A stretch of 64,000 bases of DNA, taken from positions 1,714,001 through 1,778,000 of the forward strand of contig NZ_CP049017.1 of assembly GCF_014236795.1 (NCBI RefSeq), given 5' to 3'. Positions 1-64,000 of the stretch are shown in pieces. Position 1 is the first letter of the stretch; the number at the start of each line of letters is the position of its first letter. The position numbers and the translations under genes were made by a program. The notes beneath the pieces were generated by a model, which made no database searches, was not told where the DNA came from, and was given only the letters and a program-made list of their open reading frames with translations. Origin of the DNA: Xanthomonas theicola. Its GTDB lineage: Bacteria > Pseudomonadota > Gammaproteobacteria > Xanthomonadales > Xanthomonadaceae.

Positions 1-1088
1 AACTGCATGCGCGGTCCGTGCTGCGGGTGCGGACCGAAGAACGGCAGGCCGTCGGCGGTCTCGGCGAAGGTGCCGCCCCAGGCGAAGGCCGGCTGCAGTT
101 CCAGGCTAGGCAGCGCCTTGGCGATCTTGCGGCACAGCTTGCGGGCCTTGCTGTCCACGCGCGCATCGCGGCGCACCGGGATGTCCACGCTGTCGTCCTC
201 GCCGCCGGCGACGATGCGCCCGTTGCCGGTGGTGCGCAGGTACAGATAGGGGCGCGCGCTTTCCCACACCATGGTGTCCTTCAGCGCGCCGAGCTGCGCG
301 TCGTCCAGCGGATCGCTGACGAAGGCGTAGCTGCTGCGGTTCCTGGCCACGCGCCGGTCCAGCCAGTCCTGGCTGGCGTAGCCGGCCGCCATCACCACAT
401 GGCCGGCGCGCACCTGCACGCCCTGGTCGGTGTGCAGCGTGGCGCCGCGGCCGTTGGTCTGGATGTGCTCGATGCGGGTGCGGTCGTAGACCCCGACGCC
501 GCGCTTGAGGGCGCGGCCGAGCAGGCGATAGGTCAGGCGATAGGGATCTACCCGCGCCGCCTGGCGGCTGAGGATCGCCCCGTGCGCCGCGACGCCGTAC
601 TCGGCGCGCAGCGCCTGTGTATCCAGCCACTCCACCTCCAGCCCATGGCGTGCGCGCAACTGCAGTTCCTGCTGCAGCACACGCACGTGGCGGCGGCGAC
701 TGGCGTAGTACAGGCTGTCGCTCCAGCCGAAGTCGACGTCGCGCAGCGGCCGCACCAGCGAGCGCAACTGCTCCAGCGCCTGCGCGCAGGAGCGGTAGGC
801 GAGGGAGGCGGCGGTCTCGCCGTAGCGCTCGGCCAGGTCGAGCATGTGCGTGTCGATCTCGTATTGCAGCAGCGCCGTGCTGGCCGCGGTGCTGCCCCAG
901 CCGATGTCGCGCTGTTCCAGCACCGCCACGTCATGGCCGTGGGCCGCCAGCTCGTCGGCGATCAAGGCCGCGGTGATGCCGCCGCCGACCACCGCCACGT
1001 CGCAGCGCAGGTCGCCGCGCAATTGCGGAAAGGCTTGCATCAGGCCGTTGCGTACCGACCAGAAGGGGTAGCCGCTCTTGAGATCCAT
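1..1088 (-). CDS. FAD-dependent oxidoreductase (DadA/OrdL-like), 3' end outside window
   Basis: Reading the minus strand from the ATG at 1088 gives an uninterrupted frame to the window edge, about 362 residues. A Rossmann FAD-binding motif lies near residues 30-48 (VAVVGGGITAALIADELA), and an acidic residue ends the second strand (VLEQRD). This arrangement is typical of glycine/D-amino-acid oxidase-like flavoenzymes that oxidise amines or amino acids in the cytoplasm. The family is usually somewhat longer, so only a short C-terminal piece should be missing. The substrate cannot be told from the sequence. It is transcribed away from the small ORF at 1264. The family is well supported; the specific activity is not. 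Confidence 0.8.
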   Translation of the reverse strand, partial: MDLKSGYPFWSVRNGLMQAFPQLRGDLRCDVAVVGGGITAALIADELAAHGHDVAVLEQRDIGWGSTAASTALLQYEIDTHMLDLAERYGETAASLAYRSCAQALEQLRSLVRPLRDVDFGWSDSLYYASRRRHVRVLQQELQLRARHGLEVEWLDTQALRAEYGVAAHGAILSRQAARVDPYRLTYRLLGRALKRGVGVYDRTRIEHIQTNGRGATLHTDQGVQVRAGHVVMAAGYASQDWLDRRVARNRSSYAFVSDPLDDAQLGALKDTMVWESARPYLYLRTTGNGRIVAGGEDDSVDIPVRRDARVDSKARKLCRKIAKALPSLELQPAFAWGGTFAETADGLPFFGPHPQHGPRMQ

Positions 1089-1263
1089 GCGTGTTCGCCA
1101 CCGAAGGGGTGCGCGACTAATGCGCAGGTCCGGTTAAGCCGGCGTGAGGCGGATGCGCGTCATCTGCAGGCAAACAGTCGCGATTAACCTGCGTGCAGAT
1201 TGCTCTCACGACGCACTGTGTAGGCTGCGCGCCAGTTCGAGAACTCCCAACAGAGGAAGCGTC

Positions 1264-1479
1264 ATGTCGGTCGTTCTGTATATCGGTGGCAGCAAGGATG
1301 GCGAGAAGGGCGTGATGCCCTACGGTTTCAGCAAATCGATGAAGCAAACCGCGTCGGGGCCGGAAATCTACGTCGAGCGCGTGCTCGCGCTGCGTGATCG
1401 TCGGGTCCGGATCATGGCGCTTGAATCGCTGCAGGACGATATCGTGGCGGAACGGCTGCACAGCTACTACGCGCCTTGA
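1264..1479 (+). CDS. Small conserved-looking hypothetical protein, 71 aa
   Basis: The ATG at 1264 is preceded by a purine-rich AGAGGAAG at a suitable distance, so this start is preferred to upstream in-frame codons. The protein begins [13 protein letters not shown] and is mostly soluble and charged, without signal peptide or membrane segment. I recognise no family. It stands alone between a divergent oxidoreductase and tex, with 163 nt to the tex start. The clear ribosome binding site supports real expression; the function is unknown. Confidence 0.55.
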
Positions 1480-1642
1480 GCGTGGCGTGCCCCCCGCACC
1501 GGCGACGCCCGGCCGGGGCCGGTGGCGATCCGCTGCGTCGCGCCGATGCAAACAGGTCGGTGCCCGCCTGTCAACGGGTTCCCCGACGGCAGGCACGCTG
1601 CGAAAATGGCGGTTTCCCGCAAGGCGGCTCCGGCCGGACGCA

Positions 1643-4003
1643 ATGCACGACACTCAGCTCGCCCAGCAGATCGCCACCACCATCGCCGTCGAGATCGGCG
1701 CACAGCCGGCCCAGGCCCGCGCCGCCATCGCCCTGCTCGACGAAGGTGCCAGCGTTCCGTTCATCGCGCGCTACCGCAAGGAGGTCACCGGCGGCCTCGA
1801 CGACACCCAGCTGCGCAACCTGGAAGTCCGCCTGACCTACCTGCGCGAACTGGAGGAGCGGCGTGCCGCGGTGCTGGCCAGCATCGCCGAGCAAGGCAAG
1901 CTCGGCGATGAACTGCGCGCGGAGATCGCCGCTGCGGACACCAAGTCGCGGCTCGAGGATCTGTACCTGCCGTACAAGCCGAAGCGGCGCACTCGCGCGC
2001 AGATCGCCCGCGAAGCCGGGCTGGAACCGCTGGCCGACGGCCTGCTGGCCGATCCGTCGCAGGCGCCGGAGCTGGCTGCGGCCTGTTTCGTCGATGCGGA
2101 CAAGGGCGTTGCCGACGTCAAGGCGGTGCTGGAAGGCGCGCGTGCGATCCTGATGGAGCGCTGGGGCGAGGACGCTGCGCTGGTCGGCGAACTGCGCGGC
2201 TGGCTCGGCGAGGTCGGCGTGATCCGCGCGCGCGTGGCCGAGGGCAAGGAACAGGAAGGCGCCAAGTACCGCGACTACTTCGACCATGCCGAGGCATTGG
2301 CCAGGATTCCCTCGCACCGGCTGCTGGCGTTGTTCCGCGCCCGCCGCGAGGAAGTCGTCTACCTGGAACTGGACCCGGGCAGCGACGCCGAGGCCGGCCA
2401 CCAGTACGCCGAAGGCCGCGTCGCGCTGCGCGCCGGCATCGCCAACCAGGGCCGTCCCGGCGACCGCTGGCTGCTCGACGCGTGCCGCCTGACCTGGCGC
2501 GCCAAGCTGCACATGCACCTGCTGCTGGACCTGTTCAACCAGGCGCGCGAGAAGGCCGAGGCGGAGGCGATCGCGGTGTTCGGCGACAACCTGCAGGATC
2601 TGATGCTGGCGGCGCCGGCCGGTCCGCGGGTGACCCTGGGCCTGGATCCGGGCATCCGCACCGGCTGCAAGATCGCGGTGGTCGACGCCACCGGCAAGCT
2701 GCTCGCCACCGATACCATCTATCCGCACGAGCCGCGCAAGCAATGGGACCAGTCGCTGCACACCCTCGCACGGCTGTGCACGCAGCATGGGGTGGAGCTG
2801 ATCGCGATCGGCAACGGCACCGCCAGCCGCGAGAGCGACAAGCTCGCCGCCGACCTGATCAGGCAGAACCCGCAGCTGAAGCTGCAGAAGATCGTGGTCA
2901 GCGAGGCCGGCGCGTCGGTGTACTCGGCGTCCGAGTTCGCGGCCAAGGAGTTCCCGCAGCTGGACGTGTCGCTGCGCGGCGCCGTGTCGATCGCGCGGCG
3001 CCTGCAGGATCCGCTGGCGGAACTGGTCAAGATCGAGCCCAAGGCGATCGGCGTGGGCCAGTACCAGCACGACGTGGACCAGTACCGCATGGCGCGGGCG
3101 CTGGATGCGCGCGTAGAGGACTGCGTCAACGCGGTCGGCGTCTATGTCAACACCGCCTCGGCGGCGCTGCTGTCGCGCGTGTCCGGACTGTCGGCCAGCG
3201 TGGCCGAGAACATCGTGCGCCATCGCGACGACAACGGCCCGTTCAAGCGCCGCAAGGACCTGATGAAGGTGCCGCGGCTGGGCGACAAGACCTTCGAACA
3301 ATGCGCCGGCTTCCTGCGCATCGCCGACGGCGACGAGCCGCTGGACGCCTCGGCGGTGCACCCGGAGGCGTACCCGGTGGTGGAGCGCATCGTCGGCGCC
3401 ACGGGCAAGCCGATCAAGGCGCTGATCGGCGACGGCGGCTTTCTGCGCGCGCTCGAGCCGGACCAGTTCATCGACGAGAAGTTCGGCGTGCCGACCGTGC
3501 GCGACATTCTCAAGGAGCTGGAGAAGCCGGGCCGCGATCCGCGCCCGGAATTCAAGGCGGCGCGCTTCGCCGAGGGCGTGGAGGACATCAAGCACCTCAG
3601 TCCGGGCATGGTGCTGGAAGGCGTGGTCAGCAACGTCGCCGCGTTCGGCGCCTTCGTCGACATCGGTGTGCACCAGGACGGGCTGGTGCACATCTCGGCG
3701 CTGTCGGACAGCTACGTCAAGGATCCGCGCGAGGTGGTCAAGGCCGGCGACATCGTCAAGGTCAAGGTGCTGGAAGTGGATGTGGCGCGCAAGCGCATCG
3801 CATTGACCCGGCGCCTGGACGACGCGCCCGCGCCGACGCGCGCGGGTGATCGCGACGCTGGCGGGCGCCCCATGCCCGGCGCGCCGCGCCGCGAGCGCGA
3901 TGCGCGCGGCGGCAATGGCGGCGGCGGCAAGCAGCGCAGCCCGGCCGCAGCGCCAGTGAACAGCGCCTTGGCCGACGCCTTCGCCCGCGCCAAGCGCGAC
4001 TGA
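1643..4003 (+). CDS. tex: Tex-family S1 RNA-binding transcription accessory protein
   Basis: The protein is 786 aa from the ATG at 1643 ([19 protein letters not shown]), the usual length for Tex. In order it has an N-terminal helical Tex region, a YqgF/RNase H-like fold starting near residue 329 ([19 protein letters not shown]), helix-hairpin-helix segments around 500-560, and a C-terminal S1 domain at about 650-725 ([19 protein letters not shown], then DGLVHIS). It ends in a low-complexity Arg/Gly/Ala tail that resembles an RNA-binding extension. Tex proteins bind nucleic acid and act in transcription and RNA processing. The longer in-frame extension upstream of 1643 lacks conserved sequence, so it was not used. 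Confidence 0.95.
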
Positions 4004-4059
4004 GCCGGCTGTGCCCCCGCGGCCACGGCGCCCGCCCGGCGATGCGCCGCCGCGCCGGT

Positions 4060-7000
4060 TCAGGCCGGTGCGGCGCGCGCGTTAGGATCCTGCTCGCGGG
4101 GAGTCTGCGACTGAGTCAGCGAGGCGGCCAGTGCGACCAGCTTGACCGGATCCACCGGCTTGCCCAGGTGCGCGTTGAAGCCGGCATCCAGCGCCTGTGA
4201 ACGATCTTCGGTGCGCACATAGGCCGTCAGCGCGATCGCCGGGATGCGGTTGACCGCCCCGGCGCCGCGCGCACGCACGCTGCGGATCAGGCTGTGCCCG
4301 TCGCGGTGCGGCATGCCCACGTCGCTGACCAGCAGATCGTAGGGGCGCTCGCGCAGCAGGGCCTCGGCGTCGTCGGCGCAGACCGCGGCCTCCACCACCG
4401 CGCCGGCTTCCTGCAGGAAGCGCTGGGTGACGCCGCGCGAGTCCATGTCGTCGTCGACCACCAGCACGCGCAGGCCGTTCAGCCGTATCCCGCCGTGGGC
4501 AAGGATGGCCGCCCAGCCATCGCCGCGACGCATCGGGCGCGTACCCGCCAGATCGTTGCGCGGCAGCAGCAGGGTGAAGGTCGCGCCCATGCCGATCCCG
4601 TCGCTGCTCACCGACAACTGGCCGTGATGCATTTCCGCCAGCTGCTTGGCGATCGCCAGGCCCAGGCCCAGCCCACCGGCGCTGCGGGTGCTGCTGGCAT
4701 CGGCCTGGCGGAAACGGTCGAACACGTGCGGCAGGAATCCCGCATCGATGCCGACCCCGCTGTCGCTGACGCTGATGCGCACGCGGGTGGCGCTGCTGTC
4801 CAATGCCAGGGTGATCGCGCCCGCGCTGGGGGTGAACTTGATCGCGTTGCCGATCAGGTTGGTCAGCACCTGCTGCAGGCGCACCGCATCGCCGAGATAG
4901 GGCAGGGCGGCATCGCCGGTGGACGGCGCCAGGGCGATGTCGATGCCCTTGCTCTCGGCGCTGGGCCGGGCGGCGTCGATCGCGCCGGTGAGCAACGCGC
5001 GCAGGTCCAGTTCGGCCACCTCCAGACGCACCTTGCCGGACAGGATGGCGCTCATGTCGAGCAGGTCGTCGATGATCTGCGCTTGCGCATGGGCGCTGCG
5101 CTCGATCACCTCCAGGCCCTTGGCCAGGTCCTTCTCGCGTACCGCATCGCCCTGCATCAGCCGCGACCAGCCGAGGATCGCGTTGAGCGGGGTACGCAAC
5201 TCGTGGCTCAGGGTGGCCAGGAACTCGTCCTTCATCCGACTGGCGCGCTCGGCTTCGCCGCGCGCGCTCTGCTCGGCCGAGAGCAACTGCTGCAGGCGCT
5301 GGTCGGTCTCGCGGCGCTCGATGATGATGCCGGCCAGATGCGACGCCGAGCGCGCCAGGTCCTGTTCGTGCGCCGAGGGGTAGTGCACGAACGGGTAATA
5401 CAGCGCGACCACGCCCAGCACCTGGCCATCGCCGGTCATGATCGGCGTGGAGCAGCAGGCCACGATGTCCGCCTCGGTCACCGCCATCAGGTACTCGCGC
5501 CAGTTCGCGTCCGCACGCACGTCGCTGCAGATCACCTGCCGGCGCAGCGCCACGGCGCGGCCGCAGCAGGCGCTGTCCTTGCGGATCGGCAGGCGATGCA
5601 TGCTTCTGCGGAAGGACGCCGGCATGCTCGGCGCCGCGCCTTCCAGCAGGTATTGGCGGAACTCGTCGACCAGCATGATCGTGCAGCGCAGGCCGACGTC
5701 GCTCTGCGCCTCGATGCCGCGCGCGATCGCTTCCAGCACCGCGCTCAGCGGCCTGCCGGTGGTGATCATCTCCAGCGCCGCGCGCTCGGCGGCGGTGGCG
5801 TTCTCGATGCGTTTGCGCTCGGCGATGTCCAGCAGCGAACCGATGAAGCCCAGGAACTGCCCCGAGGCGCTGAAGCGCGGCGATGCGGTGTCCACGCACC
5901 AGCGATACTCGCCGTCGTGGCGGCGCAGCCGGTACTCGATGGTGAACGCACGGCGATCGGCGGCGCTGCGGGCCAGGACGCCGCCCACGGCAGCGACGTC
6001 GTCGGCATGGATCTTCTCCATCCAGCCCGATCCCAACGCCTCCTGCTCGGTCTGCCCGGTGAACAGATACCATTGGCGGCTGACATACTCGCAATCGCCA
6101 TCGGCATTGGCCATCCAGATCAGCACCGGCGCGTTGTCGCACAGGGTGCGGAAGCGCAGCTCGCTTTCCTGCAGGCGCTGCGCGACCACACGACGATCGT
6201 GGATGTCGGTGTTGGTGCCGATCCAGCGCACCACCCGGCCGTCGCCATCGCGGATCGGCAGAGCGCGGCCCAGATGCCAGCGATAGCTGCCATCGTGGCG
6301 GCGCAGCGGATATTCGATCTCATAGGGCTGGCCGCTGCGCACGGCTTCCGGCCAGGCCTGCATCGCCTGCGCCAGGCCTTGCTCGGTGTGCACCTTGCGC
6401 CAGCTTTCGTAGCCGGACTCGCCGGCCGGCAGGCCGGTGTATTCGTACCAGCGCTGGTTGAAATAGTCGACATTGCCATCGGCCGTGGCGGTGAACACGA
6501 TCTGCGGCATCGCGTCGGCTAGCTCGCGCAGGCGCGCCTCGCTGCGCGCCAGATCCGATTGCGCGCCGGCGCGCTCCATCGACTCCCAGCAGCGCGCCGC
6601 GACCAGCCGCACCAGTTCGATTTCCGCCGAGGTCCACGCCCGCGGCTGCAGCTGATGCACGCCGATCGCGGCGACCAGGCGGCCGGCCTTGTGCAGCGGT
6701 GCGGTCAGGATCGCGCGCGCGCCCAGGCGCCGGTAGCCGGGATCGTCGAAGCGCATCGGTGGTGCATAGGCCTCGGTGTCCTGCACCACCCATGGCCGGT
6801 TGTCACGCATGCACTCCTGCAGGTCGCTGCCGAAATCGCTGAAGCGGAAGCGGCCGATCACATGCGTCGCACCATCGACGTAGTCGGCGCGCAGGTCGAA
6901 TGCATCCTCGTCGGGATCGACGATTGCATACGCGCAGCGGCTCGCATGCAGGTGCTTGCCGAGCAAGGCGGCACCGGTTTCGCAGATCGCCTCGGCGCTG

Positions 7001-7905
7001 TCCAGGTTCTGCAGCGCATCCTCGAGCATCAGCAGGAAGCTGTCGTGGGCCTGCGCGCGCGCCTGCTCGGTGCGATCGATGCCGTGCATCAGCACCCCGG
7101 TAACGTTGCCCTCGGCGTCACCCATCGGCTGGTACACGCATTCCAGCGTCGTCTCCGACGCCGCCTCTTGCGGGGTGCGGCGCAGGTTGAAGGTCATCGA
7201 CCTGCCGGCGAGCGCCTGGCCGCTGGCGCGGACGTTGTTGAGCAGTCCGATGAAGCCCTGTTGCAGGGTCTCCGGGATCGCCTCGGCCAACGGCTTGCCG
7301 ACCACATCGCGCGGGCCGACCAGTTGCTGGTACCGTTGGTTGACGCGCTCGACCACGTAATCCGAGCCGCGCAGGATCGCCAGCGCCGCCGGCGACTGCT
7401 CGAACGCTTCCGTCATCTGTGCGCGCTGCGCGTCCAGCGCCTTCAGCAGCGCATCGCGCTCGCGCTCGAGCTTGATCCGCTTTGTGTCCTCGATGCACAC
7501 GCACAACACTCCGCCGACGCCGTCGTCGTCGTCGAAGATCGGGCTGTAGGAAAAAGTGAAGTACACGTCTTCGCTGTAGCCGTTGCGCATCATCACGAAC
7601 GGCACGTACTCGTTCCAGGTCGATTCGCCGGTCGCCAGCACCTGTTCGGCCTGGCCCGCCAACGCGGGCCACACGTCCGGCCACACCTCGCTCACCGCAC
7701 GCCCGAAGGCATGGGGATGACGCATCCCCAGCACCGGGATATACGCGTCGTTGTACAGATTGATCAGCCGCTTGCCCCAGCGGATCACCATCGGAAAGCG
7801 CGAACTCAGGCAGATCGACAGTGCCGAGCGCAGGCTTTGCGGCCAGTTCTCCATCGGTCCCAGTTCGTGGCGTGACCAATCCGTGGCGCGCAGCAACTCT
7901 CCCAT
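4060..7905 (-). CDS. Hybrid sensor histidine kinase with PAS, GAF and receiver domains
   Basis: This 1281-aa protein has no obvious membrane segment, so it is probably a cytoplasmic sensor. Several PAS-type modules are visible (for example IVFTATADGNVDYFNQRW and its repeat VLIWMANADGDCEYVSRQW), interleaved with two GAF-like regions. The H-box SHELRTPLNAI puts the phospho-accepting His near residue 899. An ATPase domain follows (NLIGNAIKF, GVGID, GLGLGLAI), and a C-terminal receiver has its Asp in LLVSDVGMP near residue 1193. The single-domain response regulator at 8015-8395 lies just upstream in the same direction and is the likely partner or co-regulated gene. The signal is unknown. Tandem PAS/GAF sensors of this size are common in Xanthomonas. 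Confidence 0.9.
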   Translation of the reverse strand: MGELLRATDWSRHELGPMENWPQSLRSALSICLSSRFPMVIRWGKRLINLYNDAYIPVLGMRHPHAFGRAVSEVWPDVWPALAGQAEQVLATGESTWNEYVPFVMMRNGYSEDVYFTFSYSPIFDDDDGVGGVLCVCIEDTKRIKLERERDALLKALDAQRAQMTEAFEQSPAALAILRGSDYVVERVNQRYQQLVGPRDVVGKPLAEAIPETLQQGFIGLLNNVRASGQALAGRSMTFNLRRTPQEAASETTLECVYQPMGDAEGNVTGVLMHGIDRTEQARAQAHDSFLLMLEDALQNLDSAEAICETGAALLGKHLHASRCAYAIVDPDEDAFDLRADYVDGATHVIGRFRFSDFGSDLQECMRDNRPWVVQDTEAYAPPMRFDDPGYRRLGARAILTAPLHKAGRLVAAIGVHQLQPRAWTSAEIELVRLVAARCWESMERAGAQSDLARSEARLRELADAMPQIVFTATADGNVDYFNQRWYEYTGLPAGESGYESWRKVHTEQGLAQAMQAWPEAVRSGQPYEIEYPLRRHDGSYRWHLGRALPIRDGDGRVVRWIGTNTDIHDRRVVAQRLQESELRFRTLCDNAPVLIWMANADGDCEYVSRQWYLFTGQTEQEALGSGWMEKIHADDVAAVGGVLARSAADRRAFTIEYRLRRHDGEYRWCVDTASPRFSASGQFLGFIGSLLDIAERKRIENATAAERAALEMITTGRPLSAVLEAIARGIEAQSDVGLRCTIMLVDEFRQYLLEGAAPSMPASFRRSMHRLPIRKDSACCGRAVALRRQVICSDVRADANWREYLMAVTEADIVACCSTPIMTGDGQVLGVVALYYPFVHYPSAHEQDLARSASHLAGIIIERRETDQRLQQLLSAEQSARGEAERASRMKDEFLATLSHELRTPLNAILGWSRLMQGDAVREKDLAKGLEVIERSAHAQAQIIDDLLDMSAILSGKVRLEVAELDLRALLTGAIDAARPSAESKGIDIALAPSTGDAALPYLGDAVRLQQVLTNLIGNAIKFTPSAGAITLALDSSATRVRISVSDSGVGIDAGFLPHVFDRFRQADASSTRSAGGLGLGLAIAKQLAEMHHGQLSVSSDGIGMGATFTLLLPRNDLAGTRPMRRGDGWAAILAHGGIRLNGLRVLVVDDDMDSRGVTQRFLQEAGAVVEAAVCADDAEALLRERPYDLLVSDVGMPHRDGHSLIRSVRARGAGAVNRIPAIALTAYVRTEDRSQALDAGFNAHLGKPVDPVKLVALAASLTQSQTPREQDPNARAAPA

Positions 7906-8014
7906 GGCGCTGCCGGCAGGGAGCCTGACAGGGGAGGGCGGGCATTCGTGGGCGTTGATGGCGATATTCCTCGAATCGATCCCTGCCGCAGTGCAGGCTG
8001 CAAACGTAGGAGTA

Positions 8015-8395
8015 TCAAGGTCGACCGGTCATTTTTGCGTGAGCATCGTGCAGCGCCTTGATCAGCTGTTCGGACAGATAGGGCTTGGTCAGCACCACAC
8101 CGGCGGCGAAGCCGACAGGCAGCGAGTCGGCGGCGACGCCCGTGGCCAGGACGTACGGGATTGCATGCTCGCTCAGTACCCTGGCAACCGGCTCGCTGGT
8201 CTCGCCGGCCGCCAAGCGGAAGTCGAGCACCGCACGGTTCGGTCGTTCGCGTTCAATCATCGACAGCGCCTGCTGTACCGACTCGGCCGGGCCCACGACC
8301 TCGGCGCCAGCCTGAGCAAGTTGCAACTCCAACAGTGTGGCGTTCATCGCGTCGTTCTCAACCACCAGGATACGCAGGCCCCGCAATGCCGACAT
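8015..8395 (-). CDS. Single-domain response regulator (receiver only)
   Basis: The 126-aa protein is one CheY-like receiver: N-terminal ILVVENDAMNA contributes the acidic pocket, AVLDFRL carries the phospho-acceptor Asp, and VLTKPY carries the conserved Lys. There is no output domain, so it probably acts by protein contact or as a phosphate relay with the hybrid kinase 109 nt downstream. The ATG at 8395 (MSALRGLRILVVE) is preferred over a start at 8491, because the extra 32 residues are low-quality sequence and the receiver fold begins directly after 8395. Confidence 0.85.
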   Translation of the reverse strand: MSALRGLRILVVENDAMNATLLELQLAQAGAEVVGPAESVQQALSMIERERPNRAVLDFRLAAGETSEPVARVLSEHAIPYVLATGVAADSLPVGFAAGVVLTKPYLSEQLIKALHDAHAKMTGRP

Positions 8396-8530
8396 CGCTT
8401 GCTCGTTAAGGTCTTGGAAAATAAAAGTATAGCGGCAGCCATGATCGCCTCGTCGAGACGCCGATCCCGGTAAAGATGAAGCATTTACCACTGTCGCTGG
8501 TTCCTGTACTCGTCTATACTGATCAGCCGC

Positions 8531-8617
8531 GCCGAAGTGGCGGAATCGGTAGACGCAGCGGACTCAAAATCCGCCGCCCTTAAAAGCGTGTGGGTTCGAG
8601 TCCCACCTTCGGCACCA
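8531..8617 (+). tRNA. tRNA-Leu (anticodon CAA)
   Basis: The gene begins GCCGAAG and ends CTTCGGC-A-CCA, so the acceptor stem pairs fully and the CCA is encoded. The anticodon loop CTCAAAA, between GCGGA and TCCGC, gives CAA. A long variable arm, typical of Leu tRNA, follows. A TATACT -10 box at 8515-8520 fits a promoter just upstream. Confidence 0.97.
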
Positions 8618-8625
8618 ATGACTTA

Positions 8626-8647
8626 CGGCAGCTTCGGCTGCCGTTTT
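8626..8647 (+). terminator. Intrinsic terminator after tRNA-Leu
   Basis: CGGCAGC-TTCG-GCTGCCG forms a 7-bp stem closed by a stable UUCG-type loop, followed by TTTT. It begins 9 nt after the tRNA CCA end. From 8648 to 8928 I see no gene. Confidence 0.75.
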
Positions 8648-8928
8648 CATTTCCGCGACGTGCCATCCCACGACGATCGCAGCGTGCGCGCGTGCCGGTA
8701 GCGGTCGGCGCACGTGCAGCGGTGCAGGCGTTGCAGCGGATGCGCACGGCATCTTCCTGCTGAAAAGCCGTGCAGCCTTTGCCAACGGCCCTGCCGCCCG
8801 ACCAGTTCGCTCCCATGCGCGCGACGTTTTGCGCAATCGCAGGGGATTGCGTCAACGCCGCGGCGACGCTGACCAATGCCGACGGCGTCGTCGCGTGTCC
8901 GCCGCGTTAAAAAAGCTTCAAAAAACGC

Positions 8929-8957
8929 TTGCGCGCCTCCGATGCTATCGCTACTAT
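8929..8957 (+). promoter_or_regulatory. Sigma-70-type promoter for the tRNA-Ala/tRNA-Glu unit
   Basis: TTGCGC at 8929-8934 and TACTAT at 8952-8957 are separated by 17 nt. Initiation would fall a few bases downstream, with a short leader before tRNA-Ala at 8979. The call rests on sequence pattern and position only. Confidence 0.5.
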
Positions 8958-8978
8958 TCTGCTCCTCGCAGCACACGT

Positions 8979-9054
<76 letters not shown>

Positions 9055-9100
9055 ACTTTTCGGGCGTCAGGCCTGTCCGCAAAGCGACATCGTTATCAGC

Positions 9101-9176
9101 GTCCCCATCGTCTAGAGGCCTAGGACATCACCCTTTCACGGTGGCGACCGGGGTTCGAATCCCCGTGGGGACGCCA
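9101..9176 (+). tRNA. tRNA-Glu (anticodon TTC)
   Basis: The acceptor GTCCCCA pairs with the 3' TGGGGAC and the gene ends GCCA. The anticodon loop CTTTCAC gives TTC. It is second in a two-tRNA unit that ends at the terminator at 9198. Confidence 0.97.
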
Positions 9177-9197
9177 CATTTTCGCAAGAACCCCAAG

Positions 9198-9219
9198 TCC
9201 GGCGATGCCGGATTTTTTT
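9198..9219 (+). terminator. Intrinsic terminator of the tRNA-Ala/Glu unit
   Basis: TCCGGC-GAT-GCCGGA makes a 6-bp stem followed by seven T residues. It lies 21 nt after tRNA-Glu and marks the end of normal chromosome before the IS-rich island. Confidence 0.85.
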
Positions 9220-9313
9220 GGTTCTTCACCCAACCGGGTGGAGAGTGTCCTAGTCTAATTCTCGTGGACACCTCGATAGGGGAAGATCATCCCCAACGAG
9301 AACCGAGCCCGAC

Positions 9314-10125
<812 letters not shown>

Positions 10126-11183
10126 CCGTTTCCGCTCACGCGGGCACGATCCCCTGGCTCTGCAGCCGCGCCAGCCGCATCAGGTTGTGCGCGGCGACCT
10201 TCAGGCCGATCACCACCTGGGCACGCGCCAGGCCAATCGTCCGTCGGCATTTGCCGCCCTGCTGGGTGAGCCGGGCAAACGGGTGTTCGCCCAACGCCCG
10301 GTCCTTGGCGATGCGATGGTTCCGACGCTGCTGGACCGGACTGAGCGGCTGGTCCGCCTGGCCCTTGTGCTGGATGTCCGCTCGGTAGCCTTGTCGCCTG
10401 AGCTCGGCTTCCCGGGCCCGGTTGGCATAGGCGCTGTCGGCCCCTACCGTACGCCCGGTGTTGGCCGGATCGAGCAGCGTCTCAAAGTGCCGGCTGTCGT
10501 GCACGTTGGCCGCGCTCACCTCGTGCCGGCCGATGAAGCCCCTGCGCCGATCCGTGTTGGCGTGCAGCTTGTAGCCGTAATGGGCCTTGCCATGCTTGCG
10601 CGTCCAGCGCGCCTGTACATCTTTCTGCCCTCGCTTGGCATCGCTCCAGCCTTGCGGCTTCTGGCCCTGCTTGATCTGGGCGTTCTCCTCCGGCGTGTTG
10701 CGCTGGATCGGCGCACTGACGATGCTCGCATCGACGATCTGTCCGCCCCGGGCAATGAACCCGCCCCGCTGATCTCGCCGATCAGATCCTGCTTCTTGAG
10801 CCGATCGCGCCACACCCAGATCGTCTTGGCATCGGGCACCTTGCCACTGTGCTCCAGTCCCAGGAAGCGCTGGAAGCTGCGACGGTCCAGTACCTGGTAC
10901 TCCAGCGCCTCCTCGCACAGGTTGTACAACTGTTGCAGCAACAGCAGCCGGATCATCAACTCCGTCGGCCACGCCGGGCGGCCGCCCTTGCGGCCGGTGC
11001 CCAGGCGAAGTCGGCCATCGATCACCGCTGCGATCGCGGCGAAGTCGATGTGCCGCCACAGCAACTCCAGTGGATCGCTCAATTGCTCGCGCTTGGCTTC
11101 GCGCTCGGCTCCGGCAAACAGACTGATCATCGGCACTTACCCCTCGATGGCAATAAAATCATGATGCCAAGAATCGGGGGTTT
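10126..11183 (-). mobile_element. IS5-family element with broken transposase
   Basis: An IS5-type transposase on the minus strand fills this interval. It lies between the cut end of an IS3 orfB and the target duplication of the next IS (11184-11186). I could not match terminal inverted repeats for it, so both limits are approximate. It may itself be truncated. Confidence 0.65.
10136..11136 (-). pseudogene. IS5-family transposase, frameshifted
   Basis: The first part (MPMISLFAGAEREAKREQ onward, through the DUF772-like N-terminal domain with IWVWRDRLKKQDLIGEI) is in one frame. The catalytic part (GGQIVDASIVSAPIQRN, VGADSAYANR, ending LQSQGIVPA) is in another. The switch falls near 10765, in a G/C-rich stretch. 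Together the two halves form one IS5-family DDE transposase, so one indel explains the break. A programmed frameshift is possible but no slippery run is seen. Confidence 0.75.
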
Positions 11184-11186
11184 TTA

Positions 11187-12035
11187 GAACCTGTTCACGA
11201 TCTTTTGAGTAGTAGTGTCAGGCATGCCAGGTGGATGAACTGCAAGCTGGTGTTGAGCTTACGCTCGCAGTTCTTCCATAGCCTTCGGTTCTTTTCCAGC
11301 CACGCAAAGCTGCGTTCGACGCTCCAGCGCTTGGGCATGACCTTGAAGGTGTGCAGTTCGCTGCGTTTGGCGATCTGCACCGTGACTTGCTTGCCCAGGA
11401 TCTCTCGTACGCCTTCGGCGAATGGTTCTGCGGTATAGCCGCTATCGCACAACAGGCTTTGCACGTGTCCCAGGTTCGGCTTGCAACGATCCAGGGATTG
11501 GAGCGCGCCTTTGCGGTCGGTCACTTCCGCCCTCGTCACCGCGACCGCATGCGGCAGGCCTTGGGTATCGACGGCGATGCGACGCTTGATCCCCGAGACC
11601 TTCTTGCCCGCGTCATAACCCTTCTGGCCGGCCGTGTCCGTGTTCTTCACGCTCTGTGCGTCCACGATCAAGAACGTGCTGCAAGCGTTGCGCCCCTGTC
11701 TCTGGCGGGCCGCGCCAACCTGATTTTTTGAGCGCCCGCTCCAGCAGGCTCACTTCTTCATCGTCTGGTTCGCTCCACTTGGCAAAGTAGCAGTGCACGG
11801 TGCGCCACTTCGGGAAGTCGCTGGGCAGCGCTGGCCACTGACAGCCGGTGCGCAGCAGGTACAGCACCGCGCACCATACGTCCTACAGATCCACGGTCCG
11901 TGGCTTGGTACGCTTGCGCGCCTGCTCCAGAATGGAGCGGATCTGCTCGAACCGCTCCCGGCTCATGTCACTCGGATACGTCTTTGTGCGCATCCGCAGA
12001 GTTTGCACTACCCGGGAAAGATCGTGAACAGGTTC
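11187..12035 (-). mobile_element. IS5-family (IS427-group) element, 849 bp, with TTA target duplication
   Basis: The ends are perfect inverted repeats: GAACCTGTTCACGATCTTT at 11187 and its complement at 12017-12035. TTA lies directly outside both ends (11184-11186 and 12036-12038), the TNA-type duplication expected of the IS427 group. This insertion cuts the C-terminal side of the DNA methyltransferase pseudogene. Confidence 0.9.
11195..11993 (-). pseudogene. IS427-group transposase with amber codon and A-run frameshift
   Basis: Read from the ATG at 11993 (MRTKTYPSDMSRERFEQIRS), the protein meets TAG at 11883-11885, where relatives have Tyr in a PRTVDLYDVW context. It then continues normally (LLRTGCQWPALPSDFPKW). 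At the T6 tract 11724-11729 (A6 on the coding strand) the frame shifts: one A fewer joins ERALK to NQVGAARQRQGRN and on to IVDAQSVKNTDTAGQKGYDA and SFAWLEKNRRLWKN. Elements of this group often use A-run frameshifting, so the run may be functional; the amber codon is a separate defect. Confidence 0.8.
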
Positions 12036-13016
12036 TTAGAGGTGCCCTTGAGTCCGCAGCTCCTTGTAGGCGAGGATCAGAAAGTTGCCGGAGCCACATG
12101 CCGGGTCGAACACGCGGATGCGGCCGAGCCTTTCAAGGAATTCGCGCAGGCGCCCCATGTTCGCTCCAGCCCGTTCCAACTCCGCTTGCAGTGAATCGAG
12201 AAGGATGGGCTCCAGCACCTTCATGATGTTGGCTGGCGATGTGTAATGCTGCATCCCCAGTTCGCCGCGCTTCTCAACGTCAACAACGGCCTGAAGCATT
12301 GAGCCAAAGATGTCAGGATTGATGAGCTTCCAATTCAGCCCTGCACAGTCGAGCAGAAGCTTGCGGCAACGCCCATCCAGCACCGGCATGGGCACGTCTT
12401 CTTCGAACAAGGAGCCGTTTACATACTTCAGCTTCGACCAAGGACGCGTCTCTGACGATCGCTTCTCTGGTGATGTGTCCATGTACTTGAAAGCGCTGTC
12501 AAAAAACGCGGCAAGATCACTGCCATCCACGTTCGACTGCCGCACAGCGGTTTCAAACACGTCCTTATCGAAGATGCCGACATCATCCGAGAACAGGCAA
12601 AATAGTATGCGCGCCATGAAGATATTAAGCGCGTGACGATCCGCATCTGTCTTCCAACCAGGATTGGCGTCGCGTACCGTACCGCGTCATGGAAGCGCGA
12701 AATGAATCGCGTGGCCCGCACATCGGCCATGCGCTCTTTTTTCGGAACGTATCGCTCGTGTCCGCCAAGCGGAAAAAAACGTCGCCCTCCAGCGAGAGCA
12801 TATCGAGGCCGACACGCAGCGGTTCCTCGTCGAACTTCGGGCTTGTATCATAGGCAGCGATGCGCTCACCATCATAGACGAGCAATATCCGAGGACGTCG
12901 TCCCTTAGGTGCAGCGTCAGCTTCCACGCGTATCCGGTCCAGCGCCGCGTCCGCCCCTCCATGTCCGGTCGCTTCGAAACGGAGCATCCGAGCCCACAAG
13001 AATGCACCGTCTTTAG

Positions 13017-14178
13017 GGATGGTCTGAACAACTCCCTCTGATCCTGCGACAATCGTACAAAGCCCAACAGGACAACGACGATGCAATTGTCTTTCGGCGA
13101 CGCGGAGTACAACGGCAAGCGCAAGCAGACGCGGCGCGAAAGGTTGCTGGCCGAGATGGATCAGGTGGTGCCGTGGAAAGACCTGCTGGCGCTGATCGCG
13201 CCGCACTATCCGAAGTCGGGCCATCCGGGCCGTCAGCCGTACCCGCTGGAGACAATGCTGCGCATCCACTTTCTGCAGCAGTGGTACGCACTGAGCGACC
13301 CGGGCGCGGAAGAAGCCTTGTACGACACGGCGTCGATGCGCCGTTTCGCCAGGATCGGCGGGTTGGATGAGGTGCCGGACGAGACCACGATCCTCAACTT
13401 CCGCCGGTTGCTGGAGACGCACGATCTGGCGCGCACGCTGTTCAACCGGGTCAACGCGCACCTATCGCGCAAGGGCCAGAGCCTGCGCGGCGGCACCATC
13501 GTGGACGCCACGATCATTGCCGCGCCCAGCTCGACCAAGAACAAGAACGGCGAGCGCGACCCGGAAATGCACCAGACCAAGAAGGGCAATCAGTACTACT
13601 TCGGGATGAAAGCGCACATCGGCGTGGACGATGAGTCCGGGCTGGTGCACCACTTGGAATGCACGGCGGCCAACGCCGCAGATATCACCCAGGCGCACAA
13701 GCTGCTGCACGGCAAGGAAGACACGGTATGCGGCGACAGCGGCTACACCGGGCTGGCCAAGCGCGAGGAGATGGCGAGCAAGCGCAAGCTGCGCTATCTG
13801 ATCGCGGAGAAGCCCTCGAAGCTGAAGCAGATCAAGAGCAAGCGCGAATTGAAGTGGGCACAGCGCTGGGAGCACGCCAAGGCCAGCCTGAGGGCGAAGG
13901 TGGAGCATCCGTTCCGGGTGATCAAGCGCCAGTTTGGCTACGTCAAGGTGCGCTATCGCGGCCTGGCGAAGAACACGGCGCAAGTGCTGACGCTGTTTGC
14001 GCTGTCGAACCTGTGGCTGAAGCGAAAGCAGTTGCTGCCTGTCGTGGGGAGGGTGTGCCTGTAATCCGGGAAATACCCCGGAAATGCGCCGGAAACGGCG
14101 AAAAACCGAGGGTCTGAGCGCCGTGGGCGTGGTCGATATGGCTTGCCTCATCCTCCGACCGCGTTGATCAGACTATCC
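13017..14178 (+). mobile_element. IS5-family element, copy A, 1162 bp, with TTAG target duplication
   Basis: The left end GGATGGTCTGAACAAC and the complement of the right end, GGATAGTCTGATCAAC, form imperfect inverted repeats. TTAG flanks both sides (13013-13016 and 14179-14182). A copy at 50384-51545 has the same length and the same encoded protein. Both look complete and are in the same orientation. Confidence 0.95.
13081..14064 (+). CDS. IS5-family transposase (copy A)
   Basis: This 327-aa intact transposase starts MQLSFGDAEYNGKRKQTRRE. It has the N-terminal DUF772-type domain (LLALIAPHYPKSGHPGRQPY) and the DDE_Tnp_1 core: Asp in GTIVDATIIAAPSSTKN, Asp in VCGDSGYTGLAKR, and the C-terminal Glu in KVEHPFRVIKRQFGY. 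The encoded protein is identical to that of copy B at 50448-51431. No stop or frameshift is present, so it is probably an active enzyme. Confidence 0.95.
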   Translation: MQLSFGDAEYNGKRKQTRRERLLAEMDQVVPWKDLLALIAPHYPKSGHPGRQPYPLETMLRIHFLQQWYALSDPGAEEALYDTASMRRFARIGGLDEVPDETTILNFRRLLETHDLARTLFNRVNAHLSRKGQSLRGGTIVDATIIAAPSSTKNKNGERDPEMHQTKKGNQYYFGMKAHIGVDDESGLVHHLECTAANAADITQAHKLLHGKEDTVCGDSGYTGLAKREEMASKRKLRYLIAEKPSKLKQIKSKRELKWAQRWEHAKASLRAKVEHPFRVIKRQFGYVKVRYRGLAKNTAQVLTLFALSNLWLKRKQLLPVVGRVCL

Positions 14179-14514
14179 TTAGCGGTATCGCGCAGTTTCG
14201 TGATGGTAGCACGCGGTGCGCCCACCGCCTCCATCAACGCCAAGCCGAACTCGCCTCCTGCTGGAGGCTTCGCGGCGAGATCGTCAAGATTGGAGTATAT
14301 TTCCCCCGGTGTCAGCATATTCTTCGACTTGTTCCTAGCCTTGTTGCTGTTCGCATCTGTCGCGTTCCGCCGCCGAATCGATTGACGCCGGGTGACAGAT
14401 CTATTTTCAATTTGATTTTAGCGCATTCTTCTACAGCATTTGGCCAGTCAACAGCAAATACATGCAAGAGGGCCATAATAATTTCAGGTCGTGCGGTCTC
14501 ATCATGGTTGTCGT

Positions 14515-15018
14515 TTAGACGATCAGCATTCTAACTTCGTCATCCGCATCGGGAATGCGCTTCATGCGCGCGTCGGCGGTCACGAAAACGAGGTCGCGCT
14601 CCTTGGCCTGCGCGCACATCCACAGATCGTTTTCGTCGATGCCGAGTTTTTTGCCTGTGGCCTTGTCTACCCATTCCTCAATATATTTCGGACGATCCTT
14701 TCGCAAAACCTTGGCGAGATACTTTTGCGCGATTCGAGCTTTCAGATCGGCGTAGGCAGCCGCGGTATGGTGAGTGATATCTAGGACGGCGTAGGTCCGC
14801 GCTTCTGCAAGGATGGCGTCAAGTGCGGGAAGATTTCCCTTGCCGATAACGGCCGCGAGGCGCGTCCCGAACGCGAGTTCGGCAAGCGCGACCGTAGAAA
14901 CGAAGCGTGGCGCTTCGGCTGGCAACGCGTTCAAAGATTGGCTTTTCTCAGCATGAAGCGGATGCGTCAGATCAAGATAAATCGATAAAACGGTCGTATC
15001 GAGGAAATAAGCGTCCAT
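14515..15018 (-). CDS. PIN-domain (VapC-like) ribonuclease in operon with a DNA methyltransferase
   Basis: The 167-aa product from the ATG at 15018 begins MDAYFLDTTVLSIYLDL, the first PIN strand with its Asp. The other acidic positions are visible in VALAELAFG, in IDENDLWMCAQA, and in FVTADARMKRIP, so the metal-binding set of a PIN nuclease appears complete. PIN proteins are usually toxins or RNA/DNA nucleases. No VapB-type antitoxin gene is next to it; instead it is third in an operon after an HTH protein and a methyltransferase, 5 nt beyond the methyltransferase stop. A TTG at 15027 could also start it with a 4-nt overlap. Its base composition is AT-richer than the core genome. Confidence 0.8.
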   Translation of the reverse strand: MDAYFLDTTVLSIYLDLTHPLHAEKSQSLNALPAEAPRFVSTVALAELAFGTRLAAVIGKGNLPALDAILAEARTYAVLDITHHTAAAYADLKARIAQKYLAKVLRKDRPKYIEEWVDKATGKKLGIDENDLWMCAQAKERDLVFVTADARMKRIPDADDEVRMLIV

Positions 15019-15023
15019 CCTGG

Positions 15024-17510
15024 TCAAGCCACATAGTCGCGTAGCAGCGTAACCTCTTCATCGGGAAGTGCACGAAAGACCTTTCTGACCCAGTCGCCAC
15101 TCGCCCGGAACCGGCCGGAGATTCGCTCGGCAAGCGTCAGTCCCGGCACCGGAAACAAGTCGTCCCAATGCGCCCATTGATGAGGAACCGGGCGCTCGGC
15201 ACCCCGGAAAAAGTTCAGCAACTGGCGCTCATGCCGCAGCGGCAGGTCATACCCACGCAGTACGGCGGCATCGATCGCCGCGAGCAGATGGGCAAGATCC
15301 GCACTGCCTTCTGCAAAGAGACGACCCTTGGTTAGGACACTTAGATATTCGTGGACAAGCTCGGGCAGCTCCTTCGGAATGTAGCTCGGCATCGGAGCCT
15401 GTGCGACCACGTTTGAACGGAAGCGATCCCTTGGTGAATGAACAGCAAGATAGGCATTGACGATTGGGCCATTCATAACTGCGCTAAAAGCAAGCAGACT
15501 TTCCGGCGTCATGTCGGTGAGCGGCCACAGCCCGAAGAACTGCTGCGAGTAGAGGCGCGATTCCCGATCGGCGACCGCACCTACCCGCCAGGGACCTCGG
15601 CTAAGCCGTGTCGCATTCATGATGAGCTTCGGCTTCGACCAATCCTGCTCATAGCCCTCACGCAGATTCTCTAGATTAAAATCCAGCCAGGTAGCGTGAA
15701 CGCCGACATATTGTTGGAAGCGTCGGGCATTCAGATACCCTCTGCGAAAGCCTTCCTTCTCGGCATCGCTTGCAGCGAGATCCTGTTCATAATTCCAGCG
15801 GAGCCCCCATCTTGGTTTGAAAATCGTTCCGAGCTGCGGAGCTTCTGCAAGATAAGACCACAAATCGTGCAGGGGCGGAATCCAAAGCTCCCCCGCCGGC
15901 TGGACGACTTCCCGAGTGGTCTCGCGCTGAACCGTCGTGCGGCCAGTTCTCAGGAACTCCGCCCGATCTCGGTCGGCAACTTCTGTTGACCGGATTGTAA
16001 CACGCGTCGATCCTTCGGCTCGCAGATCGCGCGCGACCAGTACAGCGGACTCGACGCTCGATGCGCCAAAAATCCGGTCCGGCAGTTCAACAATCTCGAC
16101 GAAGCCGTAAAGATCTTCGATGCGGCGACGCTGTTCCGAGAACTGCTTCTCCAGTATGAAGGACCGCGGCAATACGAACCCGATGGCGAGCGGCTGCGCA
16201 TCAACCACCGCGCTGAGCATTGCGACCGCCTTGGTCGGCTTCCGGCTCGCTTCCGGATAACGCTCCTTTTCTTCTTGGGTGAACGCTTCGAAAGGAGGGT
16301 TGCAGACGATCACATTCTTGCCGACCAGCGCCTTTGCCAACGCACCGTCGACGAATAGATCCGCTTCACATATGTGCCAGCCATTGTGGTTGGGATAGTC
16401 AGCAAGGATCAAAGAAAGCGTTGCCACCTCGCAGGCGAAGGGATCGATTTCATCACCCGCGATGTGCTCGATCAGAAAGTTGTGACGCTCTTGATCCGAC
16501 CATCCCACGGGAAGCAGGTCGCGCAAGTGTCTGAGCGCCGATACTAGAAAGACGCCTGCACCAGCGCATGGCTCGTAGATCTGAAGGTCGCTCGGATTAT
16601 AGCGGTGCAACTCTAGTCGCTGAACGATATACTCAGCCACTTGGCGCGGCGTGCTGTGCGTCCCGAACAGCTTGCGGGCCTCCGGCGTCACCAGCGTATT
16701 CTCATACACGAATGCAAGATCGTCCGAGGAGATGTTGGAAAAGTTAATTCCAGCGCGAAGATGTGCCCATGCCGCACCAAACATACGTGTCAGTATGGGA
16801 TTAGTCCGCCCATCGATTTGTGACAGGCTATAATAACGCTCGATAGCCGTCAGAACCGAAGACAGATTGTCCGCATTCCACTCCGCCGAGAACGGGTGGC
16901 GGCGATCCTCTAGAACCTTAGCGGCCAACAAGCGGAATACCACCCTGAACATGGTTCGCACGTCGAGCCGACCCCCACCAGGTGCCTTGCGGGCCAGATC
17001 GAGCGTCTCGATAAGCAGGCGGTCAAGCTTGAGATGGATTTCCCCTTCAATCGCCGGCAGGAGCCCTAGGTCGACGAAGTCAAGCTGATGGCCGGCTGCG
17101 GGGCTCCCCACCGCCTTTGCGCGATGGATCGCATCAGGATGCCAGTCCGCTTGGTTGCGTTCGAATAGGTGGGTGAGCTGGTCAACCTTGACCTTCTCGA
17201 TCGCTCTCGGCGGCCCTTCGCTGCGAATTTGCCAGACCGTGACATCATCGCGGTCGATGACAAACAACAACGGCGCACCGAGCGCACGGTGCGACTGGAC
17301 GAGCTCGATGGTGGAGCGTCCGTCACTTTCAACTACGCCAAAGGCAGCCGAACGATAAGACGGAGGGGTTCGTGTGAACGCAACCAGTGGCACGGTACGC
17401 GTATCGTTGCCTTCCGCAAGCACATCAGCAAACGCATAGTCCCGCACCACGGCTTCGGCACGATACCCCGCGCGGTGTGCAGCCAAGGCTATCTGATCGA
17501 GCGCGCTCAT
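15024..17510 (-). CDS. N6-adenine DNA methyltransferase (Eco57I/type IIG-like), 828 aa
   Basis: The N-terminal 150 residues (ending GAPLLFVIDRDDVTVWQI) resemble the nuclease-like or recognition-like leader of type IIG proteins, although I cannot identify a full PD-(D/E)XK site. A helical region follows, then a gamma-class methyltransferase: motif I YEPCAGAGVFLVSALRHL near residue 318 and motif IV VIVCNPPFEAF near 403. The C-terminal third resembles target-recognition sequence. The start ATG overlaps the stop of the HTH gene as ATGA (17507-17510), and the PIN gene follows within 6 nt, so the three are probably translated together. No adjacent restriction endonuclease is seen. Codon use is less GC-rich than that of neighbours, pointing to transfer. 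Confidence 0.85.
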   Translation of the reverse strand: MSALDQIALAAHRAGYRAEAVVRDYAFADVLAEGNDTRTVPLVAFTRTPPSYRSAAFGVVESDGRSTIELVQSHRALGAPLLFVIDRDDVTVWQIRSEGPPRAIEKVKVDQLTHLFERNQADWHPDAIHRAKAVGSPAAGHQLDFVDLGLLPAIEGEIHLKLDRLLIETLDLARKAPGGGRLDVRTMFRVVFRLLAAKVLEDRRHPFSAEWNADNLSSVLTAIERYYSLSQIDGRTNPILTRMFGAAWAHLRAGINFSNISSDDLAFVYENTLVTPEARKLFGTHSTPRQVAEYIVQRLELHRYNPSDLQIYEPCAGAGVFLVSALRHLRDLLPVGWSDQERHNFLIEHIAGDEIDPFACEVATLSLILADYPNHNGWHICEADLFVDGALAKALVGKNVIVCNPPFEAFTQEEKERYPEASRKPTKAVAMLSAVVDAQPLAIGFVLPRSFILEKQFSEQRRRIEDLYGFVEIVELPDRIFGASSVESAVLVARDLRAEGSTRVTIRSTEVADRDRAEFLRTGRTTVQRETTREVVQPAGELWIPPLHDLWSYLAEAPQLGTIFKPRWGLRWNYEQDLAASDAEKEGFRRGYLNARRFQQYVGVHATWLDFNLENLREGYEQDWSKPKLIMNATRLSRGPWRVGAVADRESRLYSQQFFGLWPLTDMTPESLLAFSAVMNGPIVNAYLAVHSPRDRFRSNVVAQAPMPSYIPKELPELVHEYLSVLTKGRLFAEGSADLAHLLAAIDAAVLRGYDLPLRHERQLLNFFRGAERPVPHQWAHWDDLFPVPGLTLAERISGRFRASGDWVRKVFRALPDEEVTLLRDYVA

Positions 17511-17989
17511 GGCCGACCTCGTTGCGCCGTTGCAGCGCTCGCGATCGGGATGGGTGGAAAGAGCAAAGATCGTCGCTCCACATGATCGGTTGCTGCAAGC
17601 AGTTGCTCGCGCAAGTGCGCAACAATCGCTCTCAGAGGAATGATTATCAGCGGTTGATCGCTGTGCGCTTCCGCCAGCTCTTCAGCGAGGCGCACCTCCG
17701 CCTCCTGCAAATTTAAGACAACCTTAGTACGTTCGAGAACCGGCCACGGTGATCTGTTGCACAGCTCAAACAGTGTTTCCGCCATCGGAGCGAGTGCACC
17801 AACACGAACCGAAAGGTCGATAGCAAGCGCTCGAATGACCGACGCGGCGACCATGTCGCCTGAGCTGAAACAGGGGCTATGTCCGCGACCGCGATCAAGC
17901 GAAACGATGGCCTTTTTCCAGTGCCGATATGTCTCCGGCGCAATCGAGACGGCGCTCCTTAACTGGCCCGGTGTGTAGAAAACTGTCAT
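17507..17989 (-). CDS. MerR-like winged-helix DNA-binding protein, first gene of the methyltransferase-PIN operon
   Basis: The 160-aa protein starts MTVFYTPGQLRSAVSIAPET. The pattern YTPGQL, TYRHW and then CFSSGDMVAASVIRAL matches a MerR/excisionase-type winged HTH within the first 60 residues. The remainder is helical and has no recognised effector domain. As the first gene of a three-gene run with overlapping junctions it is the likely autoregulator of the operon. A direct role in DNA recognition by the complex is also possible. About 250 bp upstream, up to tRNA-Ser, contains no gene and should hold the promoter. Confidence 0.65.
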   Translation of the reverse strand: MTVFYTPGQLRSAVSIAPETYRHWKKAIVSLDRGRGHSPCFSSGDMVAASVIRALAIDLSVRVGALAPMAETLFELCNRSPWPVLERTKVVLNLQEAEVRLAEELAEAHSDQPLIIIPLRAIVAHLREQLLAATDHVERRSLLFPPIPIASAATAQRGRP

Positions 17990-18235
17990 TTCGTGGCGCT
18001 ATCAACATGTTGCTGACCACAAGATGCCCTGTTTGCTTCCGGCGCGCAAGCCCTTCTAGGCGATGTTGACACTGCTGCGAGAGCGGAGCGGTGGTGGCGG
18101 TGCAACCCGACGAGGGTTACGGAATTGGTAGGGCCTGTGCGAGAACCGGTGTCGGCAGGGCAGCCAACAAAAAGACGCTACCTGGTTGATAATCAAAGAG
18201 ATAGCTGACCAATTTGTGCGGTAATCGGCGGTGTT

Positions 18236-18325
18236 TGGCGGAGAGAGTGGGATTCGAACCCACGGAAGGTTTGACCCTTCGCCGGTTTTCAAGACCGGTG
18301 CCTTAAACCGCTCGGCCATCTCTCC
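18236..18325 (-). tRNA. tRNA-Ser (anticodon TGA)
   Basis: The minus strand reads from GGAGAGATGGCCGAGCGG to the encoded CCA at 18236-18238. The anticodon loop CTTGAAA between CCGGT and ACCGG gives TGA. A long variable arm is present. The tRNA 3' end points at the methyltransferase-PIN island, the side on which tRNA-targeting islands insert. Confidence 0.96.
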
Positions 18326-18483
18326 GATTGCAAGCAACCCGGGCGCACTTCCGCGCCGCGACGCTCACTGTGCCTGCCCCTGCACTCGCTTCCGCCACGT
18401 GTCGTGGAGCGCGTGGCCATGCAGCGCGGGAGGGTAGGGTACATGTGCGGCCGCGCATTTTCGCACGATCGCATGGGTTTTGC

Positions 18484-19470
18484 TCAGCCGGCCTCGACCG
18501 CCATCGCGCCCAGGGTCGAATGCTTGGCCTTGGCCCGTTCCGGACAGCTACTGCAATCCAGGCGCGAGGCCTCGATCTGCCGCGGCAGGTGTTCGGCGAG
18601 GAAGTCGATGAACACGCGCACCGCCGGCAGCAGGCCGCGGCGGGAGGCGAACACGGCATGGCAGATGCCTTGCGGCAGCGACCATTCCGGCAGCACCACT
18701 TCCAGTTCGCCGTTGCGCACCGCATCGGCGCAGACGGTCTCCGGCAGCAGGGTGATGCCGAAGCCGTCCTTGACCATCGATTGCAGCAGCGGGAAGTCGA
18801 AGCCGGCCACGCGCGGCTGCAGATCGACGCGGTGCACTTCGCCGGCCGGCCCGTGCAGTTCCCAGCGCTGCCTCGCTTCGTCCTCGCTGATGCTCAAGGT
18901 CACGTGCGAATTCAGTTCTTCTGGATCCTTGGGACGGCCGGCGCGGTCGAGGTACTTAGGGCTGGCGACCAGCAGTTCCTGCACGTGGCCGAAGCTGCGC
19001 ATGACTAGGCTACCGTCGTCGTCCAGGCGTGAGCGCACGCGCAGCGCGACATCGTAGCCTTCGTTGATGATGTCGACGCGGCGGTTGCTGATGTTCAGCT
19101 GCAACCGCACCTTGGGGTATTGGTCGAGGAACATCGGCAACAAACGGGGCAGTTGCATCTGCGCCAGCGACACCGGCACGCTGACCCGGACCAACCCGCG
19201 CGGCTCGGCACTGAGCCGATCCACCACCTCGCGCGCCGCCTGCGCCTCGGCCAGCATCGTCTGCGCATGGCGATGCACACTCATGCCCAGGTCGGTGACG
19301 GCGAAACGGCGGGTGGAGCGTTGCAGCAGGCGCACGCCCAGGTCGGTCTCCAACTGGCTGATGCGGCGGCTGAGACGCGACTTGGGGATGCCCAGGGCTC
19401 GCTCGGCCGCGGCGAAGCCGCCGTGGTCGACCACCATCGCGAAATAGTACAGGTCGTTGAGATCGTGCAT
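18484..19470 (-). CDS. LysR-family transcriptional regulator
   Basis: The 328-aa protein starts MHDLNDLYYFAMVVDHGGFA. The LysR winged HTH occupies residues 1-60 (AAERALGIPKSRLSRRISQL, then RSTRRFAVTDLG), followed by the periplasmic-binding-like effector domain from about residue 90 (VRVSVPVSLAQMQLPRLLPM). A Cys-containing tail (LDCSSCPERAKAKH) extends the usual C-terminus. Its divergent target gene, normally next to a LysR regulator, is not present, because the upstream side is occupied by mobile-element debris. The ligand is unknown. Confidence 0.9.
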   Translation of the reverse strand: MHDLNDLYYFAMVVDHGGFAAAERALGIPKSRLSRRISQLETDLGVRLLQRSTRRFAVTDLGMSVHRHAQTMLAEAQAAREVVDRLSAEPRGLVRVSVPVSLAQMQLPRLLPMFLDQYPKVRLQLNISNRRVDIINEGYDVALRVRSRLDDDGSLVMRSFGHVQELLVASPKYLDRAGRPKDPEELNSHVTLSISEDEARQRWELHGPAGEVHRVDLQPRVAGFDFPLLQSMVKDGFGITLLPETVCADAVRNGELEVVLPEWSLPQGICHAVFASRRGLLPAVRVFIDFLAEHLPRQIEASRLDCSSCPERAKAKHSTLGAMAVEAG

Positions 19471-19556
19471 GTTCTTTCAATATTTAGAACGGTGGGTGAA
19501 ATCGCGTCAGGGTCATTCTACCTACTCTCTACTCCCACCACGATACATGCGGTGTG

Positions 19557-19723
19557 ACCGGGAGGCCGGCAAGCAAGGAGTGCCCCTGCCGACCGTGATG
19601 GCGATGACCCGGCACCGCTCGGTGGCGAGCGTGATTGGGTGCTTTCAGGCGGGCGCGGTCGAGGACAATCCAGCGGCGCGTTTTGCTGAAGTAGTGATCT
19701 CGCCCGATTTAGGGAAGGTCTGA
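19557..19723 (+). pseudogene. C-terminal fragment of a tyrosine recombinase
   Basis: The frame reads REAGKQGVPLPTVMAMTRHR followed by SVASVIGCFQAGAVEDNPAA. This matches the end of phage/ICE tyrosine recombinases: the HRS-type box, the region of the catalytic Tyr (here apparently Cys-Phe at that point), and an AxxRL-like tail. There is no N-terminal or Arg-I part. It is a relic of a former integrative element near tRNA-Ser. Confidence 0.5.
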
Positions 19724-19747
19724 GCAACTGACCAGCATCTCTCTGCT

Positions 19748-19967
19748 TCAATCATCATCGCTGAGAGGAGGGGTGCAGCTGGCTCGAATCGCGTAAATCA
19801 TGCAGCTTAACTGGCGGCTTATCCTGCCGCCAGGCAGCATCCCCCTGGTCGGCAGCAATTGCCGGCGCACCATCCATGGGTTGGACAGCGCAAAAATGTC
19901 AACACCTGGCCGAGTTCTTGGCCAGGCCGCGATAGCGGACCTGGGTGTCGCCGAACTGGCGCTTGAT
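19748..19967 (-). pseudogene. 3' relic of an IS5-family transposase
   Basis: The minus strand reads IKRQFGDTQVRYRGLAKNSA and then, after an indel, decayed sequence matching the end of the IS5 transposase at 48010-49164 (IKRQFGYTKVRYRGLAKNTA there). The 5' part is missing because the IS3 element at 19968 sits on the break. Confidence 0.75.
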
Positions 19968-20030
19968 TGGACCGGCCAGCCTTTCGTAGACATCCGGACG
20001 CCATAATTGATGGCAATGACCGAGGTGTTT

Positions 20031-20312
20031 ATGGGCAACAGCAAGCAGTACACGGATGAGTTCCGGGCCGAGGCGGTGAAGCAGGTGATCGAACGCGGCT
20101 TCACGGTGGTGGATGTGGCCTCCCGAATCGGGATTCCCAAGCACACGCTATACGGGTGGGTGCAGGCCGCCAGGAAGATGGCGCCGGCAGCCGGCGCTGC
20201 AGCGGCGTCGACCGACTCAGCGGAGATTCGCCGGCTCAAGGCCGAACTGAGGCGGGTAACCGAGGAGCGCGACATCCTAGAAAAAGCCGCCGCGTACTTT
20301 GCCAAGGGGTAA
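20031..20312 (+). CDS. IS3 OrfA (copy 1)
   Basis: The 93-aa HTH protein starts MGNSKQYTDEFRAEAVKQVI. It has the Tnp_8-type HTH (GFTVVDVASRIGIPKHTLYG) and a C-terminal leucine-zipper region (EIRRLKAELRRVTEERDILE). An A5G tract around 20281 near its end is the likely site of the -1 frameshift that joins OrfA to OrfB in this family. An earlier ATG at 20007 is possible but less likely. Confidence 0.85.
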   Translation: MGNSKQYTDEFRAEAVKQVIERGFTVVDVASRIGIPKHTLYGWVQAARKMAPAAGAAAASTDSAEIRRLKAELRRVTEERDILEKAAAYFAKG

Positions 20313-20329
20313 GGGCGAAGTACGCGTTC

Positions 20330-21181
20330 ATGCGTGCGCACGTCCGGGAGTTTCGTCTGGCGACGATGTGCCGGGTGCTGGGCGTGCATCGCAGTGGTTA
20401 CTAGGCCTGGCTGCGCAACGGCACCAGCGTCCGCGAACGCGAGGACCAGCGCTTGCTGGGCCTGATCAAGCACCACTGGCTGGCCAGCGGCGCGGTGTAC
20501 GGCTATCGCAAGCTCACCCTGGATCTGCGTGAGGCCGGCGAGCGTTGCAGCCGTCACCGGGTGCGGCGCTTGATGAAGGCCGAAGGCTTGCGAGCGCAGG
20601 TTGGCTACGGCAGCAAGCCGCGTTAGCGGGGAGGTCCGGTCGGCGTGGTGGCGAATGTGCTCAACCGGGACTTCATTCCGCAGGCCCCGAACAAGGTCTG
20701 GGTCACGGACATCACCTATCTCCGCACCTACGAGGGCTGGCTGTTCTTGGCAGCGGTAATGGAGCTGTATTGGCGCCAGATCGTGGGTTGGGCAACCGCT
20801 TCGACAATGACCAGCGATCTGGTGCTGCAGGCACTGGTGGCAGCGGCGTGGCGGCGCAAGCCCGGTCCTGGCGTGATGGTGCACTCCGACCAGGGCTGGC
20901 AGTTCACCAGCAGCGATTGGCAGTCGTTCCTGAAGGCGCACCGGATGGTGCCGAGCATGAGCCGACGCGGGAACTGCCATGACAACGCCGTGGCCGAGAG
21001 CTTCTTCAGCGTCTTGAAGAAGGAACGTATCAAGCGTCGGATCTACCCGACACGCGCCATGGCGGCATCGGACGTGTTCGACTATATCGAGATGTTCTAC
21101 AACCCGATCCGCCGGCATGGTTCCGCTGGCGGCGTGTCACCGGTAGAGTTTGAAAGGCGCTACGCGCAGAGCGGCGACTGA
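20330..21181 (+). pseudogene. IS3 orfB (copy 1) interrupted by two in-frame TAG codons
   Basis: A single frame encodes a complete IS3 integrase: MRAHVREFRLATMCRVLGVH, then the DDE core with VTDITY, VHSDQGWQF and NAVAESFFS. It carries TAG at 20402-20404, in the GYYAW motif where Tyr is normal, and TAG at 20624-20626 (KPR-TAG-RGGPVGV). There are no frameshifts. The part after the second TAG (from GTG 20645, 178 aa) keeps the whole catalytic triad. The same two TAG codons occur in copy 2. Confidence 0.85.
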
Positions 21182-21207
21182 GTGTCTACGGAAATCTGGC
21201 CGGTCCA

Positions 21208-21780
21208 CTCCCAGCTTTCGCGTGCTTCCCGATACCTTTGGAATCTCCACTTGCTTGACCGACGGCGGGAAGTAAGACCCCGACGACATCCGGTTCCACA
21301 TGTTTGTACAGATTCTTCGACAGGCCCTGCTCGAAGTCGGCGATGGTCTCATCGTCGACGCCGGCCGCACGCGGTTGGCCTTGACCTGCTGGTATGCCTC
21401 CCATACCGTCCGCTTCGCTATGCCGTAAGGTTTCGCCGAGTTCACGCCGCTCATCCCCGGAGGTTGGCGACCTTCGTCGGCAGGATAACGCCGCCCCTTC
21501 GCTCCACCCCCATGACAGAGGCTTCATCGCTACTACGGGAGGCTCCGCCCCTCATCCCAGCGTCGGTATTCTTCCTCATGGTGTCGGCCACTCGTCATTT
21601 CCCTTTGCATCTGGAACAAGGTTCTCACGTTCCGTACCGAAGCCTGTATTGAGATCATGCCGTCTATACACCGGCTGCCATCTGGTCCGTAAGCAGGTAT
21701 CGCCCCGATTCGTCCTGAAGCCAATGGTCCACCTCCGTTTTGACAGCGCTTTAGGCATAACGATGCGTCGTCGGACGGTT
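21208..21780 (-). mobile_element. Group II intron fragment with 5' part of its reverse-transcriptase ORF
   Basis: The minus strand carries pieces of the N-terminus of a group II intron reverse transcriptase in shifting frames: KPYGIAKRTVWEAYQQVKAN, AGVDDETIADFEQGLSKNLY, and MWNRMSSGSYFPPSVKQVEI. These match the RVT-associated leader of LtrA-like proteins. About 300 nt upstream look like structured intron RNA. The RT catalytic YxDD part and intron domains V/VI are missing, cut at the IS3 end. The 5' intron boundary was not resolved. Confidence 0.65.
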
Positions 21781-21903
21781 TGCTTTTATGATGCCCCGTC
21801 GATCTCGCTGGACGGGGTGAACCTGCTTGACACCCGCAACGAGAGCTGCCTCGGCGTGGAATCGCGCTACTGCGACTACAACAACCGACTGGTGAAACGA
21901 TGA
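21757..21903 (+). pseudogene. 3' fragment of an unidentified gene overlapping the xylB start
   Basis: The frame ends FYDAPSISLDGVNLLDTRNE, then a Cys-containing tail, and its TGA overlaps the ATG of xylB (ATGA, 21900-21903). ISLDGVNLLD resembles the last strands of a TonB-dependent outer-membrane receptor, and such receptors sit in Xanthomonas xylan/xylose loci, but the usual aromatic C-terminus is absent. Upstream sequence belongs to the intron fragment, so the gene is truncated. The identity is a guess. Confidence 0.3.
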
Positions 21904-23393
21904 GTCTGTACGTGGGATTGGACGTGGGCACGCAGAGCGTGAAGCTGGTGGCCTACGATCCGCAGCGCCGCGAGGTGGTCGCCACCGTCGCCGCACCGAT
22001 GCAACTGGTCAGCCGCGACGACGGCACGCGCGAGCAGCAGGCGCAGTGGTGGATCGACGGCATCGTGCACTGCTTCGCCGGGCTGGATGCCGGCCAGCGC
22101 GCGCGCGTCCGCGGCATCGCGGTGTCCGGGCAGCAGCACGGCTTCGTGCCGGTGGCCGCCGACGGCCGCGTCACCGCGCCGGTGAAGCTGTGGTGCGACA
22201 CCAGCACCCAGGCCGAGTGCGAGGCGATCATGGCCGCGGTCGGCGGCGTGGCCGGCAGTGTGGCGGTCGCCGGCAACCCGATCCTGGCCGGCTACACCGC
22301 CTCCAAGCTGCCGTGGACGCGCAGCCACCGGCCCAAGGCGTACGCGGCGATGGCCACGGTGATGCTGCCGCACGACTACGTGAACTTCTGGCTCACCGGC
22401 AAGCGCTTCGCCGAGGTCGGCGACGCCTCCGGCACCGGCTGGCTGGACGTGCGCACGCGGCAGTGGTCTGCGCCCATGCTCGAGGCGGTGGACCCGCTGC
22501 GCAACCTCGCCGACGCGCTGCCGCCGCTGGTCGACCTGGGCACGGTGTTCGCGCTGTCGGCCGCCGCCGCGCAGCCGCTGGGGCTGCCGGCCGGGGTGCG
22601 CGTCACCACCGGTGGCGGCGACAACATGATGGCCGCGATCGGTACCGGCAACGTGGTGCCCGGGCGGCTGACGATGAGCCTGGGCACCTCCGGCACACTG
22701 TTCGCCTATGCCGACCGCCCGGTGGTGGACCCGGCGGCGCGCTGGGCCGCGTTCTGCTCCTCCAGCGGCGGCTGGCTGCCGCTGATCTGCACCATGAACT
22801 GCACCGTCGCCACCGAGACCGCGATGCGGCTGTTCGGGCTCGACCGCGCGCAGGCCGAGGCCGCGGTGGCGGCCACGCCGCCGGGAGCCGACGGCCTGCT
22901 GATGCTGCCGTTCTTCAACGGCGAGCGCACCCCGGACCTGCCGGCCGCGCGCGCCTGCCTGTTCGGCATGGACCTGCACAACACCACGCCGGCGCACGTC
23001 TATCGCGCAGCGATGGAGGGCGCGACCTACAGCCTGCGCAACGGCTACGATGCCTTCACCACGGCCGGGCTGCGCTTCGACACGGTCCTGCTGACCGGCG
23101 GCGGCAGCCGCAGCGCGCAGTGGCGGCAGATGGTCGCCGACGTGTTCGACCTGCCGGTGGCAGTGCCGCGCGAGCCGGAAGGCGCGGCCTTCGGCGCCGC
23201 GTTGCAGGCGCTGTGGGCGTGCGAGCGTGACGACGGCGGCGAGCCGGATCTGGCGACGGCGGTGCTGGCGCACCAGCAGGTCGACGCCGACCTCGCGGCC
23301 ACCCCGCACCCGCAGCGCGTCATGCGCTACCAGGTGCATTACCGTACGTTCCTCTCCCATCTGCATGCCGTCGGCCCGCTCTACGCCGGCTGA
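21900..23393 (+). CDS. xylB: Xylulokinase
   Basis: This 497-aa FGGY-family sugar kinase converts D-xylulose plus ATP to D-xylulose 5-phosphate. It starts [20 protein letters not shown], the phosphate-1 motif of the fold. [10 protein letters not shown] and the catalytic Asp of [13 protein letters not shown] near residue 240 are present, as is the C-terminal ATP-binding motif [17 protein letters not shown]. It precedes xylA by 29 nt, so the two form an operon. The upstream promoter region has been replaced by intron and IS debris, which may have changed its control. Confidence 0.95.
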
Positions 23394-23422
23394 TCCTTTC
23401 CCCCGAGCAACAAGGCCCCTTC

Positions 23423-24763
23423 ATGAGCACTTCCGTCTTCATCGGCGCCCGCGAGTACTTCCCGGGCATTGGCCGCATCCCGTTCGAGGGCCGCGGCTCC
23501 GACAACCCGCTGGCGTTCAAGGTCTACGACGCCGACAAGCGCATCGGCGACACGACCATGGCCGAGCATCTGCGCTTCGCCGTAGCCTACTGGCACAGCT
23601 TCTGCGGTGACGGCGCCGACCCGTTCGGCCCCGGCTCGCGCGCCTATCCGTGGAACCAGGCGGCCACGCCGCTGGCGCGCGCCGAGGCCAGGGCCGATGC
23701 CGCGTTCGAGTTCTTCACCAAGCTCGGCGTGCCGTACTACTGCTTCCACGATGTGGACCTGGCGCCGGATGCCGAGGACATCGGCGGGTACGAGGCCAAC
23801 CTGCGGCACATGGTGGCGATCGCCAAGCAGCGCCAGGCCGACACCGGCGTCAAGCTGCTGTGGGGCACCGCCAACCTGTTCAGCCACCCGCGCTACATGA
23901 ACGGGGCCTCGACCAATCCCGACTTCGACGTGGTCGCGCGCGCCGCGGTGCAGGTCAAGGCCGCGCTCGACGCCACCGTCGAGCTGGGCGGCGAGAACTA
24001 CGTGTTCTGGGGCGGCCGCGAGGGCTACGCCTGCCTGCACAACACCCAGATGCAGCGCGAGCAGGCGCATATGGCGCGGTTCCTGACGATCGCCCGCGAC
24101 TACGGCCGCAGCATCGGCTTCACCGGCAATTTCCTGATCGAGCCCAAGCCGATGGAGCCGATGAAGCACCAGTACGACTTCGACAGCGCCGCCGTGGTCG
24201 GCTTCCTGCGCCAGCACGGCCTGGACCAGGACTTCAAGCTCAACATCGAGGCTAACCACGCCACCCTGTCCGGGCACAGCTTCGAGCACGACCTGCAGGT
24301 GGCCTCCGACGCCGGCCTGCTCGGCAGCATCGACGCCAACCGCGGCAACCCGCAGAACGGCTGGGACACCGACCAGTTCCCGACCGACCTGTACGACACC
24401 GTCGGCGCCATGCTGGTGGTGCTGCGGCAGGGCGGGCTGGCCCCGGGCGGCCTGAACTTCGACGCCAAGGTGCGGCGCGAGTCGTCCGATCCGCAGGACT
24501 TGTTCCTGGCCCACATCGGCGGCATGGACGCGTTCGCGCGCGGCCTGGAAGTGGCGCACGCACTGCTGACGACCTCGCCGCTGGAGACCTGGCGCCGCGA
24601 GCGCTACGCCAGCTTCGAAGTCGGCGCCGGCGCCGACTTCGCCGCCGGCCGCAGCTCGCTGGCCGACCTGCACGCCCACGCCAGCCGCAGCGGCGCGCCG
24701 CAGCAGCGCAGCGGCCGCCAGGAGGCCTACGAGAACCTGATCAACCAGTACCTGCTCCGCTGA
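23423..24763 (+). CDS. xylA: Xylose isomerase
   Basis: This 446-aa enzyme interconverts D-xylose and D-xylulose. The type II class is shown by its length and motifs: [12 protein letters not shown] (catalytic His region), [33 protein letters not shown] and [19 protein letters not shown] with metal-binding Glu and His, and [20 protein letters not shown]. The start [13 protein letters not shown] fits the family. It is followed by a strong hairpin (24774-24800) and then the remains of a sugar transporter. Confidence 0.96.
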
Positions 24764-24773
24764 CGCGGTCCCC

Positions 24774-24806
24774 GGGCCGGCGCGCCACATGCGCCGGCCC
24801 TTCCTT
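24774..24806 (+). terminator. GC-rich hairpin after xylA
   Basis: GGGCCGGCGC and GCGCCGGCCC form a 10-bp perfect stem around a 7-nt loop, followed by TTCCTT. The tail is not a pure T-run, so it may act as a partial terminator or mRNA stabiliser between xylA and the transporter gene. Confidence 0.5.
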
Positions 24807-24826
24807 GCACGACACCAAGCGACTCC

Positions 24827-24979
24827 ATGTCCAGCGTTCCCCTCGACCGCACCGCCGGCGCCGGCGAAAACACCCGCTTCATCATCCTGATCAGCTGCGT
24901 GGCCACCATCGGCGGCTTCCTGTTCGGGTTCGACAGCGGCGTCATCAGCGGCAAGGACCGGGTGCGGTCAGCGCCGATG
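24827..24979 (+). pseudogene. Sugar/H+ symporter (XylE-like), N-terminal fragment cut by IS3
   Basis: The frame starts MSSVPLDRTAGAGENTRFII and contains the first membrane segment of an MFS sugar porter, ending in the family signature GGFLFGFDSGVISG. It then runs into the IS3 element at about 24985; the rest of the roughly 470-residue transporter is not found after the element. This was probably the D-xylose importer of the xylB-xylA operon, now lost at this site. Confidence 0.8.
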
Positions 24980-25011
24980 CGACATCCCCCCGCCTTGAGT
25001 AGCGGTCGACT

Positions 25012-25857
25012 TTAGAGTCCGGGGTTGATGATATCGGTGTTGGCCAGCTGTTTGGCGTAGGCGGCGGGCGTCAGCCCGCACAGTGCGTTCTTGGGCCGTT
25101 CCTCGTTGTACTCCCTGCGCCAGGTTTCGATGATCGTCCGTGCATGCAGCAGGCTTGGGAACCAGTGTTCGTTGAGGCACTCCTCGCGCAGGCGGCCGTT
25201 GAACGACTCGATGTAGGCGTTCTGGTTGGGCTTGCCTGGCTGGATCAGACGAAGCTGTACGCCACCTTCGTGTGCCCAGGCCACCATCGCTTTGCCGCAG
25301 AACTCCTTGCCATTGTCCGTGCGGATCACCTGCGGCAGCCCGCGGCTCACGGCCAGGCGGTTCAGGACACGGCACACGCCATGCCCCGAGATGGCCCGCT
25401 CGACCTCGATCGCGACCGCCTCATGGGTCGCATCATCGGCAATGGCCAGACACTTGAGCGCTCGGCCTTCGCTGGTGCGATCAAACACCAAGTCCATCGA
25501 CCACACCTGGTTGGCGGCCTCGGGCTTGAGCAACGGTTGGCGCTCGCCCAATGGCACCTTGTTGCGCTTGCGCCGCCGCACCTGCAACTGCGCTTGCCGA
25601 TACAGCCGTTCCACGCGCTTGTCGTTCACCAGCCATCCCTCCTGGCGGAGCTTGAGATAGATCATTCCCACACCGTCGCGTTTGTGCCGATACGCCAGCT
25701 CCACGATCCGCCGGCGCAGCTCCACATTGCGGTCCTGGGCCGGCGTATAACGCAGCGCGCTGGCGCTCATGCACATCACAGCAAGGGCCCGTCGCTCGCT
25801 CAGCCCCTTGTCCTTCCAATCACGCACCAGCGCACGCCGCGCCGGTGCGCTCACCAC
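25012..25857 (-). CDS. IS3 OrfB transposase
   Basis: The 281-aa integrase starts [20 protein letters not shown]. The HTH_21 region ([20 protein letters not shown]) is followed by the rve core with Asp in [12 protein letters not shown], Asp in [16 protein letters not shown] and Glu in [14 protein letters not shown]. It overlaps the end of orfA by 7 nt in another frame, the layout used for frameshift fusion. No internal stop is seen, so this copy may be active. Confidence 0.92.
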
Positions 25858-26114
25858 TTCTTTCGCAAGGCATCCTCGATCAGGTCGTTCTCAAACACCT
25901 GCTCGGCCAGCAGCTTCTTCAAGCGCGTGTTCTCGGCCTCCAAATCCTTCAAGCGCTTGGCATCGGGCACGCTCATCCCGCCAAACTTGCTGCGCCACAG
26001 GTCATAGGAGGCATCGCTGAACCCGTGCCGCCGGCACAAGTCTTTGACCGCCACGCCGGTCTCAGCCTCCCGCAGGAAGCCGATGATCTGTTCTTCGCTG
26101 AAACGCTTCTTCAT
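25851..26114 (-). CDS. IS3 OrfA
   Basis: The 87-aa protein starts [20 protein letters not shown], with the ATG at 26114 preceded by a GGAGATTGG ribosome binding site. It has the Tnp_8 HTH ([20 protein letters not shown]) and the zipper ([20 protein letters not shown]). It works with OrfB through a frameshift near DALRKKW at its end. Confidence 0.9.
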
Positions 26115-26176
26115 GTCCAATCTCCTGATCGGCGGGGATTGGACTCCAAACCTTGGCGCTACTCAAAATCGGGGGA

Positions 26177-26470
26177 TGTCGTCGCCGGCTGCCGCTGAGG
26201 ACTGGACTGCTGCTGGGCCAGAGCAAGACGAACCTGTCGGCTTTGGAGTTGATGCGGCATCGTGGGGTGAGCTGTCCAGCTGCCTGGCGGATGAAGCACA
26301 AGCGGATGCAGGCCATGGACGAACGGGAAGCGGGGGCGGATGCTCGGCGGCGTGGTGCGTTTGGACCTGGACGCGCTGATCGAACTGGCCGAGCAGAGCC
26401 TGCCCACGCCGGTGCAGGCGGCGGTGCGACGCGCCGACGACAGGCATTCGCCCGTCTCAACGACGCCAAC
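26177..26470 (+). pseudogene. IS1595-family transposase relic
   Basis: The sequence reads QSKTNLSALELMRHRGVSCP and then AAWRMKHKRMQAMDEREA, a signature stretch between the zinc ribbon and DDE core of IS1595 (ISXo2-like) transposases. Frameshifted remains (FARLNDANLM) follow. Both ends are missing, and the left side is the IS3 element. From 26470 to 26772 I see a possible decayed frame (AAWRLQQTLAMRYDGVRIQV) of no recognised family. Confidence 0.7.
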
Positions 26471-26772
26471 CTGATGTGTCCTAGAGGATGCGGCGTGGCG
26501 CCTGCAGCAGACGCTGGCGATGCGCTACGACGGCGTGCGGATCCAGGTACGTCACCTGGAAAGCCTGCACTCGCACGATGCGGTGGCCGAGAGCAGAGAC
26601 CGCGGCGCCGCGTCTCCAGACCGGTTCGCGGCCGGCGAGGGAGCCGACGATCCGTCCTGGTGCAGCGGGCGCGGCGCCCCGGTGATCGCCGACGAGCGCG
26701 CCTGCCTGGTCCTACACCAGGGCGTCGTCCGACGGCGTCTCCGCGAACCAGGCCGCAGTGCGTTGCCCATCA

Positions 26773-26804
26773 CGCAAAAGCCCCGGCGAGGCGGGGCTTT
26801 TGCG
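26773..26804. terminator. Bidirectional-type terminator hairpin
   Basis: CGCAAAAGCCCC and GGGGCTTTTGCG pair perfectly over 12 bp around GGCGAGGC. With A-tracts on one side and T-tracts on the other it could terminate in either direction, including transcripts of tRNA-Glu(CTC) on the minus strand 26 nt away. Confidence 0.75.
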
Positions 26805-26829
26805 GTCTTCACTGCAGACAAAGCGGCGG

Positions 26830-26904
26830 TGGTGCTCCCTAGGGGGCTCGAACCCCTGTTTTAGCCTTGAGAGGGCCACGTCCTAACCATTAGACGAAGG
26901 GAGC
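26830..26904 (-). tRNA. tRNA-Glu (anticodon CTC)
   Basis: The minus strand runs from GCTCCCTTCGTCTAATGG to an encoded CCA at 26830-26832. The anticodon loop CTCTCAA gives CTC. The acceptor GCTCCCT pairs fully with AGGGAGC. Confidence 0.95.
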
Positions 26905-26989
26905 GTATTGGTCGCGTCGGTTGCAGGGCGCTAGTATATGGAGCTAGCCGCCCGCCGGCAATCCCGCAACTCGATACGGAAGCGCCATC

Positions 26990-28351
26990 ATCAATCCGCC
27001 AGTTCCATCGCCGTTCACTCTGCACCTGACCCCGCGCGATCAGCACAACGTTTCGCGCAAAGACATCAGTCCCAACGCGCTGCGCGTGCTGTACCGGCTG
27101 CGCGAAGCCGGCTTCGGTGCGTACCTGGTCGGCGGCGCGGTCCGCGACCTGCTGGTCGACCTGCAGCCCAAGGACTTCGACGTCGCCACCGACGCCACCC
27201 CCGAGCAGGTCAAGCAGCTGTTCCGCAACTGCCGCCTGATCGGCCGCCGCTTCCGCCTGGCGCACGTGGTCTACGGCCGCGAGATCATCGAGGTAGCCAC
27301 GTTCCGCGCCAACGTCGACGACGGCAGCGGCGACCGCGAGCTCGACAACGGCCGCCTGGTCCGCGACAACGTCTATGGCAGCATCGAGGACGACGCGGTG
27401 CGACGCGACTTCACCTGCAACGCGCTGTACTACGCGATCGAGGATTTCTCGGTGCGCGACTACACCGGTGGCTTCGCCGACGTGCAGGCGCGGCTGATGC
27501 GCCTGATCGGCGATCCCGAACAGCGCTATCGCGAGGATCCGGTACGCATGCTGCGCGCGGTGCGCCTGGCCGCGAAACTGGGTTTCGAGATCGAACCGGC
27601 CACTGCCGAGCCGCTCCCGCGCCTGGCCGGGCTGCTGGCCGAAGCGGCGCCGGCACGGCTGTTCGAGGAAGTGCTGAAGCTGTTCCTGTCCGGCAACGGC
27701 GTGGCCAGCTTCGAGGGCCTGGAGCGCTACGGATTGCTGGCCGCGCTGTTCCCGGAAAGCGCGGCGGCGCTGCGTTGCAACCGCAGCGGCGCACTGCGCC
27801 GGATGCTGGTCCAGGGCCTGCGCAACACCGATGCGCGGGTGGCCAACGACGAGCCGGTGTCGCCGGCGTTCCTGTTCGCGCTGCTGCTGTGGCCGGCCTA
27901 CTGCCGTGCGCTGATGGCGCTGCAGAAGCAGGGCATGCAGGTGGAGGAGGCGCAGCGCCGCGCCGCCGACCGGGTGACCCTGCACCAGTTGAGCACGGTT
28001 GCGCTGCCGCGGCGCTTCTCGCTGCCGATGCAGGAGATCTGGCTGCTGCAGTCGCGCTTCACCTCGCGCCAGCGCAAGCGGGCGCTGCGCACGCTGTCGC
28101 ACCCGCGCTTCCGCGCCGCGTTCGATTTCCTGATCCTGCGCCAGTCGGCCTCGGCCGAGCACGAGGCCGACATCGCCTACTGGCGCGAACTGCAGCAGCA
28201 GCCCGGCTATGCGCCGCCGCCGCGCGGCTTCGACCCGGAGATCGACTATGTCGGCGACGAGGTGGCGGTGGCCCCGGCCGACAGCGAGGAAACCCCCAAG
28301 CGCCGGCGGCGCCGGCGGCGCCGGCCGGATGCCGCCATCCCAGCCGAGTGA
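26990..28351 (+). CDS. pcnB: Poly(A) polymerase I, apparently initiated at ATC
   Basis: This class II tRNA nucleotidyltransferase-superfamily protein adds poly(A) to RNA 3' ends. It shows the family leader RDQHNVSRKDISPNALRVLY, the NTase core YLVGGAVRDLLVD with DFDVATDATPEQ, the motif RRDFTCNALYY, and a basic C-terminal tail of PKRRRRRRRR type. The conserved leader lies upstream of the only GTG (27086). Between it and the in-frame TAG at 26945 there is no ATG, GTG or TTG. Two ATC codons (26987, 26990) follow GGAAG at 26978-26982; the second has 7-nt spacing and gives a 453-aa protein close to E. coli PcnB. E. coli pcnB is known to start at AUU, so a weak non-AUG start is plausible. The stop overlaps the folK start (GTGA). 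Confidence 0.93.
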   Translation: MNPPVPSPFTLHLTPRDQHNVSRKDISPNALRVLYRLREAGFGAYLVGGAVRDLLVDLQPKDFDVATDATPEQVKQLFRNCRLIGRRFRLAHVVYGREIIEVATFRANVDDGSGDRELDNGRLVRDNVYGSIEDDAVRRDFTCNALYYAIEDFSVRDYTGGFADVQARLMRLIGDPEQRYREDPVRMLRAVRLAAKLGFEIEPATAEPLPRLAGLLAEAAPARLFEEVLKLFLSGNGVASFEGLERYGLLAALFPESAAALRCNRSGALRRMLVQGLRNTDARVANDEPVSPAFLFALLLWPAYCRALMALQKQGMQVEEAQRRAADRVTLHQLSTVALPRRFSLPMQEIWLLQSRFTSRQRKRALRTLSHPRFRAAFDFLILRQSASAEHEADIAYWRELQQQPGYAPPPRGFDPEIDYVGDEVAVAPADSEETPKRRRRRRRRPDAAIPAE

Positions 28352-28860
28352 GCGGGCCGCTGCGCGCCGCGCCGGTGCAGGCCTGCATCGGCCTGGGCGG
28401 CAACCTCGGCGATGCGGTCGCCACTCTGCGTGCGGCGCTGGCCACGCTGGACACGCTGCCGCAGACCCGCTTGCTGCGGGCCTCGCAGCTGTACCGCAGC
28501 CCGCCCTGGGGCAACCAGACGCAGCCGGACTTCGTCAACGCCGCCGCGGTGCTGCAGACCGCGCTGCCGGCGCCGGCGCTGCTGCGGGTGCTACTGGCGC
28601 TGGAACGTCGCCATGGCCGCCAGCGCGCCCGCGGCGAGCGCTGGGCACCGCGCACCCTGGATCTGGACCTGTTGCTGTACGCCGACGCGGTGATCGACCT
28701 GCCCGGGCTGCAGGTGCCGCACCCCTACCTGCACCTGCGCGGTTTCGCGCTGCTGCCGCTGGCCGAGATCGCCGCGGAGGCGACCATCCCCGGCCATGGA
28801 ACGGTGCGTGACGTACGCGACCGCATCGGAAGCGACGGGATCGTGGCAATCGGTAGATAA
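28348..28860 (+). CDS. folK: 2-amino-4-hydroxy-6-hydroxymethyldihydropteridine pyrophosphokinase
   Basis: HPPK transfers pyrophosphate from ATP to the pterin in folate synthesis. The 170-aa protein starts at GTG 28348, overlapping the pcnB stop. Motifs are [30 protein letters not shown], the signature [14 protein letters not shown] with metal-binding Asp residues, and [19 protein letters not shown]. The coupling to pcnB and the panB gene 31 nt downstream match the gammaproteobacterial pcnB-folK-pan order. Confidence 0.96.
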
Positions 28861-28891
28861 TGACCGGCTAATCACCGTGCCGCATGAGCCT

Positions 28892-29710
28892 ATGAGCAGC
28901 CACCTCGACAGCAAGCCCTGGACCGTTCCCGCCCTGGCCGAGGCCAAGCGCCGCCAGCAGAAACTGGTGATGCTGACTGCCTACGACGCCGGCTTCGCGC
29001 GCGTGCTGGACGCCAACGGGGTGGACATGATCCTGATCGGCGATTCGCTGGGCATGGTGGTGCAGGGCCACGACTCCACGCTGCCGGTGACCGTGGACGA
29101 CATCGCCTACCATACCGCCGCGGTCGCGCGGGTGCTGCAGCGCGCGCTGTTGGTGGCCGACCTGCCGTTCCAGTCCGACGCCACCCCCGAGCGCGCGCTC
29201 GACGCGGCGACCCGGTTGCTGCAGGCGGGCGCGGAGATGGTCAAGCTGGAAGGCGCCGGGCACAAGCTGGAGGTGATCCGCTTTCTCAGCGAACGCGACA
29301 TCCCGGTGTGCTCGCACCTGGGCCTGACCCCGCAGTCGGTGCTGACCTTCGGCGGCTACAAGATCCAGGGCCGCGAGGAGGCCGCGGCGGCCAAGCTGCT
29401 CGCCGACGCCAAGGCCGCGGCCGCCGCCGGCGCCGCGCTGCTGGTACTCGAATGCGTGCCGTCGCCGCTGGCCGCGCGGATCACCGCTGCGCTCGACATC
29501 CCCGCCATCGGCATCGGCGCCGGTCCCGACTGCGACGGCCAGGTGCTGGTGCTGCACGATTTCCTGGGCCTGGACAGTGGCCACCGGCGGCCGCGTTTCG
29601 TCAAGGATTTCCTGGCCGAGGGCGGCTCCGTCGCCGGCGCCGTGCGCGCCTATGCCGATGCGGTGCGCGCCGGCAGCTTCCCCGACGTCGAACACGCCTA
29701 CGCCAAATGA
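28892..29710 (+). CDS. panB: 3-methyl-2-oxobutanoate hydroxymethyltransferase
   Basis: PanB makes ketopantoate from alpha-ketoisovalerate and methylene-tetrahydrofolate, the first committed step to pantothenate. The 272-aa product starts [68 protein letters not shown] and [20 protein letters not shown] are typical. It is followed immediately by panC, with an ATGA overlap at 29707-29710. Confidence 0.97.
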
Positions 29711-30546
29711 TCGAAACCATCACCGACCTGGCGCGGCTGCGCACCGTCGTCGCCGGCTGGAAGCGGCAGGGCCTGCGGGTGGCCTTCGTGCCGACCATGG
29801 GCAACCTGCACGCCGGGCATTTCTCGCTGGTGATGCTGGCCCGGCAGTACGCCGATCGGGTGGTCTCCAGCGTGTTCGTCAATCCGACCCAGTTCGGGCC
29901 GAACGAGGACTTCACCCGCTATCCGCGCAGCCCCGACGCCGATACCAGCGGCCTGGAAGGCGCCGGTTGCGACGTGCTGTGGCTGCCGACGGTGCAGAGC
30001 ATGTATCCGCTGGGCGTGGAGCTGGCGCTGCGCATGCACACGCCCGGGGTCAGCGAAGTACTGGAGGGCGCCTGCCGGCCGGGCCATTTCGACGGCGTCT
30101 GCACCGTGGTCGCGCGCCTGTTCAACCAGGTGCAGCCGGACCTGGCCGCGTTCGGCAAGAAAGATTACCAGCAACTGGCGGTGATCCGGCAGATGGTCGC
30201 CGATCTGGCGTTCCCGATCGAGGTCCTGGGCGGCAGCATCGTGCGCGAGGCCGACGGCCTGGCGATGAGCTCGCGCAACCAGTACCTGTCGTCCGAAGAG
30301 CGGCCGCGCGCCGCGCAGATCCGCCAGGCCCTGCTGGCGATGCGCGACGGCCAGGTGGCCGGGCGCCCGCGCGCCGAGATCGAGGCGGCGGCGAGCGCGC
30401 AGCTGCAGGCCGCCGGTTTCGACGTCGACTACACCGTGCTGCGCCTGCCCGACCTGAGCGAGCCGCACGATGATGAAGGCCCGCGCGTGGCGTTGATCGC
30501 CGCGCGGTTGGGCCGCACCCGGCTGATCGACAACCTGGAGTTCTGA
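29707..30546 (+). CDS. panC: Pantoate--beta-alanine ligase
   Basis: PanC joins pantoate and beta-alanine using ATP. The 279-aa protein starts [20 protein letters not shown]. The nucleotide-binding HIGH-like motif is in [44 protein letters not shown] and the KMSKS-like [10 protein letters not shown] complete the adenylate-forming site. It is translationally coupled to panB. Confidence 0.97.
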
Positions 30547-30604
30547 GCGCGGCAGCGGGTGGCGGCTGCCGCAGCGCATGCGTCGATACGGTGCTGGACG
30601 CCGC

Positions 30605-30750
30605 TGAGCGTGCGCCATGTCGGTTGGGTCGCCCGTCGCGGCTGATGGCCCGAGGCCACCCGGAGCCGCTCCTGCAGGGGGCTTGCGGCAAGCCGGCTGG
30701 GCGCACTGTGGGAGGGGCTTCACCCCCGAGGCTTTGCGGATTCGGACGTT
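30605..30750 (+). repeat. Xanthomonas-type dispersed palindromic repeats in the panC-panD gap
   Basis: The 412-bp gap 30547-30958 has no convincing gene. It contains GTCGCGGCTGATGGCCCG (about 30634), which recurs at 58649, and GTGGGAGGGGCTTCACCCCC (about 30710), the common intergenic Xanthomonas/Stenotrophomonas repeat in which GGGGCTTCACCCC folds back. These are REP-like elements, not genes. The panD promoter should lie in the last 60 bp. Confidence 0.6.
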
Positions 30751-30958
30751 CGACGGTGTCGCCTGTCGTGAGCGACGGCCCGGAGCCATCCGCCGTCGCT
30801 TCGATGGCGTTCCTGCAAAGGTCAAACCCTGTCCTGTCACCGATAGGCCGGGACGCATGCCGGACAACGCCGCATGCGCCGCCAGCCCTTGCCGCCACTG
30901 CCGTTTAACCCCTCGGCTGATAAACTCGCGCGTCTTTCCTCGCCGTAGTACCGCAAGC

Positions 30959-31339
30959 ATGCACCTGAGCCTGTTGAAGACCAAGATCCACCGCGCCACC
31001 GTCACCCACTCGGAACTCAACTACGAAGGGTCGATCGCCATCGACGGGCTGCTGCTGGACGCCACCGGCATCCGCGAGTTCGAGCAGGTGCACATCTGGG
31101 ACGTCAGCAACGGCGCACGCTTCAGTACCTACGCGATCCGCGCCGACGAAGGCAGCGGCATCGTCTCGCTCAACGGCGGCGCCGCGCGCCACGTGCAGGT
31201 CGGCGACCTGATCGTCATCGCCGCCTTCGCCGGCATGAGCGAAGAGCAGGCCGCGCGCTTCCAGCCGACCCTGGTCTACGTGGACGGCCAGAACAAGATC
31301 ACCCACACTAACCACAGCATTCCGAAGCAGGCCGCATGA
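30959..31339 (+). CDS. panD: Aspartate 1-decarboxylase proenzyme
   Basis: PanD makes beta-alanine from L-aspartate for PanC. The 126-aa proenzyme starts [20 protein letters not shown]. The self-cleavage site is Gly24-Ser25 in NYEGSIAID, where Ser25 becomes the pyruvoyl group. ATYAIRAD-like ([12 protein letters not shown]) and [16 protein letters not shown] segments complete the fold. Its stop overlaps pgi (ATGA, 31336-31339). Confidence 0.97.
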
Positions 31340-32850
31340 CACAGTCCAACGGTTTCGACGCACTGCATTCCCACGCCCAGCGCCTGCGCGGGGCGCGCCT
31401 TCCCGAACTGCTGGCGGCCGAACCCGGCCGCGCCGATGCTCTGGCAGTGCAGGTCGGACCGTTGTACTGCAATTTCGCGCGGCAGAAATACGACCGCGCC
31501 GCGCTTGACGCGCTGTTTGCGCTGGCCGCCGAGCACGAGGTGGCAGGCGCGTTCCAGCGCCTGTTCCGCGGCGAGACGGTCAACCCCACCGAAGGCCGCG
31601 CCGCGCTGCATACGGCGCTGCGCGGCGATCTCAGCGACGCACCGGTCGCGGCGCAGGCGCATGCCGCGGCGCGCGAGGTGCAGCAGCGCATGCGCGCGCT
31701 GATCGACGCGCTGGCGCAGACCGAAGTCACCGACATCGTCAGCGTCGGCATCGGCGGCTCCGACCTGGGCCCGCGCCTGGTCGCCGACGCGCTGCGTCCG
31801 GTCGACCGCGCGCGTTTCCGCGTGCATTTCGTCTCCAACGTCGACGGCGCGGCCATGCAGCGCACGCTGGCCGCGCTGGATCGGGCGCGCACCGCCAGCG
31901 TGCTGATCTCCAAGACCTTCGGCACCCAGGAAACCCTGCTCAACGGCCAGATCCTGCGCGACTGGCTCGGCGGCAGCGAGCGCCTGTACGCGGTCAGCGC
32001 CAACCCCGAGCGCGCCGCCAAGGCCTTCGACATCGCCGCCGGCCGCGTGCTGCCGATGTGGGACTGGGTCGGCGGGCGCTACTCGCTGTGGTCGGCGGTA
32101 GGCTTCCCGATCGCGCTGGCGATCGGCGCCGACGGCTTCGAGCAGTTGCTGGCCGGCGCCGCGCAGTTCGACGCGCACGCGCTGAGCGCGCCGCTGGAGC
32201 GCAACGTGGCGGTGCTGCACGCGCTGACCACGCTGTGGAACCGCAACGTGCTCGGCTACGCCACGCAGGCGGTGATGACCTACGACCAGCGTCTGGCGCT
32301 GCTGCCGGCCTATCTGCAGCAACTGGTGATGGAGAGCCTGGGCAAGCGCGTGCGCCTGGACGGCAGCCCGGTGCAGGCCGATACCGTGCCGGTGTGGTGG
32401 GGCGGTGCCGGCACCGACGTGCAGCACAGCTTCTTCCAAGCCCTGCACCAGGGCACCAGCATCGTGCCGGCCGACTTCATCGGCTGCATCCGCAACGACG
32501 ATCCGTACACGGTCAACCATCAGGCGCTGCTGGCCAACCTGCTGGCGCAGACCGAGGCGCTGGCCAACGGGCAGGGCAGCGACGACCCGCACCGCGACTA
32601 CCCGGGCGGCCGCCCGAGCACGCTGATCCTGCTCGACGCGCTGACCCCGCAGGCGCTGGGCGCGCTGATCGCGATGTACGAACACAGCGTCTACGTGCAG
32701 TCGGTGATCTGGGGCATCAACGCCTTCGACCAGTTCGGCGTGGAACTGGGCAAGCAACTGGCCAGCCAGCTGCTGCCGGCATTGCAGGGCGAAACCACCG
32801 AGGTCGCCGACCCGGTGACGCGCGCGGTGCTGGCGCGGTTGCGCGGCTGA
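31336..32850 (+). CDS. pgi: Glucose-6-phosphate isomerase
   Basis: The 504-aa enzyme interconverts glucose 6-phosphate and fructose 6-phosphate. The phosphate-binding segment [51 protein letters not shown], the catalytic Glu of [12 protein letters not shown], and the His region [16 protein letters not shown] are all present, as is the C-terminal Lys in [11 protein letters not shown]. It is co-translated with panD and ends before a strong terminator. Confidence 0.97.
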
Positions 32851-32873
32851 GACGCGGGTTCGGTCGTCATGAC

Positions 32874-32901
32874 AACGGGGCTTGCGGGCCCCGTTCTTTT
32901 T
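32874..32901 (+). terminator. Intrinsic terminator after pgi
   Basis: AACGGGGC and GCCCCGTT form an 8-bp stem with a 6-nt loop, followed by C and five T residues. It closes the pcnB-to-pgi run. Confidence 0.85.
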
Positions 32902-33043
32902 GCGGCGTCACCGACGTCGCGCGGCGGCAGCAGAGCATGTCGGCATCGTGGGCCGACCAGGCCGCCAGCCGGCGCCGTGCGGCATCCGCTGACGGCCTGG
33001 CCGGCCTAACGCGGTCGACCCGGGAATGGATGAATGACGCGTC

Positions 33044-35017
33044 CTAGCCCAATCGCAGCCCGACCACATCGCCGGTGAGATAGCCCACCGCCGCGCCGTA
33101 GCGGTCCTTGTAGTTGGCGCGCACCAACGGGTCGAGCTGCGCCTTGACCTTGTCGTGCAGCGGGCTTTCCCAATCGCCGGGATGCTGGAAGTTGCTCATC
33201 ACGTAGGTCCAGCCGTGGATCTCGTCGACCGCGTGCAGGCCGGTGGATTCGGCGCCGGCCGGTACCGACAGCAGGCGCGACAGCTTGCCGGTGTCGACGT
33301 TGTAGGCCCACAGGAAATTGTTGACGTGCATGGCGCTGTCTTCGCCGATGAACAGCGTGCGCAGGCGCTCGGAGAACTTGATGTTGTCCGGGTTGGCGAT
33401 GCGCTCGGGGTCGGCGAGGTTGCCCAGCGCGTCGGCGCTGGGCAGGTCGCGGCCGACCAGGGCGCTCGGCGCGGCCATGTGCACCGGCACCCAGTCGCTG
33501 CGGATCGGCTGGCCGTCGCGGTCGTGCTGGCCGCCGCGCAGGTCGAGCGCGTAGACCGCGCCGGACGTCGGCCCTTCGACGCGGATGTCGCCGGAACCGT
33601 CGAGCATGCTGCTCTGGATGTAGGACATCGCCGAATAGGCGATCTTGTCGCGCACGTTGACGGTGGTGCCTTCCATCTTGGTGAAACCGAGGCTGCCGCC
33701 GACCAGGGCGGCATAGCGGTGGGTCTCCAGGAACGCGGCGGCCTGCTCCATGCCCGGACGCAGCCGGATCCAGTTGAAGCTGCCGCTGTAGGGGATGCGG
33801 GTATAGCTGGGATCGCCGGGATCGCGGATGGCCACGTCCATGATGTCGGCGATGCGCAGCGCGCCGGCCATGGCCTCGATCTCGGTGCTGCTGGCGCTGC
33901 CCAGGCGGATCCAGCGCAGTGCGGCCGCGCCGGGGCCGCTGCCCGACAGCTGCTGCCACTTGGCCACGTACAGACTGCCGCTGGACAGGTCGCATTCGCG
34001 GTCGGCGACGAACAGGAACAGGCCGCCGTTGGTGGCGTCATCGCCCATCAGCACGGTGCGGCGATCGGGCATCACCTGCACCAGCTCGTGCGATATCCTA
34101 CCCAGACAATAGTGCTTGCGGATGCTGCCGGTGCCGTCCGCGTTCACGCTGACTTCCGGCAAATGGCCATAGTGGTAGGGATTGGCGCGCGTGGCGTCGC
34201 CATAGAGATGTTCGCTGAAACGCTGGAACTGAGTGTTGCTGGCGATGCTGGCCGCGTCGGGCTCGTATTCCTCGCTGGACAGGTGCGTGTTCCATGGCGA
34301 CAGGCTGGCGCCGCAGGTGGTCCACAGGCCATGCACCGCCGCGGTATCGACGTTGTGGTACTTGACCAGGCGCAACTGGCCGGTGCGCGGATCCTGGTCC
34401 AGGGTCAGCACCGCGATCGGCGCCGGCAACTGGCGAGAGGTGCCGTTGCCGGCGAGGTCGCGCGTGGTGTACTCGAACTGCACCACCGCGAACACGGTGT
34501 TGCCGTGCACGCCGGCCACGCGCGCCTGCGGCAGGATCAGCAGCGAGGAGCCATCCGGACAATCGGAAAAGAACGGGCGCTCGGCACCGGGGACCGAGCG
34601 GTCCAGGATCGGTCGGTTGTGGATGTCGTAGTAGCCGCCGGCCAGTACGCTGCCGCCGGCACCATCGGGCACCTGGTCGCCGGTGACGAAGAACGGGTGA
34701 TAGGCGAGGGCGTAGCGGTGCCGGCTGCCGTCGCCGAGGACGATGTCCACGTGCGAGCGCACCGTGGTGGTGGCCATCGCCGCGGGATCGGCCAGCGAGG
34801 GCGCGGCCATGCCGTCGAAACTCACCGAGCGCAGTCGCGGCTTGGGTGGGGAGCCGGGCGGTGGAGGTGGCGCGCTGCCGCCATGGCCGGGCGTGCCGCC
34901 TACGGCGTCGCAAGCACTCAACAGCGCTGCAGCGGACAAGGTGCCGAGGGGCAGCAAGGGCGTGCCTGCAAGCAGGCGCAGGGCGCGTCGGCGACCGGAA
35001 TCGGGTAGCTGTGACAT
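33044..35017 (-). CDS. PhoX-family (DUF839) alkaline phosphatase, Tat-type lipoprotein signal
   Basis: The 657-aa protein starts at ATG 35017 (MSQLPDSGRRRALRLLAGTP); GGAG upstream and the twin-Arg leader favour this start over 35047 or 35140. The signal RRRALRLLAG with a hydrophobic stretch ends in LLSAC, so Tat export and lipidation are likely. The DUF839 domain shows FKFVDERECD-like acidic segments (DREC in FVADRECDLSSG), the Ca-site-type TKMEGTTVNVRDK, and NPDNIKFSERLRTLFIGEDS. PhoX enzymes are Ca-dependent periplasmic phosphatases. I see no convincing Pho box upstream. The gene ends in TAG. Confidence 0.85.
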   Translation of the reverse strand: MSQLPDSGRRRALRLLAGTPLLPLGTLSAAALLSACDAVGGTPGHGGSAPPPPPGSPPKPRLRSVSFDGMAAPSLADPAAMATTTVRSHVDIVLGDGSRHRYALAYHPFFVTGDQVPDGAGGSVLAGGYYDIHNRPILDRSVPGAERPFFSDCPDGSSLLILPQARVAGVHGNTVFAVVQFEYTTRDLAGNGTSRQLPAPIAVLTLDQDPRTGQLRLVKYHNVDTAAVHGLWTTCGASLSPWNTHLSSEEYEPDAASIASNTQFQRFSEHLYGDATRANPYHYGHLPEVSVNADGTGSIRKHYCLGRISHELVQVMPDRRTVLMGDDATNGGLFLFVADRECDLSSGSLYVAKWQQLSGSGPGAAALRWIRLGSASSTEIEAMAGALRIADIMDVAIRDPGDPSYTRIPYSGSFNWIRLRPGMEQAAAFLETHRYAALVGGSLGFTKMEGTTVNVRDKIAYSAMSYIQSSMLDGSGDIRVEGPTSGAVYALDLRGGQHDRDGQPIRSDWVPVHMAAPSALVGRDLPSADALGNLADPERIANPDNIKFSERLRTLFIGEDSAMHVNNFLWAYNVDTGKLSRLLSVPAGAESTGLHAVDEIHGWTYVMSNFQHPGDWESPLHDKVKAQLDPLVRANYKDRYGAAVGYLTGDVVGLRLG

Positions 35018-35266
35018 CGGGAGGTTCTCCAGAGGGTGGGAATGCATGGCAGGCCCCCCTACGCACCGCCGACTCCGCTCCAAGCTTAGGCGGGCTTTGT
35101 GACGCTTTCTTGAAACCGGCGACCGCAGTTGCGCCGACAATGCCGCGCCTCAATGCCGTGGACTGCGTAGTCCACATCTACCACATCGGTTCGGTGCTGG
35201 CCGGCGGCAATTCCGATCCCGGCGGCAAGTAAGACGCCAGCCCGACGCAGTGGCTGAGGCTGAACT

Positions 35267-36045
35267 TGAACCGCCCCGGCTTCCCTAGACACTTCTGAGC
35301 CGTTGGGAATGTTGCTGTTCGCACTCTACCGGTGCCAGGCCGGAAGCGGACGAATGACGTCGTCGGGAGTTGTAGAACATCTCGATGTGGTGAAGACAAC
35401 AGTGCGTGCATCGCTGCGGGTTGGGTAGATCTGGCGACGTATGCGTTCGCGCTTGAGCAACTGGAAGAAGCTCTCGGCGACGGCGTTGTCGTGGCGGTTT
35501 CCGCGGCGGCTCATGCCGGAGATCAGGTTGTGGTCGCGCAGCGAGTCCTGCCAGGCATGCCCGGTGAACGGACTGCCCTGATCCGAATGCACTGTCACGG
35601 GCCCACTGGGCTGGCGACGCCACAAGGCCATCAGCAGTGCATCGAGGACCAGACCCGTATCGATGCGGCTGCCCATGGACCAGCCCACCCCCTGGCGCGA
35701 GAACAGATCGACCACGACTGCGAGGTAGAGCCAGCCCTCATGAGTGCGGATGTAGGTGATGTCGGTGACCCAGGACTGATTGGGCTCAGCCACCGTGAAC
35801 TGGCGTTGCAGGGGGTTGGGCGCCACGACAGCAGGCTTGCCCGCGCGTCTGCCGGGTCGACGACGGTAGCCGGTCTGCGACCGTAGCCCTTCCAGCTTGA
35901 GCAGACGCGCCACGCGGTGCTTGCCACAGCGTTCACCCAGATCACGCATGTCCAGCGTCAGCTTGCGGTACTTGCTCGTCATGGCACCTCCTATTGGGCC
36001 TCAGGTTTGAGGCTCGAGGATGTCTAGGGAAGCCGGGGCGATTCA
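35267..36045 (-). mobile_element. IS3-family deletion derivative, 779 bp, with ACT target duplication
   Basis: Terminal repeats TGAACCGCCCCGGCTTCC (35267) and TGAATCGCCCCGGCTTCC (complement of the end at 36045) extend to TAGACA. ACT lies outside both ends (35264-35266 and 36046-36048). The element contains only the later part of orfB and no orfA, so it is an internally deleted but precisely inserted non-autonomous element. Confidence 0.88.
35326..35982 (-). pseudogene. IS3 orfB without orfA, N-terminus lost and C-terminus frameshifted
   Basis: The frame begins MTSKYRKLTLDMRDLGERCG and holds the integrase core (SWVTDITYIRTHEGWLYLAV, VHSDQGSPFTGHAW, NAVAESFFQLLKRERIRRQI). A frameshift near 35395 moves the tail (IEMFYNSRRRHSSASGLAPV) into another frame. 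The HTH part and orfA are absent, so the protein cannot be a working IS3 transposase on its own. Confidence 0.8.
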
Positions 36046-36171
36046 ACTGGCAGCGCACCGGCATCAAGCATGTCGACTACCCGAACGGCAACACGATCTG
36101 GGCGACGTCCCCCCCGATTTTGAGTAGCGCCCCCGTTTGGAGTCCAATTCCCTACCCCAAGGAGATTGGAC

Positions 36172-36471
36172 GTGAAGAAGCGTTTTTCCGAAGAACAGAT
36201 CATTGGCTTCCTGCGTGGGGCCGAAGCGGGCGTGGCGATCAAGGACCTGTGCCGGCGCCATGGCTTCAGCGAGGCCTCCTACTATCTGTGGCGCAGCAAG
36301 TTCGGCGGGATGAGCGTGCCCGATGCCAAGCGGCTCAAGGACCTGGAGGCAGAGAACGCACGGCTGAAGAAGTTGCTGGCCGAGCAGGTGTTCGAGAACG
36401 ACCTGATCAAGGATGCGCTGCGAAAAAAAGTGGTGAGCGCACCGGCGCGTCGTGCGCTGGTGCGCGAGTGA
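36172..36471 (+). CDS. IS3 OrfA
   Basis: The start is GTG 36172 ([20 protein letters not shown]) after GGAGATTGG. The HTH and zipper match OrfA of the sister element. In this copy the frame runs on past [17 protein letters not shown] before stopping. The TGA falls where the orfB reading of relatives has Trp, so orfA and the start of orfB appear to be in one frame here, which differs from the normal layout. Confidence 0.7.
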   Translation: MKKRFSEEQIIGFLRGAEAGVAIKDLCRRHGFSEASYYLWRSKFGGMSVPDAKRLKDLEAENARLKKLLAEQVFENDLIKDALRKKVVSAPARRALVRE

Positions 36472-36946
36472 ATCGGGCATGGCGCCAACGAGCGTCGCGC
36501 CTTGGCAGCGATCGGCATGAGCGCCAGTGCGTTGCGCTATCGCCCGCGCGAAGACCGCAACATCGATCTACGCGAACGCATCCTTGCGCTGGCGCATCGC
36601 CATCGCCGCTACGGCGTGGGGATGATCTATCTCAAACTGCGACAGGAAGGACGGCTGGCGAACGACACACGTGTGGAGTGGTTGTATCGCGAGCAGCAGC
36701 TGCAGGTCCGACGCCGCAGACGCAAAAAGGTGCCAGTGGGCGAGCGTCAGCCGCTGTTGCGGCCATCGCAGGCCAATGAGGTGTGGTCGATGGACTTCGT
36801 GTTCGACCGCACTGCCGAAGGTCGGGTGATCCAGTGTCTGGTGATCGTGGACGACGCGACGCACGAAGCGGTCGCCAGCGACGTGGAGCGCGCGATCTCG
36901 GGACAAGGCGTTGCGCGCGTGCTGGACCGGCTGGCGCACAGTCGCG
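36472..36946 (+). pseudogene. IS3 orfB fragment
   Basis: The frame includes [38 protein letters not shown], and the first DDE Asp in SMDFVFDRTAEG. It ends at about 36946, before the second Asp. An upstream TGA at 36469-36471 replaces a Trp codon of relatives. It cannot encode an active transposase. Confidence 0.8.
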
Positions 36947-37186
36947 GCGGAGGACGCGGCCGATGGCAGCCTCGTGGTGCGCGATCGGCAGTTGGATTTC
37001 CTGTTCTTCGCCAGCAGCAACCGTTCGCCCAGCGACGGGCCGGAACACGTCGCCCATCCGAATACAGCCTCGGCAATGACCCGGGTCTGGTTGGCCCTCG
37101 ATGCCGTCGCGCACAAGCGCCAACTCCAGGCTGCTCAAAACGTCTACGAGGATAGACAAATGTTTTCCGCGCGCGCACCAACCTAA
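36947..37186 (+). pseudogene. 3' fragment of an unrecognised gene
   Basis: An open frame continuous with the cut IS reads AAEDAADGSLVVRDRQLDFL, then FFASSNRSPSDGPEHVAHPN and ends MFSARAPT. It looks like the C-terminal part of a soluble chromosomal protein left after the IS-associated deletion. I do not recognise it. Confidence 0.3.
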
Positions 37187-37306
37187 CCGAGTAGGTGCGC
37201 TGGCGTGCGCCACTCGACCTGACCACTCCGCGCAAGTTGCCCGGAGCAGCATTTGCCAAAGGCACTGCCGCGGCCGACGCCAATCGGCCGCGTGTGGTTC
37301 GGGCCT

Positions 37307-39478
37307 TCAGCGAACCGTTGGGAGCGCCGCGCCCGCTCTGGGTCCAACCGACTTCAGCCTTGTCGGCGCGGTGAGGCGCTGCGGTTGCGTCAGACCCGCG
37401 CGGATCTTGAATGCCGACACGGCATCGGTCAGCTGTCCGGCCTGCTGCTCCATCGAGCGCGCCGCCGCGGTGGCTTCCTCGACCAGCGCCGCGTTTTGCT
37501 GGGTCGCTTCGTCCATCTGGGTGATGGTTTGATTGACCTGCTCGATACCGGCGGACTGCTCCTGCGACGCTGCGGAGATCTCGCCCATGATGTCGGTGAC
37601 GCGCTGCACCGAGGACACGATTTCCTGCATGGTCTGCCCGGCCTGGCCGACCAGACTCGAGCCCTTGCTGACCTGGGCGACAGAATCGTCGATCAAGCCC
37701 TTGATCTCCTTGGCCGCACCGGCCGAACGCTGGGCCAGGGTGCGCACTTCGGAGGCGACCACGGCGAAGCCGCGGCCCTGTTCGCCGGCACGCGCCGCTT
37801 CCACCGCGGCGTTGAGCGCGAGGATGTTGGTCTGGAAGGCGATGCCGTCGATGACCGAGATGATGTCGGCGATCTTCTTCGACGAAGTCTCGATGCCGTT
37901 CATGGTGGCCACGACCTGGCCGACCACGTCGCCGCCCTGCGAGGCCACCGTCGCCGCTCCGACTGCGAGCTGGTTGGCCTGACGCGCGTGCTCGGCGTTC
38001 TGCTTGACCGTAGAGGTTAACTCTTCCATTGAGGCGGCAGTTTCTTCCAGGCTGGCGGCCTGCTGCTCGGTGCGGCGCGACAGATCATCGTTGCCGTTGG
38101 CGATCTCACTGGAGGCGGTATTAATGTTGCCGGCGGCCAGCTGGATGCGGCCGACGATATCGGCCAGCTGCTCGGTTGTGGCATTGGCATCGTCGCGCAT
38201 ACGCGCGAACACGCCATGGAAATCGCCCTGCATGCGCACCGTCAGGTCGCCGGCGGCGATGGCCCGCAGCAGCTTGGACAGCGCCTCAAGGTTGCCGTCT
38301 GCGGTGGACATCAAGGTGTTGAGGCTTTCGACCATCGCGCGGAAGTCATACTGGAAGCGCTCGGCGTCGCCGCGCACGCTGAAGTCGCCGGCGGCTGCGG
38401 CCGCGGCCAACTGGCCGATCTCGCGATTCATCGCGATCAGGTTCTGCTTGACCGTTTCCATCGTTTCAGTAAGCACCGCCTTCTCGCCCGGCAGCCGGTC
38501 CATGTCCTCGGAAAGATCGCCGATCGCATAACGGCCCATGATCTGCGCCAGGCGCATCATCACCGCGATATGCGAGCCTGCCAACGCGTTGACACCGCGC
38601 ACCATGTGCTCGTAGTCGCCGGGGAACGCGCTTTCATCCATGCGGTAGCCGATCTCGCCCGCGTCGTGGCGGCGCGCCATGTCCAGCTGCGCGGCGATGA
38701 CTCCCTGCAGGCGGTCGCGGATCAGATACACGGCGCTGGCCAACTGCACCGTCTCGTCTTTGCCGGTCACCTTGACGTTGACATCGAGCACGCCGCGCGA
38801 CAGCTGCTGGACCGCCGTCACTGCCTGCCTGATCGAGCGAGAGATGGCGTTGCCCAGCAGTAGCGCAATGGCGATGCCGGCCAGCGCGATCAGCAACAGC
38901 GCGACCGCGGACAGCATCATGGCCCGCGCATCCGCGGCCTGCTGATCCTGGTAGCGCGTTTTGGCTGAAGCGCTCAGGTCTGCCCGCAACGCGGCAAGCC
39001 CGGCGAAGGTGGCGTTGGCGTTGTCCTTGACTTGGGTGCGGTTCACTTCCGCACCGCCAGCGATATCGCCGGCTTCGATCAAGGCCACTTGGCGCTGCAT
39101 GCCCAAGCGCATCAGGCCATAACTGGCCTTGATTTTCTGCAGTTGCGCCTTGTGCTCCTGCTCGTTTGTCAGCAAACGGGTGAGTTCTGCGATGCTGGCT
39201 TCGACCCCTGTGAAGCGTTTGTCGTTCTCCTGCTTCCACTGCGCGATCAGTTCGGGCGTACCGATGGCGATCATGCGCAGGATATTGATGTCTACCCGGG
39301 TCAGCTGGCCGTCGACATCGCTGGCCAGTGCGGAGCCGGTGAAGTCCCGCGTGTAGAGGGCACCCACACTTTCCTTGGACGTGTGCAAGCTGTTAAGCAG
39401 GGACAGGCAGAGAAGGATGCTCGGGATGAGAGTTCCCAACAACGCAAGTAGGAACTTGTTTTTGATGGTGGATAGCAT
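37307..39478 (-). CDS. Methyl-accepting chemotaxis protein
   Basis: The 723-aa receptor starts at ATG 39478 ([20 protein letters not shown]). A first membrane helix is followed by a periplasmic four-helix-bundle domain of Tar type, a second membrane helix ([20 protein letters not shown]), a HAMP domain and two further HAMP-like segments, then the signalling domain. The hairpin tip [20 protein letters not shown] and [18 protein letters not shown] are typical. It signals through CheW/CheA to the flagellar motor or a related output. Long poly-HAMP receptors are frequent in Xanthomonas. The ligand is unknown. From 39479 to 39920 I see no gene. Confidence 0.92.
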
Positions 39479-39919
39479 TTTGGGCCTCGTGGTGGTAAGT
39501 GTGGGCGGCGCAAGAAAATGCTGGCAGGGATCAGTGAAGCCTGCGAGCCAAACCAACCCAGTTGCGTCTTCCGTGTCGGCACTAAAGAACGTCGGATGCG
39601 TGCAACGTCAGCTAGCGCATCAGCAATCGATGTGCGACGCATGGAGATGCCGCCCTATCGGGGTCGGCTTCCGTATGTCGGCGGCAACCTTGATCGCATT
39701 CGGGAGCTAGGCGCTCTCTCAATAACGGCCGCCATCACGCAGTCTTTACAAAAATAAATGAGACATGCGTTGCATAATGAGCTTATGAGTCGCCTGTATG
39801 CGATCTTTGTCTGCACGCCGCAAGAGATGAGCGGTCGGCCGCATCTCCAGTAATCCGTAAGCGGGCGTGCTCGCACTAGACGTGGAAAATCTCGGCGCCG
39901 ATCGATGCGCGCCGGTACC

Positions 39920-40232
39920 TGCTTGGTAGGGAAGCAGCCGATGGGGTCGCTCTTGAACCGCTGCTTGGCAGGCTTGTCGCCCCCGATCTCGGGCAGCCGC
40001 CAGACGCCATGGCGCTGCAAGCAGCGATGCAGCGAGGAGCCAGTCAGCTGCGGCAGGCTCGGCTGCAGCGCGTAGAGGCAGTCGTCCAGGGGAAGCAAGG
40101 TGGGCTTGCGGAAGGCCAGGATTGCCGCCTCATCCTCCACGGATAAGCGGACATGCGCCCAATCCCTGTCCCGCCGCGACAGGGACGTCGATAACAGGGG
40201 AAAGCTGATCGCGCTGTACGCGGTGTTCTCAT
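39920..40232 (-). pseudogene. IS481-family transposase, N-terminal relic
   Basis: The sequence reads VEDEAAILAFRKPTLLPLDD, then LYALQPSLPQLTGSSLHRCL and QRHGVWRLPEIGGDKPAKQR, the HTH part of IS481 transposases. The start near 40232 is in another frame, and the integrase domain is absent after about 39920. Neither terminal repeat was found. Confidence 0.75.
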
Positions 40233-40269
40233 GAACGGCGCCGCCGCCGGTTCCTGGGGCGGGGCGCGC

Positions 40270-42057
40270 TCAGGGCGCGCGCCAGGGCTTGGCCAGCCAC
40301 GCGTCCAGCGCCATCGCCGGCATCGGCCGTGCGATCCAGTAGCCCTGGGCCTCGTCGCAGCCCCAGGCGCGCAGCATCTCGTAGATCTCCTCGGTCTCGA
40401 TGCCTTCGGCCACCACCTGCTGGCCGAAGTCGTGGCCGAGGCGGATCATCGACGGCACGATCATGCTGTCGGTGCGGCTGCTCGGCAGCGAGCGGATGAA
40501 CGACTGGTCGATCTTCAGCGCATTTGCGGGAATGCGCTTGAGGTAGCTGAGGTTGCTATAGCCGGTGCCGAAGTCGTCGATCGCGATCTTCACCCCCAGC
40601 GCACTGATTTCCTGCAACTGTTCGGCCACGCCTTGCGGATGCCGGATCATCGCACTCTCGGTGAATTCGATCTCGATGCGGCCCGGTTCCAGCGCATGGC
40701 GCGCCAGCAGCTCGCGCAGCATGGCGATGAAACCGGCCTGCTCCAGGTCCACCGCCGACACGTTCAGCGCGACGCTGAAGCCATGCCCGCGCTGCTGCCA
40801 GAGCGCGGCCTGGGCGATGCCGGCCTGCAGCACCCAGGCGGTGACCCGACTCATCAGCGCGGTCTTTTCCGCCAGCGGGATGAACTCGTTGGGCGCGACC
40901 GCGCCGAGCAGCGGATGCCGCCAGCGCAGCAGCGCCTCCACGCCGATGCAGTCGCCGCTGTGCATGCTGACGCGCGGCTGGTAGTGCAGGCTCAGTTGGT
41001 CGGGCGCGGCCAGCGCCTCCGGCAGCGCGGCCAGGATGCGGAACGCATTGCGCTGGCTGGCGTCGTGGCTGCGCTCGTACAGGCTCCACGGCTGGCCGTG
41101 CTGACGCGCCATGTCCACCGCGGTGGTCAGCGAGCGCAATGTATGGTTGGCGCTCAGCGCGCCGTCCAGGCGCACCGCGCCGATCGACGCTGTCGCCGCA
41201 TGCGGAATGCCCTGGTGTTCGATCGCGGCGGCGAAGGCGCCGTACACGCGCTCGCAGCGCTGCGCCAGCTGCGCCTGGTCGCCGTCCTTCACCACGAAGG
41301 CGAAACTGGTGGTGTCGATGCGGTAGGCCGGCAGCCCGTCCAGCGCCTCCAGCAGGCGGTCGCGGGTGGCCAGCAGGTAGCCCTCGGCGTATTCCCAGCC
41401 CAGCGCCTTGACCATGTCGCGGAAGTACTCGATGCCGCAGACATCGATCGCCACCCCGGTATCGGGCTGGTTCGCACGCTGCGTCGACATCCACATGCTC
41501 AGGTCTTCGTCGAAGCGGCTGCGGTTGGGCAGCCCGGTCAACGCATCCACGAAACCGGTGTTGCGCAGGGTCTCGATCCGCAGCAGCAGCAGGTCGCGCA
41601 GGTCCTGCAGGGTGCGGCGGGAGGCGTCGTCGAACTCGGCGCGCGGCTCGGTGTCGATCACGCACAGCGTGCCAAGGCTGACGCCGTCGGCCATCAGCAA
41701 GGGCGCGCCGGCGTAGAAGCGCATGTACGGCGGCCCGGTGACCAGCGGATTGTCGCAGAAACGCGGATCCTGTCGCGCGTCGTGCACCAGCATCAGCTCG
41801 GGGTTGTCGATCGCGTAGGCGCAAAAGGCCTGGCTGCGCGGAGTCTGCGCCACGTCCAGGCCGATCCTGGACTTGAACCACTGGCGCTGCTCGTCGATCA
41901 GCGAGACCAGGGCGATCGGCGTGCCCAGGCTGCGCGCGGCCAGCCCGGTGATCAGATCGAACACCCGGTCCGCCGGCGTGTCGAGCAAACACAGCTTGGA
42001 CAGGACGGCCAGTCGGGTGGCTTCGTCGGGACGCGGCGGAGACGGCGAGAGGTGCAT
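40270..42057 (-). CDS. GAF - degenerate GGDEF - EAL cyclic-di-GMP phosphodiesterase
   Basis: The 595-aa cytoplasmic protein has a GAF domain (residues about 20-170: SLIDEQRQWFKSRIGLD, GTLCVIDTEPR), then a GGDEF-fold region in which the catalytic loop is RIDTTSF instead of GGDEF, then an EAL domain from about 340. EAL active-site residues are present: VEALLRWRHP, ALNVSAVDL, IEFTES, AIDDFGTGYSNLSYLKR, KIDQSF, VAEGIET, and the terminal Gln in EAQGYWIARP. It should therefore hydrolyse c-di-GMP, with the GGDEF part as a GTP sensor or scaffold. The GAF signal is unknown. Confidence 0.92.
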   Translation of the reverse strand: MHLSPSPPRPDEATRLAVLSKLCLLDTPADRVFDLITGLAARSLGTPIALVSLIDEQRQWFKSRIGLDVAQTPRSQAFCAYAIDNPELMLVHDARQDPRFCDNPLVTGPPYMRFYAGAPLLMADGVSLGTLCVIDTEPRAEFDDASRRTLQDLRDLLLLRIETLRNTGFVDALTGLPNRSRFDEDLSMWMSTQRANQPDTGVAIDVCGIEYFRDMVKALGWEYAEGYLLATRDRLLEALDGLPAYRIDTTSFAFVVKDGDQAQLAQRCERVYGAFAAAIEHQGIPHAATASIGAVRLDGALSANHTLRSLTTAVDMARQHGQPWSLYERSHDASQRNAFRILAALPEALAAPDQLSLHYQPRVSMHSGDCIGVEALLRWRHPLLGAVAPNEFIPLAEKTALMSRVTAWVLQAGIAQAALWQQRGHGFSVALNVSAVDLEQAGFIAMLRELLARHALEPGRIEIEFTESAMIRHPQGVAEQLQEISALGVKIAIDDFGTGYSNLSYLKRIPANALKIDQSFIRSLPSSRTDSMIVPSMIRLGHDFGQQVVAEGIETEEIYEMLRAWGCDEAQGYWIARPMPAMALDAWLAKPWRAP

Positions 42058-42142
42058 GTCTGGTTAGCGGCCCGCAGACGGACGACTTGAATCCTACCCA
42101 AGGCGCCGTCCGCGCGCATCGAGCGCCGCGGCGGCGGCCCGG

Positions 42143-42709
42143 TCAGCGCGGCCGCTCGCGCTGCGAGCTGGGGCGCTTGAACAGCTTGCGCTGCAGCGAG
42201 CGGCGGTGCATGCCGAGCAGGCGCGCGGCCGCCGAGACGTTGCCGCCGGTCTCGTGCATGGCCTGCTGGATGTGCTCCCACTGCAGCCGGCTCAACGGGG
42301 TCATCGCGTCCGGCAGGTCCGCCGCATCGCCGTCCTCGGCGCTGCCCGCCTCCAGGCTCAGCGCGCGCAGGATCGTCTGCACCGTGGCCGGCTTGGGCAG
42401 GTAGTCGTCGGCGCCGAGTTTGATCGCCTCCACAGCAGTGGCGATGCTGGCATAGCCGGTGACCAGCAGGATGCGCATGTCGGCGCGGATCGCGCGCAGC
42501 GGCTGGATCAGCGCCAGCCCGGATTCGTCGCCGAGCTTGAGGTCGATCAGTGCGTAGTCCGGCGGGGTGGCCGCCGCCAGCGCCAGCGCCGTGGCGCCGC
42601 CGTCGGCGGTCAGCGTCTCCAGCCCGCGGCGGGCAAGAGTGCGTTGCAGGGTGCGCAGGTACAGCGGGTCGTCGTCGACCAGCAGGCCCAGCGGGGCGTC
42701 GATGCTCAT
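42143..42709 (-). CDS. RegA/PrrA-type response regulator
   Basis: The 188-aa regulator starts MSIDAPLGLLVDDDPLYLRT. A receiver with phospho-Asp near residue 55 (YALIDLKLGDESG) and the conserved Lys in DYLPKPATV is followed by a Fis-type HTH (HIQQAMHETGGNVSAAARLL, then GMHRRSLQRKL). That HTH is the hallmark of the ActR/PrrA/RegA redox regulators. Its start overlaps the stop of the kinase gene (ATGA, 42706-42709). Confidence 0.92.
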   Translation of the reverse strand: MSIDAPLGLLVDDDPLYLRTLQRTLARRGLETLTADGGATALALAAATPPDYALIDLKLGDESGLALIQPLRAIRADMRILLVTGYASIATAVEAIKLGADDYLPKPATVQTILRALSLEAGSAEDGDAADLPDAMTPLSRLQWEHIQQAMHETGGNVSAAARLLGMHRRSLQRKLFKRPSSQRERPR

Positions 42710-43938
42710 GCGGGCGTCTCCAGGGCGAGCAGCGGCAGGCGGAAACCGACCCGCGCGCCGTGGTCGGGCGCGGGCTGGGTCCACAGTTCGCCGCCCAGGC
42801 GTTCTATGGTGGCATGCGACAGCGCCAGGCCCACGCCCATGCTGTCGGGCTTGCCGCTGCGGAACAGGGTGGCCGGCAGCGCGACCTGGTTGGCGTCGAA
42901 GCCGCCGCCGTAGTCGCGCACCTCGCCGATCAGTTCGCTGCCGGTGACCCGCACGCTCAGGTCCACCTGCGGCCGGCCGGCGCGTTCGCCGGCGTCGGCG
43001 GCGTTGTTCAGCAGCACCTGCAGCAGGTGGCCGATCGCGCTCTCCAGGCGCAGCTGCAGCGGCGCGTCGTCGTTGCGGCGCAGCTGCACGGTCGGCCGCA
43101 CCAGCTGCCACTGGTGCAGCACGTGCGCCAGCGACACCGTGCCGCCGCCGGCGCGCTGCGCCGGCGCGGCCAGCGCCAGCACCCGTTCGCGGCACTGCAC
43201 CAGCAGTTCGCGCAGGGTTTCCAGGTCCTCGCGCAGTTCCGGCTGCTCGATCTGCTCGACGATGTCGTCGGTGAGCAGGGTCATCGTCGCCAGCGGCGTG
43301 TTCAGCTCGTGCGCGACCGAGGCGGCGTGGGTGGCCAGGGCGACGATGCCCTCGTTGCGGGTGAAGCGCTCGCGCAGCAGCGCCAACTCGCGCTCGCGCT
43401 CGCGCAGCGACAGCGCCAGGCGGGTGGAGAACACCAGCACCACGATGGTGGACAACAGGAAGTTGGCGGCCATGCCCCAGCGCTGCAGGTCCAGCGCCTG
43501 ATGCGGGCCGCGCGGCAGCGGCAGGCCGAACAGCGCGCTGACCGTGTAGCCGGCCACGCAGGCCAGCGCTACCGCCAGCGCCCAGCGCAGCGGCAGCGCC
43601 AACACCGCCAGCGCGATCAGCACCAGGAACAGCGAGCCGAAGGCGTTGCCGATGCCGCCGCTCCAGCCGACCATCCAGGTCAGCACGGTCACGTCGACCA
43701 GGATGTGGCCGAAGGCGGTGGCCGGCGCGGCGGTGTCGGCGTGGCGCAGGCGCAGCTGCGCGTACAGGTTGAACAGGGCCAGCGCGGCCACGCCGGACCA
43801 CAGCGGCGCCTGCGGCAGCGGCAGCCGCATCGCCCAGGTCGCGACCAGGATCGTCGCCGCCTGCCCGGCGGTGGCCAGCCAGCGCAGGCTGCACAGGGTG
43901 CGCAGGAACGAGGCGTCGGTGGAGATCATGGCGCGCAT
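42706..43938 (-). CDS. RegB/PrrB-type membrane sensor histidine kinase
   Basis: The 410-aa kinase has about six N-terminal membrane segments (for example VLIALAVLALPLRWALAVAL) without a periplasmic sensor domain. The H-box AASVAHELNTPLATM, with His near residue 209, is the RegB signature, followed by an ATPase domain (LLNNAADAGERAG, DYGGGF, GVGLALSHATIERLGG). RegB/RegA systems answer to redox or respiratory state. The Cys of the classic RegB redox box is not obvious here. It starts 115 nt from the divergent ispG gene. Confidence 0.9.
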   Translation of the reverse strand: MRAMISTDASFLRTLCSLRWLATAGQAATILVATWAMRLPLPQAPLWSGVAALALFNLYAQLRLRHADTAAPATAFGHILVDVTVLTWMVGWSGGIGNAFGSLFLVLIALAVLALPLRWALAVALACVAGYTVSALFGLPLPRGPHQALDLQRWGMAANFLLSTIVVLVFSTRLALSLRERERELALLRERFTRNEGIVALATHAASVAHELNTPLATMTLLTDDIVEQIEQPELREDLETLRELLVQCRERVLALAAPAQRAGGGTVSLAHVLHQWQLVRPTVQLRRNDDAPLQLRLESAIGHLLQVLLNNAADAGERAGRPQVDLSVRVTGSELIGEVRDYGGGFDANQVALPATLFRSGKPDSMGVGLALSHATIERLGGELWTQPAPDHGARVGFRLPLLALETPA

Positions 43939-44053
43939 CGTATGCGCTGGCGCGCACGGCTGTCTGCGACAAACCGTCGCAGTGCCAGCCGCGCCGCTGA
44001 ACCGGCGCCGGCGGGGAGTGGGGCCGGGGCGCGGCTCACGCTAAAATGCGCGC

Positions 44054-45319
44054 ATGCACGACGCCGTCAGCCGACCCACCCCCCCCTCCGACGCCGCGCC
44101 CTGGGCGCGCCGTCCCACCCAGCCGGTCCGCGTCGGAGGCGTCGTCGTGGGCGGCGGCAAGCCGATCGTGGTGCAGTCGATGACCAACACCGACACCGCC
44201 GACGTGGCCTCCTCGGTCAAGCAGGTCGCCGAGTTGTGGCGCGCCGGGTCGGAGCTGGTGCGGCTGACCGTCAACAACGCCGAGTCGGCCGCGGCGATCC
44301 CGCGCATCGTCGACAAGCTGCGGATGATGGGCATCGAGGTGCCGCTGATCGGCGACTTCCACTACAACGGGCACCAGCTGCTGGCCGCCGAGCCGGCCTG
44401 CGCGCAGGCCTTGGCCAAGTACCGGATCAACCCCGGCAACGTCGGCTTCGGCAAGAAGAAGGACACCCAGTTCGCGCAGCTGATCGAATTCGCGCTGCAG
44501 TACGACAAGCCGGTGCGCATCGGCGCCAACTGGGGCTCGCTGGACCAGGCCCTGGCGGCGCAGCTGATGGACGAGAATTCGCGCCGCGACACGCCCTGGG
44601 ACGCCGGCCGGGTGCTGCGCGAGGCGCTGATCCGCTCGGCGCTGGATTCGGCCGAGCGCGCGGTGGAACTGGGCATGGGCCGCGACCGCATCGTGCTCAG
44701 CTGCAAGGTCAGCGGCGTGCAGGAACTGATCGCGGTGTACCGCGACTTGGCGCAGCGCTCGGATTTCGCGCTGCACCTGGGCCTGACCGAGGCCGGCATC
44801 GGCAGCAAGGGCATCGTCGCCTCCAGCGCCGCGCTGGCGGTGCTGATGCAGGAAGGTATCGGCGACACCATCCGCATCTCGCTGACGCCCGAGCCGGGCC
44901 AGTCGCGCACGCAGGAGGTGATCGTCGCCCAGGAGCTGCTGCAGACCACCGGCCAGCGCGCCTTCACCCCGCTGGTCACCGCCTGCCCGGGCTGCGGCCG
45001 CACCACCTCCGAGTTCTTCCAGGAGCTGGCCAAGGTGGTGCAGAACCACGTCCGCGCGAAGATGCCGGTGTGGAAGATGACCCATCCCGGCGCCGAGAAC
45101 ATGACCCTGGCGGTGATGGGCTGCGTGGTCAACGGGCCGGGCGAATCGCGCCATGCCAACATCGGCATCTCGCTGCCGGGCACTGGCGAGGCGCCATCGG
45201 CGCCGGTGTTCGTCGACGGCGAGAAGAAGATCACCCTGCGCGGAGAGAACATCGCCCACGAGTTCGTCGCCCTGATCGACGACTATGTCGAAAGAAAGTA
45301 TGTCCGCCGCGCCGGGTGA
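44054..45319 (+). CDS. ispG: 4-hydroxy-3-methylbut-2-enyl-diphosphate synthase
   Basis: IspG (GcpE) reduces MEcPP to HMBPP in the MEP isoprenoid pathway using a 4Fe-4S cluster. The 421-aa protein starts [70 protein letters not shown] and the cluster motifs [16 protein letters not shown] and [18 protein letters not shown] are present. The next gene overlaps its end. Confidence 0.97.
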
Positions 45320-46034
45320 GACGCAGGCCGAGCAGGCCGCCGGCCTGCGTCACTGGCTGCGCCGCAACGCATGGCGCATCGGTCTGCTGTTCGCCGGCCT
45401 GCTGCTGCCGCTGGGCGTGTTCGTCGCGCTGGCCGACGAGGTCCACGAACTGGAGAACTTCTATTTCGACGAACCGCTGCTGTGGAGCATGCGCGGCCTG
45501 GCCACGCCCGGCTGGGACCGGTTCTTCAGCGTCGTCACCGCGGCCGGCTACCAGTACGGGGTGATCCCGCTGGACACGCTGCTGGTGCTGTTGTTGCTGG
45601 GCCTGCGGCGCTGGCGCGAGGCGCTGTTCGCCGGATTCTCGTGTGTCGGCTCGGCGCTGCTGAACATGGGCGCCAAGCAGTTCTTCCAGCGCGACCGCCC
45701 CAGCCTGTGGGAGTCGATCGCGCCGGAGCATACCTTCAGCTTTCCCAGCGGCCACGCGATGGGTTCGATGACCCTGGCCGCGGTGCTGGTCGCGCTGGCC
45801 TGGCGCACCCGCTGGCGCTGGCCGGTGCTGCTGCTGGCGGGCACGTTCACGCTGCTGGTCGGCCTGTCGCGGATCTACCTGGGCGTACATTACCCTTCCG
45901 ACATTCTTGGCGGCTGGTGCGCGGCGCTGGCCTGGGTGGTCGGGCTGTACCTGCTGATGTTCCAAGGCGGGCGGCGTCCGCGCTGGCGGCATCGGCGTGT
46001 CGCGGCGGCCGTTCCCGGCCGAGCTTCGCGCTGA
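45285..46034 (+). CDS. PAP2-family membrane phosphatase
   Basis: The 249-aa protein has several membrane segments and the three PAP2 motifs: [20 protein letters not shown] with the catalytic His, and [16 protein letters not shown]. Such enzymes act on undecaprenyl pyrophosphate, PGP or phosphatidate at the membrane; the substrate is open. The start at 45285 overlaps ispG by 35 nt; an ATG at 45300 after AAAGAAAG is an equally good start ([14 protein letters not shown]). From 46035 to 46187 I see only unassigned sequence before the IS3 end. Confidence 0.88.
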
Positions 46035-46213
46035 GGGATGGACCTCGGTGTTTCCAGCAGCCGAGCATGATCCTCTGGTCCGTCCGCGGCCAGTTCGATT
46101 TGCCCATCTTGATGGTGTAGGGACATCCCTCGTTCCCTTGCAAGGCGGCCAACGTCTGGCGCATGACAAACAGGACGGACGAGGAAGTGGACCGGCCAGA
46201 TTTCCGTAGACAC

Positions 46214-47065
46214 TCAGTCGCCGCTCTGCGCGTAGCGCCTTTCAAACTCTACCGGTGACACGCCGCCAGCGGAACCATGCCGGCGGATCGGGTTGTAGAA
46301 CATCTCGATATAGTCGAACACGTCCGATGCCGCCATGGCGCGTGTCGGGTAGATCCGACGCTTGATACGTTCCTTCTTCAAGACGCTGAAGAAGCTCTCG
46401 GCCACGGCGTTGTCATGGCAGTTCCCGCGTCGGCTCATGCTCGGCACCATCCGGTGCGCCTTCAGGAACGACTGCCAATCGCTGCTGGTGAACTGCCAGC
46501 CCTGGTCGGAGTGCACCATCACGCCAGGACCGGGCTTGCGCCGCCACGCCGCTGCCACCAGTGCCTGCAGCACCAGATCGCTGGTCATTGTCGAAGCGGT
46601 TGCCCAACCCACGATCTGGCGCCAATACAGCTCCATTACCGCTGCCAAGAACAGCCAGCCCTCGTAGGTGCGGATATAGGTGATGTCCGTGACCCAGACC
46701 TTGTTCGGGGCCTGCGGAATGAAGTCCCGGTTGAGCACATTCGCCACCACGCCGACCGGACCTCCCCGCTAACGCGGCTTGCTGCCGTAGCCAACCTGCG
46801 CTCGCAAGCCTTCGGCCTTCATCAAGCGCCGCACCCGGTGACGGCTGCAACGCTCGCCGGCCTCACGCAGATCCAGGGTGAGCTTGCGATAGCCGTACAC
46901 CGCGCCGCTGGCCAGCCAGTGGTGCTTGATCAGGCCCAGCAAGCGCTGGTCCTCGCGTTCGCGGACGCTGGTGCCGTTGCGCAGCCAGGCCTAGTAACCA
47001 CTGCGATGCACGCCCAGCACCCGGCACATCGTCGCCAGACGAAACTCCCGGACGTGCGCACGCAT
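46214..47065 (-). pseudogene. IS3 orfB (copy 2) with the same two in-frame TAG codons
   Basis: The coding strand matches copy 1, with Ile instead of Leu in VTDITYIRTYEG. TAG occurs at 46991-46993 (GYYAW motif) and 46769-46771. Because both stops are shared, they existed before the two copies separated. Confidence 0.85.
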
Positions 47066-47082
47066 GAACGCGTACTTCGCCC

Positions 47083-47364
47083 TTACCCCTTGGCAAAGTA
47101 CGCGGCGGCTTTTTCTAGGATGTCGCGCTCCTCGGTTACCCGCCTCAGTTCGGCCTTGAGCCGGCGAATCTCCGCTGAGTCGGTCGACGCCGCTGCAGCG
47201 CCGGCTGCCGGCGCCATCTTCCTGGCGGCCTGCACCCACCCGTATAGCGTGTGCTTGGGAATCCCGATTCGGGAGGCCACATCCACCACCGTGAAGCCGC
47301 GTTCGATCACCTGCTTCACCGCCTCGGCCCGGAACTCATCCGTGTACTGCTTGCTGTTGCCCAT
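47083..47364 (-). CDS. IS3 OrfA (copy 2)
   Basis: Identical in translation to OrfA of copy 1 (MGNSKQYTDEFRAEAVKQVI start, HTH and zipper). The slippery A5G near its end is conserved. Confidence 0.85.
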   Translation of the reverse strand: MGNSKQYTDEFRAEAVKQVIERGFTVVDVASRIGIPKHTLYGWVQAARKMAPAAGAAAASTDSAEIRRLKAELRRVTEERDILEKAAAYFAKG

Positions 47365-47427
47365 AAACACCTCGGTCATTGCCATCAATTATGGCGTCCG
47401 GATGTCTACGAAAGGCTGGCCGGTCCA

Positions 47428-47535
47428 CAGCGACCACCAGGACAGGTCAGCGGCCGGGAACTGGTGGCCCTCGGGGGTGACCAGGACGCCGCCGGCGACA
47501 TGGAAATCACGCCACTGGTGGCCCAAGCAACACAT
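47428..47535 (-). pseudogene. Fragment of a DUF3653-like phage regulator
   Basis: The minus strand reads GHQWRDFHVAGGVLVTPEGH and QFPAADLSWWSLW before the IS3 boundary. A Trp/aromatic, xLVTPEG, xxWWSL pattern is typical of DUF3653-type proteins of Xanthomonas phages, found at the position of the RstR repressor. Only this part remains. From 47536 to 47830 I see no further gene except the leader of the ssDNA-binding gene. Confidence 0.35.
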
Positions 47536-48009
47536 CACCCTGGTCAACCGCTTTTGCAGTTGACCGGGATGCGTGATCCAGGCGGAGGGGATATCGCAGA
47601 TATCCCTGGATGCCTGGGAGCAGCACGGTCCGCCCCGGCCTGCTGTGCTCCCCAGCTGTAGAGGAGGGCTCCGGGCGGCAGATGGCAAGCCTCGCGTCAC
47701 GGGTCAACGAGCTTCTCCCCACTACCTCCTTTGGGGGGGTAGGGGGGGACTTAGCTTGACCCCACAGTACCGCCCGAAATTTGCAGAGACGCCTCACAAA
47801 TCCATCAATTGAATCAAAGGGAAAATCACCATGAACGCTCCGAAGATCACGATTAACAGCTCCGTCGAGACCCGTACCGTCACAACTGCCAAGGGCATGC
47901 AGAAAGCCATTTACAGCCAGCGTGCCACGCTCGAGACCGAAGCCATGCGTATTCAGGTTGAAGTTGAGGTCGATGGCCTGGACAAGGGTTACCCCGTCGG
48001 TGCTGTTAA

Positions 48010-49109
48010 GGAAGGTCTGAACAACGTTCCAGACCACATACATTCCGGCATCTTGAACGCCAGGAACGCGTAAAGCGGGTTTGTCGGACGAGGTTTTGCG
48101 CTTTTCTGGCGACGTATCCCGCGCCAGGCAGCATTCCCCCCTGGCCGGCAGCAACTGCCGGCGCGCCATCCATCGATTGGAGAGCGCAAACAACGTCAGC
48201 ACCTGCGCCGTGTTCTTGGCTAGGCCCCGATAGCGGACCTTGGTGTAACCGAACTGGCGTTTGATCACCCGGAATGGATGCTCCACCTTCGCGCGTACGC
48301 TGGCCTTGAAGTGTTCCCAACGCGTTTGCCGGGCACGCTCGCGTTGATTGCCGATGGCTTGGATCGTCGAGGGTCTGGCGGCAATGAAGAATGCTGCCTT
48401 GCAGTTTTGCAGTTCGTCGCGTTTGTCCGCACCGCTATCGCCGCTATCGCCGAACACGCTGTCTTCTTTGCCATGCAGCAAGGCGTGCGTCACCGTGACA
48501 TCGGCGACATTGGCGGCCGTGCAACGGACCTGGTGCACCAACCCGGAAAACGCATCCACGCCGATGTGCGCCTTCATCCCGAAATACCACTGATTGCCCT
48601 TCTTGGTCTGATGCATCTCAGGGTCACGCGCATGGTCGGCATTCTTGGTCGAACTGGGTGCGGCGATCAGCGTCGCATCGACAATCGTGCCCGACCGCAG
48701 GCTCTGGCCCTTGCGCGCCAGATGCGCGTTGACCGCTGCCAACATCCGCGCGGCGAGGCCATCGGTTTCCAGCAGGCGGCGAAAGTTAAGAATCGTGGTC
48801 TCCTCGGGAACGTTGTCCAAGCCACCGAGCTGGGCAAAACGACGCAAGCTCGGGATCTCGTGCAACGCTTCTTCCATCGCCGGATCGCTCAACGCATACC
48901 ACTGCTGCAACAGATGAATCCGCAACATCGTCGCCAATGCGTACGGCGGCCGACCTGGACGCCCCGACACCGGATAGTGCGGTGCGATCAGCCCCAGCAA
49001 TTGCTTCCATGGGACGACCTGCTCCATCTCGGCAAGGAAGATCTCACGGCGCCCCCGCTTACGCTTGCCCAGGCCCTCAGCATCACCAAACGTCAGTTGC
49101 GTGGCCCAT
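48010..49109 (-). pseudogene. IS5-family transposase with damaged start and no internal stop
   Basis: The coding frame contains TQLTFGDAEGLGKRKRGRRE, MEQVVPWKQLLGLIAPHYPV, DATLIAAPSSTKN and KVEHPFRVIKRQFGYTKVRY, a full DDE_Tnp_1 protein. The ATG at 49109 is followed by GGGCC, where one fewer G would put it in frame, so the normal start appears lost by a 1-nt insertion; an internal ATG (49027) would give a shortened protein. The motif SGYTGADKR is SGDSGADKR here. The frame has no stop before the IS end and runs into the ssDNA-binding gene antisense. Confidence 0.7.
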
Positions 49110-49164
49110 CCCTCTACGTGAGCGAATAGTGTCGCTCATCTGCGGTGTGTTGTTCAGACCTTCC
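48010..49164 (-). mobile_element. IS5-family element, 1155 bp, with TTAA target duplication
   Basis: The ends GGAAGGTCTGAACAAC (48010) and its inverted partner GTTGTTCAGACCTTCC (to 49164) are perfect over at least 16 bp. TTAA lies outside both ends (48006-48009 and 49165-49168). It is related to but distinct from the 1162-bp copies A and B. Confidence 0.95.
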
Positions 49165-49291
49165 TTAAGGAATGGGATGTGACGACTGACCTCGTGCCGG
49201 GCCGTTACGGCATCGAGTTGGCTCGCCGCATGACGCTGGTCGATCTGGCCAACTCGGTCCGCCCGCAGCCGTCCAAGGCGGCTTGATCGTC

Positions 49292-49495
49292 ATGGCCGTA
49301 TTCGTCCCCGCCTGTCTAGAGCGCGATTTTGATGCGCAGACGGGGACGTGCTCGGCCCCGATCTGGATACCGCAGCCGTCGTTGTTGCCGGGACTGACGG
49401 TTGCGGATGCCCAATCCATCGGGCAAGCCATCGTGCTGCTGTGGGCGGTGGCATTCGTGTTCCGGCTTATTCGTAAGGTAATTCAGCGATCCTAA
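49292..49495 (+). CDS. Small phage membrane protein, 67 aa
   Basis: It starts MAVFVPACLERDFDAQTGTC and has one C-terminal membrane helix (SIGQAIVLLWAVAFVFRLIR) followed by a basic tail. It lies 5 nt after the ssDNA-binding gene and before the major coat gene, where inoviruses encode minor virion-tip proteins (pVII/pIX class). The exact counterpart is uncertain. Confidence 0.7.
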   Translation: MAVFVPACLERDFDAQTGTCSAPIWIPQPSLLPGLTVADAQSIGQAIVLLWAVAFVFRLIRKVIQRS

Positions 49496-49512
49496 TCCTT
49501 AAGGAGGATGTA

Positions 49513-49737
49513 ATGCGTACTGCTTTTATTAATTACAAGACCAAACTTGCTTTTATTGGCACGGCGGCTGTCGTATCAGCTCCTGCATTTGCCGCCGGTG
49601 GCGGTGGCGGTGTCGATGTTTCTGCGGTGGTGGCCGCGATCAATGGTGCAGCAGCTCCTATCGCCAGCATCGGTGCGGCCGTGTTGATCGTGATGGTCGG
49701 TATCAAGGTCTACAAGTGGGTGCGTCGAGCGATGTAA
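49513..49737 (+). CDS. Filamentous phage major coat protein (pVIII-type)
   Basis: The 74-aa precursor starts MRTAFINYKTKLAFIGTAAV. The signal peptide ends APAFA, with cleavage expected after Ala27. The mature part has a Gly-rich N-terminus, a hydrophobic helix (IASIGAAVLIVMVGIKVY) and the basic end KWVRRAM that contacts DNA. A GGAGG ribosome binding site is at 49502-49506, and a strong terminator follows. Confidence 0.93.
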   Translation: MRTAFINYKTKLAFIGTAAVVSAPAFAAGGGGGVDVSAVVAAINGAAAPIASIGAAVLIVMVGIKVYKWVRRAM

Positions 49738-49742
49738 CGACT

Positions 49743-49781
49743 ACCGGCGGGCAGGGCCGACACCCTCCCGCCGGTCTTTTT
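49743..49781 (+). terminator. Phage terminator after the major coat gene
   Basis: ACCGGCGGG and CCCGCCGGT form a 9-bp stem around 15 nt, followed by C and five T residues. Inoviruses typically terminate strongly after the coat gene to limit pIII transcription. Confidence 0.88.
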
Positions 49782-49797
49782 CCAGGGGGATAGTGTT

Positions 49798-49866
49798 ATG
49801 GACGGATGGATTTGGTTATGCGCGTGGCTTGTGGCTTGCGCCATCGTGTTTGTGGATTTTGAGTGA
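49798..49866 (+). CDS. 22-aa hydrophobic phage micro-protein
   Basis: ATG 49798 to TGA 49864-49866 encodes MDGWIWLCAWLVACAIVFVD then FE. A GGGG ribosome-binding-like element lies just upstream. Its stop overlaps the pIII start (TGATG). Its size and single membrane helix suit a tip protein or an export peptide of the pVII/pIX kind. It is too short for most gene finders. Confidence 0.5.
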   Translation: MDGWIWLCAWLVACAIVFVDFE

Positions 49867-50383
49867 TGCGTGCGTTGATTGCTTTTCTTCTCGTGGTGAT
49901 CGCAACTTCCCTGCTTTTTTCGGCCGTCGCTCGTGCTACCGATCAGGGCCAGGCATACGTTGCGTGTTCTGCTCGCGCTGCGCAGTGGTATTCTGACCCA
50001 TCCAATGTGTTGTCCTATCCGCAGCGTTCAGTCAGTTGCGTAGTTCCTGATGGCTATCAAGTTTATCAATGTCGTTGGATTAGCACTGGTGTTGGTTCTA
50101 CGGCTAGCGGCATCTGTGGTGCTTATTCGTATGAGACCACCTGTGCGTCTAAGTCATCGGTACAACGTCCGCGTGTGCCTGTGTCTGGCTCCGTTGAATG
50201 TAATTCTGGCTGCTCCGTGAGTTACATGGCTAATGGTGACGACGAGACATCTACCGTTAGCTATAACGGTCGCGTCTGCAAAGGAGACAGTACGGATTGC
50301 AGCTCTATACCGTCTGATAAAGGCAATTTTGTTTGGAATCCCTATATGGGTGTTTGCCAGCCCGTCTCGCCCGAATGTCCTAA

Positions 50384-51545
50384 GGATGGTCTGAACAACT
50401 CCCTCTGATCCTGCGACAATCGTACAAAGCCCAACAGGACAACGACGATGCAATTGTCTTTCGGCGACGCGGAGTACAACGGCAAGCGCAAGCAGACGCG
50501 GCGCGAAAGGTTGCTGGCCGAGATGGATCAGGTGGTGCCGTGGAAAGACCTGCTGGCGCTGATCGCGCCGCACTATCCGAAGTCGGGCCATCCGGGCCGT
50601 CAGCCGTACCCGCTGGAGACAATGCTGCGCATCCACTTTCTGCAGCAGTGGTACGCACTGAGCGACCCGGGCGCGGAAGAAGCCTTGTACGACACGGCGT
50701 CGATGCGCCGTTTCGCCAGGATCGGCGGGTTGGATGAGGTGCCGGACGAGACCACGATCCTCAACTTCCGCCGGTTGCTGGAGACGCACGATCTGGCGCG
50801 CACGCTGTTCAACCGGGTCAACGCGCACCTATCGCGCAAGGGCCAGAGCCTGCGCGGCGGCACCATCGTGGACGCCACGATCATTGCCGCGCCCAGCTCG
50901 ACCAAGAACAAGAACGGCGAGCGCGACCCGGAAATGCACCAGACCAAGAAGGGCAATCAGTACTACTTCGGGATGAAAGCGCACATCGGCGTGGACGATG
51001 AGTCCGGGCTGGTGCACCACTTGGAATGCACGGCGGCCAACGCCGCAGATATCACCCAGGCGCACAAGCTGCTGCACGGCAAGGAAGACACGGTATGCGG
51101 CGACAGCGGCTACACCGGGCTGGCCAAGCGCGAGGAGATGGCGAGCAAGCGCAAGCTGCGCTATCTGATCGCGGAGAAGCCCTCGAAGCTGAAGCAGATC
51201 AAGAGCAAGCGCGAATTGAAGTGGGCACAGCGCTGGGAGCACGCCAAGGCCAGCCTGAGGGCGAAGGTGGAGCATCCGTTCCGGGTGATCAAGCGCCAGT
51301 TTGGCTACGTCAAGGTGCGCTATCGCGGCCTGGCGAAGAACACGGCGCAAGTGCTGACGCTGTTTGCGCTGTCGAACCTGTGGCTGAAGCGAAAGCAGTT
51401 GCTGCCTGTCGTGGGGAGGGTGTGCCTGTAATCCGGGAAATACCCCGGAAATGCGCCGGAAACGGCGAAAAACCGAGGGTCTGAGCGCCGTGGGCGTGGT
51501 CGATATGGCTTGCCTCATCCTCCGACCGCGTTGATCAGACTATCC
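50384..51545 (+). mobile_element. IS5-family element, copy B, 1162 bp, with CTAA target duplication
   Basis: It has the same ends as copy A (GGATGGTCTGAACAAC and the complement of GGATAGTCTGATCAAC). CTAA lies at 50380-50383 and 51546-51549. It sits inside the pIII gene. Confidence 0.95.
50448..51431 (+). CDS. IS5-family transposase (copy B)
   Basis: This 327-aa intact DDE_Tnp_1 transposase is identical in translation to that of copy A: MQLSFGDAEYNGKRKQTRRE start, DATIIAAPSSTKN, GDSGYTGLAKR and KVEHPFRVIKRQFGY. Identity of the two proteins suggests a recent transposition. Confidence 0.95.
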   Translation: MQLSFGDAEYNGKRKQTRRERLLAEMDQVVPWKDLLALIAPHYPKSGHPGRQPYPLETMLRIHFLQQWYALSDPGAEEALYDTASMRRFARIGGLDEVPDETTILNFRRLLETHDLARTLFNRVNAHLSRKGQSLRGGTIVDATIIAAPSSTKNKNGERDPEMHQTKKGNQYYFGMKAHIGVDDESGLVHHLECTAANAADITQAHKLLHGKEDTVCGDSGYTGLAKREEMASKRKLRYLIAEKPSKLKQIKSKRELKWAQRWEHAKASLRAKVEHPFRVIKRQFGYVKVRYRGLAKNTAQVLTLFALSNLWLKRKQLLPVVGRVCL

Positions 51546-52413
51546 CTAAAGGCCAGCAACCGAAGAATGGTGTTTGCGAGCGTGTAGACGCGTGCCCGGA
51601 TGGCATGATCGTCAACGAAAAGCAAGAGTGCGAGAAGAAGCCCGAGGAATGCCCTGTCGGTCAGACGCGCGCGCCGGACGGATCATGCACGGGCGATGAC
51701 GAAAAGAACAAGTGTCCGAGTGGTCAAGCCAAAGGCAAGGACGGCACGTGCAAAACAGATGCTGACGGTGATGGCAAACCTGACGACGAAAAGGATAACG
51801 ACGACGGAAAGCAGTTCGGCGGTGGTGATGACTGCAATGCTCCTCCAACATGCGGTGGCGACTCGATTATGTGCGGTCAGGCTCGAATTCAATGGCGTAT
51901 CGATTGCAACACGCGCAAGAATGCATCTATTTCTGGCGGCGATTGCAGCAATGTACCTATCTGCACTGGTGACGGCTGCAAGGTCGTCGAATACAAGGCG
52001 CTGCTGTTTCAGTGGCGCACTGCTTGCGCGACCGAAAAGTTGCTTGCTAAGAGCGGTACCGACACGGGCGGCAATACCGGCACTACACCGATGCCGGATA
52101 CCACCGGCGTGCCCGACTCCGCGTTAGCCGCGCAAGTTATCGAAGATGTCCAGCCGAAGGATGCGTTTTCCGACGAATCGGGCTATGCCGGTCAGCCTGG
52201 TGGCGTGCCCGGTGCCAACGGTCTGGATACCCAGGGCTACGGCTGGTCGCGCAGTTGTCCCACGCCGCCGACCGTCAATCTCATGGGTCAGTCGATCACC
52301 TTCGATATCACGCCGTTCTGCAACTGGATGGCACTCGGTGGTTGGCTGGTGCTGATTTTCGCATCGTTCCTGTCGGTGCGCATCCTGTCCTCTTCTAGCA
52401 GCGGGAGCGTGTG

Positions 52414-52797
52414 ATGCCTGTATGGCTTGCAGCATTGGTGCCCACCATCTTGGCCGCGCTTGGCCAAGCATTTCGCGCGTTCTGGCCGCAGATCATTCGC
52501 GGCATCGGCTGGCTGTTCAAATCTCGCATTGGCTTGTTCATCACTTCGGCGTTCGTCTGGCTCGGGATCAATTTCGGCACGATTAAATTTGCTATTGAAC
52601 CTGCCATCGATCAGCTCAAGGCGTTCGCGCAATCTGGCGCGCCCGGTGGTCAGCTTGGACAGACTGCGATGCAATGGGCCGGCATGCTCAATCTTGATAA
52701 AGCACTGACGATGGTGGTCTCCGCGATCATCGCTAAGCATGCGCTGATGCAGGGTCGGCTGTTCCTCTTTAAACGCGGCTTTGGAGGTAAACCCTAA
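52414..52797 (+). CDS. pVI-type minor coat/assembly protein (DUF2523-like)
   Basis: The 127-aa protein starts MPVWLAALVPTILAALGQAF and has hydrophobic helices (LFITSAFVWLGINFGTIKFA; ALTMVVSAIIAKHALM). Proteins of this type sit between pIII and Zot in inoviruses and act in virion termination with pIII. Its ATG overlaps the pIII stop (TGATG) and its stop overlaps the Zot start (TAATG). Confidence 0.8.
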   Translation: MPVWLAALVPTILAALGQAFRAFWPQIIRGIGWLFKSRIGLFITSAFVWLGINFGTIKFAIEPAIDQLKAFAQSGAPGGQLGQTAMQWAGMLNLDKALTMVVSAIIAKHALMQGRLFLFKRGFGGKP

Positions 52798-53984
52798 TGC
52801 CTATCGAGGTTTTTACCGGCCTTCCTGGTAATGGCAAAACCCTACTCATGGTTGAGCATCTTCACAAGGTGGCCGAGCAGGGTACCCGGCCCGTGTTCGC
52901 TGCGGGTATTGACGGCTTGAAACCCGGCCTCGCCACTGCTCTTGATGACCCCCGTGATTGGAACAAGCGCGACGCCGATGGCAACCATCTCGTCCCCGAT
53001 GGTTCGTTGGTTTACGTCGATGAAGCCTGGAAGTGGTTTGGCCATCTGCACGATGCGTCACGTCAAGCGACTCCTGCGCACGTCCTCGCCCTTGCCGAGC
53101 ATCGGCATCGTGGCATCGATTTCGTGTGGACCACGCAGATGCCCAACCAGCTGTATCCGTTCGCGCGCGCGCTTGTGGCCAATCACCACCACGTTGTGCG
53201 CCGCTTCGGTACGCAGTTGATCGATGTGTATACGTGGCAGGAACTGCAAGAGGACGTCAAGGGCATTTCGAAACGCGATGTTGCCCTGCGTAAGACGCGC
53301 ATGCTGCCGAAGGAGCATTTCGCCGACTACACGTCGGCGACTTTGCACACTATTAAGCGCAAGATTCCGTTCCGTGTGCTTGCGCTGCCTGCGATGGCAG
53401 TCGCGGCCGCGATCTTCGCGGCTATCGCCTACCTGTCGCTTCGTCCGGATACGATGGCCGCCAAGGTCACCGGCGCTGGCCCGCACGCGGCGCAAGCCGC
53501 GTCGGGCCAAGCCGGTGAGAGCGTCCAGCGCGACCGCAACGTGCCGCGTTTTGTCGATGCCACCGATTACGCCAAACAACATCTGCCGCGATTTGAAAGT
53601 ATGCCGTGGACCGCGCCTGTGTTTGATCAGCGCGATATCACGGCCGATCCCGCGTTGTATTGCATGTCCAGTGGCGAGGGTCTGGATGGGCGTGGCGTAC
53701 GCCGTGGTCTGTCCTGCACCTGCTATACCGAGCAATCGACTGTCTATGACATCGCCGAGGGCGAGTGTCGTCGCATCGCGCGTCGCGGCCCGGTCTATAA
53801 CCCGTATCGCGAGCGTCGTGAGCAAGAGCAACAGCATGTGCAACAGTTACAGATGCCCGTTCAGCAGAGTATGGCGTCTCCGGGATCGGTGGTCGAGCGC
53901 AAGGCGAGGGCGCTCGGCACGTTCCCAGAGTCGAAGCCTTTTACGACCACGAGCGCGACGCCCGAGACCACGCTGGACATGTGA
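52797..53984 (+). CDS. zot: Zonular occludens toxin-like assembly ATPase (pI)
   Basis: The 395-aa protein starts MPIEVFTGLPGNGKTLLMVE, with the Walker A motif GLPGNGKT. SLVYVDEAWKWFG is the Walker B region, and FVWTTQMPNQLYPFARALVA follows. One membrane helix (VLALPAMAVAAAIFAAIAYL) separates the cytoplasmic ATPase from a periplasmic Cys-containing tail. In inoviruses this protein drives virion extrusion through the inner membrane. The C-terminal tail is rich in Gln and Arg (REQEQQHVQQLQMPVQQS). Confidence 0.93.
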   Translation: MPIEVFTGLPGNGKTLLMVEHLHKVAEQGTRPVFAAGIDGLKPGLATALDDPRDWNKRDADGNHLVPDGSLVYVDEAWKWFGHLHDASRQATPAHVLALAEHRHRGIDFVWTTQMPNQLYPFARALVANHHHVVRRFGTQLIDVYTWQELQEDVKGISKRDVALRKTRMLPKEHFADYTSATLHTIKRKIPFRVLALPAMAVAAAIFAAIAYLSLRPDTMAAKVTGAGPHAAQAASGQAGESVQRDRNVPRFVDATDYAKQHLPRFESMPWTAPVFDQRDITADPALYCMSSGEGLDGRGVRRGLSCTCYTEQSTVYDIAEGECRRIARRGPVYNPYRERREQEQQHVQQLQMPVQQSMASPGSVVERKARALGTFPESKPFTTTSATPETTLDM

Positions 53985-53985
53985 C

Positions 53986-54636
53986 GTGGCCAGCGGCGCG
54001 CGCGAGTTGCTCAAGTGGCTGGCGTTGGTCCTGATGACCGGCGATCACGTTGCCAAGGTCCTGTATGGCGGCTATGTGCCCATTGTGTCGGAGCTGGGTA
54101 GGATCGCGTTCCCGCTGTTCGCGTTGGTGCTGGCCTACAACCTGGCGCAGCCTGGTGCTGACCTGGCCAAGTCGGTGCGTCGTCTATTGGTGTGGGGGCT
54201 GATCGCCCACCCCGTCTATGTGCTTGCCTTTGGCCAATGGCTGCCGCTCAACGTCCTGTTGACCTTCGCGCTTGCCGCGACCGCGCTGTGCTGTATCCAG
54301 GGTCGGCGATGGGCGCTGCTTACTGCATGCATGTTGCCTGCGCCGTTCTTCGTCGATTACCAGTGGTCGGGCGTGCTGCTGGTCTTGGCCGGTTGGTATT
54401 GCTTCCGTGCCCGATGTGGTCGCATGCGCTGCATCTTGGTCTGCTGCGCGTGCGCACCGCTGTGCGCGTACAACGGCAATGGCTGGGCGTTACTGGCGCT
54501 GCCGGTCATGCTGCTTGTCGATGTCACGCGCGTGTGGTCGGTGGCCATCCCGCGTATGCGCTGGGCGTTTTACGTCTACTACGTTGCGCATCTGGCGATG
54601 CTGGCCGCACTGCATGCCGCTTGGGCAGGTATGTGA
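53986..54636 (+). CDS. TraX-family membrane protein
   Basis: GTG 53986, one base after the Zot stop, opens a 216-aa protein with about eight membrane segments. LLKWLALVLMTGDHVAKVLY and ELGRIAFPLFALVLAYNLA are the TraX signature. In F plasmid TraX acetylates pilin. Filamentous phages use host pili, so a phage copy could modify pilin or coat protein; that role is inference. It appears to be in the phage late operon. Confidence 0.88.
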   Translation: MASGARELLKWLALVLMTGDHVAKVLYGGYVPIVSELGRIAFPLFALVLAYNLAQPGADLAKSVRRLLVWGLIAHPVYVLAFGQWLPLNVLLTFALAATALCCIQGRRWALLTACMLPAPFFVDYQWSGVLLVLAGWYCFRARCGRMRCILVCCACAPLCAYNGNGWALLALPVMLLVDVTRVWSVAIPRMRWAFYVYYVAHLAMLAALHAAWAGM

Positions 54637-54648
54637 TAGACTACTTCC

Positions 54649-54840
54649 ATGAACAATGTGCGCTCGCCGCTCGCTTATGAATTTGAAACCGCTGATGCGG
54701 AAGCCAACTACGATGCTTGGCTGCGCACCAAGGTAGCGGCGAGCGTTGCTGATTCGAGCCCATTGATCCCACACGATGAGGTCGAGCGCCGGATGGCTGA
54801 GCGGTTGACCGCCTTGAAGGCCAAGCATTCGGCTGACTGA
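54649..54840 (+). CDS. Antitoxin of a type II toxin-antitoxin pair
   Basis: The 63-aa protein starts MNNVRSPLAYEFETADAEAN and ends KAKHSAD. EANYDAWLRTKVAASVADSS and IPHDEVERRMAERL match the stability/antitoxin class (RelB/ParD/DUF-type) paired with RelE/ParE toxins. Its stop overlaps the toxin start (TGATG at 54838-54842). No clear ribbon-helix-helix is visible, so DNA binding is unsure. Confidence 0.8.
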   Translation: MNNVRSPLAYEFETADAEANYDAWLRTKVAASVADSSPLIPHDEVERRMAERLTALKAKHSAD

Positions 54841-55121
54841 TGTTGCCGATCCTGTGGCGTGAATCGGCCGATGCAGATTTGGCCGTGATTATTGACTACG
54901 TTGGTCAATTCGACCTTGCTGCTGCTGAGCGGCTTTGGCAGCTGTTACGTGCCAGTGTGTTGCCGCTTGCCGAGCACCCATATTTGCACCCTCAAAGCTG
55001 GCGCGTCCCTGGCTGTCGTGAAATCGTGGTGACTCGCAATTACGTGGTGCTGTATCGCGTGACGGTGGCGGCGGTTGAGGTTGTTGCTGTTGTCCACGCC
55101 CGCCGTGAATTTCCGGTTTGA
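54840..55121 (+). CDS. RelE/ParE-family toxin
   Basis: The 93-aa protein starts MLPILWRESADADLAVIIDY. IIDYVGQFDLAAAERLWQLL, LAEHPYLHPQSWRVPGCREI and VVLYRVTVAAVEVVAVVHAR give the complete RelE/ParE fold, ending in the usual ARREFPV. It lies in a prophage cargo position after Zot and TraX and may stabilise the prophage or exclude other phages. Confidence 0.88.
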   Translation: MLPILWRESADADLAVIIDYVGQFDLAAAERLWQLLRASVLPLAEHPYLHPQSWRVPGCREIVVTRNYVVLYRVTVAAVEVVAVVHARREFPV

Positions 55122-55136
55122 CTTTGTGCAGGGGGT

Positions 55137-55155
55137 GCAGGGGCTATGCCCCTGC
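55137..55155 (+). terminator. Hairpin after the toxin gene
   Basis: GCAGGGGC-TAT-GCCCCTGC is a perfect 8-bp stem with a 3-nt loop, 15 nt after the toxin stop. There is no T-run, so it may be a weak terminator or a structural element of the phage. Confidence 0.45.
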
Positions 55156-55164
55156 GTAGACGCC

Positions 55165-55443
55165 TTATCCTGCCATCTGTCCGAAGTGACGTTCCTGCCA
55201 GGTCGCAAGTTCAACGATGACCACTTTCACCATCTGCTGACCGGCTCTTTTGCGACCAGTTTCGGCCTTGCGCCGTGATGCATAGCCCTCACGCAATAGT
55301 TCCATTTTGTCCCGCCACAAAATTCCGCGCATTCTGTGCGCTGATATTTGTTCGCGGTCAGGCGATACAAGATAGCGACCGGAATCTGTCCAGTACCAAC
55401 CAGTCCAATCGTGATGGTGTGATCCTTTTGATGCGTCTTTCAT
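55165..55443 (-). CDS. Minus-strand phage protein, possible DUF3653-like regulator
   Basis: The 92-aa protein starts MKDASKGSHHHDWTGWYWTD and contains RYLVSPDREQISAHRMRGIL, a Trp-rich then LVSPxxxxI pattern similar to the truncated ORF at 47428-47535. It is basic. Its opposite direction, at the end of the phage next to the attachment site, is where Xanthomonas inoviruses keep regulatory genes. No HTH was identified. Confidence 0.45.
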   Translation of the reverse strand: MKDASKGSHHHDWTGWYWTDSGRYLVSPDREQISAHRMRGILWRDKMELLREGYASRRKAETGRKRAGQQMVKVVIVELATWQERHFGQMAG

Positions 55444-55538
55444 GCTGCGAGCCTGGTTTTGTCTTTGTCATGTCTTGGTAAGCAAGACGTGAGCCAAAGC
55501 CAAAGCCAACGGATGCGGGCACGCAGCGTCTTTTTGAA

Positions 55539-55566
55539 ATTTCGCATAATGTATCTTATGTACAGA
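55539..55566. other. dif-like XerCD site, probable prophage attachment junction
   Basis: The sequence reads ATTTCGCATAAT, GTATCT, TATGTACAGA. The first 12 bases equal the XerC side of dif, the centre differs by one base from GTATAT, and the XerD side is partly altered. Cf1-type phages integrate through XerC/XerD at dif, leaving such hybrid sites at the junctions. The other junction is not found in the window. Confidence 0.7.
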
Positions 55567-55605
55567 TGGATTTCGTGGCTTCATATGGCCTGCTTGTGGC
55601 TGTCT

Positions 55606-56260
55606 CTAAGTAAATATCCCCCGGCAAAGCCGGGGGCTTTAGAGATGTGAGCCGCTCAAAGCGGCTGCGGGAGCGCTACGCGCCTCCCTTGTTAGGGCCA
55701 CCTGAAGGTGGCCGACTACCTCAGCAACTGCAATTGGTCCAAGCGCCGATCTTCCGCCTCTTGGTTCTGGATGTATGCCCCGATCAACCCTTCATCCCGA
55801 CCTACCCTCGTAACGAAGTAACCTCGCGCCCAGAAGCTCTGCCCTACAAAGTTCCGCTTCCGCTCCCCATACACCCGCGCTAGGTGGATGGCGCTCTTGC
55901 CCTTGATATAGCCCACCACCTGCGACACCGCCTACTTCGGCGGAATCTTCAACAGCATATGGACGTGATCTGGCATCAGATGGCCCTCCTCGACCCGGCT
56001 CTCCTTCTGCTCGGCCAATCGCCGGAACACCTCTCCTAGATGCTTCCTCAGACCCACATACAGTGTCTTACGGCGACACTTCGGTATGAACACAACGTGG
56101 TACAGACACTCCCACCTGGTGTGACTTAAGCTCTCAAACTCATCCATCTCGGTTTCTCCGTCTCGTGTGCTTGGCCGCTCACGTTGCGGAGTCTCCGGGA
56201 TGGACTCCCGGATACGTCAAACTTCTACTGCCTCCCCGGCAGAGCCGGGGGAACTCTCAG
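55606..56260 (-). mobile_element. IS200/IS605-family element
   Basis: A TnpA gene on the minus strand lies between two end hairpins, CCCCCGGC-AAA-GCCGGGGG at 55618-55636 and CCCCGGC-AGA-GCCGGGG at 56234-56250. IS200 elements have such subterminal hairpins and no inverted repeats. Exact ends are uncertain by some tens of bases. Confidence 0.75.
55716..56147 (-). pseudogene. IS200 TnpA with in-frame TAG
   Basis: The frame starts MDEFESLSHTRWECLYHVVF. The HUH motif is in MPDHVHMLLKIPPK, and the catalytic Tyr lies in GAYIQNQEAEDRRLDQLQLL. TAG at 55932-55934 interrupts IPPK-AVSQVVGYIKGKSAIHL, where relatives have Tyr or Phe. Apart from this codon the 143-codon gene looks complete. Confidence 0.85.
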
Positions 56261-56493
56261 GTTGGTTTAGGGAAAATTGTGCTGGCGTGATCTCCATGCC
56301 CGATAGTTTAAACGCTCGGGCCATTAGTGTTAACAGGCCCTAGTGGCATTTTTCGCTTAGTTCGCGCTGCGCTCTGGTTTGCGTAGACTTTTTGCTGCCG
56401 TAGGCAACTGCGCAGTGCGGCTTCACGGGATAATGGACAGCGCACTCTTGGGCTCCTCAGCGAGCTTCTATCGCTTCGCAGCAGCTTCGATCT

Positions 56494-56520
56494 GAACCGC
56501 CCCGGCTTTCCTGGAGGCCG
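56494..56520. repeat. Solo IS3-type terminal repeat
   Basis: TGAACCGCCCCGGCTTTCCT and GGAGGC match the terminal repeat style of the IS3 derivative at 35267 and of IS1404-like elements, but no transposase or partner end is adjacent. It marks a former IS insertion. The stretch 56263-56571 otherwise shows no gene. Confidence 0.5.
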
Positions 56521-56571
56521 TTTGGTTTGAGTCAGGCCGACTCGGCCAACCGGCTTGATCTCCAGCCGCGG

Positions 56572-58422
56572 TTAGTCGCCGCGGCGTTGGTCAGCGGCCT
56601 CCGCTGCCGGCACCGCCTCCGGATTGAGCGTGCGGCTCTCGCGCCGCGGCGGCGTGAACGGGGTGGGCTTGGGCGCCACCGGGGCGAGGTTGCCGTACAT
56701 CAGACCGGTGCCGGCGCGTATGTCGCCAACAGCGATCTCCAGCTCCAGACGCTCGGCGTCGCGGCGGCGGATCGCGCGGGCGATGCCGGCGGCCTCGTCC
56801 GCGTCCATGCCAAGTTCGATCAGCGCGGCCTGGCCGAATTCCACCGCCGATGCGAAGGTTTCGCGGATCTGGTAGTCGACGCCAGCGGCGATCAGTTTCA
56901 GCGAATGTTCGCGGTCGTAGGAGCGCACCAGCAGCTTGGCCTGCGGGAATTCCTGCGTGGCCAGTTGGACGATGCGGTTGGCGGCGTCGCGGTTGTCGAT
57001 GCACACCGCGATCGCGCGTGCGCTGTGCGCGCCGGAGGCATGCAGCACGTCCAGCCGGGTGCCGTCGCCGTAATAGATCTTGAAGCCGAACTCGGCGGCG
57101 CTCTGGATCATCTCGATGTCGTTGTCGATGATGGTCACGTCTACGTCGCGCGCTAGCAGCGACTGGCTGGCGACCTGGCCGAAGCGGCCGAAACCGATGA
57201 CCAGCACGCTGCCGGTGAGCCCGTCGGCCGCTTCCACGCCCTCCAGCGACGGCGCCTGCACCGGCACCCAGCGCCGGTGCAGCAGCACGAACAGCGGCGT
57301 CAGCGCCATCGACAGCACCACGATCGCGGTCAGGTTGGCATTGACCTGCGCATCGATGACTCCCGCCGCGCCGGCCGCGGCGAACAGCACGAAGGCGAAT
57401 TCGCCGCCCTGCGCCATCAGCACGCCGCGGTCCAGCGCCTGCGCGTTGCCGCTGCCGGCGACGCGCGCGACCAGGTAGATGCAGGCGGCCTTGGCCGCCA
57501 TGAACGCGAGCACGCCGCTGAGGATCAGCGTCCAGTTCGCGGCGACCACCGCCAGGTTCAGGGCCATGCCAACGCCGAGGAAGAACAGTCCCAGCAGGAT
57601 GCCGCGGAACGGTTCGATGTCGGCCTCGATCTGGTGGCGGAAGGTGGACTCGGACAGCAGCACGCCGGCCAGAAACGCACCCATCGCCATCGACAGTCCG
57701 CCGAGCTGCATCAGCAGCGCCGCGCCCAGCACCACCAGCAGCGCGGCGGCGGTCATCACTTCGCGTGCCTTGGCTGCGGCCAGCAAGCGAAACAGCGGGT
57801 TCAACAGCCAGCGCCCGGCGACCAGCAGGCCGACGATCGCCGCCGCGCCGACGCCGATACCGATCCAACGCGAGGGCGCATCGGCAGCGACCGGCACCGG
57901 CGCCATCCACGCCACCACGGCCAGCAGCGGTACGATCAGCAGGTCTTCGAACAACAGGATCGCAACGATCTTCTGCCCGGCCGGCAGCGCGATGTCGCCG
58001 CGCTCGCCGAGCAGTTGCATGACCACCGCGGTGGAGGTGAGGACGAAACCGGATGCGGCGACGAACGCCACCGGCAACGGCAGGCCCAGGCCCAGCCCGA
58101 CCCCGGTCAGCACGATGGCGCAGACCACGATCTGCAGCGTGCCCAGGCCGAAGATCTGCTTGCGCAGACTCCACAAGTGCGACGGCCGCATCTCCAGCCC
58201 GATCACGAACAGAAACATCACCACGCCCAGTTCGGCCACGTGCAGGATCGCTTGCGGATCGGCGAACCAGCCCAGCCCGAACGGACCGATCGCCAGGCCC
58301 GCCGCCAGGTAGCCGAGCACCGAACCCAGGCCCAGGCGGCGAAACACCGGCACCGCGACTACCGCGGCGCCGAGCAGCGCCACCACCTTGATCAATTCGC
58401 TGCTATCGACTGCGCTGGCCAT
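56572..58422 (-). CDS. KefB/KefC-type monovalent cation:proton antiporter (CPA2)
   Basis: The 616-aa protein starts MASAVDSSELIKVVALLGAA. About 12 membrane segments form the Na+/H+ exchanger domain (LGYLAAGLAIGPFGLGWF, FLFVIGLEMRPSHLWSLRKQ, GAFLAGVLLSESTFRHQIEA). A cytoplasmic TrkA-N/RCK domain with NAD-binding GFGRFGQVASQSL starts near residue 405. It is likely a glutathione- or nucleotide-gated K+/H+ antiporter. The KefC-specific glutathione pocket was not verified. Confidence 0.92.
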   Translation of the reverse strand: MASAVDSSELIKVVALLGAAVVAVPVFRRLGLGSVLGYLAAGLAIGPFGLGWFADPQAILHVAELGVVMFLFVIGLEMRPSHLWSLRKQIFGLGTLQIVVCAIVLTGVGLGLGLPLPVAFVAASGFVLTSTAVVMQLLGERGDIALPAGQKIVAILLFEDLLIVPLLAVVAWMAPVPVAADAPSRWIGIGVGAAAIVGLLVAGRWLLNPLFRLLAAAKAREVMTAAALLVVLGAALLMQLGGLSMAMGAFLAGVLLSESTFRHQIEADIEPFRGILLGLFFLGVGMALNLAVVAANWTLILSGVLAFMAAKAACIYLVARVAGSGNAQALDRGVLMAQGGEFAFVLFAAAGAAGVIDAQVNANLTAIVVLSMALTPLFVLLHRRWVPVQAPSLEGVEAADGLTGSVLVIGFGRFGQVASQSLLARDVDVTIIDNDIEMIQSAAEFGFKIYYGDGTRLDVLHASGAHSARAIAVCIDNRDAANRIVQLATQEFPQAKLLVRSYDREHSLKLIAAGVDYQIRETFASAVEFGQAALIELGMDADEAAGIARAIRRRDAERLELEIAVGDIRAGTGLMYGNLAPVAPKPTPFTPPRRESRTLNPEAVPAAEAADQRRGD

Positions 58423-58489
58423 GCGCCGATTCTACGCACAAGCAAGCGCCGCATATGCGCCGATGTGGGGAATGGGACGGCGCGTGCAT

Positions 58490-58578
58490 GTCCTGTGCTG
58501 GCTGAGCGAGTAGATCGCCAGGAACCAGCTGCGCAACGGCGATCCCGCCTGGAACTGGATCAGGTGCTTCTTGGCCAT
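58490..58578 (-). pseudogene. N-terminal relic of an IS1595-family transposase
   Basis: The minus strand reads MAKKHLIQFQAGSPLRSWFL and then AIYSLSQHRTC, comparable to the start of IS1595 (ISXo2-like) transposases, but shuffled and without the zinc ribbon. It is too short for a confident call. Confidence 0.35.
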
Positions 58579-58639
58579 CGTCGCACCGCCTCTGTCGAAC
58601 TCCGGATCAGCGGAGGCGACGGATGGGGTATCAGGTCCC

Positions 58640-58690
58640 GGTAAAGCCCGTCGCGGCTGATGGCCCGCGGCCATCCAGAGCCACGCCTAC
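58640..58690. repeat. Dispersed Xanthomonas repeat, second copy
   Basis: GTCGCGGCTGATGGCCCG with following GGCCATCCAGAGCC matches the element in the panC-panD gap at about 30634 (GGCCACCCGGAGCC there). TGGCC/GGCCA allow a small hairpin. It lies between the antiporter and moeB. Confidence 0.55.
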
Positions 58691-58733
58691 AAAAAAGCCG
58701 CGCGTCGCGCATGCTGGCGGCTCGGCGTCCGGT

Positions 58734-59873
58734 TCAGGCTTCAGTGCCGCAGAACCGTGCGTCATCGATGTAGCCGGGGAACGCCAGGCCGGGCGCGCAC
58801 ACCGGGCACTGCGGGTCGGCGGCCAGGCGGGTCTCGCGGAAGCGCATCGCCAGCGCATCGAAATGCAGCAGGCGGCCGCGCAGCGGCTCGCCGATGTCCA
58901 GCAGCAGTTTCAGCACCTCGCTGGCCTGCAGCAGGCCGACGATGCCGGGCAGCACGCCGAGCACGCCGGCCTCGGCGCAGTTGGGCGCGAACTCCGGCGG
59001 CGGCGGCTCCGGGAACAGGCAGCGGTAGCACGGCGCTTGGCCGCGCCGGCGACCGGCGTCGAACACGCTGACCTGGCCCTCGAAGCGCTGCACCGCGCCG
59101 TACACCAGTGGCTTGCCCAGCTTCACGCAGGCGTCGTTGAGCAGGTAGCGCGCCGGAAAGTTGTCCGAACCGTCGAGCACCACGTCCACGTCCTGCAGCA
59201 GGCGCTCGACATTGACCGAGGTCACCCGTTCACGCACCGCCTCGACCCGCACCCCCGCATTGAGCGCGCCCAGCGCCGCGGCCGCCGACTCCACTTTGGG
59301 CTGCCCGATCCGCGCCTCGGTGTGCAGGATCTGCCGCTGTAGGTTGCTGCGATCGACCATGTCGTCGTCGGCGATGCGCAGCTGGCCGACTCCGGCCGCG
59401 GCCAGATAGAAGCCCGCGGGCGAACCCAGCCCGCCGGCGCCGACCAGCAATACCCGCGCCGCTTGCAGCCGCCGCTGCCCGTCGATCCCGACTTCGGGCA
59501 GGCGCAAGTGGCGCGAATAGCGCTCCAGGAAATCCTGCTGTTGCGGCGCCAGCGCCGGCCGCTGCAGCGGCAATTCCTCGCGCTGCCAGCGCGTGGTGCC
59601 GCCCAGCACCGAGGCGACCGCGGAGTATCCGGCCTGCTGCAGGAACAGCGCCGCCTCGTGCGAGCGCTTGCCGCTCTGGCAGATCAGGATCACCTCGGCG
59701 TCGGCGGCGCCGAGGTGCGTGGCCGGGTGGTCCTGCAGCTGCGCGCACGCCACGCCGAGCGCGCCCTCGGCCATGCCGGCGGCGCGTTCGTGTTCCTCGC
59801 GCACGTCGATCAGCCGCGCGCCGTGGGCGATGCGCGCGCGGGCCTGCTGCGGGGTCAGCTCTTGGATACTCAT
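58734..59873 (-). CDS. moeB: Rhodanese-MoeB/ThiF fusion, molybdopterin-synthase adenylyltransferase
   Basis: The 379-aa protein starts at ATG 59873 (MSIQELTPQQARARIAHGAR). Residues 1-105 are a rhodanese domain with active loop ICQSGKRSHEAA (Cys near 65). Residues 130-379 form the E1-like domain: VLVGAGGLGSPAGFYLAAAG for ATP, RSNLQRQILH, VLDGSDNFPARYLLND, and two Cys pairs (CYRC and CPVC) for zinc. It should adenylate the MoaD or ThiS C-terminus and may supply sulfur itself. It lies in a Mo-cofactor run, 201 nt from moeA; that gap holds no gene. Confidence 0.92.
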   Translation of the reverse strand: MSIQELTPQQARARIAHGARLIDVREEHERAAGMAEGALGVACAQLQDHPATHLGAADAEVILICQSGKRSHEAALFLQQAGYSAVASVLGGTTRWQREELPLQRPALAPQQQDFLERYSRHLRLPEVGIDGQRRLQAARVLLVGAGGLGSPAGFYLAAAGVGQLRIADDDMVDRSNLQRQILHTEARIGQPKVESAAAALGALNAGVRVEAVRERVTSVNVERLLQDVDVVLDGSDNFPARYLLNDACVKLGKPLVYGAVQRFEGQVSVFDAGRRRGQAPCYRCLFPEPPPPEFAPNCAEAGVLGVLPGIVGLLQASEVLKLLLDIGEPLRGRLLHFDALAMRFRETRLAADPQCPVCAPGLAFPGYIDDARFCGTEA

Positions 59874-60074
59874 GGGCGCATTATCGACGCAAATCCGCAG
59901 CGCGTCCTGCACAGCGAGATCGGCGCCCGCTGCGCGGACAGGCCGTGGCGGATCTCGCCGCCCGCCGCCTGGCGCGGCGCGGCGCCGCCAAGTCGGGCCG
60001 CGCGGCGCCGGCCGGCCGCATCCTGCGGCCGCGCTCGCGCGCGACCGGCTCGTGGACGCAGCGCGCGACGTGGC

Positions 60075-61292
60075 TCAGTACGCGACTATCTCGACCACTT
60101 CGCCGGCATCGAAGCGGCGCGCGCCCTCGTCCAGGCGTAGCAGCACGTCGCTGTCGGCGGCGCCGCGCAGGCGGTGCGAGCCGTCGGCCGGGTTCGGCTC
60201 CACCCACAGTTGCCCGTGCGCGTCGCAGCGCATGCGCCCGCGCAGGAACTCCAGGCGGTCGTGGCGCTTGTCCCAGCCCGAGGCCAGCCGCGCGCGCCAT
60301 TGCGGGCGCGGCTCGGCGCGTTGCTGCAGTGCGTCCAGCAGCGGCCGCCCGATCGCCATGAAGGTCGCCAGTACCGACACCGGATTGCCGGGCAGGCCCA
60401 GGAACAGCGCGCGCTCCAGTTCGCCGAACAGCAGCGGCATGCCCGGGCGCATGCGCACCTTCCAGAAATGGATGCGGCCGCGTTCGGCCAGCAGCCGTGG
60501 CAGATAGTCCTTCTCCCCGGCCGATACGCCACCGCAGGTGAGCACCACGTCGAACGCCGAGGCGGCGTCGCCGAGCATGCTGCGGATCCGCTGCGGATCG
60601 TCCGGCAGCGTCGGCCAGGCGGTCGGCTCCAGGCCGAGCAGGCGCAGCTGCGCCATCAGCATGTCGCGGTTGCTGTTGTAGATCTGCCCCGGCTGCAGTG
60701 GCATGCCCGGCTCGACCAGCTCATCGCCGGTGGCGAACACCGCCACCGTCGGCCGCGCCGCCACCGCCAGCTGCGCCACGCCGAGCGCGGCGGCCAGACC
60801 GATCCGCGACGGGGTCAGCGCCAGCCCGGCCTCGAGGACGCGCGCGCCGGTGCGCACGTCCTCGCCACGGCCGCGCACGTGCGCGCCGGCGGCGAGCCCA
60901 GCCGGCACCTGCACCCGGCCGTCGCGCTCGACCGCGTTTTCCTTGACCAGCACCGTGTCGGCACCCGCCGGCAGCGGCGCGCCGGTGGTGACGCGCAGGC
61001 ATTCGCCGGCGCCGATCGCCTGCTGCCGGTCCACGCCGGCGAACTGCTCGCCGGCCAGGCACAGCAGGCTCGGCGCATCCGCGGTCAGATCGGCATGGCG
61101 CAGCGCGAAGCCGTCCATCGCGCTGTTGGCGAACGACGGCAGGTCGATCGGCGCATCCAGCGCTTCGAGCAGAACGCGCCCGTCGGCGCGGGGCAGCGTC
61201 AGGCGCTCGGCCGGCAATGGGCGCGACCGCGCCACGGCGGCGACGATGGCCAGCGCCTCGGAATAGGCAATAAGGGAGGGATAGTGGTTCAT
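60075..61292 (-). CDS. moeA: Molybdopterin molybdenumtransferase
   Basis: MoeA inserts molybdate into adenylylated molybdopterin. The 405-aa product starts MNHYPSLIAYSEALAIVAAV. The MoeA N-domain motif LPSFANSAMDGFALRHADL, RVTTGAPLPAGADTVLVKEN, the GTGDEL-like VAVFATGDELVEPG, and SNRDML with LTCGGVSAGEKDYLP identify the MoCF_biosynth fold; LGLPGNPVSVLATF begins the C-terminal part. The start ATG overlaps the stop of mobA (61289-61292). Confidence 0.95.
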   Translation of the reverse strand: MNHYPSLIAYSEALAIVAAVARSRPLPAERLTLPRADGRVLLEALDAPIDLPSFANSAMDGFALRHADLTADAPSLLCLAGEQFAGVDRQQAIGAGECLRVTTGAPLPAGADTVLVKENAVERDGRVQVPAGLAAGAHVRGRGEDVRTGARVLEAGLALTPSRIGLAAALGVAQLAVAARPTVAVFATGDELVEPGMPLQPGQIYNSNRDMLMAQLRLLGLEPTAWPTLPDDPQRIRSMLGDAASAFDVVLTCGGVSAGEKDYLPRLLAERGRIHFWKVRMRPGMPLLFGELERALFLGLPGNPVSVLATFMAIGRPLLDALQQRAEPRPQWRARLASGWDKRHDRLEFLRGRMRCDAHGQLWVEPNPADGSHRLRGAADSDVLLRLDEGARRFDAGEVVEIVAY

Positions 61293-61894
61293 GGCGCCGG
61301 CAGGATACCCGCTGCGTGCAAGTCCTGCGGGGTATTGAGGTTGCCCAGCGTCACCCCGGGCAGGCGCAGGCAGGCCAGCCCCAGCCGCTGCTGCAGCGCG
61401 CGCGGCGCATGGCGCCCGGCCGCCAGCGCCGCCGCCAGCGGCGCGCGCAGGGCGGCGACGCGGTACAGCGCCACCAACGGCTGCGCGCCGTCCTCGTCCT
61501 CGGCATAGGCGCCATTGCCGGCGCCGCCGGCGTCGATGAGCATGGCTGGCAGCGCCGGCGGGAGTTGGCGCAGGTCGACCGGCAAGGTGAGCAGCCAAGG
61601 CGTGGTGCAGGCCGCGGCCAGCGCCTCCAGGCCGGCGATCGGCCCCAGTGAGCGCGCGGCACCCGGCGCCGCACGCAGTCGGTCGGGCAGCGCATGCAGT
61701 CCGGCGGCGGCATAGCGCGGCAGGTCGCGGTTGGCGCTGACCAGCACCGCCGCGACCACTGGCGCCAGCGCCTGCGCCAGACGCTGCACCAGCGGCTGCC
61801 CGTCGCGTTCCAACCAGGCCTTGTCGCGACCGCCCAGGCGCTGCGCGCGGCCGCCGGCGAGGATGCCCAGCGTGACCTCGCGCCGCGCGTGCAT
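61289..61894 (-). CDS. mobA: Molybdenum cofactor guanylyltransferase
   Basis: MobA attaches GMP to Mo-molybdopterin. The 201-aa protein starts MHARREVTLGILAGGRAQRL; ILAGGRAQRLGGRDKAWLER is the nucleotide-binding loop, LGPIAGLEALAA and LTLPVDLRQLPPALP (metal-binding Asp) follow, and FLNLNTPEDL-type NLNTPQDLHAAG ends it. It is translationally coupled to moeA. Confidence 0.94.
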   Translation of the reverse strand: MHARREVTLGILAGGRAQRLGGRDKAWLERDGQPLVQRLAQALAPVVAAVLVSANRDLPRYAAAGLHALPDRLRAAPGAARSLGPIAGLEALAAACTTPWLLTLPVDLRQLPPALPAMLIDAGGAGNGAYAEDEDGAQPLVALYRVAALRAPLAAALAAGRHAPRALQQRLGLACLRLPGVTLGNLNTPQDLHAAGILPAP

Positions 61895-61898
61895 CGGG

Positions 61899-63296
61899 CT
61901 ACTTGCCGCGGACGTGCTTCATCAGGCGCCGCTTCTTGGCGACCTGGCGCTCGGTCAGCACGTTCTTCTTGCCTTCGTACGGATTGGCGCCTTCGCGGAA
62001 CATGAAGCGCACCGGCGTGCCGACCAGCTTGAAGCGTTTGCGGAAGAAATTCTCCAGATAGCGCTTGTACGACTCCGGCAACACCTTCAGGCGCGTGCCG
62101 TGGACGATGAAGGTCGGCGGGTTGCTGCCGCCTGGATGCACGTAGCGCAGCTTGGAGACGTGGCCGCGGATGCTCGGCGGCGGGTTGGTCTGGTAGGCCA
62201 CTTCCAGCGCCTGGTTGACTTCGCTGGTGCTGAATTCGCGGATCGCCGAGGCGTGTGCCTGATGGATCGCACGGAACAGCTCGCGCAGGCCGGAGCCATG
62301 CTTGGCCGAGATCCGCACCGCTTCGGCCCAGGGCACGAAGCCGAGCTTGCGCGCCAGCAGCGACTCGGCCTGCTCGCGCTGGTAGTCGGTCAGCCCGTCC
62401 CACTTGTTGACCGCCACCACCAGCGCACGACCGGCGTCCAGGATCGCGCCGAGCACGCTGGCGTCCTGGTCGGTGACGCCTTCGGTGGCGTCGAGCAGCA
62501 GCACCGCGACCTCGCATTGCTCGATCGCCTGCAGCGTCTTGAACACGCTGAATTTCTCCACCGCCTCCTCAACCCGGCCACGGCGGCGCAGGCCGGCGGT
62601 GTCGATCAGCCGGTACAGGCGCTCGTCGCGCTGCAGGTCCACCGCGATCGCGTCGCGGGTGGTGCCCGGCACTGCGGAGGCGATCATCCGCTCTTCGCCG
62701 AGCAACCGGTTGACCAGTGTCGACTTGCCGACGTTGGGACGGCCGACGAAAGCGATGCGCATGCGCGCCGGATCGGTGTCCAGCGTCGCGCCGAGACCTT
62801 CCTCGGGCAGCCGCGCCAGCACCTCCTCGAGCAGGTCGTCGATGCCGTGGCGGTGCGCGGCGGACACCGCGATCGCCTTGCCCAGGCCGTAGCGCGCGAA
62901 CTCGGCGCGCACCTGGTCTTCGTCGGTACCGTCGATCTTGTTGATCAGCAGCAGGGTCGGCCGCGCCAGCTTGCGCAGCCAGGCCAGGATCTCGTCGTCG
63001 AGCGAGGACGAACCTTCGCGTCCGTCGACCACGAACAGCACCAGGTCGGCTTCGCCGGCGGCGGAGCGCGCCTGGCTCGCGGTCGCCCCGGCCAGACCCT
63101 CTTCCTCGCCGGAAATGCCACCGGTGTCGACGATCGCGAACGGGGTGTCCGGCTCCAGCCGGCACACCCCGTAGTGGCGGTCGCGCGTAACCCCCGGCTG
63201 GTCGTGGACCAGCGCGTCGCGGCTGCGCGTGAGCGCGTTGAACAGCGTGGACTTGCCGACATTCGGCCGTCCAACCAGGGCGACCAGCGGCAGCAT
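61899..63296 (-). CDS. der: Ribosome-assembly GTPase Der (EngA)
   Basis: The 465-aa essential GTPase acts in 50S assembly. It has two G domains: the first with [20 protein letters not shown] at residues 5-24, DTGG and NKIDG; the second from about residue 188 with [25 protein letters not shown] and NKWDG. A C-terminal KH-like domain ([20 protein letters not shown]) and a basic tail ([12 protein letters not shown]) follow. It lies downstream of bamB, as in many gammaproteobacteria. Confidence 0.97.
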
Positions 63297-63312
63297 CGCG
63301 AATTCCTTCCTG

Positions 63313-64000
63313 TTACTGACCCAACCGGAACGCGGTCAGGTCGCCTTTCGTGTTCTGGACCAGCAGGATGCCGTCGGCCACCACCGGTTGCGCCAACAGC
63401 GCCTTGCGTCCGGCGCGCGCGCGCGCGGCGAATTCACCATTGTCGAGCTTGAGCCAATGCAGGTAGCCCTTGTAGTCGCCGACCACCGCATAGTCGCCCT
63501 GGATCGCCACACCGGTCAGCGAGCGCCGAGCCAGTGCCGGCTGCGACCAGGTCGCCGATCCGGAGGCCTTGTCCAGCGCCCACACCGAACCGGCATTGTC
63601 GGCCACCACCACGCTGCCGGCACTGACACCCACGCCGCCGGCGCCGCCATGATCGCGGCTCCACAGCGGGCGGCCGCTCGGGCCTTCCAGCGCCAGGGTC
63701 TTGTTCTTGAAGCTGGTCGCGTACAGGGTGGTGCCGTCCAGCACCGGCGCGCCGTCCACGTCGGCCATGCGCTCCAGTTCGGTGCGGCCTTCCGGCACAC
63801 CGATGGCCTGCTCCCACAGCACGCGCCCGTCCTGCATCGCCAGCGCCGCCAGGGTGCCATCGTCGTTGCCGATGAACAGCACGCCCGGACCGGACACCAC
63901 CGGCGCGTTGCCGCGCACGGTCAGGGTCGGCAGTTCCTGCGCATTGAACCAGCGCTGCTGCCCGTTGCTCGCGTCGAACGCAGTGGTCCGGCCATCGTTG
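63313..64000 (-). CDS. bamB: Outer-membrane assembly lipoprotein BamB, 5' end outside window
   Basis: The C-terminal part of a PQQ-type beta-propeller is visible: [60 protein letters not shown] and [43 protein letters not shown] and the spacing match BamB. The frame is open to the window edge, and the missing part should hold the signal peptide and lipobox. It precedes der by 16 nt. Confidence 0.94.

Follow-up and report, generated by a model that had tools for sequence, protein, structure and literature searches.

A mobile HTH, DNA methyltransferase and PIN operon in Xanthomonas theicola as a possible restriction-like immune system whose effector can be swapped

In a three-gene operon encoding a helix-turn-helix (HTH) protein, an N6-adenine DNA methyltransferase and a PIN nuclease, the PIN protein occupies the position of a DNA cutter or a different toxin in related operons, an arrangement pointing to a restriction-like form of immunity in which the weapon can be exchanged. 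As to how it would work, we consider it just about probable that this is a mobile, restriction-modification-like operon of abortive defence, its effector being a VapC-like PIN RNase under the restraint of the methyltransferase. A sequence-only reading of the window (the whole stretch of DNA analysed, 64,000 nucleotides) had proposed a candidate defence or epigenetic system with the PIN protein as effector, held in check or targeted by the methyltransferase, and the HTH protein as autoregulator; this interpretation is supported in part. No description of the operon was found in the open-licence full text of PMC.

The operon and its mobile setting

The features considered, by position in the window, are the following:
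17507-17989, minus strand, gene of the HTH protein, complete ORF, 160 aa
15024-17510, minus strand, gene of the N6-adenine DNA methyltransferase, gamma-class, complete ORF, 828 aa
17151-17510, minus strand, N-terminal domain of the methyltransferase (residues 1-120), predicted PD-(D/E)XK fold with E-x-K apparently replaced (T46, T48)
16545-16577, minus strand, methyltransferase motif I, YEPCAGAGVFL (residues 312-322), from a 22-row alignment
16290-16304, minus strand, methyltransferase catalytic motif CNPPF (residues 403-407), invariant in 22/22 rows
14515-15018, minus strand, gene of the PIN nuclease, the presumed effector, complete ORF, 167 aa from ATG
18001-18025, minus strand, ATCTTGTTGNNNNCAACAAGAT, a degenerate copy resembling the palindrome upstream of the HTH gene in relatives
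18236-18325, minus strand, tRNA-Ser (TGA), with its 3' end towards the operon, a presumed integration site
14318-14175, 13014-12763, 12787-12665 and 12680-12051, minus strand, pieces of an MmeI-like type IIL restriction gene, a relic spanning 12051-14318
about 13015-14178, IS5-type element inside this relic, interrupting the gene at about codon 48

The layout described from the sequence alone is borne out, namely three complete minus-strand ORFs, an ATGA overlap between the HTH and methyltransferase genes, and a PIN ATG lying 5 nt past the methyltransferase stop, as are the higher AT content (in 2-kb windows, GC is 0.565-0.588 for starts between 13 and 16 kb, compared with about 0.69-0.72 at a distance of some 10 kb on both sides) and the adjoining 3' end of a tRNA-Ser. 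An alternative TTG start at 15027 would give a PIN protein of 170 aa. Purifying selection acts on each of the three genes: dN/dS between the window and the related locus L002 is 0.085 for PIN (26 differences), 0.146 for the methyltransferase (104 differences) and 0.232 for HTH (17 differences).

The operon is foreign to its genus. The DNA common to the window, L002 and L004 starts at the 3' end of the tRNA-Ser, and DNA identity with the window reaches 94.6% over 4.1 kb in Brucella pseudogrignonensis and 93.3% in a Sphingobium MAG. The region behind the tRNA-Ser gave no match to the window in 17 of the 19 other genus members (L030 and L040, where the tRNA end was not found, are left out), and the distribution is patchy, the trio occurring in 1/20 genomes of the genus and the further counts being 3/398, 3/385 and 4/298 genomes. 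The second methyltransferase relic reported beside the operon is real and consists of the MmeI-like gene pieces, interrupted by the IS5-type element and ending at 12051; a complete 896-aa relative adjoins the trio in L002 and L004. Of the defence-island setting proposed earlier, the variable tRNA-Ser site stands, and so do defence-type neighbours in some relatives: L005 has genes for an SduA-domain protein and a helicase, L002 has HamC2-like and nSTAND3 genes, and L019 has an nSTAND3 gene.

The three proteins

The methyltransferase matches PF02384 (E 9.5e-15) and MmeI_Mtase (1.3e-07), and both motifs read from its sequence are present, with Y312, E313, P314, G317, A318, G319, F321 and L322 of motif I invariant in the 22 rows; as in type II restriction-modification systems, it is a DNA methyltransferase with intact catalytic motifs. 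With the whole structure model, the top Foldseek rows are the type IIG enzyme DrdV, while for the N-terminal domain the best VIA rows are DrdV and BpuSI, and, going by title or the enzyme named, 15 of the first 18 belong to restriction enzymes, resolvases or putative nucleases; both models have a low mean confidence (pLDDT 63). At the place expected for E-x-K, a position judged by eye, T46 is invariant and residue 48 is T or V, so the active PD-(D/E)XK nuclease that type IIG/IIL enzymes carry in the same chain is not seen. The protein is apparently a type IIG-like enzyme with a predicted dead cutter domain, and the earlier remark that it has no adjacent endonuclease is best amended, since it has a degenerate nuclease domain of its own. 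A hypervariable recognition part was sought in alignment A1, which shows no sharp block, the mean pairwise identity per 30 residues being 0.50-0.81 up to residue 480 and 0.39-0.67 beyond. A viral origin was likewise considered: in one pattern scan, viral contigs yielded no relative, and the single tblastn match among phage records, covering 17% of the query, lies in a haloarchaeal virus gene of type IIG.

The PIN protein matches PF01850 (E 4.9e-11), and its profile finds VapC/FitB-type chains at E 2.8e-05 to 1.1e-03. As read previously, it keeps the four acidic residues of a VapBC toxin, E47, D131 and D149 in 17/17 rows and D7 in 16/17 (E in one), and it has no VapB partner, the gene directly upstream being that of the methyltransferase.

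The HTH protein of the window matches nothing in Pfam up to an E value of 1, and among its relatives that of L006 reaches 20.8 bits against MerR_1, below the cut-off of 21.6; in alignment A2 (20 rows), a C-terminal Q..L.FPP tail is conserved. The genes upstream of the methyltransferase encode either this window type (9) or another, faintly MerR-like type (L014, L015, L018 and L019), for which hhalign gives a probability of homology with the window type of only 0.45%. For the autoregulation proposed earlier, the signs lie in relatives, where the upstream palindrome is strong in L016 and L017 (p ~0.003) and weaker in L005 and L006 (p 0.04), whereas the window palindrome taken alone is not significant (p 0.44).

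Linkage of the genes and the third-gene position

Thirteen loci of the methyltransferase family were compared, namely the window, L002-L007, G233, G242, G502, G702, G949 and G1033. A short HTH-type gene lies directly upstream of the methyltransferase in 13/13, and a PIN gene directly downstream in 12/13, its ATG 3-6 nt behind; the exception, L007, carries a RES gene overlapping the methyltransferase by 4 nt. Such co-occurrence is far from chance. Over 10 loci, protein distances correlate at Mantel r 0.94-0.96, with 0/5000 permutations as high, HTH distances here including four HTHs of the other type; in the 6 loci without these, r is 0.94-0.98 (p 0.001-0.003). Matching of longest contigs, made among the clusters listed (120 per list, 119/120 for PIN), pairs 30/120 listed methyltransferase clusters with a listed PIN cluster and 31/120 with a listed HTH cluster, against 0.5-0.6 with shifted lengths, and 30/48 PIN contigs above 5 kb have no partner among the listed methyltransferases; it supports the linkage without measuring its extent. 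Two outcomes that would have spoken against the original proposal, i.e., three genes rarely found together elsewhere and a PIN gene left over from a VapBC pair that had lost its antitoxin, are thus not what the neighbourhoods show.

Taking the HTH protein as anchor gives 14 loci, 7 in matching plasmid records, 4 among 385 genomes and 3 among 398 genomes (own included). The third gene encodes PIN in 5, RES in 1 and a PD-(D/E)XK-like nuclease in 8, the last label resting on a motif recognised by eye. For these nuclease-type third genes, Pfam gave no match in the 5 tested (L041-L044, L056), NCBIfam none convincing and PADLOC none in 6, and the PDB none for A9. Their loci's methyltransferase is about 22% identical to that of the window (one pair, 375 residues), and a common N-terminus of the PIN-type and nuclease-type enzymes could not be aligned; the positions are regarded as equivalent because of HTH homology and gene order. 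The operon picture drawn originally is therefore modified, in that PIN occupies the slot of a nuclease or RES toxin in HTH-related operons. The methyltransferase is in two ORFs in L052, and in L044 only a remnant is left, consisting of two ORFs that correspond to the ends of the L042 enzyme and lack the methylase domain; the third gene of L044 is still open. Two further candidates were set aside. L046, on a cyanobacterial plasmid, has the order MerR, methyltransferase, metallo-beta-lactamase-like protein (the last match, E 8e-04, under cut-off) and was excluded from the 13 and the 14 because its methyltransferase match covers 38% of the query and its HTH is absent among the HTH hits; L045 (Polaromonas) is a different operon.

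The third gene of L007 is a RES gene (PF08808, 1.5e-16). Its methyltransferase, of 945 aa, has at its C-terminus an Xre-MbcA-ParS middle domain (3.8e-04) and a toxin-binding domain (6.8e-05), correctly ordered. Both matches fall short of the cut-offs set by Pfam (23.2 bits against 24.5, and 20.5 against 27.8), and a PDB search gave nothing for this tail or the RES protein. Because the methyltransferase of this RES locus has an antitoxin-like tail, a methyltransferase of this family seems, as far as sequence can tell, to include the antitoxin against the toxin encoded in its own operon. P0084 and P0091, the only two among 120 listed proteins that exceed 860 aa, are nearer the window than L007, and their tails match that of L007 (26-29% identity, E ~6e-05); Pfam finds no Xre-MbcA-ParS-type domain in either, nor in the C-terminal 168 residues of the window methyltransferase. 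In a tree including them, both join the window's group (81/99) and L007 falls elsewhere. A single PIN clade is rejected with them in the tree (AU p 0.003) and not rejected without them (AU p 0.09), in a swap test that was designed after the tail was found and classes both by tail, third genes unseen, and on trees that omit five rows (second) and six rows (third) as near copies, long branches or for saving rows.

Interpretation and comparison with known systems

In the mechanism we favour, the HTH protein would control its own operon via the upstream palindrome, as suggested by the sequences of relatives. The methyltransferase, its own nuclease domain apparently dead, would read and N6-methylate a motif in host DNA, an activity consistent with its fold and motifs, and may also restrain the third protein as an antitoxin or leash. 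For the earlier view that it holds PIN in check, the sub-threshold tail matches of the RES sister operon offer an analogy, by which PIN too may be restrained. PIN, most likely a VapC-like RNase, would be silent while bound to a methyltransferase working on methylated DNA, and might be released by a phage anti-restriction factor or by incoming DNA that lacks the modification, giving abortive protection.

Alternatively, PIN could be a DNA-cutting restriction nuclease that has replaced a PD-(D/E)XK enzyme and cuts unmethylated DNA, in which case the operon would be a true restriction-modification system. The PD-(D/E)XK-like protein in the same slot of 8/14 HTH-anchored operons speaks for this, as does the apparently dead nuclease domain of the methyltransferase, owing to which a separate cutter would be needed; the profile matches of PIN are nonetheless RNase toxins of the VapC/FitB kind, and a methyltransferase of the same clade pairs with a RES toxin and bears an antitoxin-like tail, a RES-domain toxin reportedly depleting NAD (title of PMC11535050), so that we regard a DNA cutter as distinctly unlikely. 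The VapC-like nature of PIN, the tail of the RES operon's methyltransferase and the location on plasmids and at a tRNA site would also suit a plain toxin-antitoxin or addiction module, with PIN as toxin, methyltransferase and/or HTH as antitoxin, stabilisation of the element as main role and methylation as incidental; this we hold to be unlikely, though worth keeping in mind, as a pure antitoxin has no need of a catalytic motif kept in 22/22 rows, and DNase-like third genes in HTH-related operons fit it poorly.

That the methyltransferase modulates host or element genes as an epigenetic regulator, with PIN processing the element's RNA, would agree with the conserved active sites of both enzymes, but the patchy distribution and the defence-type neighbours in L005, L002 and L019 make it highly improbable. 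Should the restrained-PIN reading be correct, exchange of one gene would turn a restriction system into an abortive toxin system whose methyltransferase doubles as antitoxin, a small, mobile and testable case of toxin control by DNA methylation, and this would account for some N6-methyltransferases without restriction partner and some PIN genes without VapB. A broader proposition is tentative, though a serious possibility: a constant core of autoregulatory HTH and methyltransferase would mark self DNA and leash an interchangeable third-gene weapon, whether a PD-(D/E)XK-like DNase, a VapC-like PIN RNase, a RES toxin or perhaps a protein of metallo-beta-lactamase fold. In the RES branch, the toxin-binding part of an antitoxin would have become part of the methyltransferase itself, with methylation serving as the toxin's safety catch. 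Restriction and toxin-antitoxin immunity would then be two settings of one operon.

Among known systems, MADS, BREX and DISARM have methyltransferases (mad2, PglX, DrmMI) of the same broad superfamily, but their partner genes are not seen in the trio and NCBIfam scores are far under cut-off, with 18 bits of 720 for MADS MAD2 (NF047738) and 13.6 of 500 for BREX PglX (NF033452); DISARM DrmMI is matched weakly and in part, over 70 residues at E 0.0011. PADLOC, run without cut-offs on the three operon genes and one relic piece of the window, has no family for HTH or PIN and 31 for the methyltransferase, the 25 listed of these all being partial. Membership in a named system, which would have countered the original proposal, is thus not indicated, none matching at its cut-off (PADLOC gives no cut-offs). 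The type IIG enzymes DrdV and BpuSI are the closest in structure searches and differ in that the E-x-K of the operon's methyltransferase is apparently replaced (by eye) and PIN is encoded separately in the next gene. VapC/FitB toxins of type II toxin-antitoxin systems resemble PIN in fold and acidic residues, whereas PIN lacks an adjoining VapB-type gene and exceeds the typical VapC in length, additional residues preceding its third acidic position. The anticodon nuclease PrrC, unlike PIN, is tied to a type I restriction enzyme, no homology being claimed. Lastly, RES toxins occur with Xre HTH antitoxins (PMC2701414), and the sister operon L007 is similar in combining a RES gene with an antitoxin-like part; in Xre-RES pairs the antitoxin is a separate Xre protein, whereas in L007 the putative toxin-binding part is the tail of the DNA methyltransferase.

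Layout, active sites and insertion site of the operon

The operon proposed by the sequence-only reading stands as three complete open reading frames at the positions it gave, tightly packed on the minus strand. With the neighbouring features, the region reads as follows.

Features of the operon region (window coordinates)
12051-14318, minus strand: fragments of an MmeI-like type IIL restriction gene on both sides of an IS5-type element, ending at 12051
14515-15018, minus strand: PIN gene, complete, 5 nt past the methyltransferase stop
15024-17510, minus strand: N6-adenine methyltransferase gene, complete, ATGA overlap with the HTH gene
17507-17989, minus strand: HTH gene, complete
18236-18325, minus strand: tRNA-Ser (TGA), the low-GC operon region starting directly behind it

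The same reading was right that the operon is AT-richer than its surroundings, that it adjoins a tRNA-Ser, that a methyltransferase relic lies beside it, namely the fragmented MmeI-like gene, and that the PIN protein keeps its acidic residues, E47, D131 and D149 being present in 17/17 aligned rows and D7 in 16/17. The PIN profile matched VapC/FitB-type chains in the PDB (E 2.8e-05 to 1.1e-03), while the single-sequence PDB search returned only an unrelated protein (E 0.5). Across 22 aligned methyltransferase rows, CNPPF is unchanged in all and most residues of motif I are invariant; the enzyme also comprises a nuclease-like fold, apparently devoid of E-x-K.

The operon is mobile and foreign to the genus. 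Its methyltransferase is present in 1/20 genomes of the genus, i.e., the 4.8 Mb genome carrying the window, and the stretch 14179-18241 (4.06 kb) shares 94.6% DNA identity with Brucella pseudogrignonensis (L002), 14182-18241 shares 93.3% with a Sphingobium MAG (L004), and 3.5 kb share 89.2% with Oceaniglobus (L003). The DNA common to the window, L002 and L004 has its limit at the tRNA 3' end. Among 19 other genus members, of which two were unreadable, the DNA behind the same tRNA-Ser is unlike the window in 17/17, which makes this tRNA-Ser (TGA) an apparent variable insertion site within the genus. In L002 and L004 a complete relative of the MmeI-like gene occupies the same place next to the trio and is followed by a helicase-like gene. 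The IS5-type DNA of the window region shares 85-86% identity with elements of Xanthomonas plasmids, as would suit a host in Xanthomonas or a close relative. Beside the Brucella copy (L002 3609-9184) lie genes for an SMC-like ATPase, a HamC2-like DUF3223 protein (8.9e-55) and an nSTAND3 protein, a set-up as in a defence island. A second low-GC stretch (about 0.58-0.61) occurs at 47000-57000 of the window.

Gene order, co-inheritance and the third slot

The gene-neighbourhood search suggested by the sequence-only reading found the three genes together. Anchored on the methyltransferase, it gave 13 loci, window included, with matches in 3/398 phylum, 3/385 class and 4/298 family genomes (overlapping sets). 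PIN directly follows the methyltransferase in 12/13, the exception being the sister operon L007 with a RES gene (PF08808), and a short HTH-type gene precedes it in 13/13, of the window type in nine and of another type in L014, L015, L018 and L019. For the latter, comparison with the window type did not support homology, and the one of the four tested gave MerR_1 under cut-off (E 0.009). With an E limit of 0.001, the methyltransferase family comprises 1245 proteins, and 116/120 among the matches listed are 825-832 aa long. The distances of the HTH, methyltransferase and PIN proteins agree across loci, and dN/dS against L002 is 0.085 for PIN, 0.146 for the methyltransferase and 0.232 for HTH (one locus pair, few differences).

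Searches anchored on the HTH gene gave 14 loci (7 plasmid records, 4/385 and 3/398 genomes), with a methyltransferase ORF or remnant next in 14/14, complete in 12. The five PIN-type loci and L007 have enzymes related to the window's along most of its length; those of L041, L042, L043, L051, L056 and L057 match PF02384 (9.5e-18 to 2.5e-12), L041 also matching a PADLOC type IIG model across nearly its whole length, and at L052 there are two ORFs, of which the first contains the methylase domain (1.3e-17). As third gene, 5/14 loci carry PIN (window, L005, L006, L016, L017), 1/14 carries RES (L007) and 8/14 (L041-L044, L051, L052, L056, L057) have a gene whose product, about 217-288 aa in length, bears a D...E-x-K signature, D87, E103 and K105 being invariant in the four aligned. 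These eight proteins are read here as putatively of PD-(D/E)XK type, a label of our own because no library among those tested names them. At L044 (7450-9892), the methyltransferase is cut down to remnants of two ends, 82% and 74% identical to those of the L042 enzyme and without the methylase domain, and the nuclease-like third gene is still open; the latter may thus need the methyltransferase to act, or be silent. On a cyanobacterial plasmid (L046 5958-10284), the same gene order is seen with MerR, an N6 methyltransferase and a metallo-beta-lactamase-like protein, possibly a fourth effector type.

Upstream palindromes and an antitoxin-like tail

Restriction control proteins are subject to autoregulation. 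Palindromes upstream of the HTH gene were assessed at 19 loci against 300 dinucleotide shuffles, with p values per locus and uncorrected. ATCTTGTTGNNNNCAACAAGAT precedes the HTH start in L016 and L017 (p about 0.003 each), with near copies at the same distance in L005 and L006 (p 0.04). The copies in the window (18001-18025, p 0.44), L002 (p 0.19) and L003 (p 0.53) are degenerate, and a different repeat scored best in L004 (p 0.06). Other palindromes were found in L056 (p 0.003) and in the f45 operons L014, L015, L018 and L019, with the other HTH type (p 0.003-0.01), where GGGTATGATACCC-like palindromes appear by eye twice just before the HTH gene. Those of L041-L044 and L051 are not significant (p 0.07-0.37), and none was found upstream of HTH in L007 (p 1.0). 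The palindromes fit autoregulation like that of restriction control proteins, best in the relatives, where signs of the HTH autoregulator of the sequence-only reading are seen.

Compared with its relatives, the methyltransferase of L007 has about 115 extra residues, and its tail matches an Xre/MbcA/ParS antitoxin middle (3.8e-04) then a toxin-binding domain (6.8e-05), both under Pfam cut-offs and in antitoxin order.

Feature of the sister operon (L007 coordinates)
12485-12820: antitoxin-like tail of the methyltransferase, directly before the RES toxin gene

RES toxins are known to pair with Xre-type antitoxins (PMC2701414). Methyltransferases above 860 aa number 2/120 among the matches listed, namely P0084 and P0091, whose tails share 48% identity with each other and 26-29% with that of L007 (E about 6e-05), with no domain named by Pfam. 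In the tree, both group with the window and L003 (81/99), L007 lying elsewhere. All PIN rows as one clade are rejected with these two included, their third genes being unseen (AU p 0.003), and not rejected without them (p 0.09). On the simplest reading, tail and toxin would have been gained and lost together, and the methyltransferase would restrain the toxin. The window methyltransferase lacks such a tail, so that any restraint of PIN would go through another surface. Directly before the L007 operon (6397-9402) lies an enzyme that carries the annotation restriction endonuclease BseRI, its nuclease motif intact-looking by eye.

Proposed mechanism and known systems

In the proposed mechanism, the methyltransferase would mark host DNA and hold PIN, the putative effector, which would cut RNA once freed by methylation status or by attack on the methyltransferase. 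No description of the operon was found in the open-licence PMC full texts searched. Two PIN systems were put to the test in the DefensePredictor work, one consisting of a single protein and the other having a DUF5830/AcrIF4-like partner; in the portion of that source consulted (PMC13092281), neither comes with a methyltransferase. The closest functional precedent is PrrC, an anticodon nuclease that a linked restriction enzyme keeps silent and a phage anti-restriction factor activates (PMC2610378).
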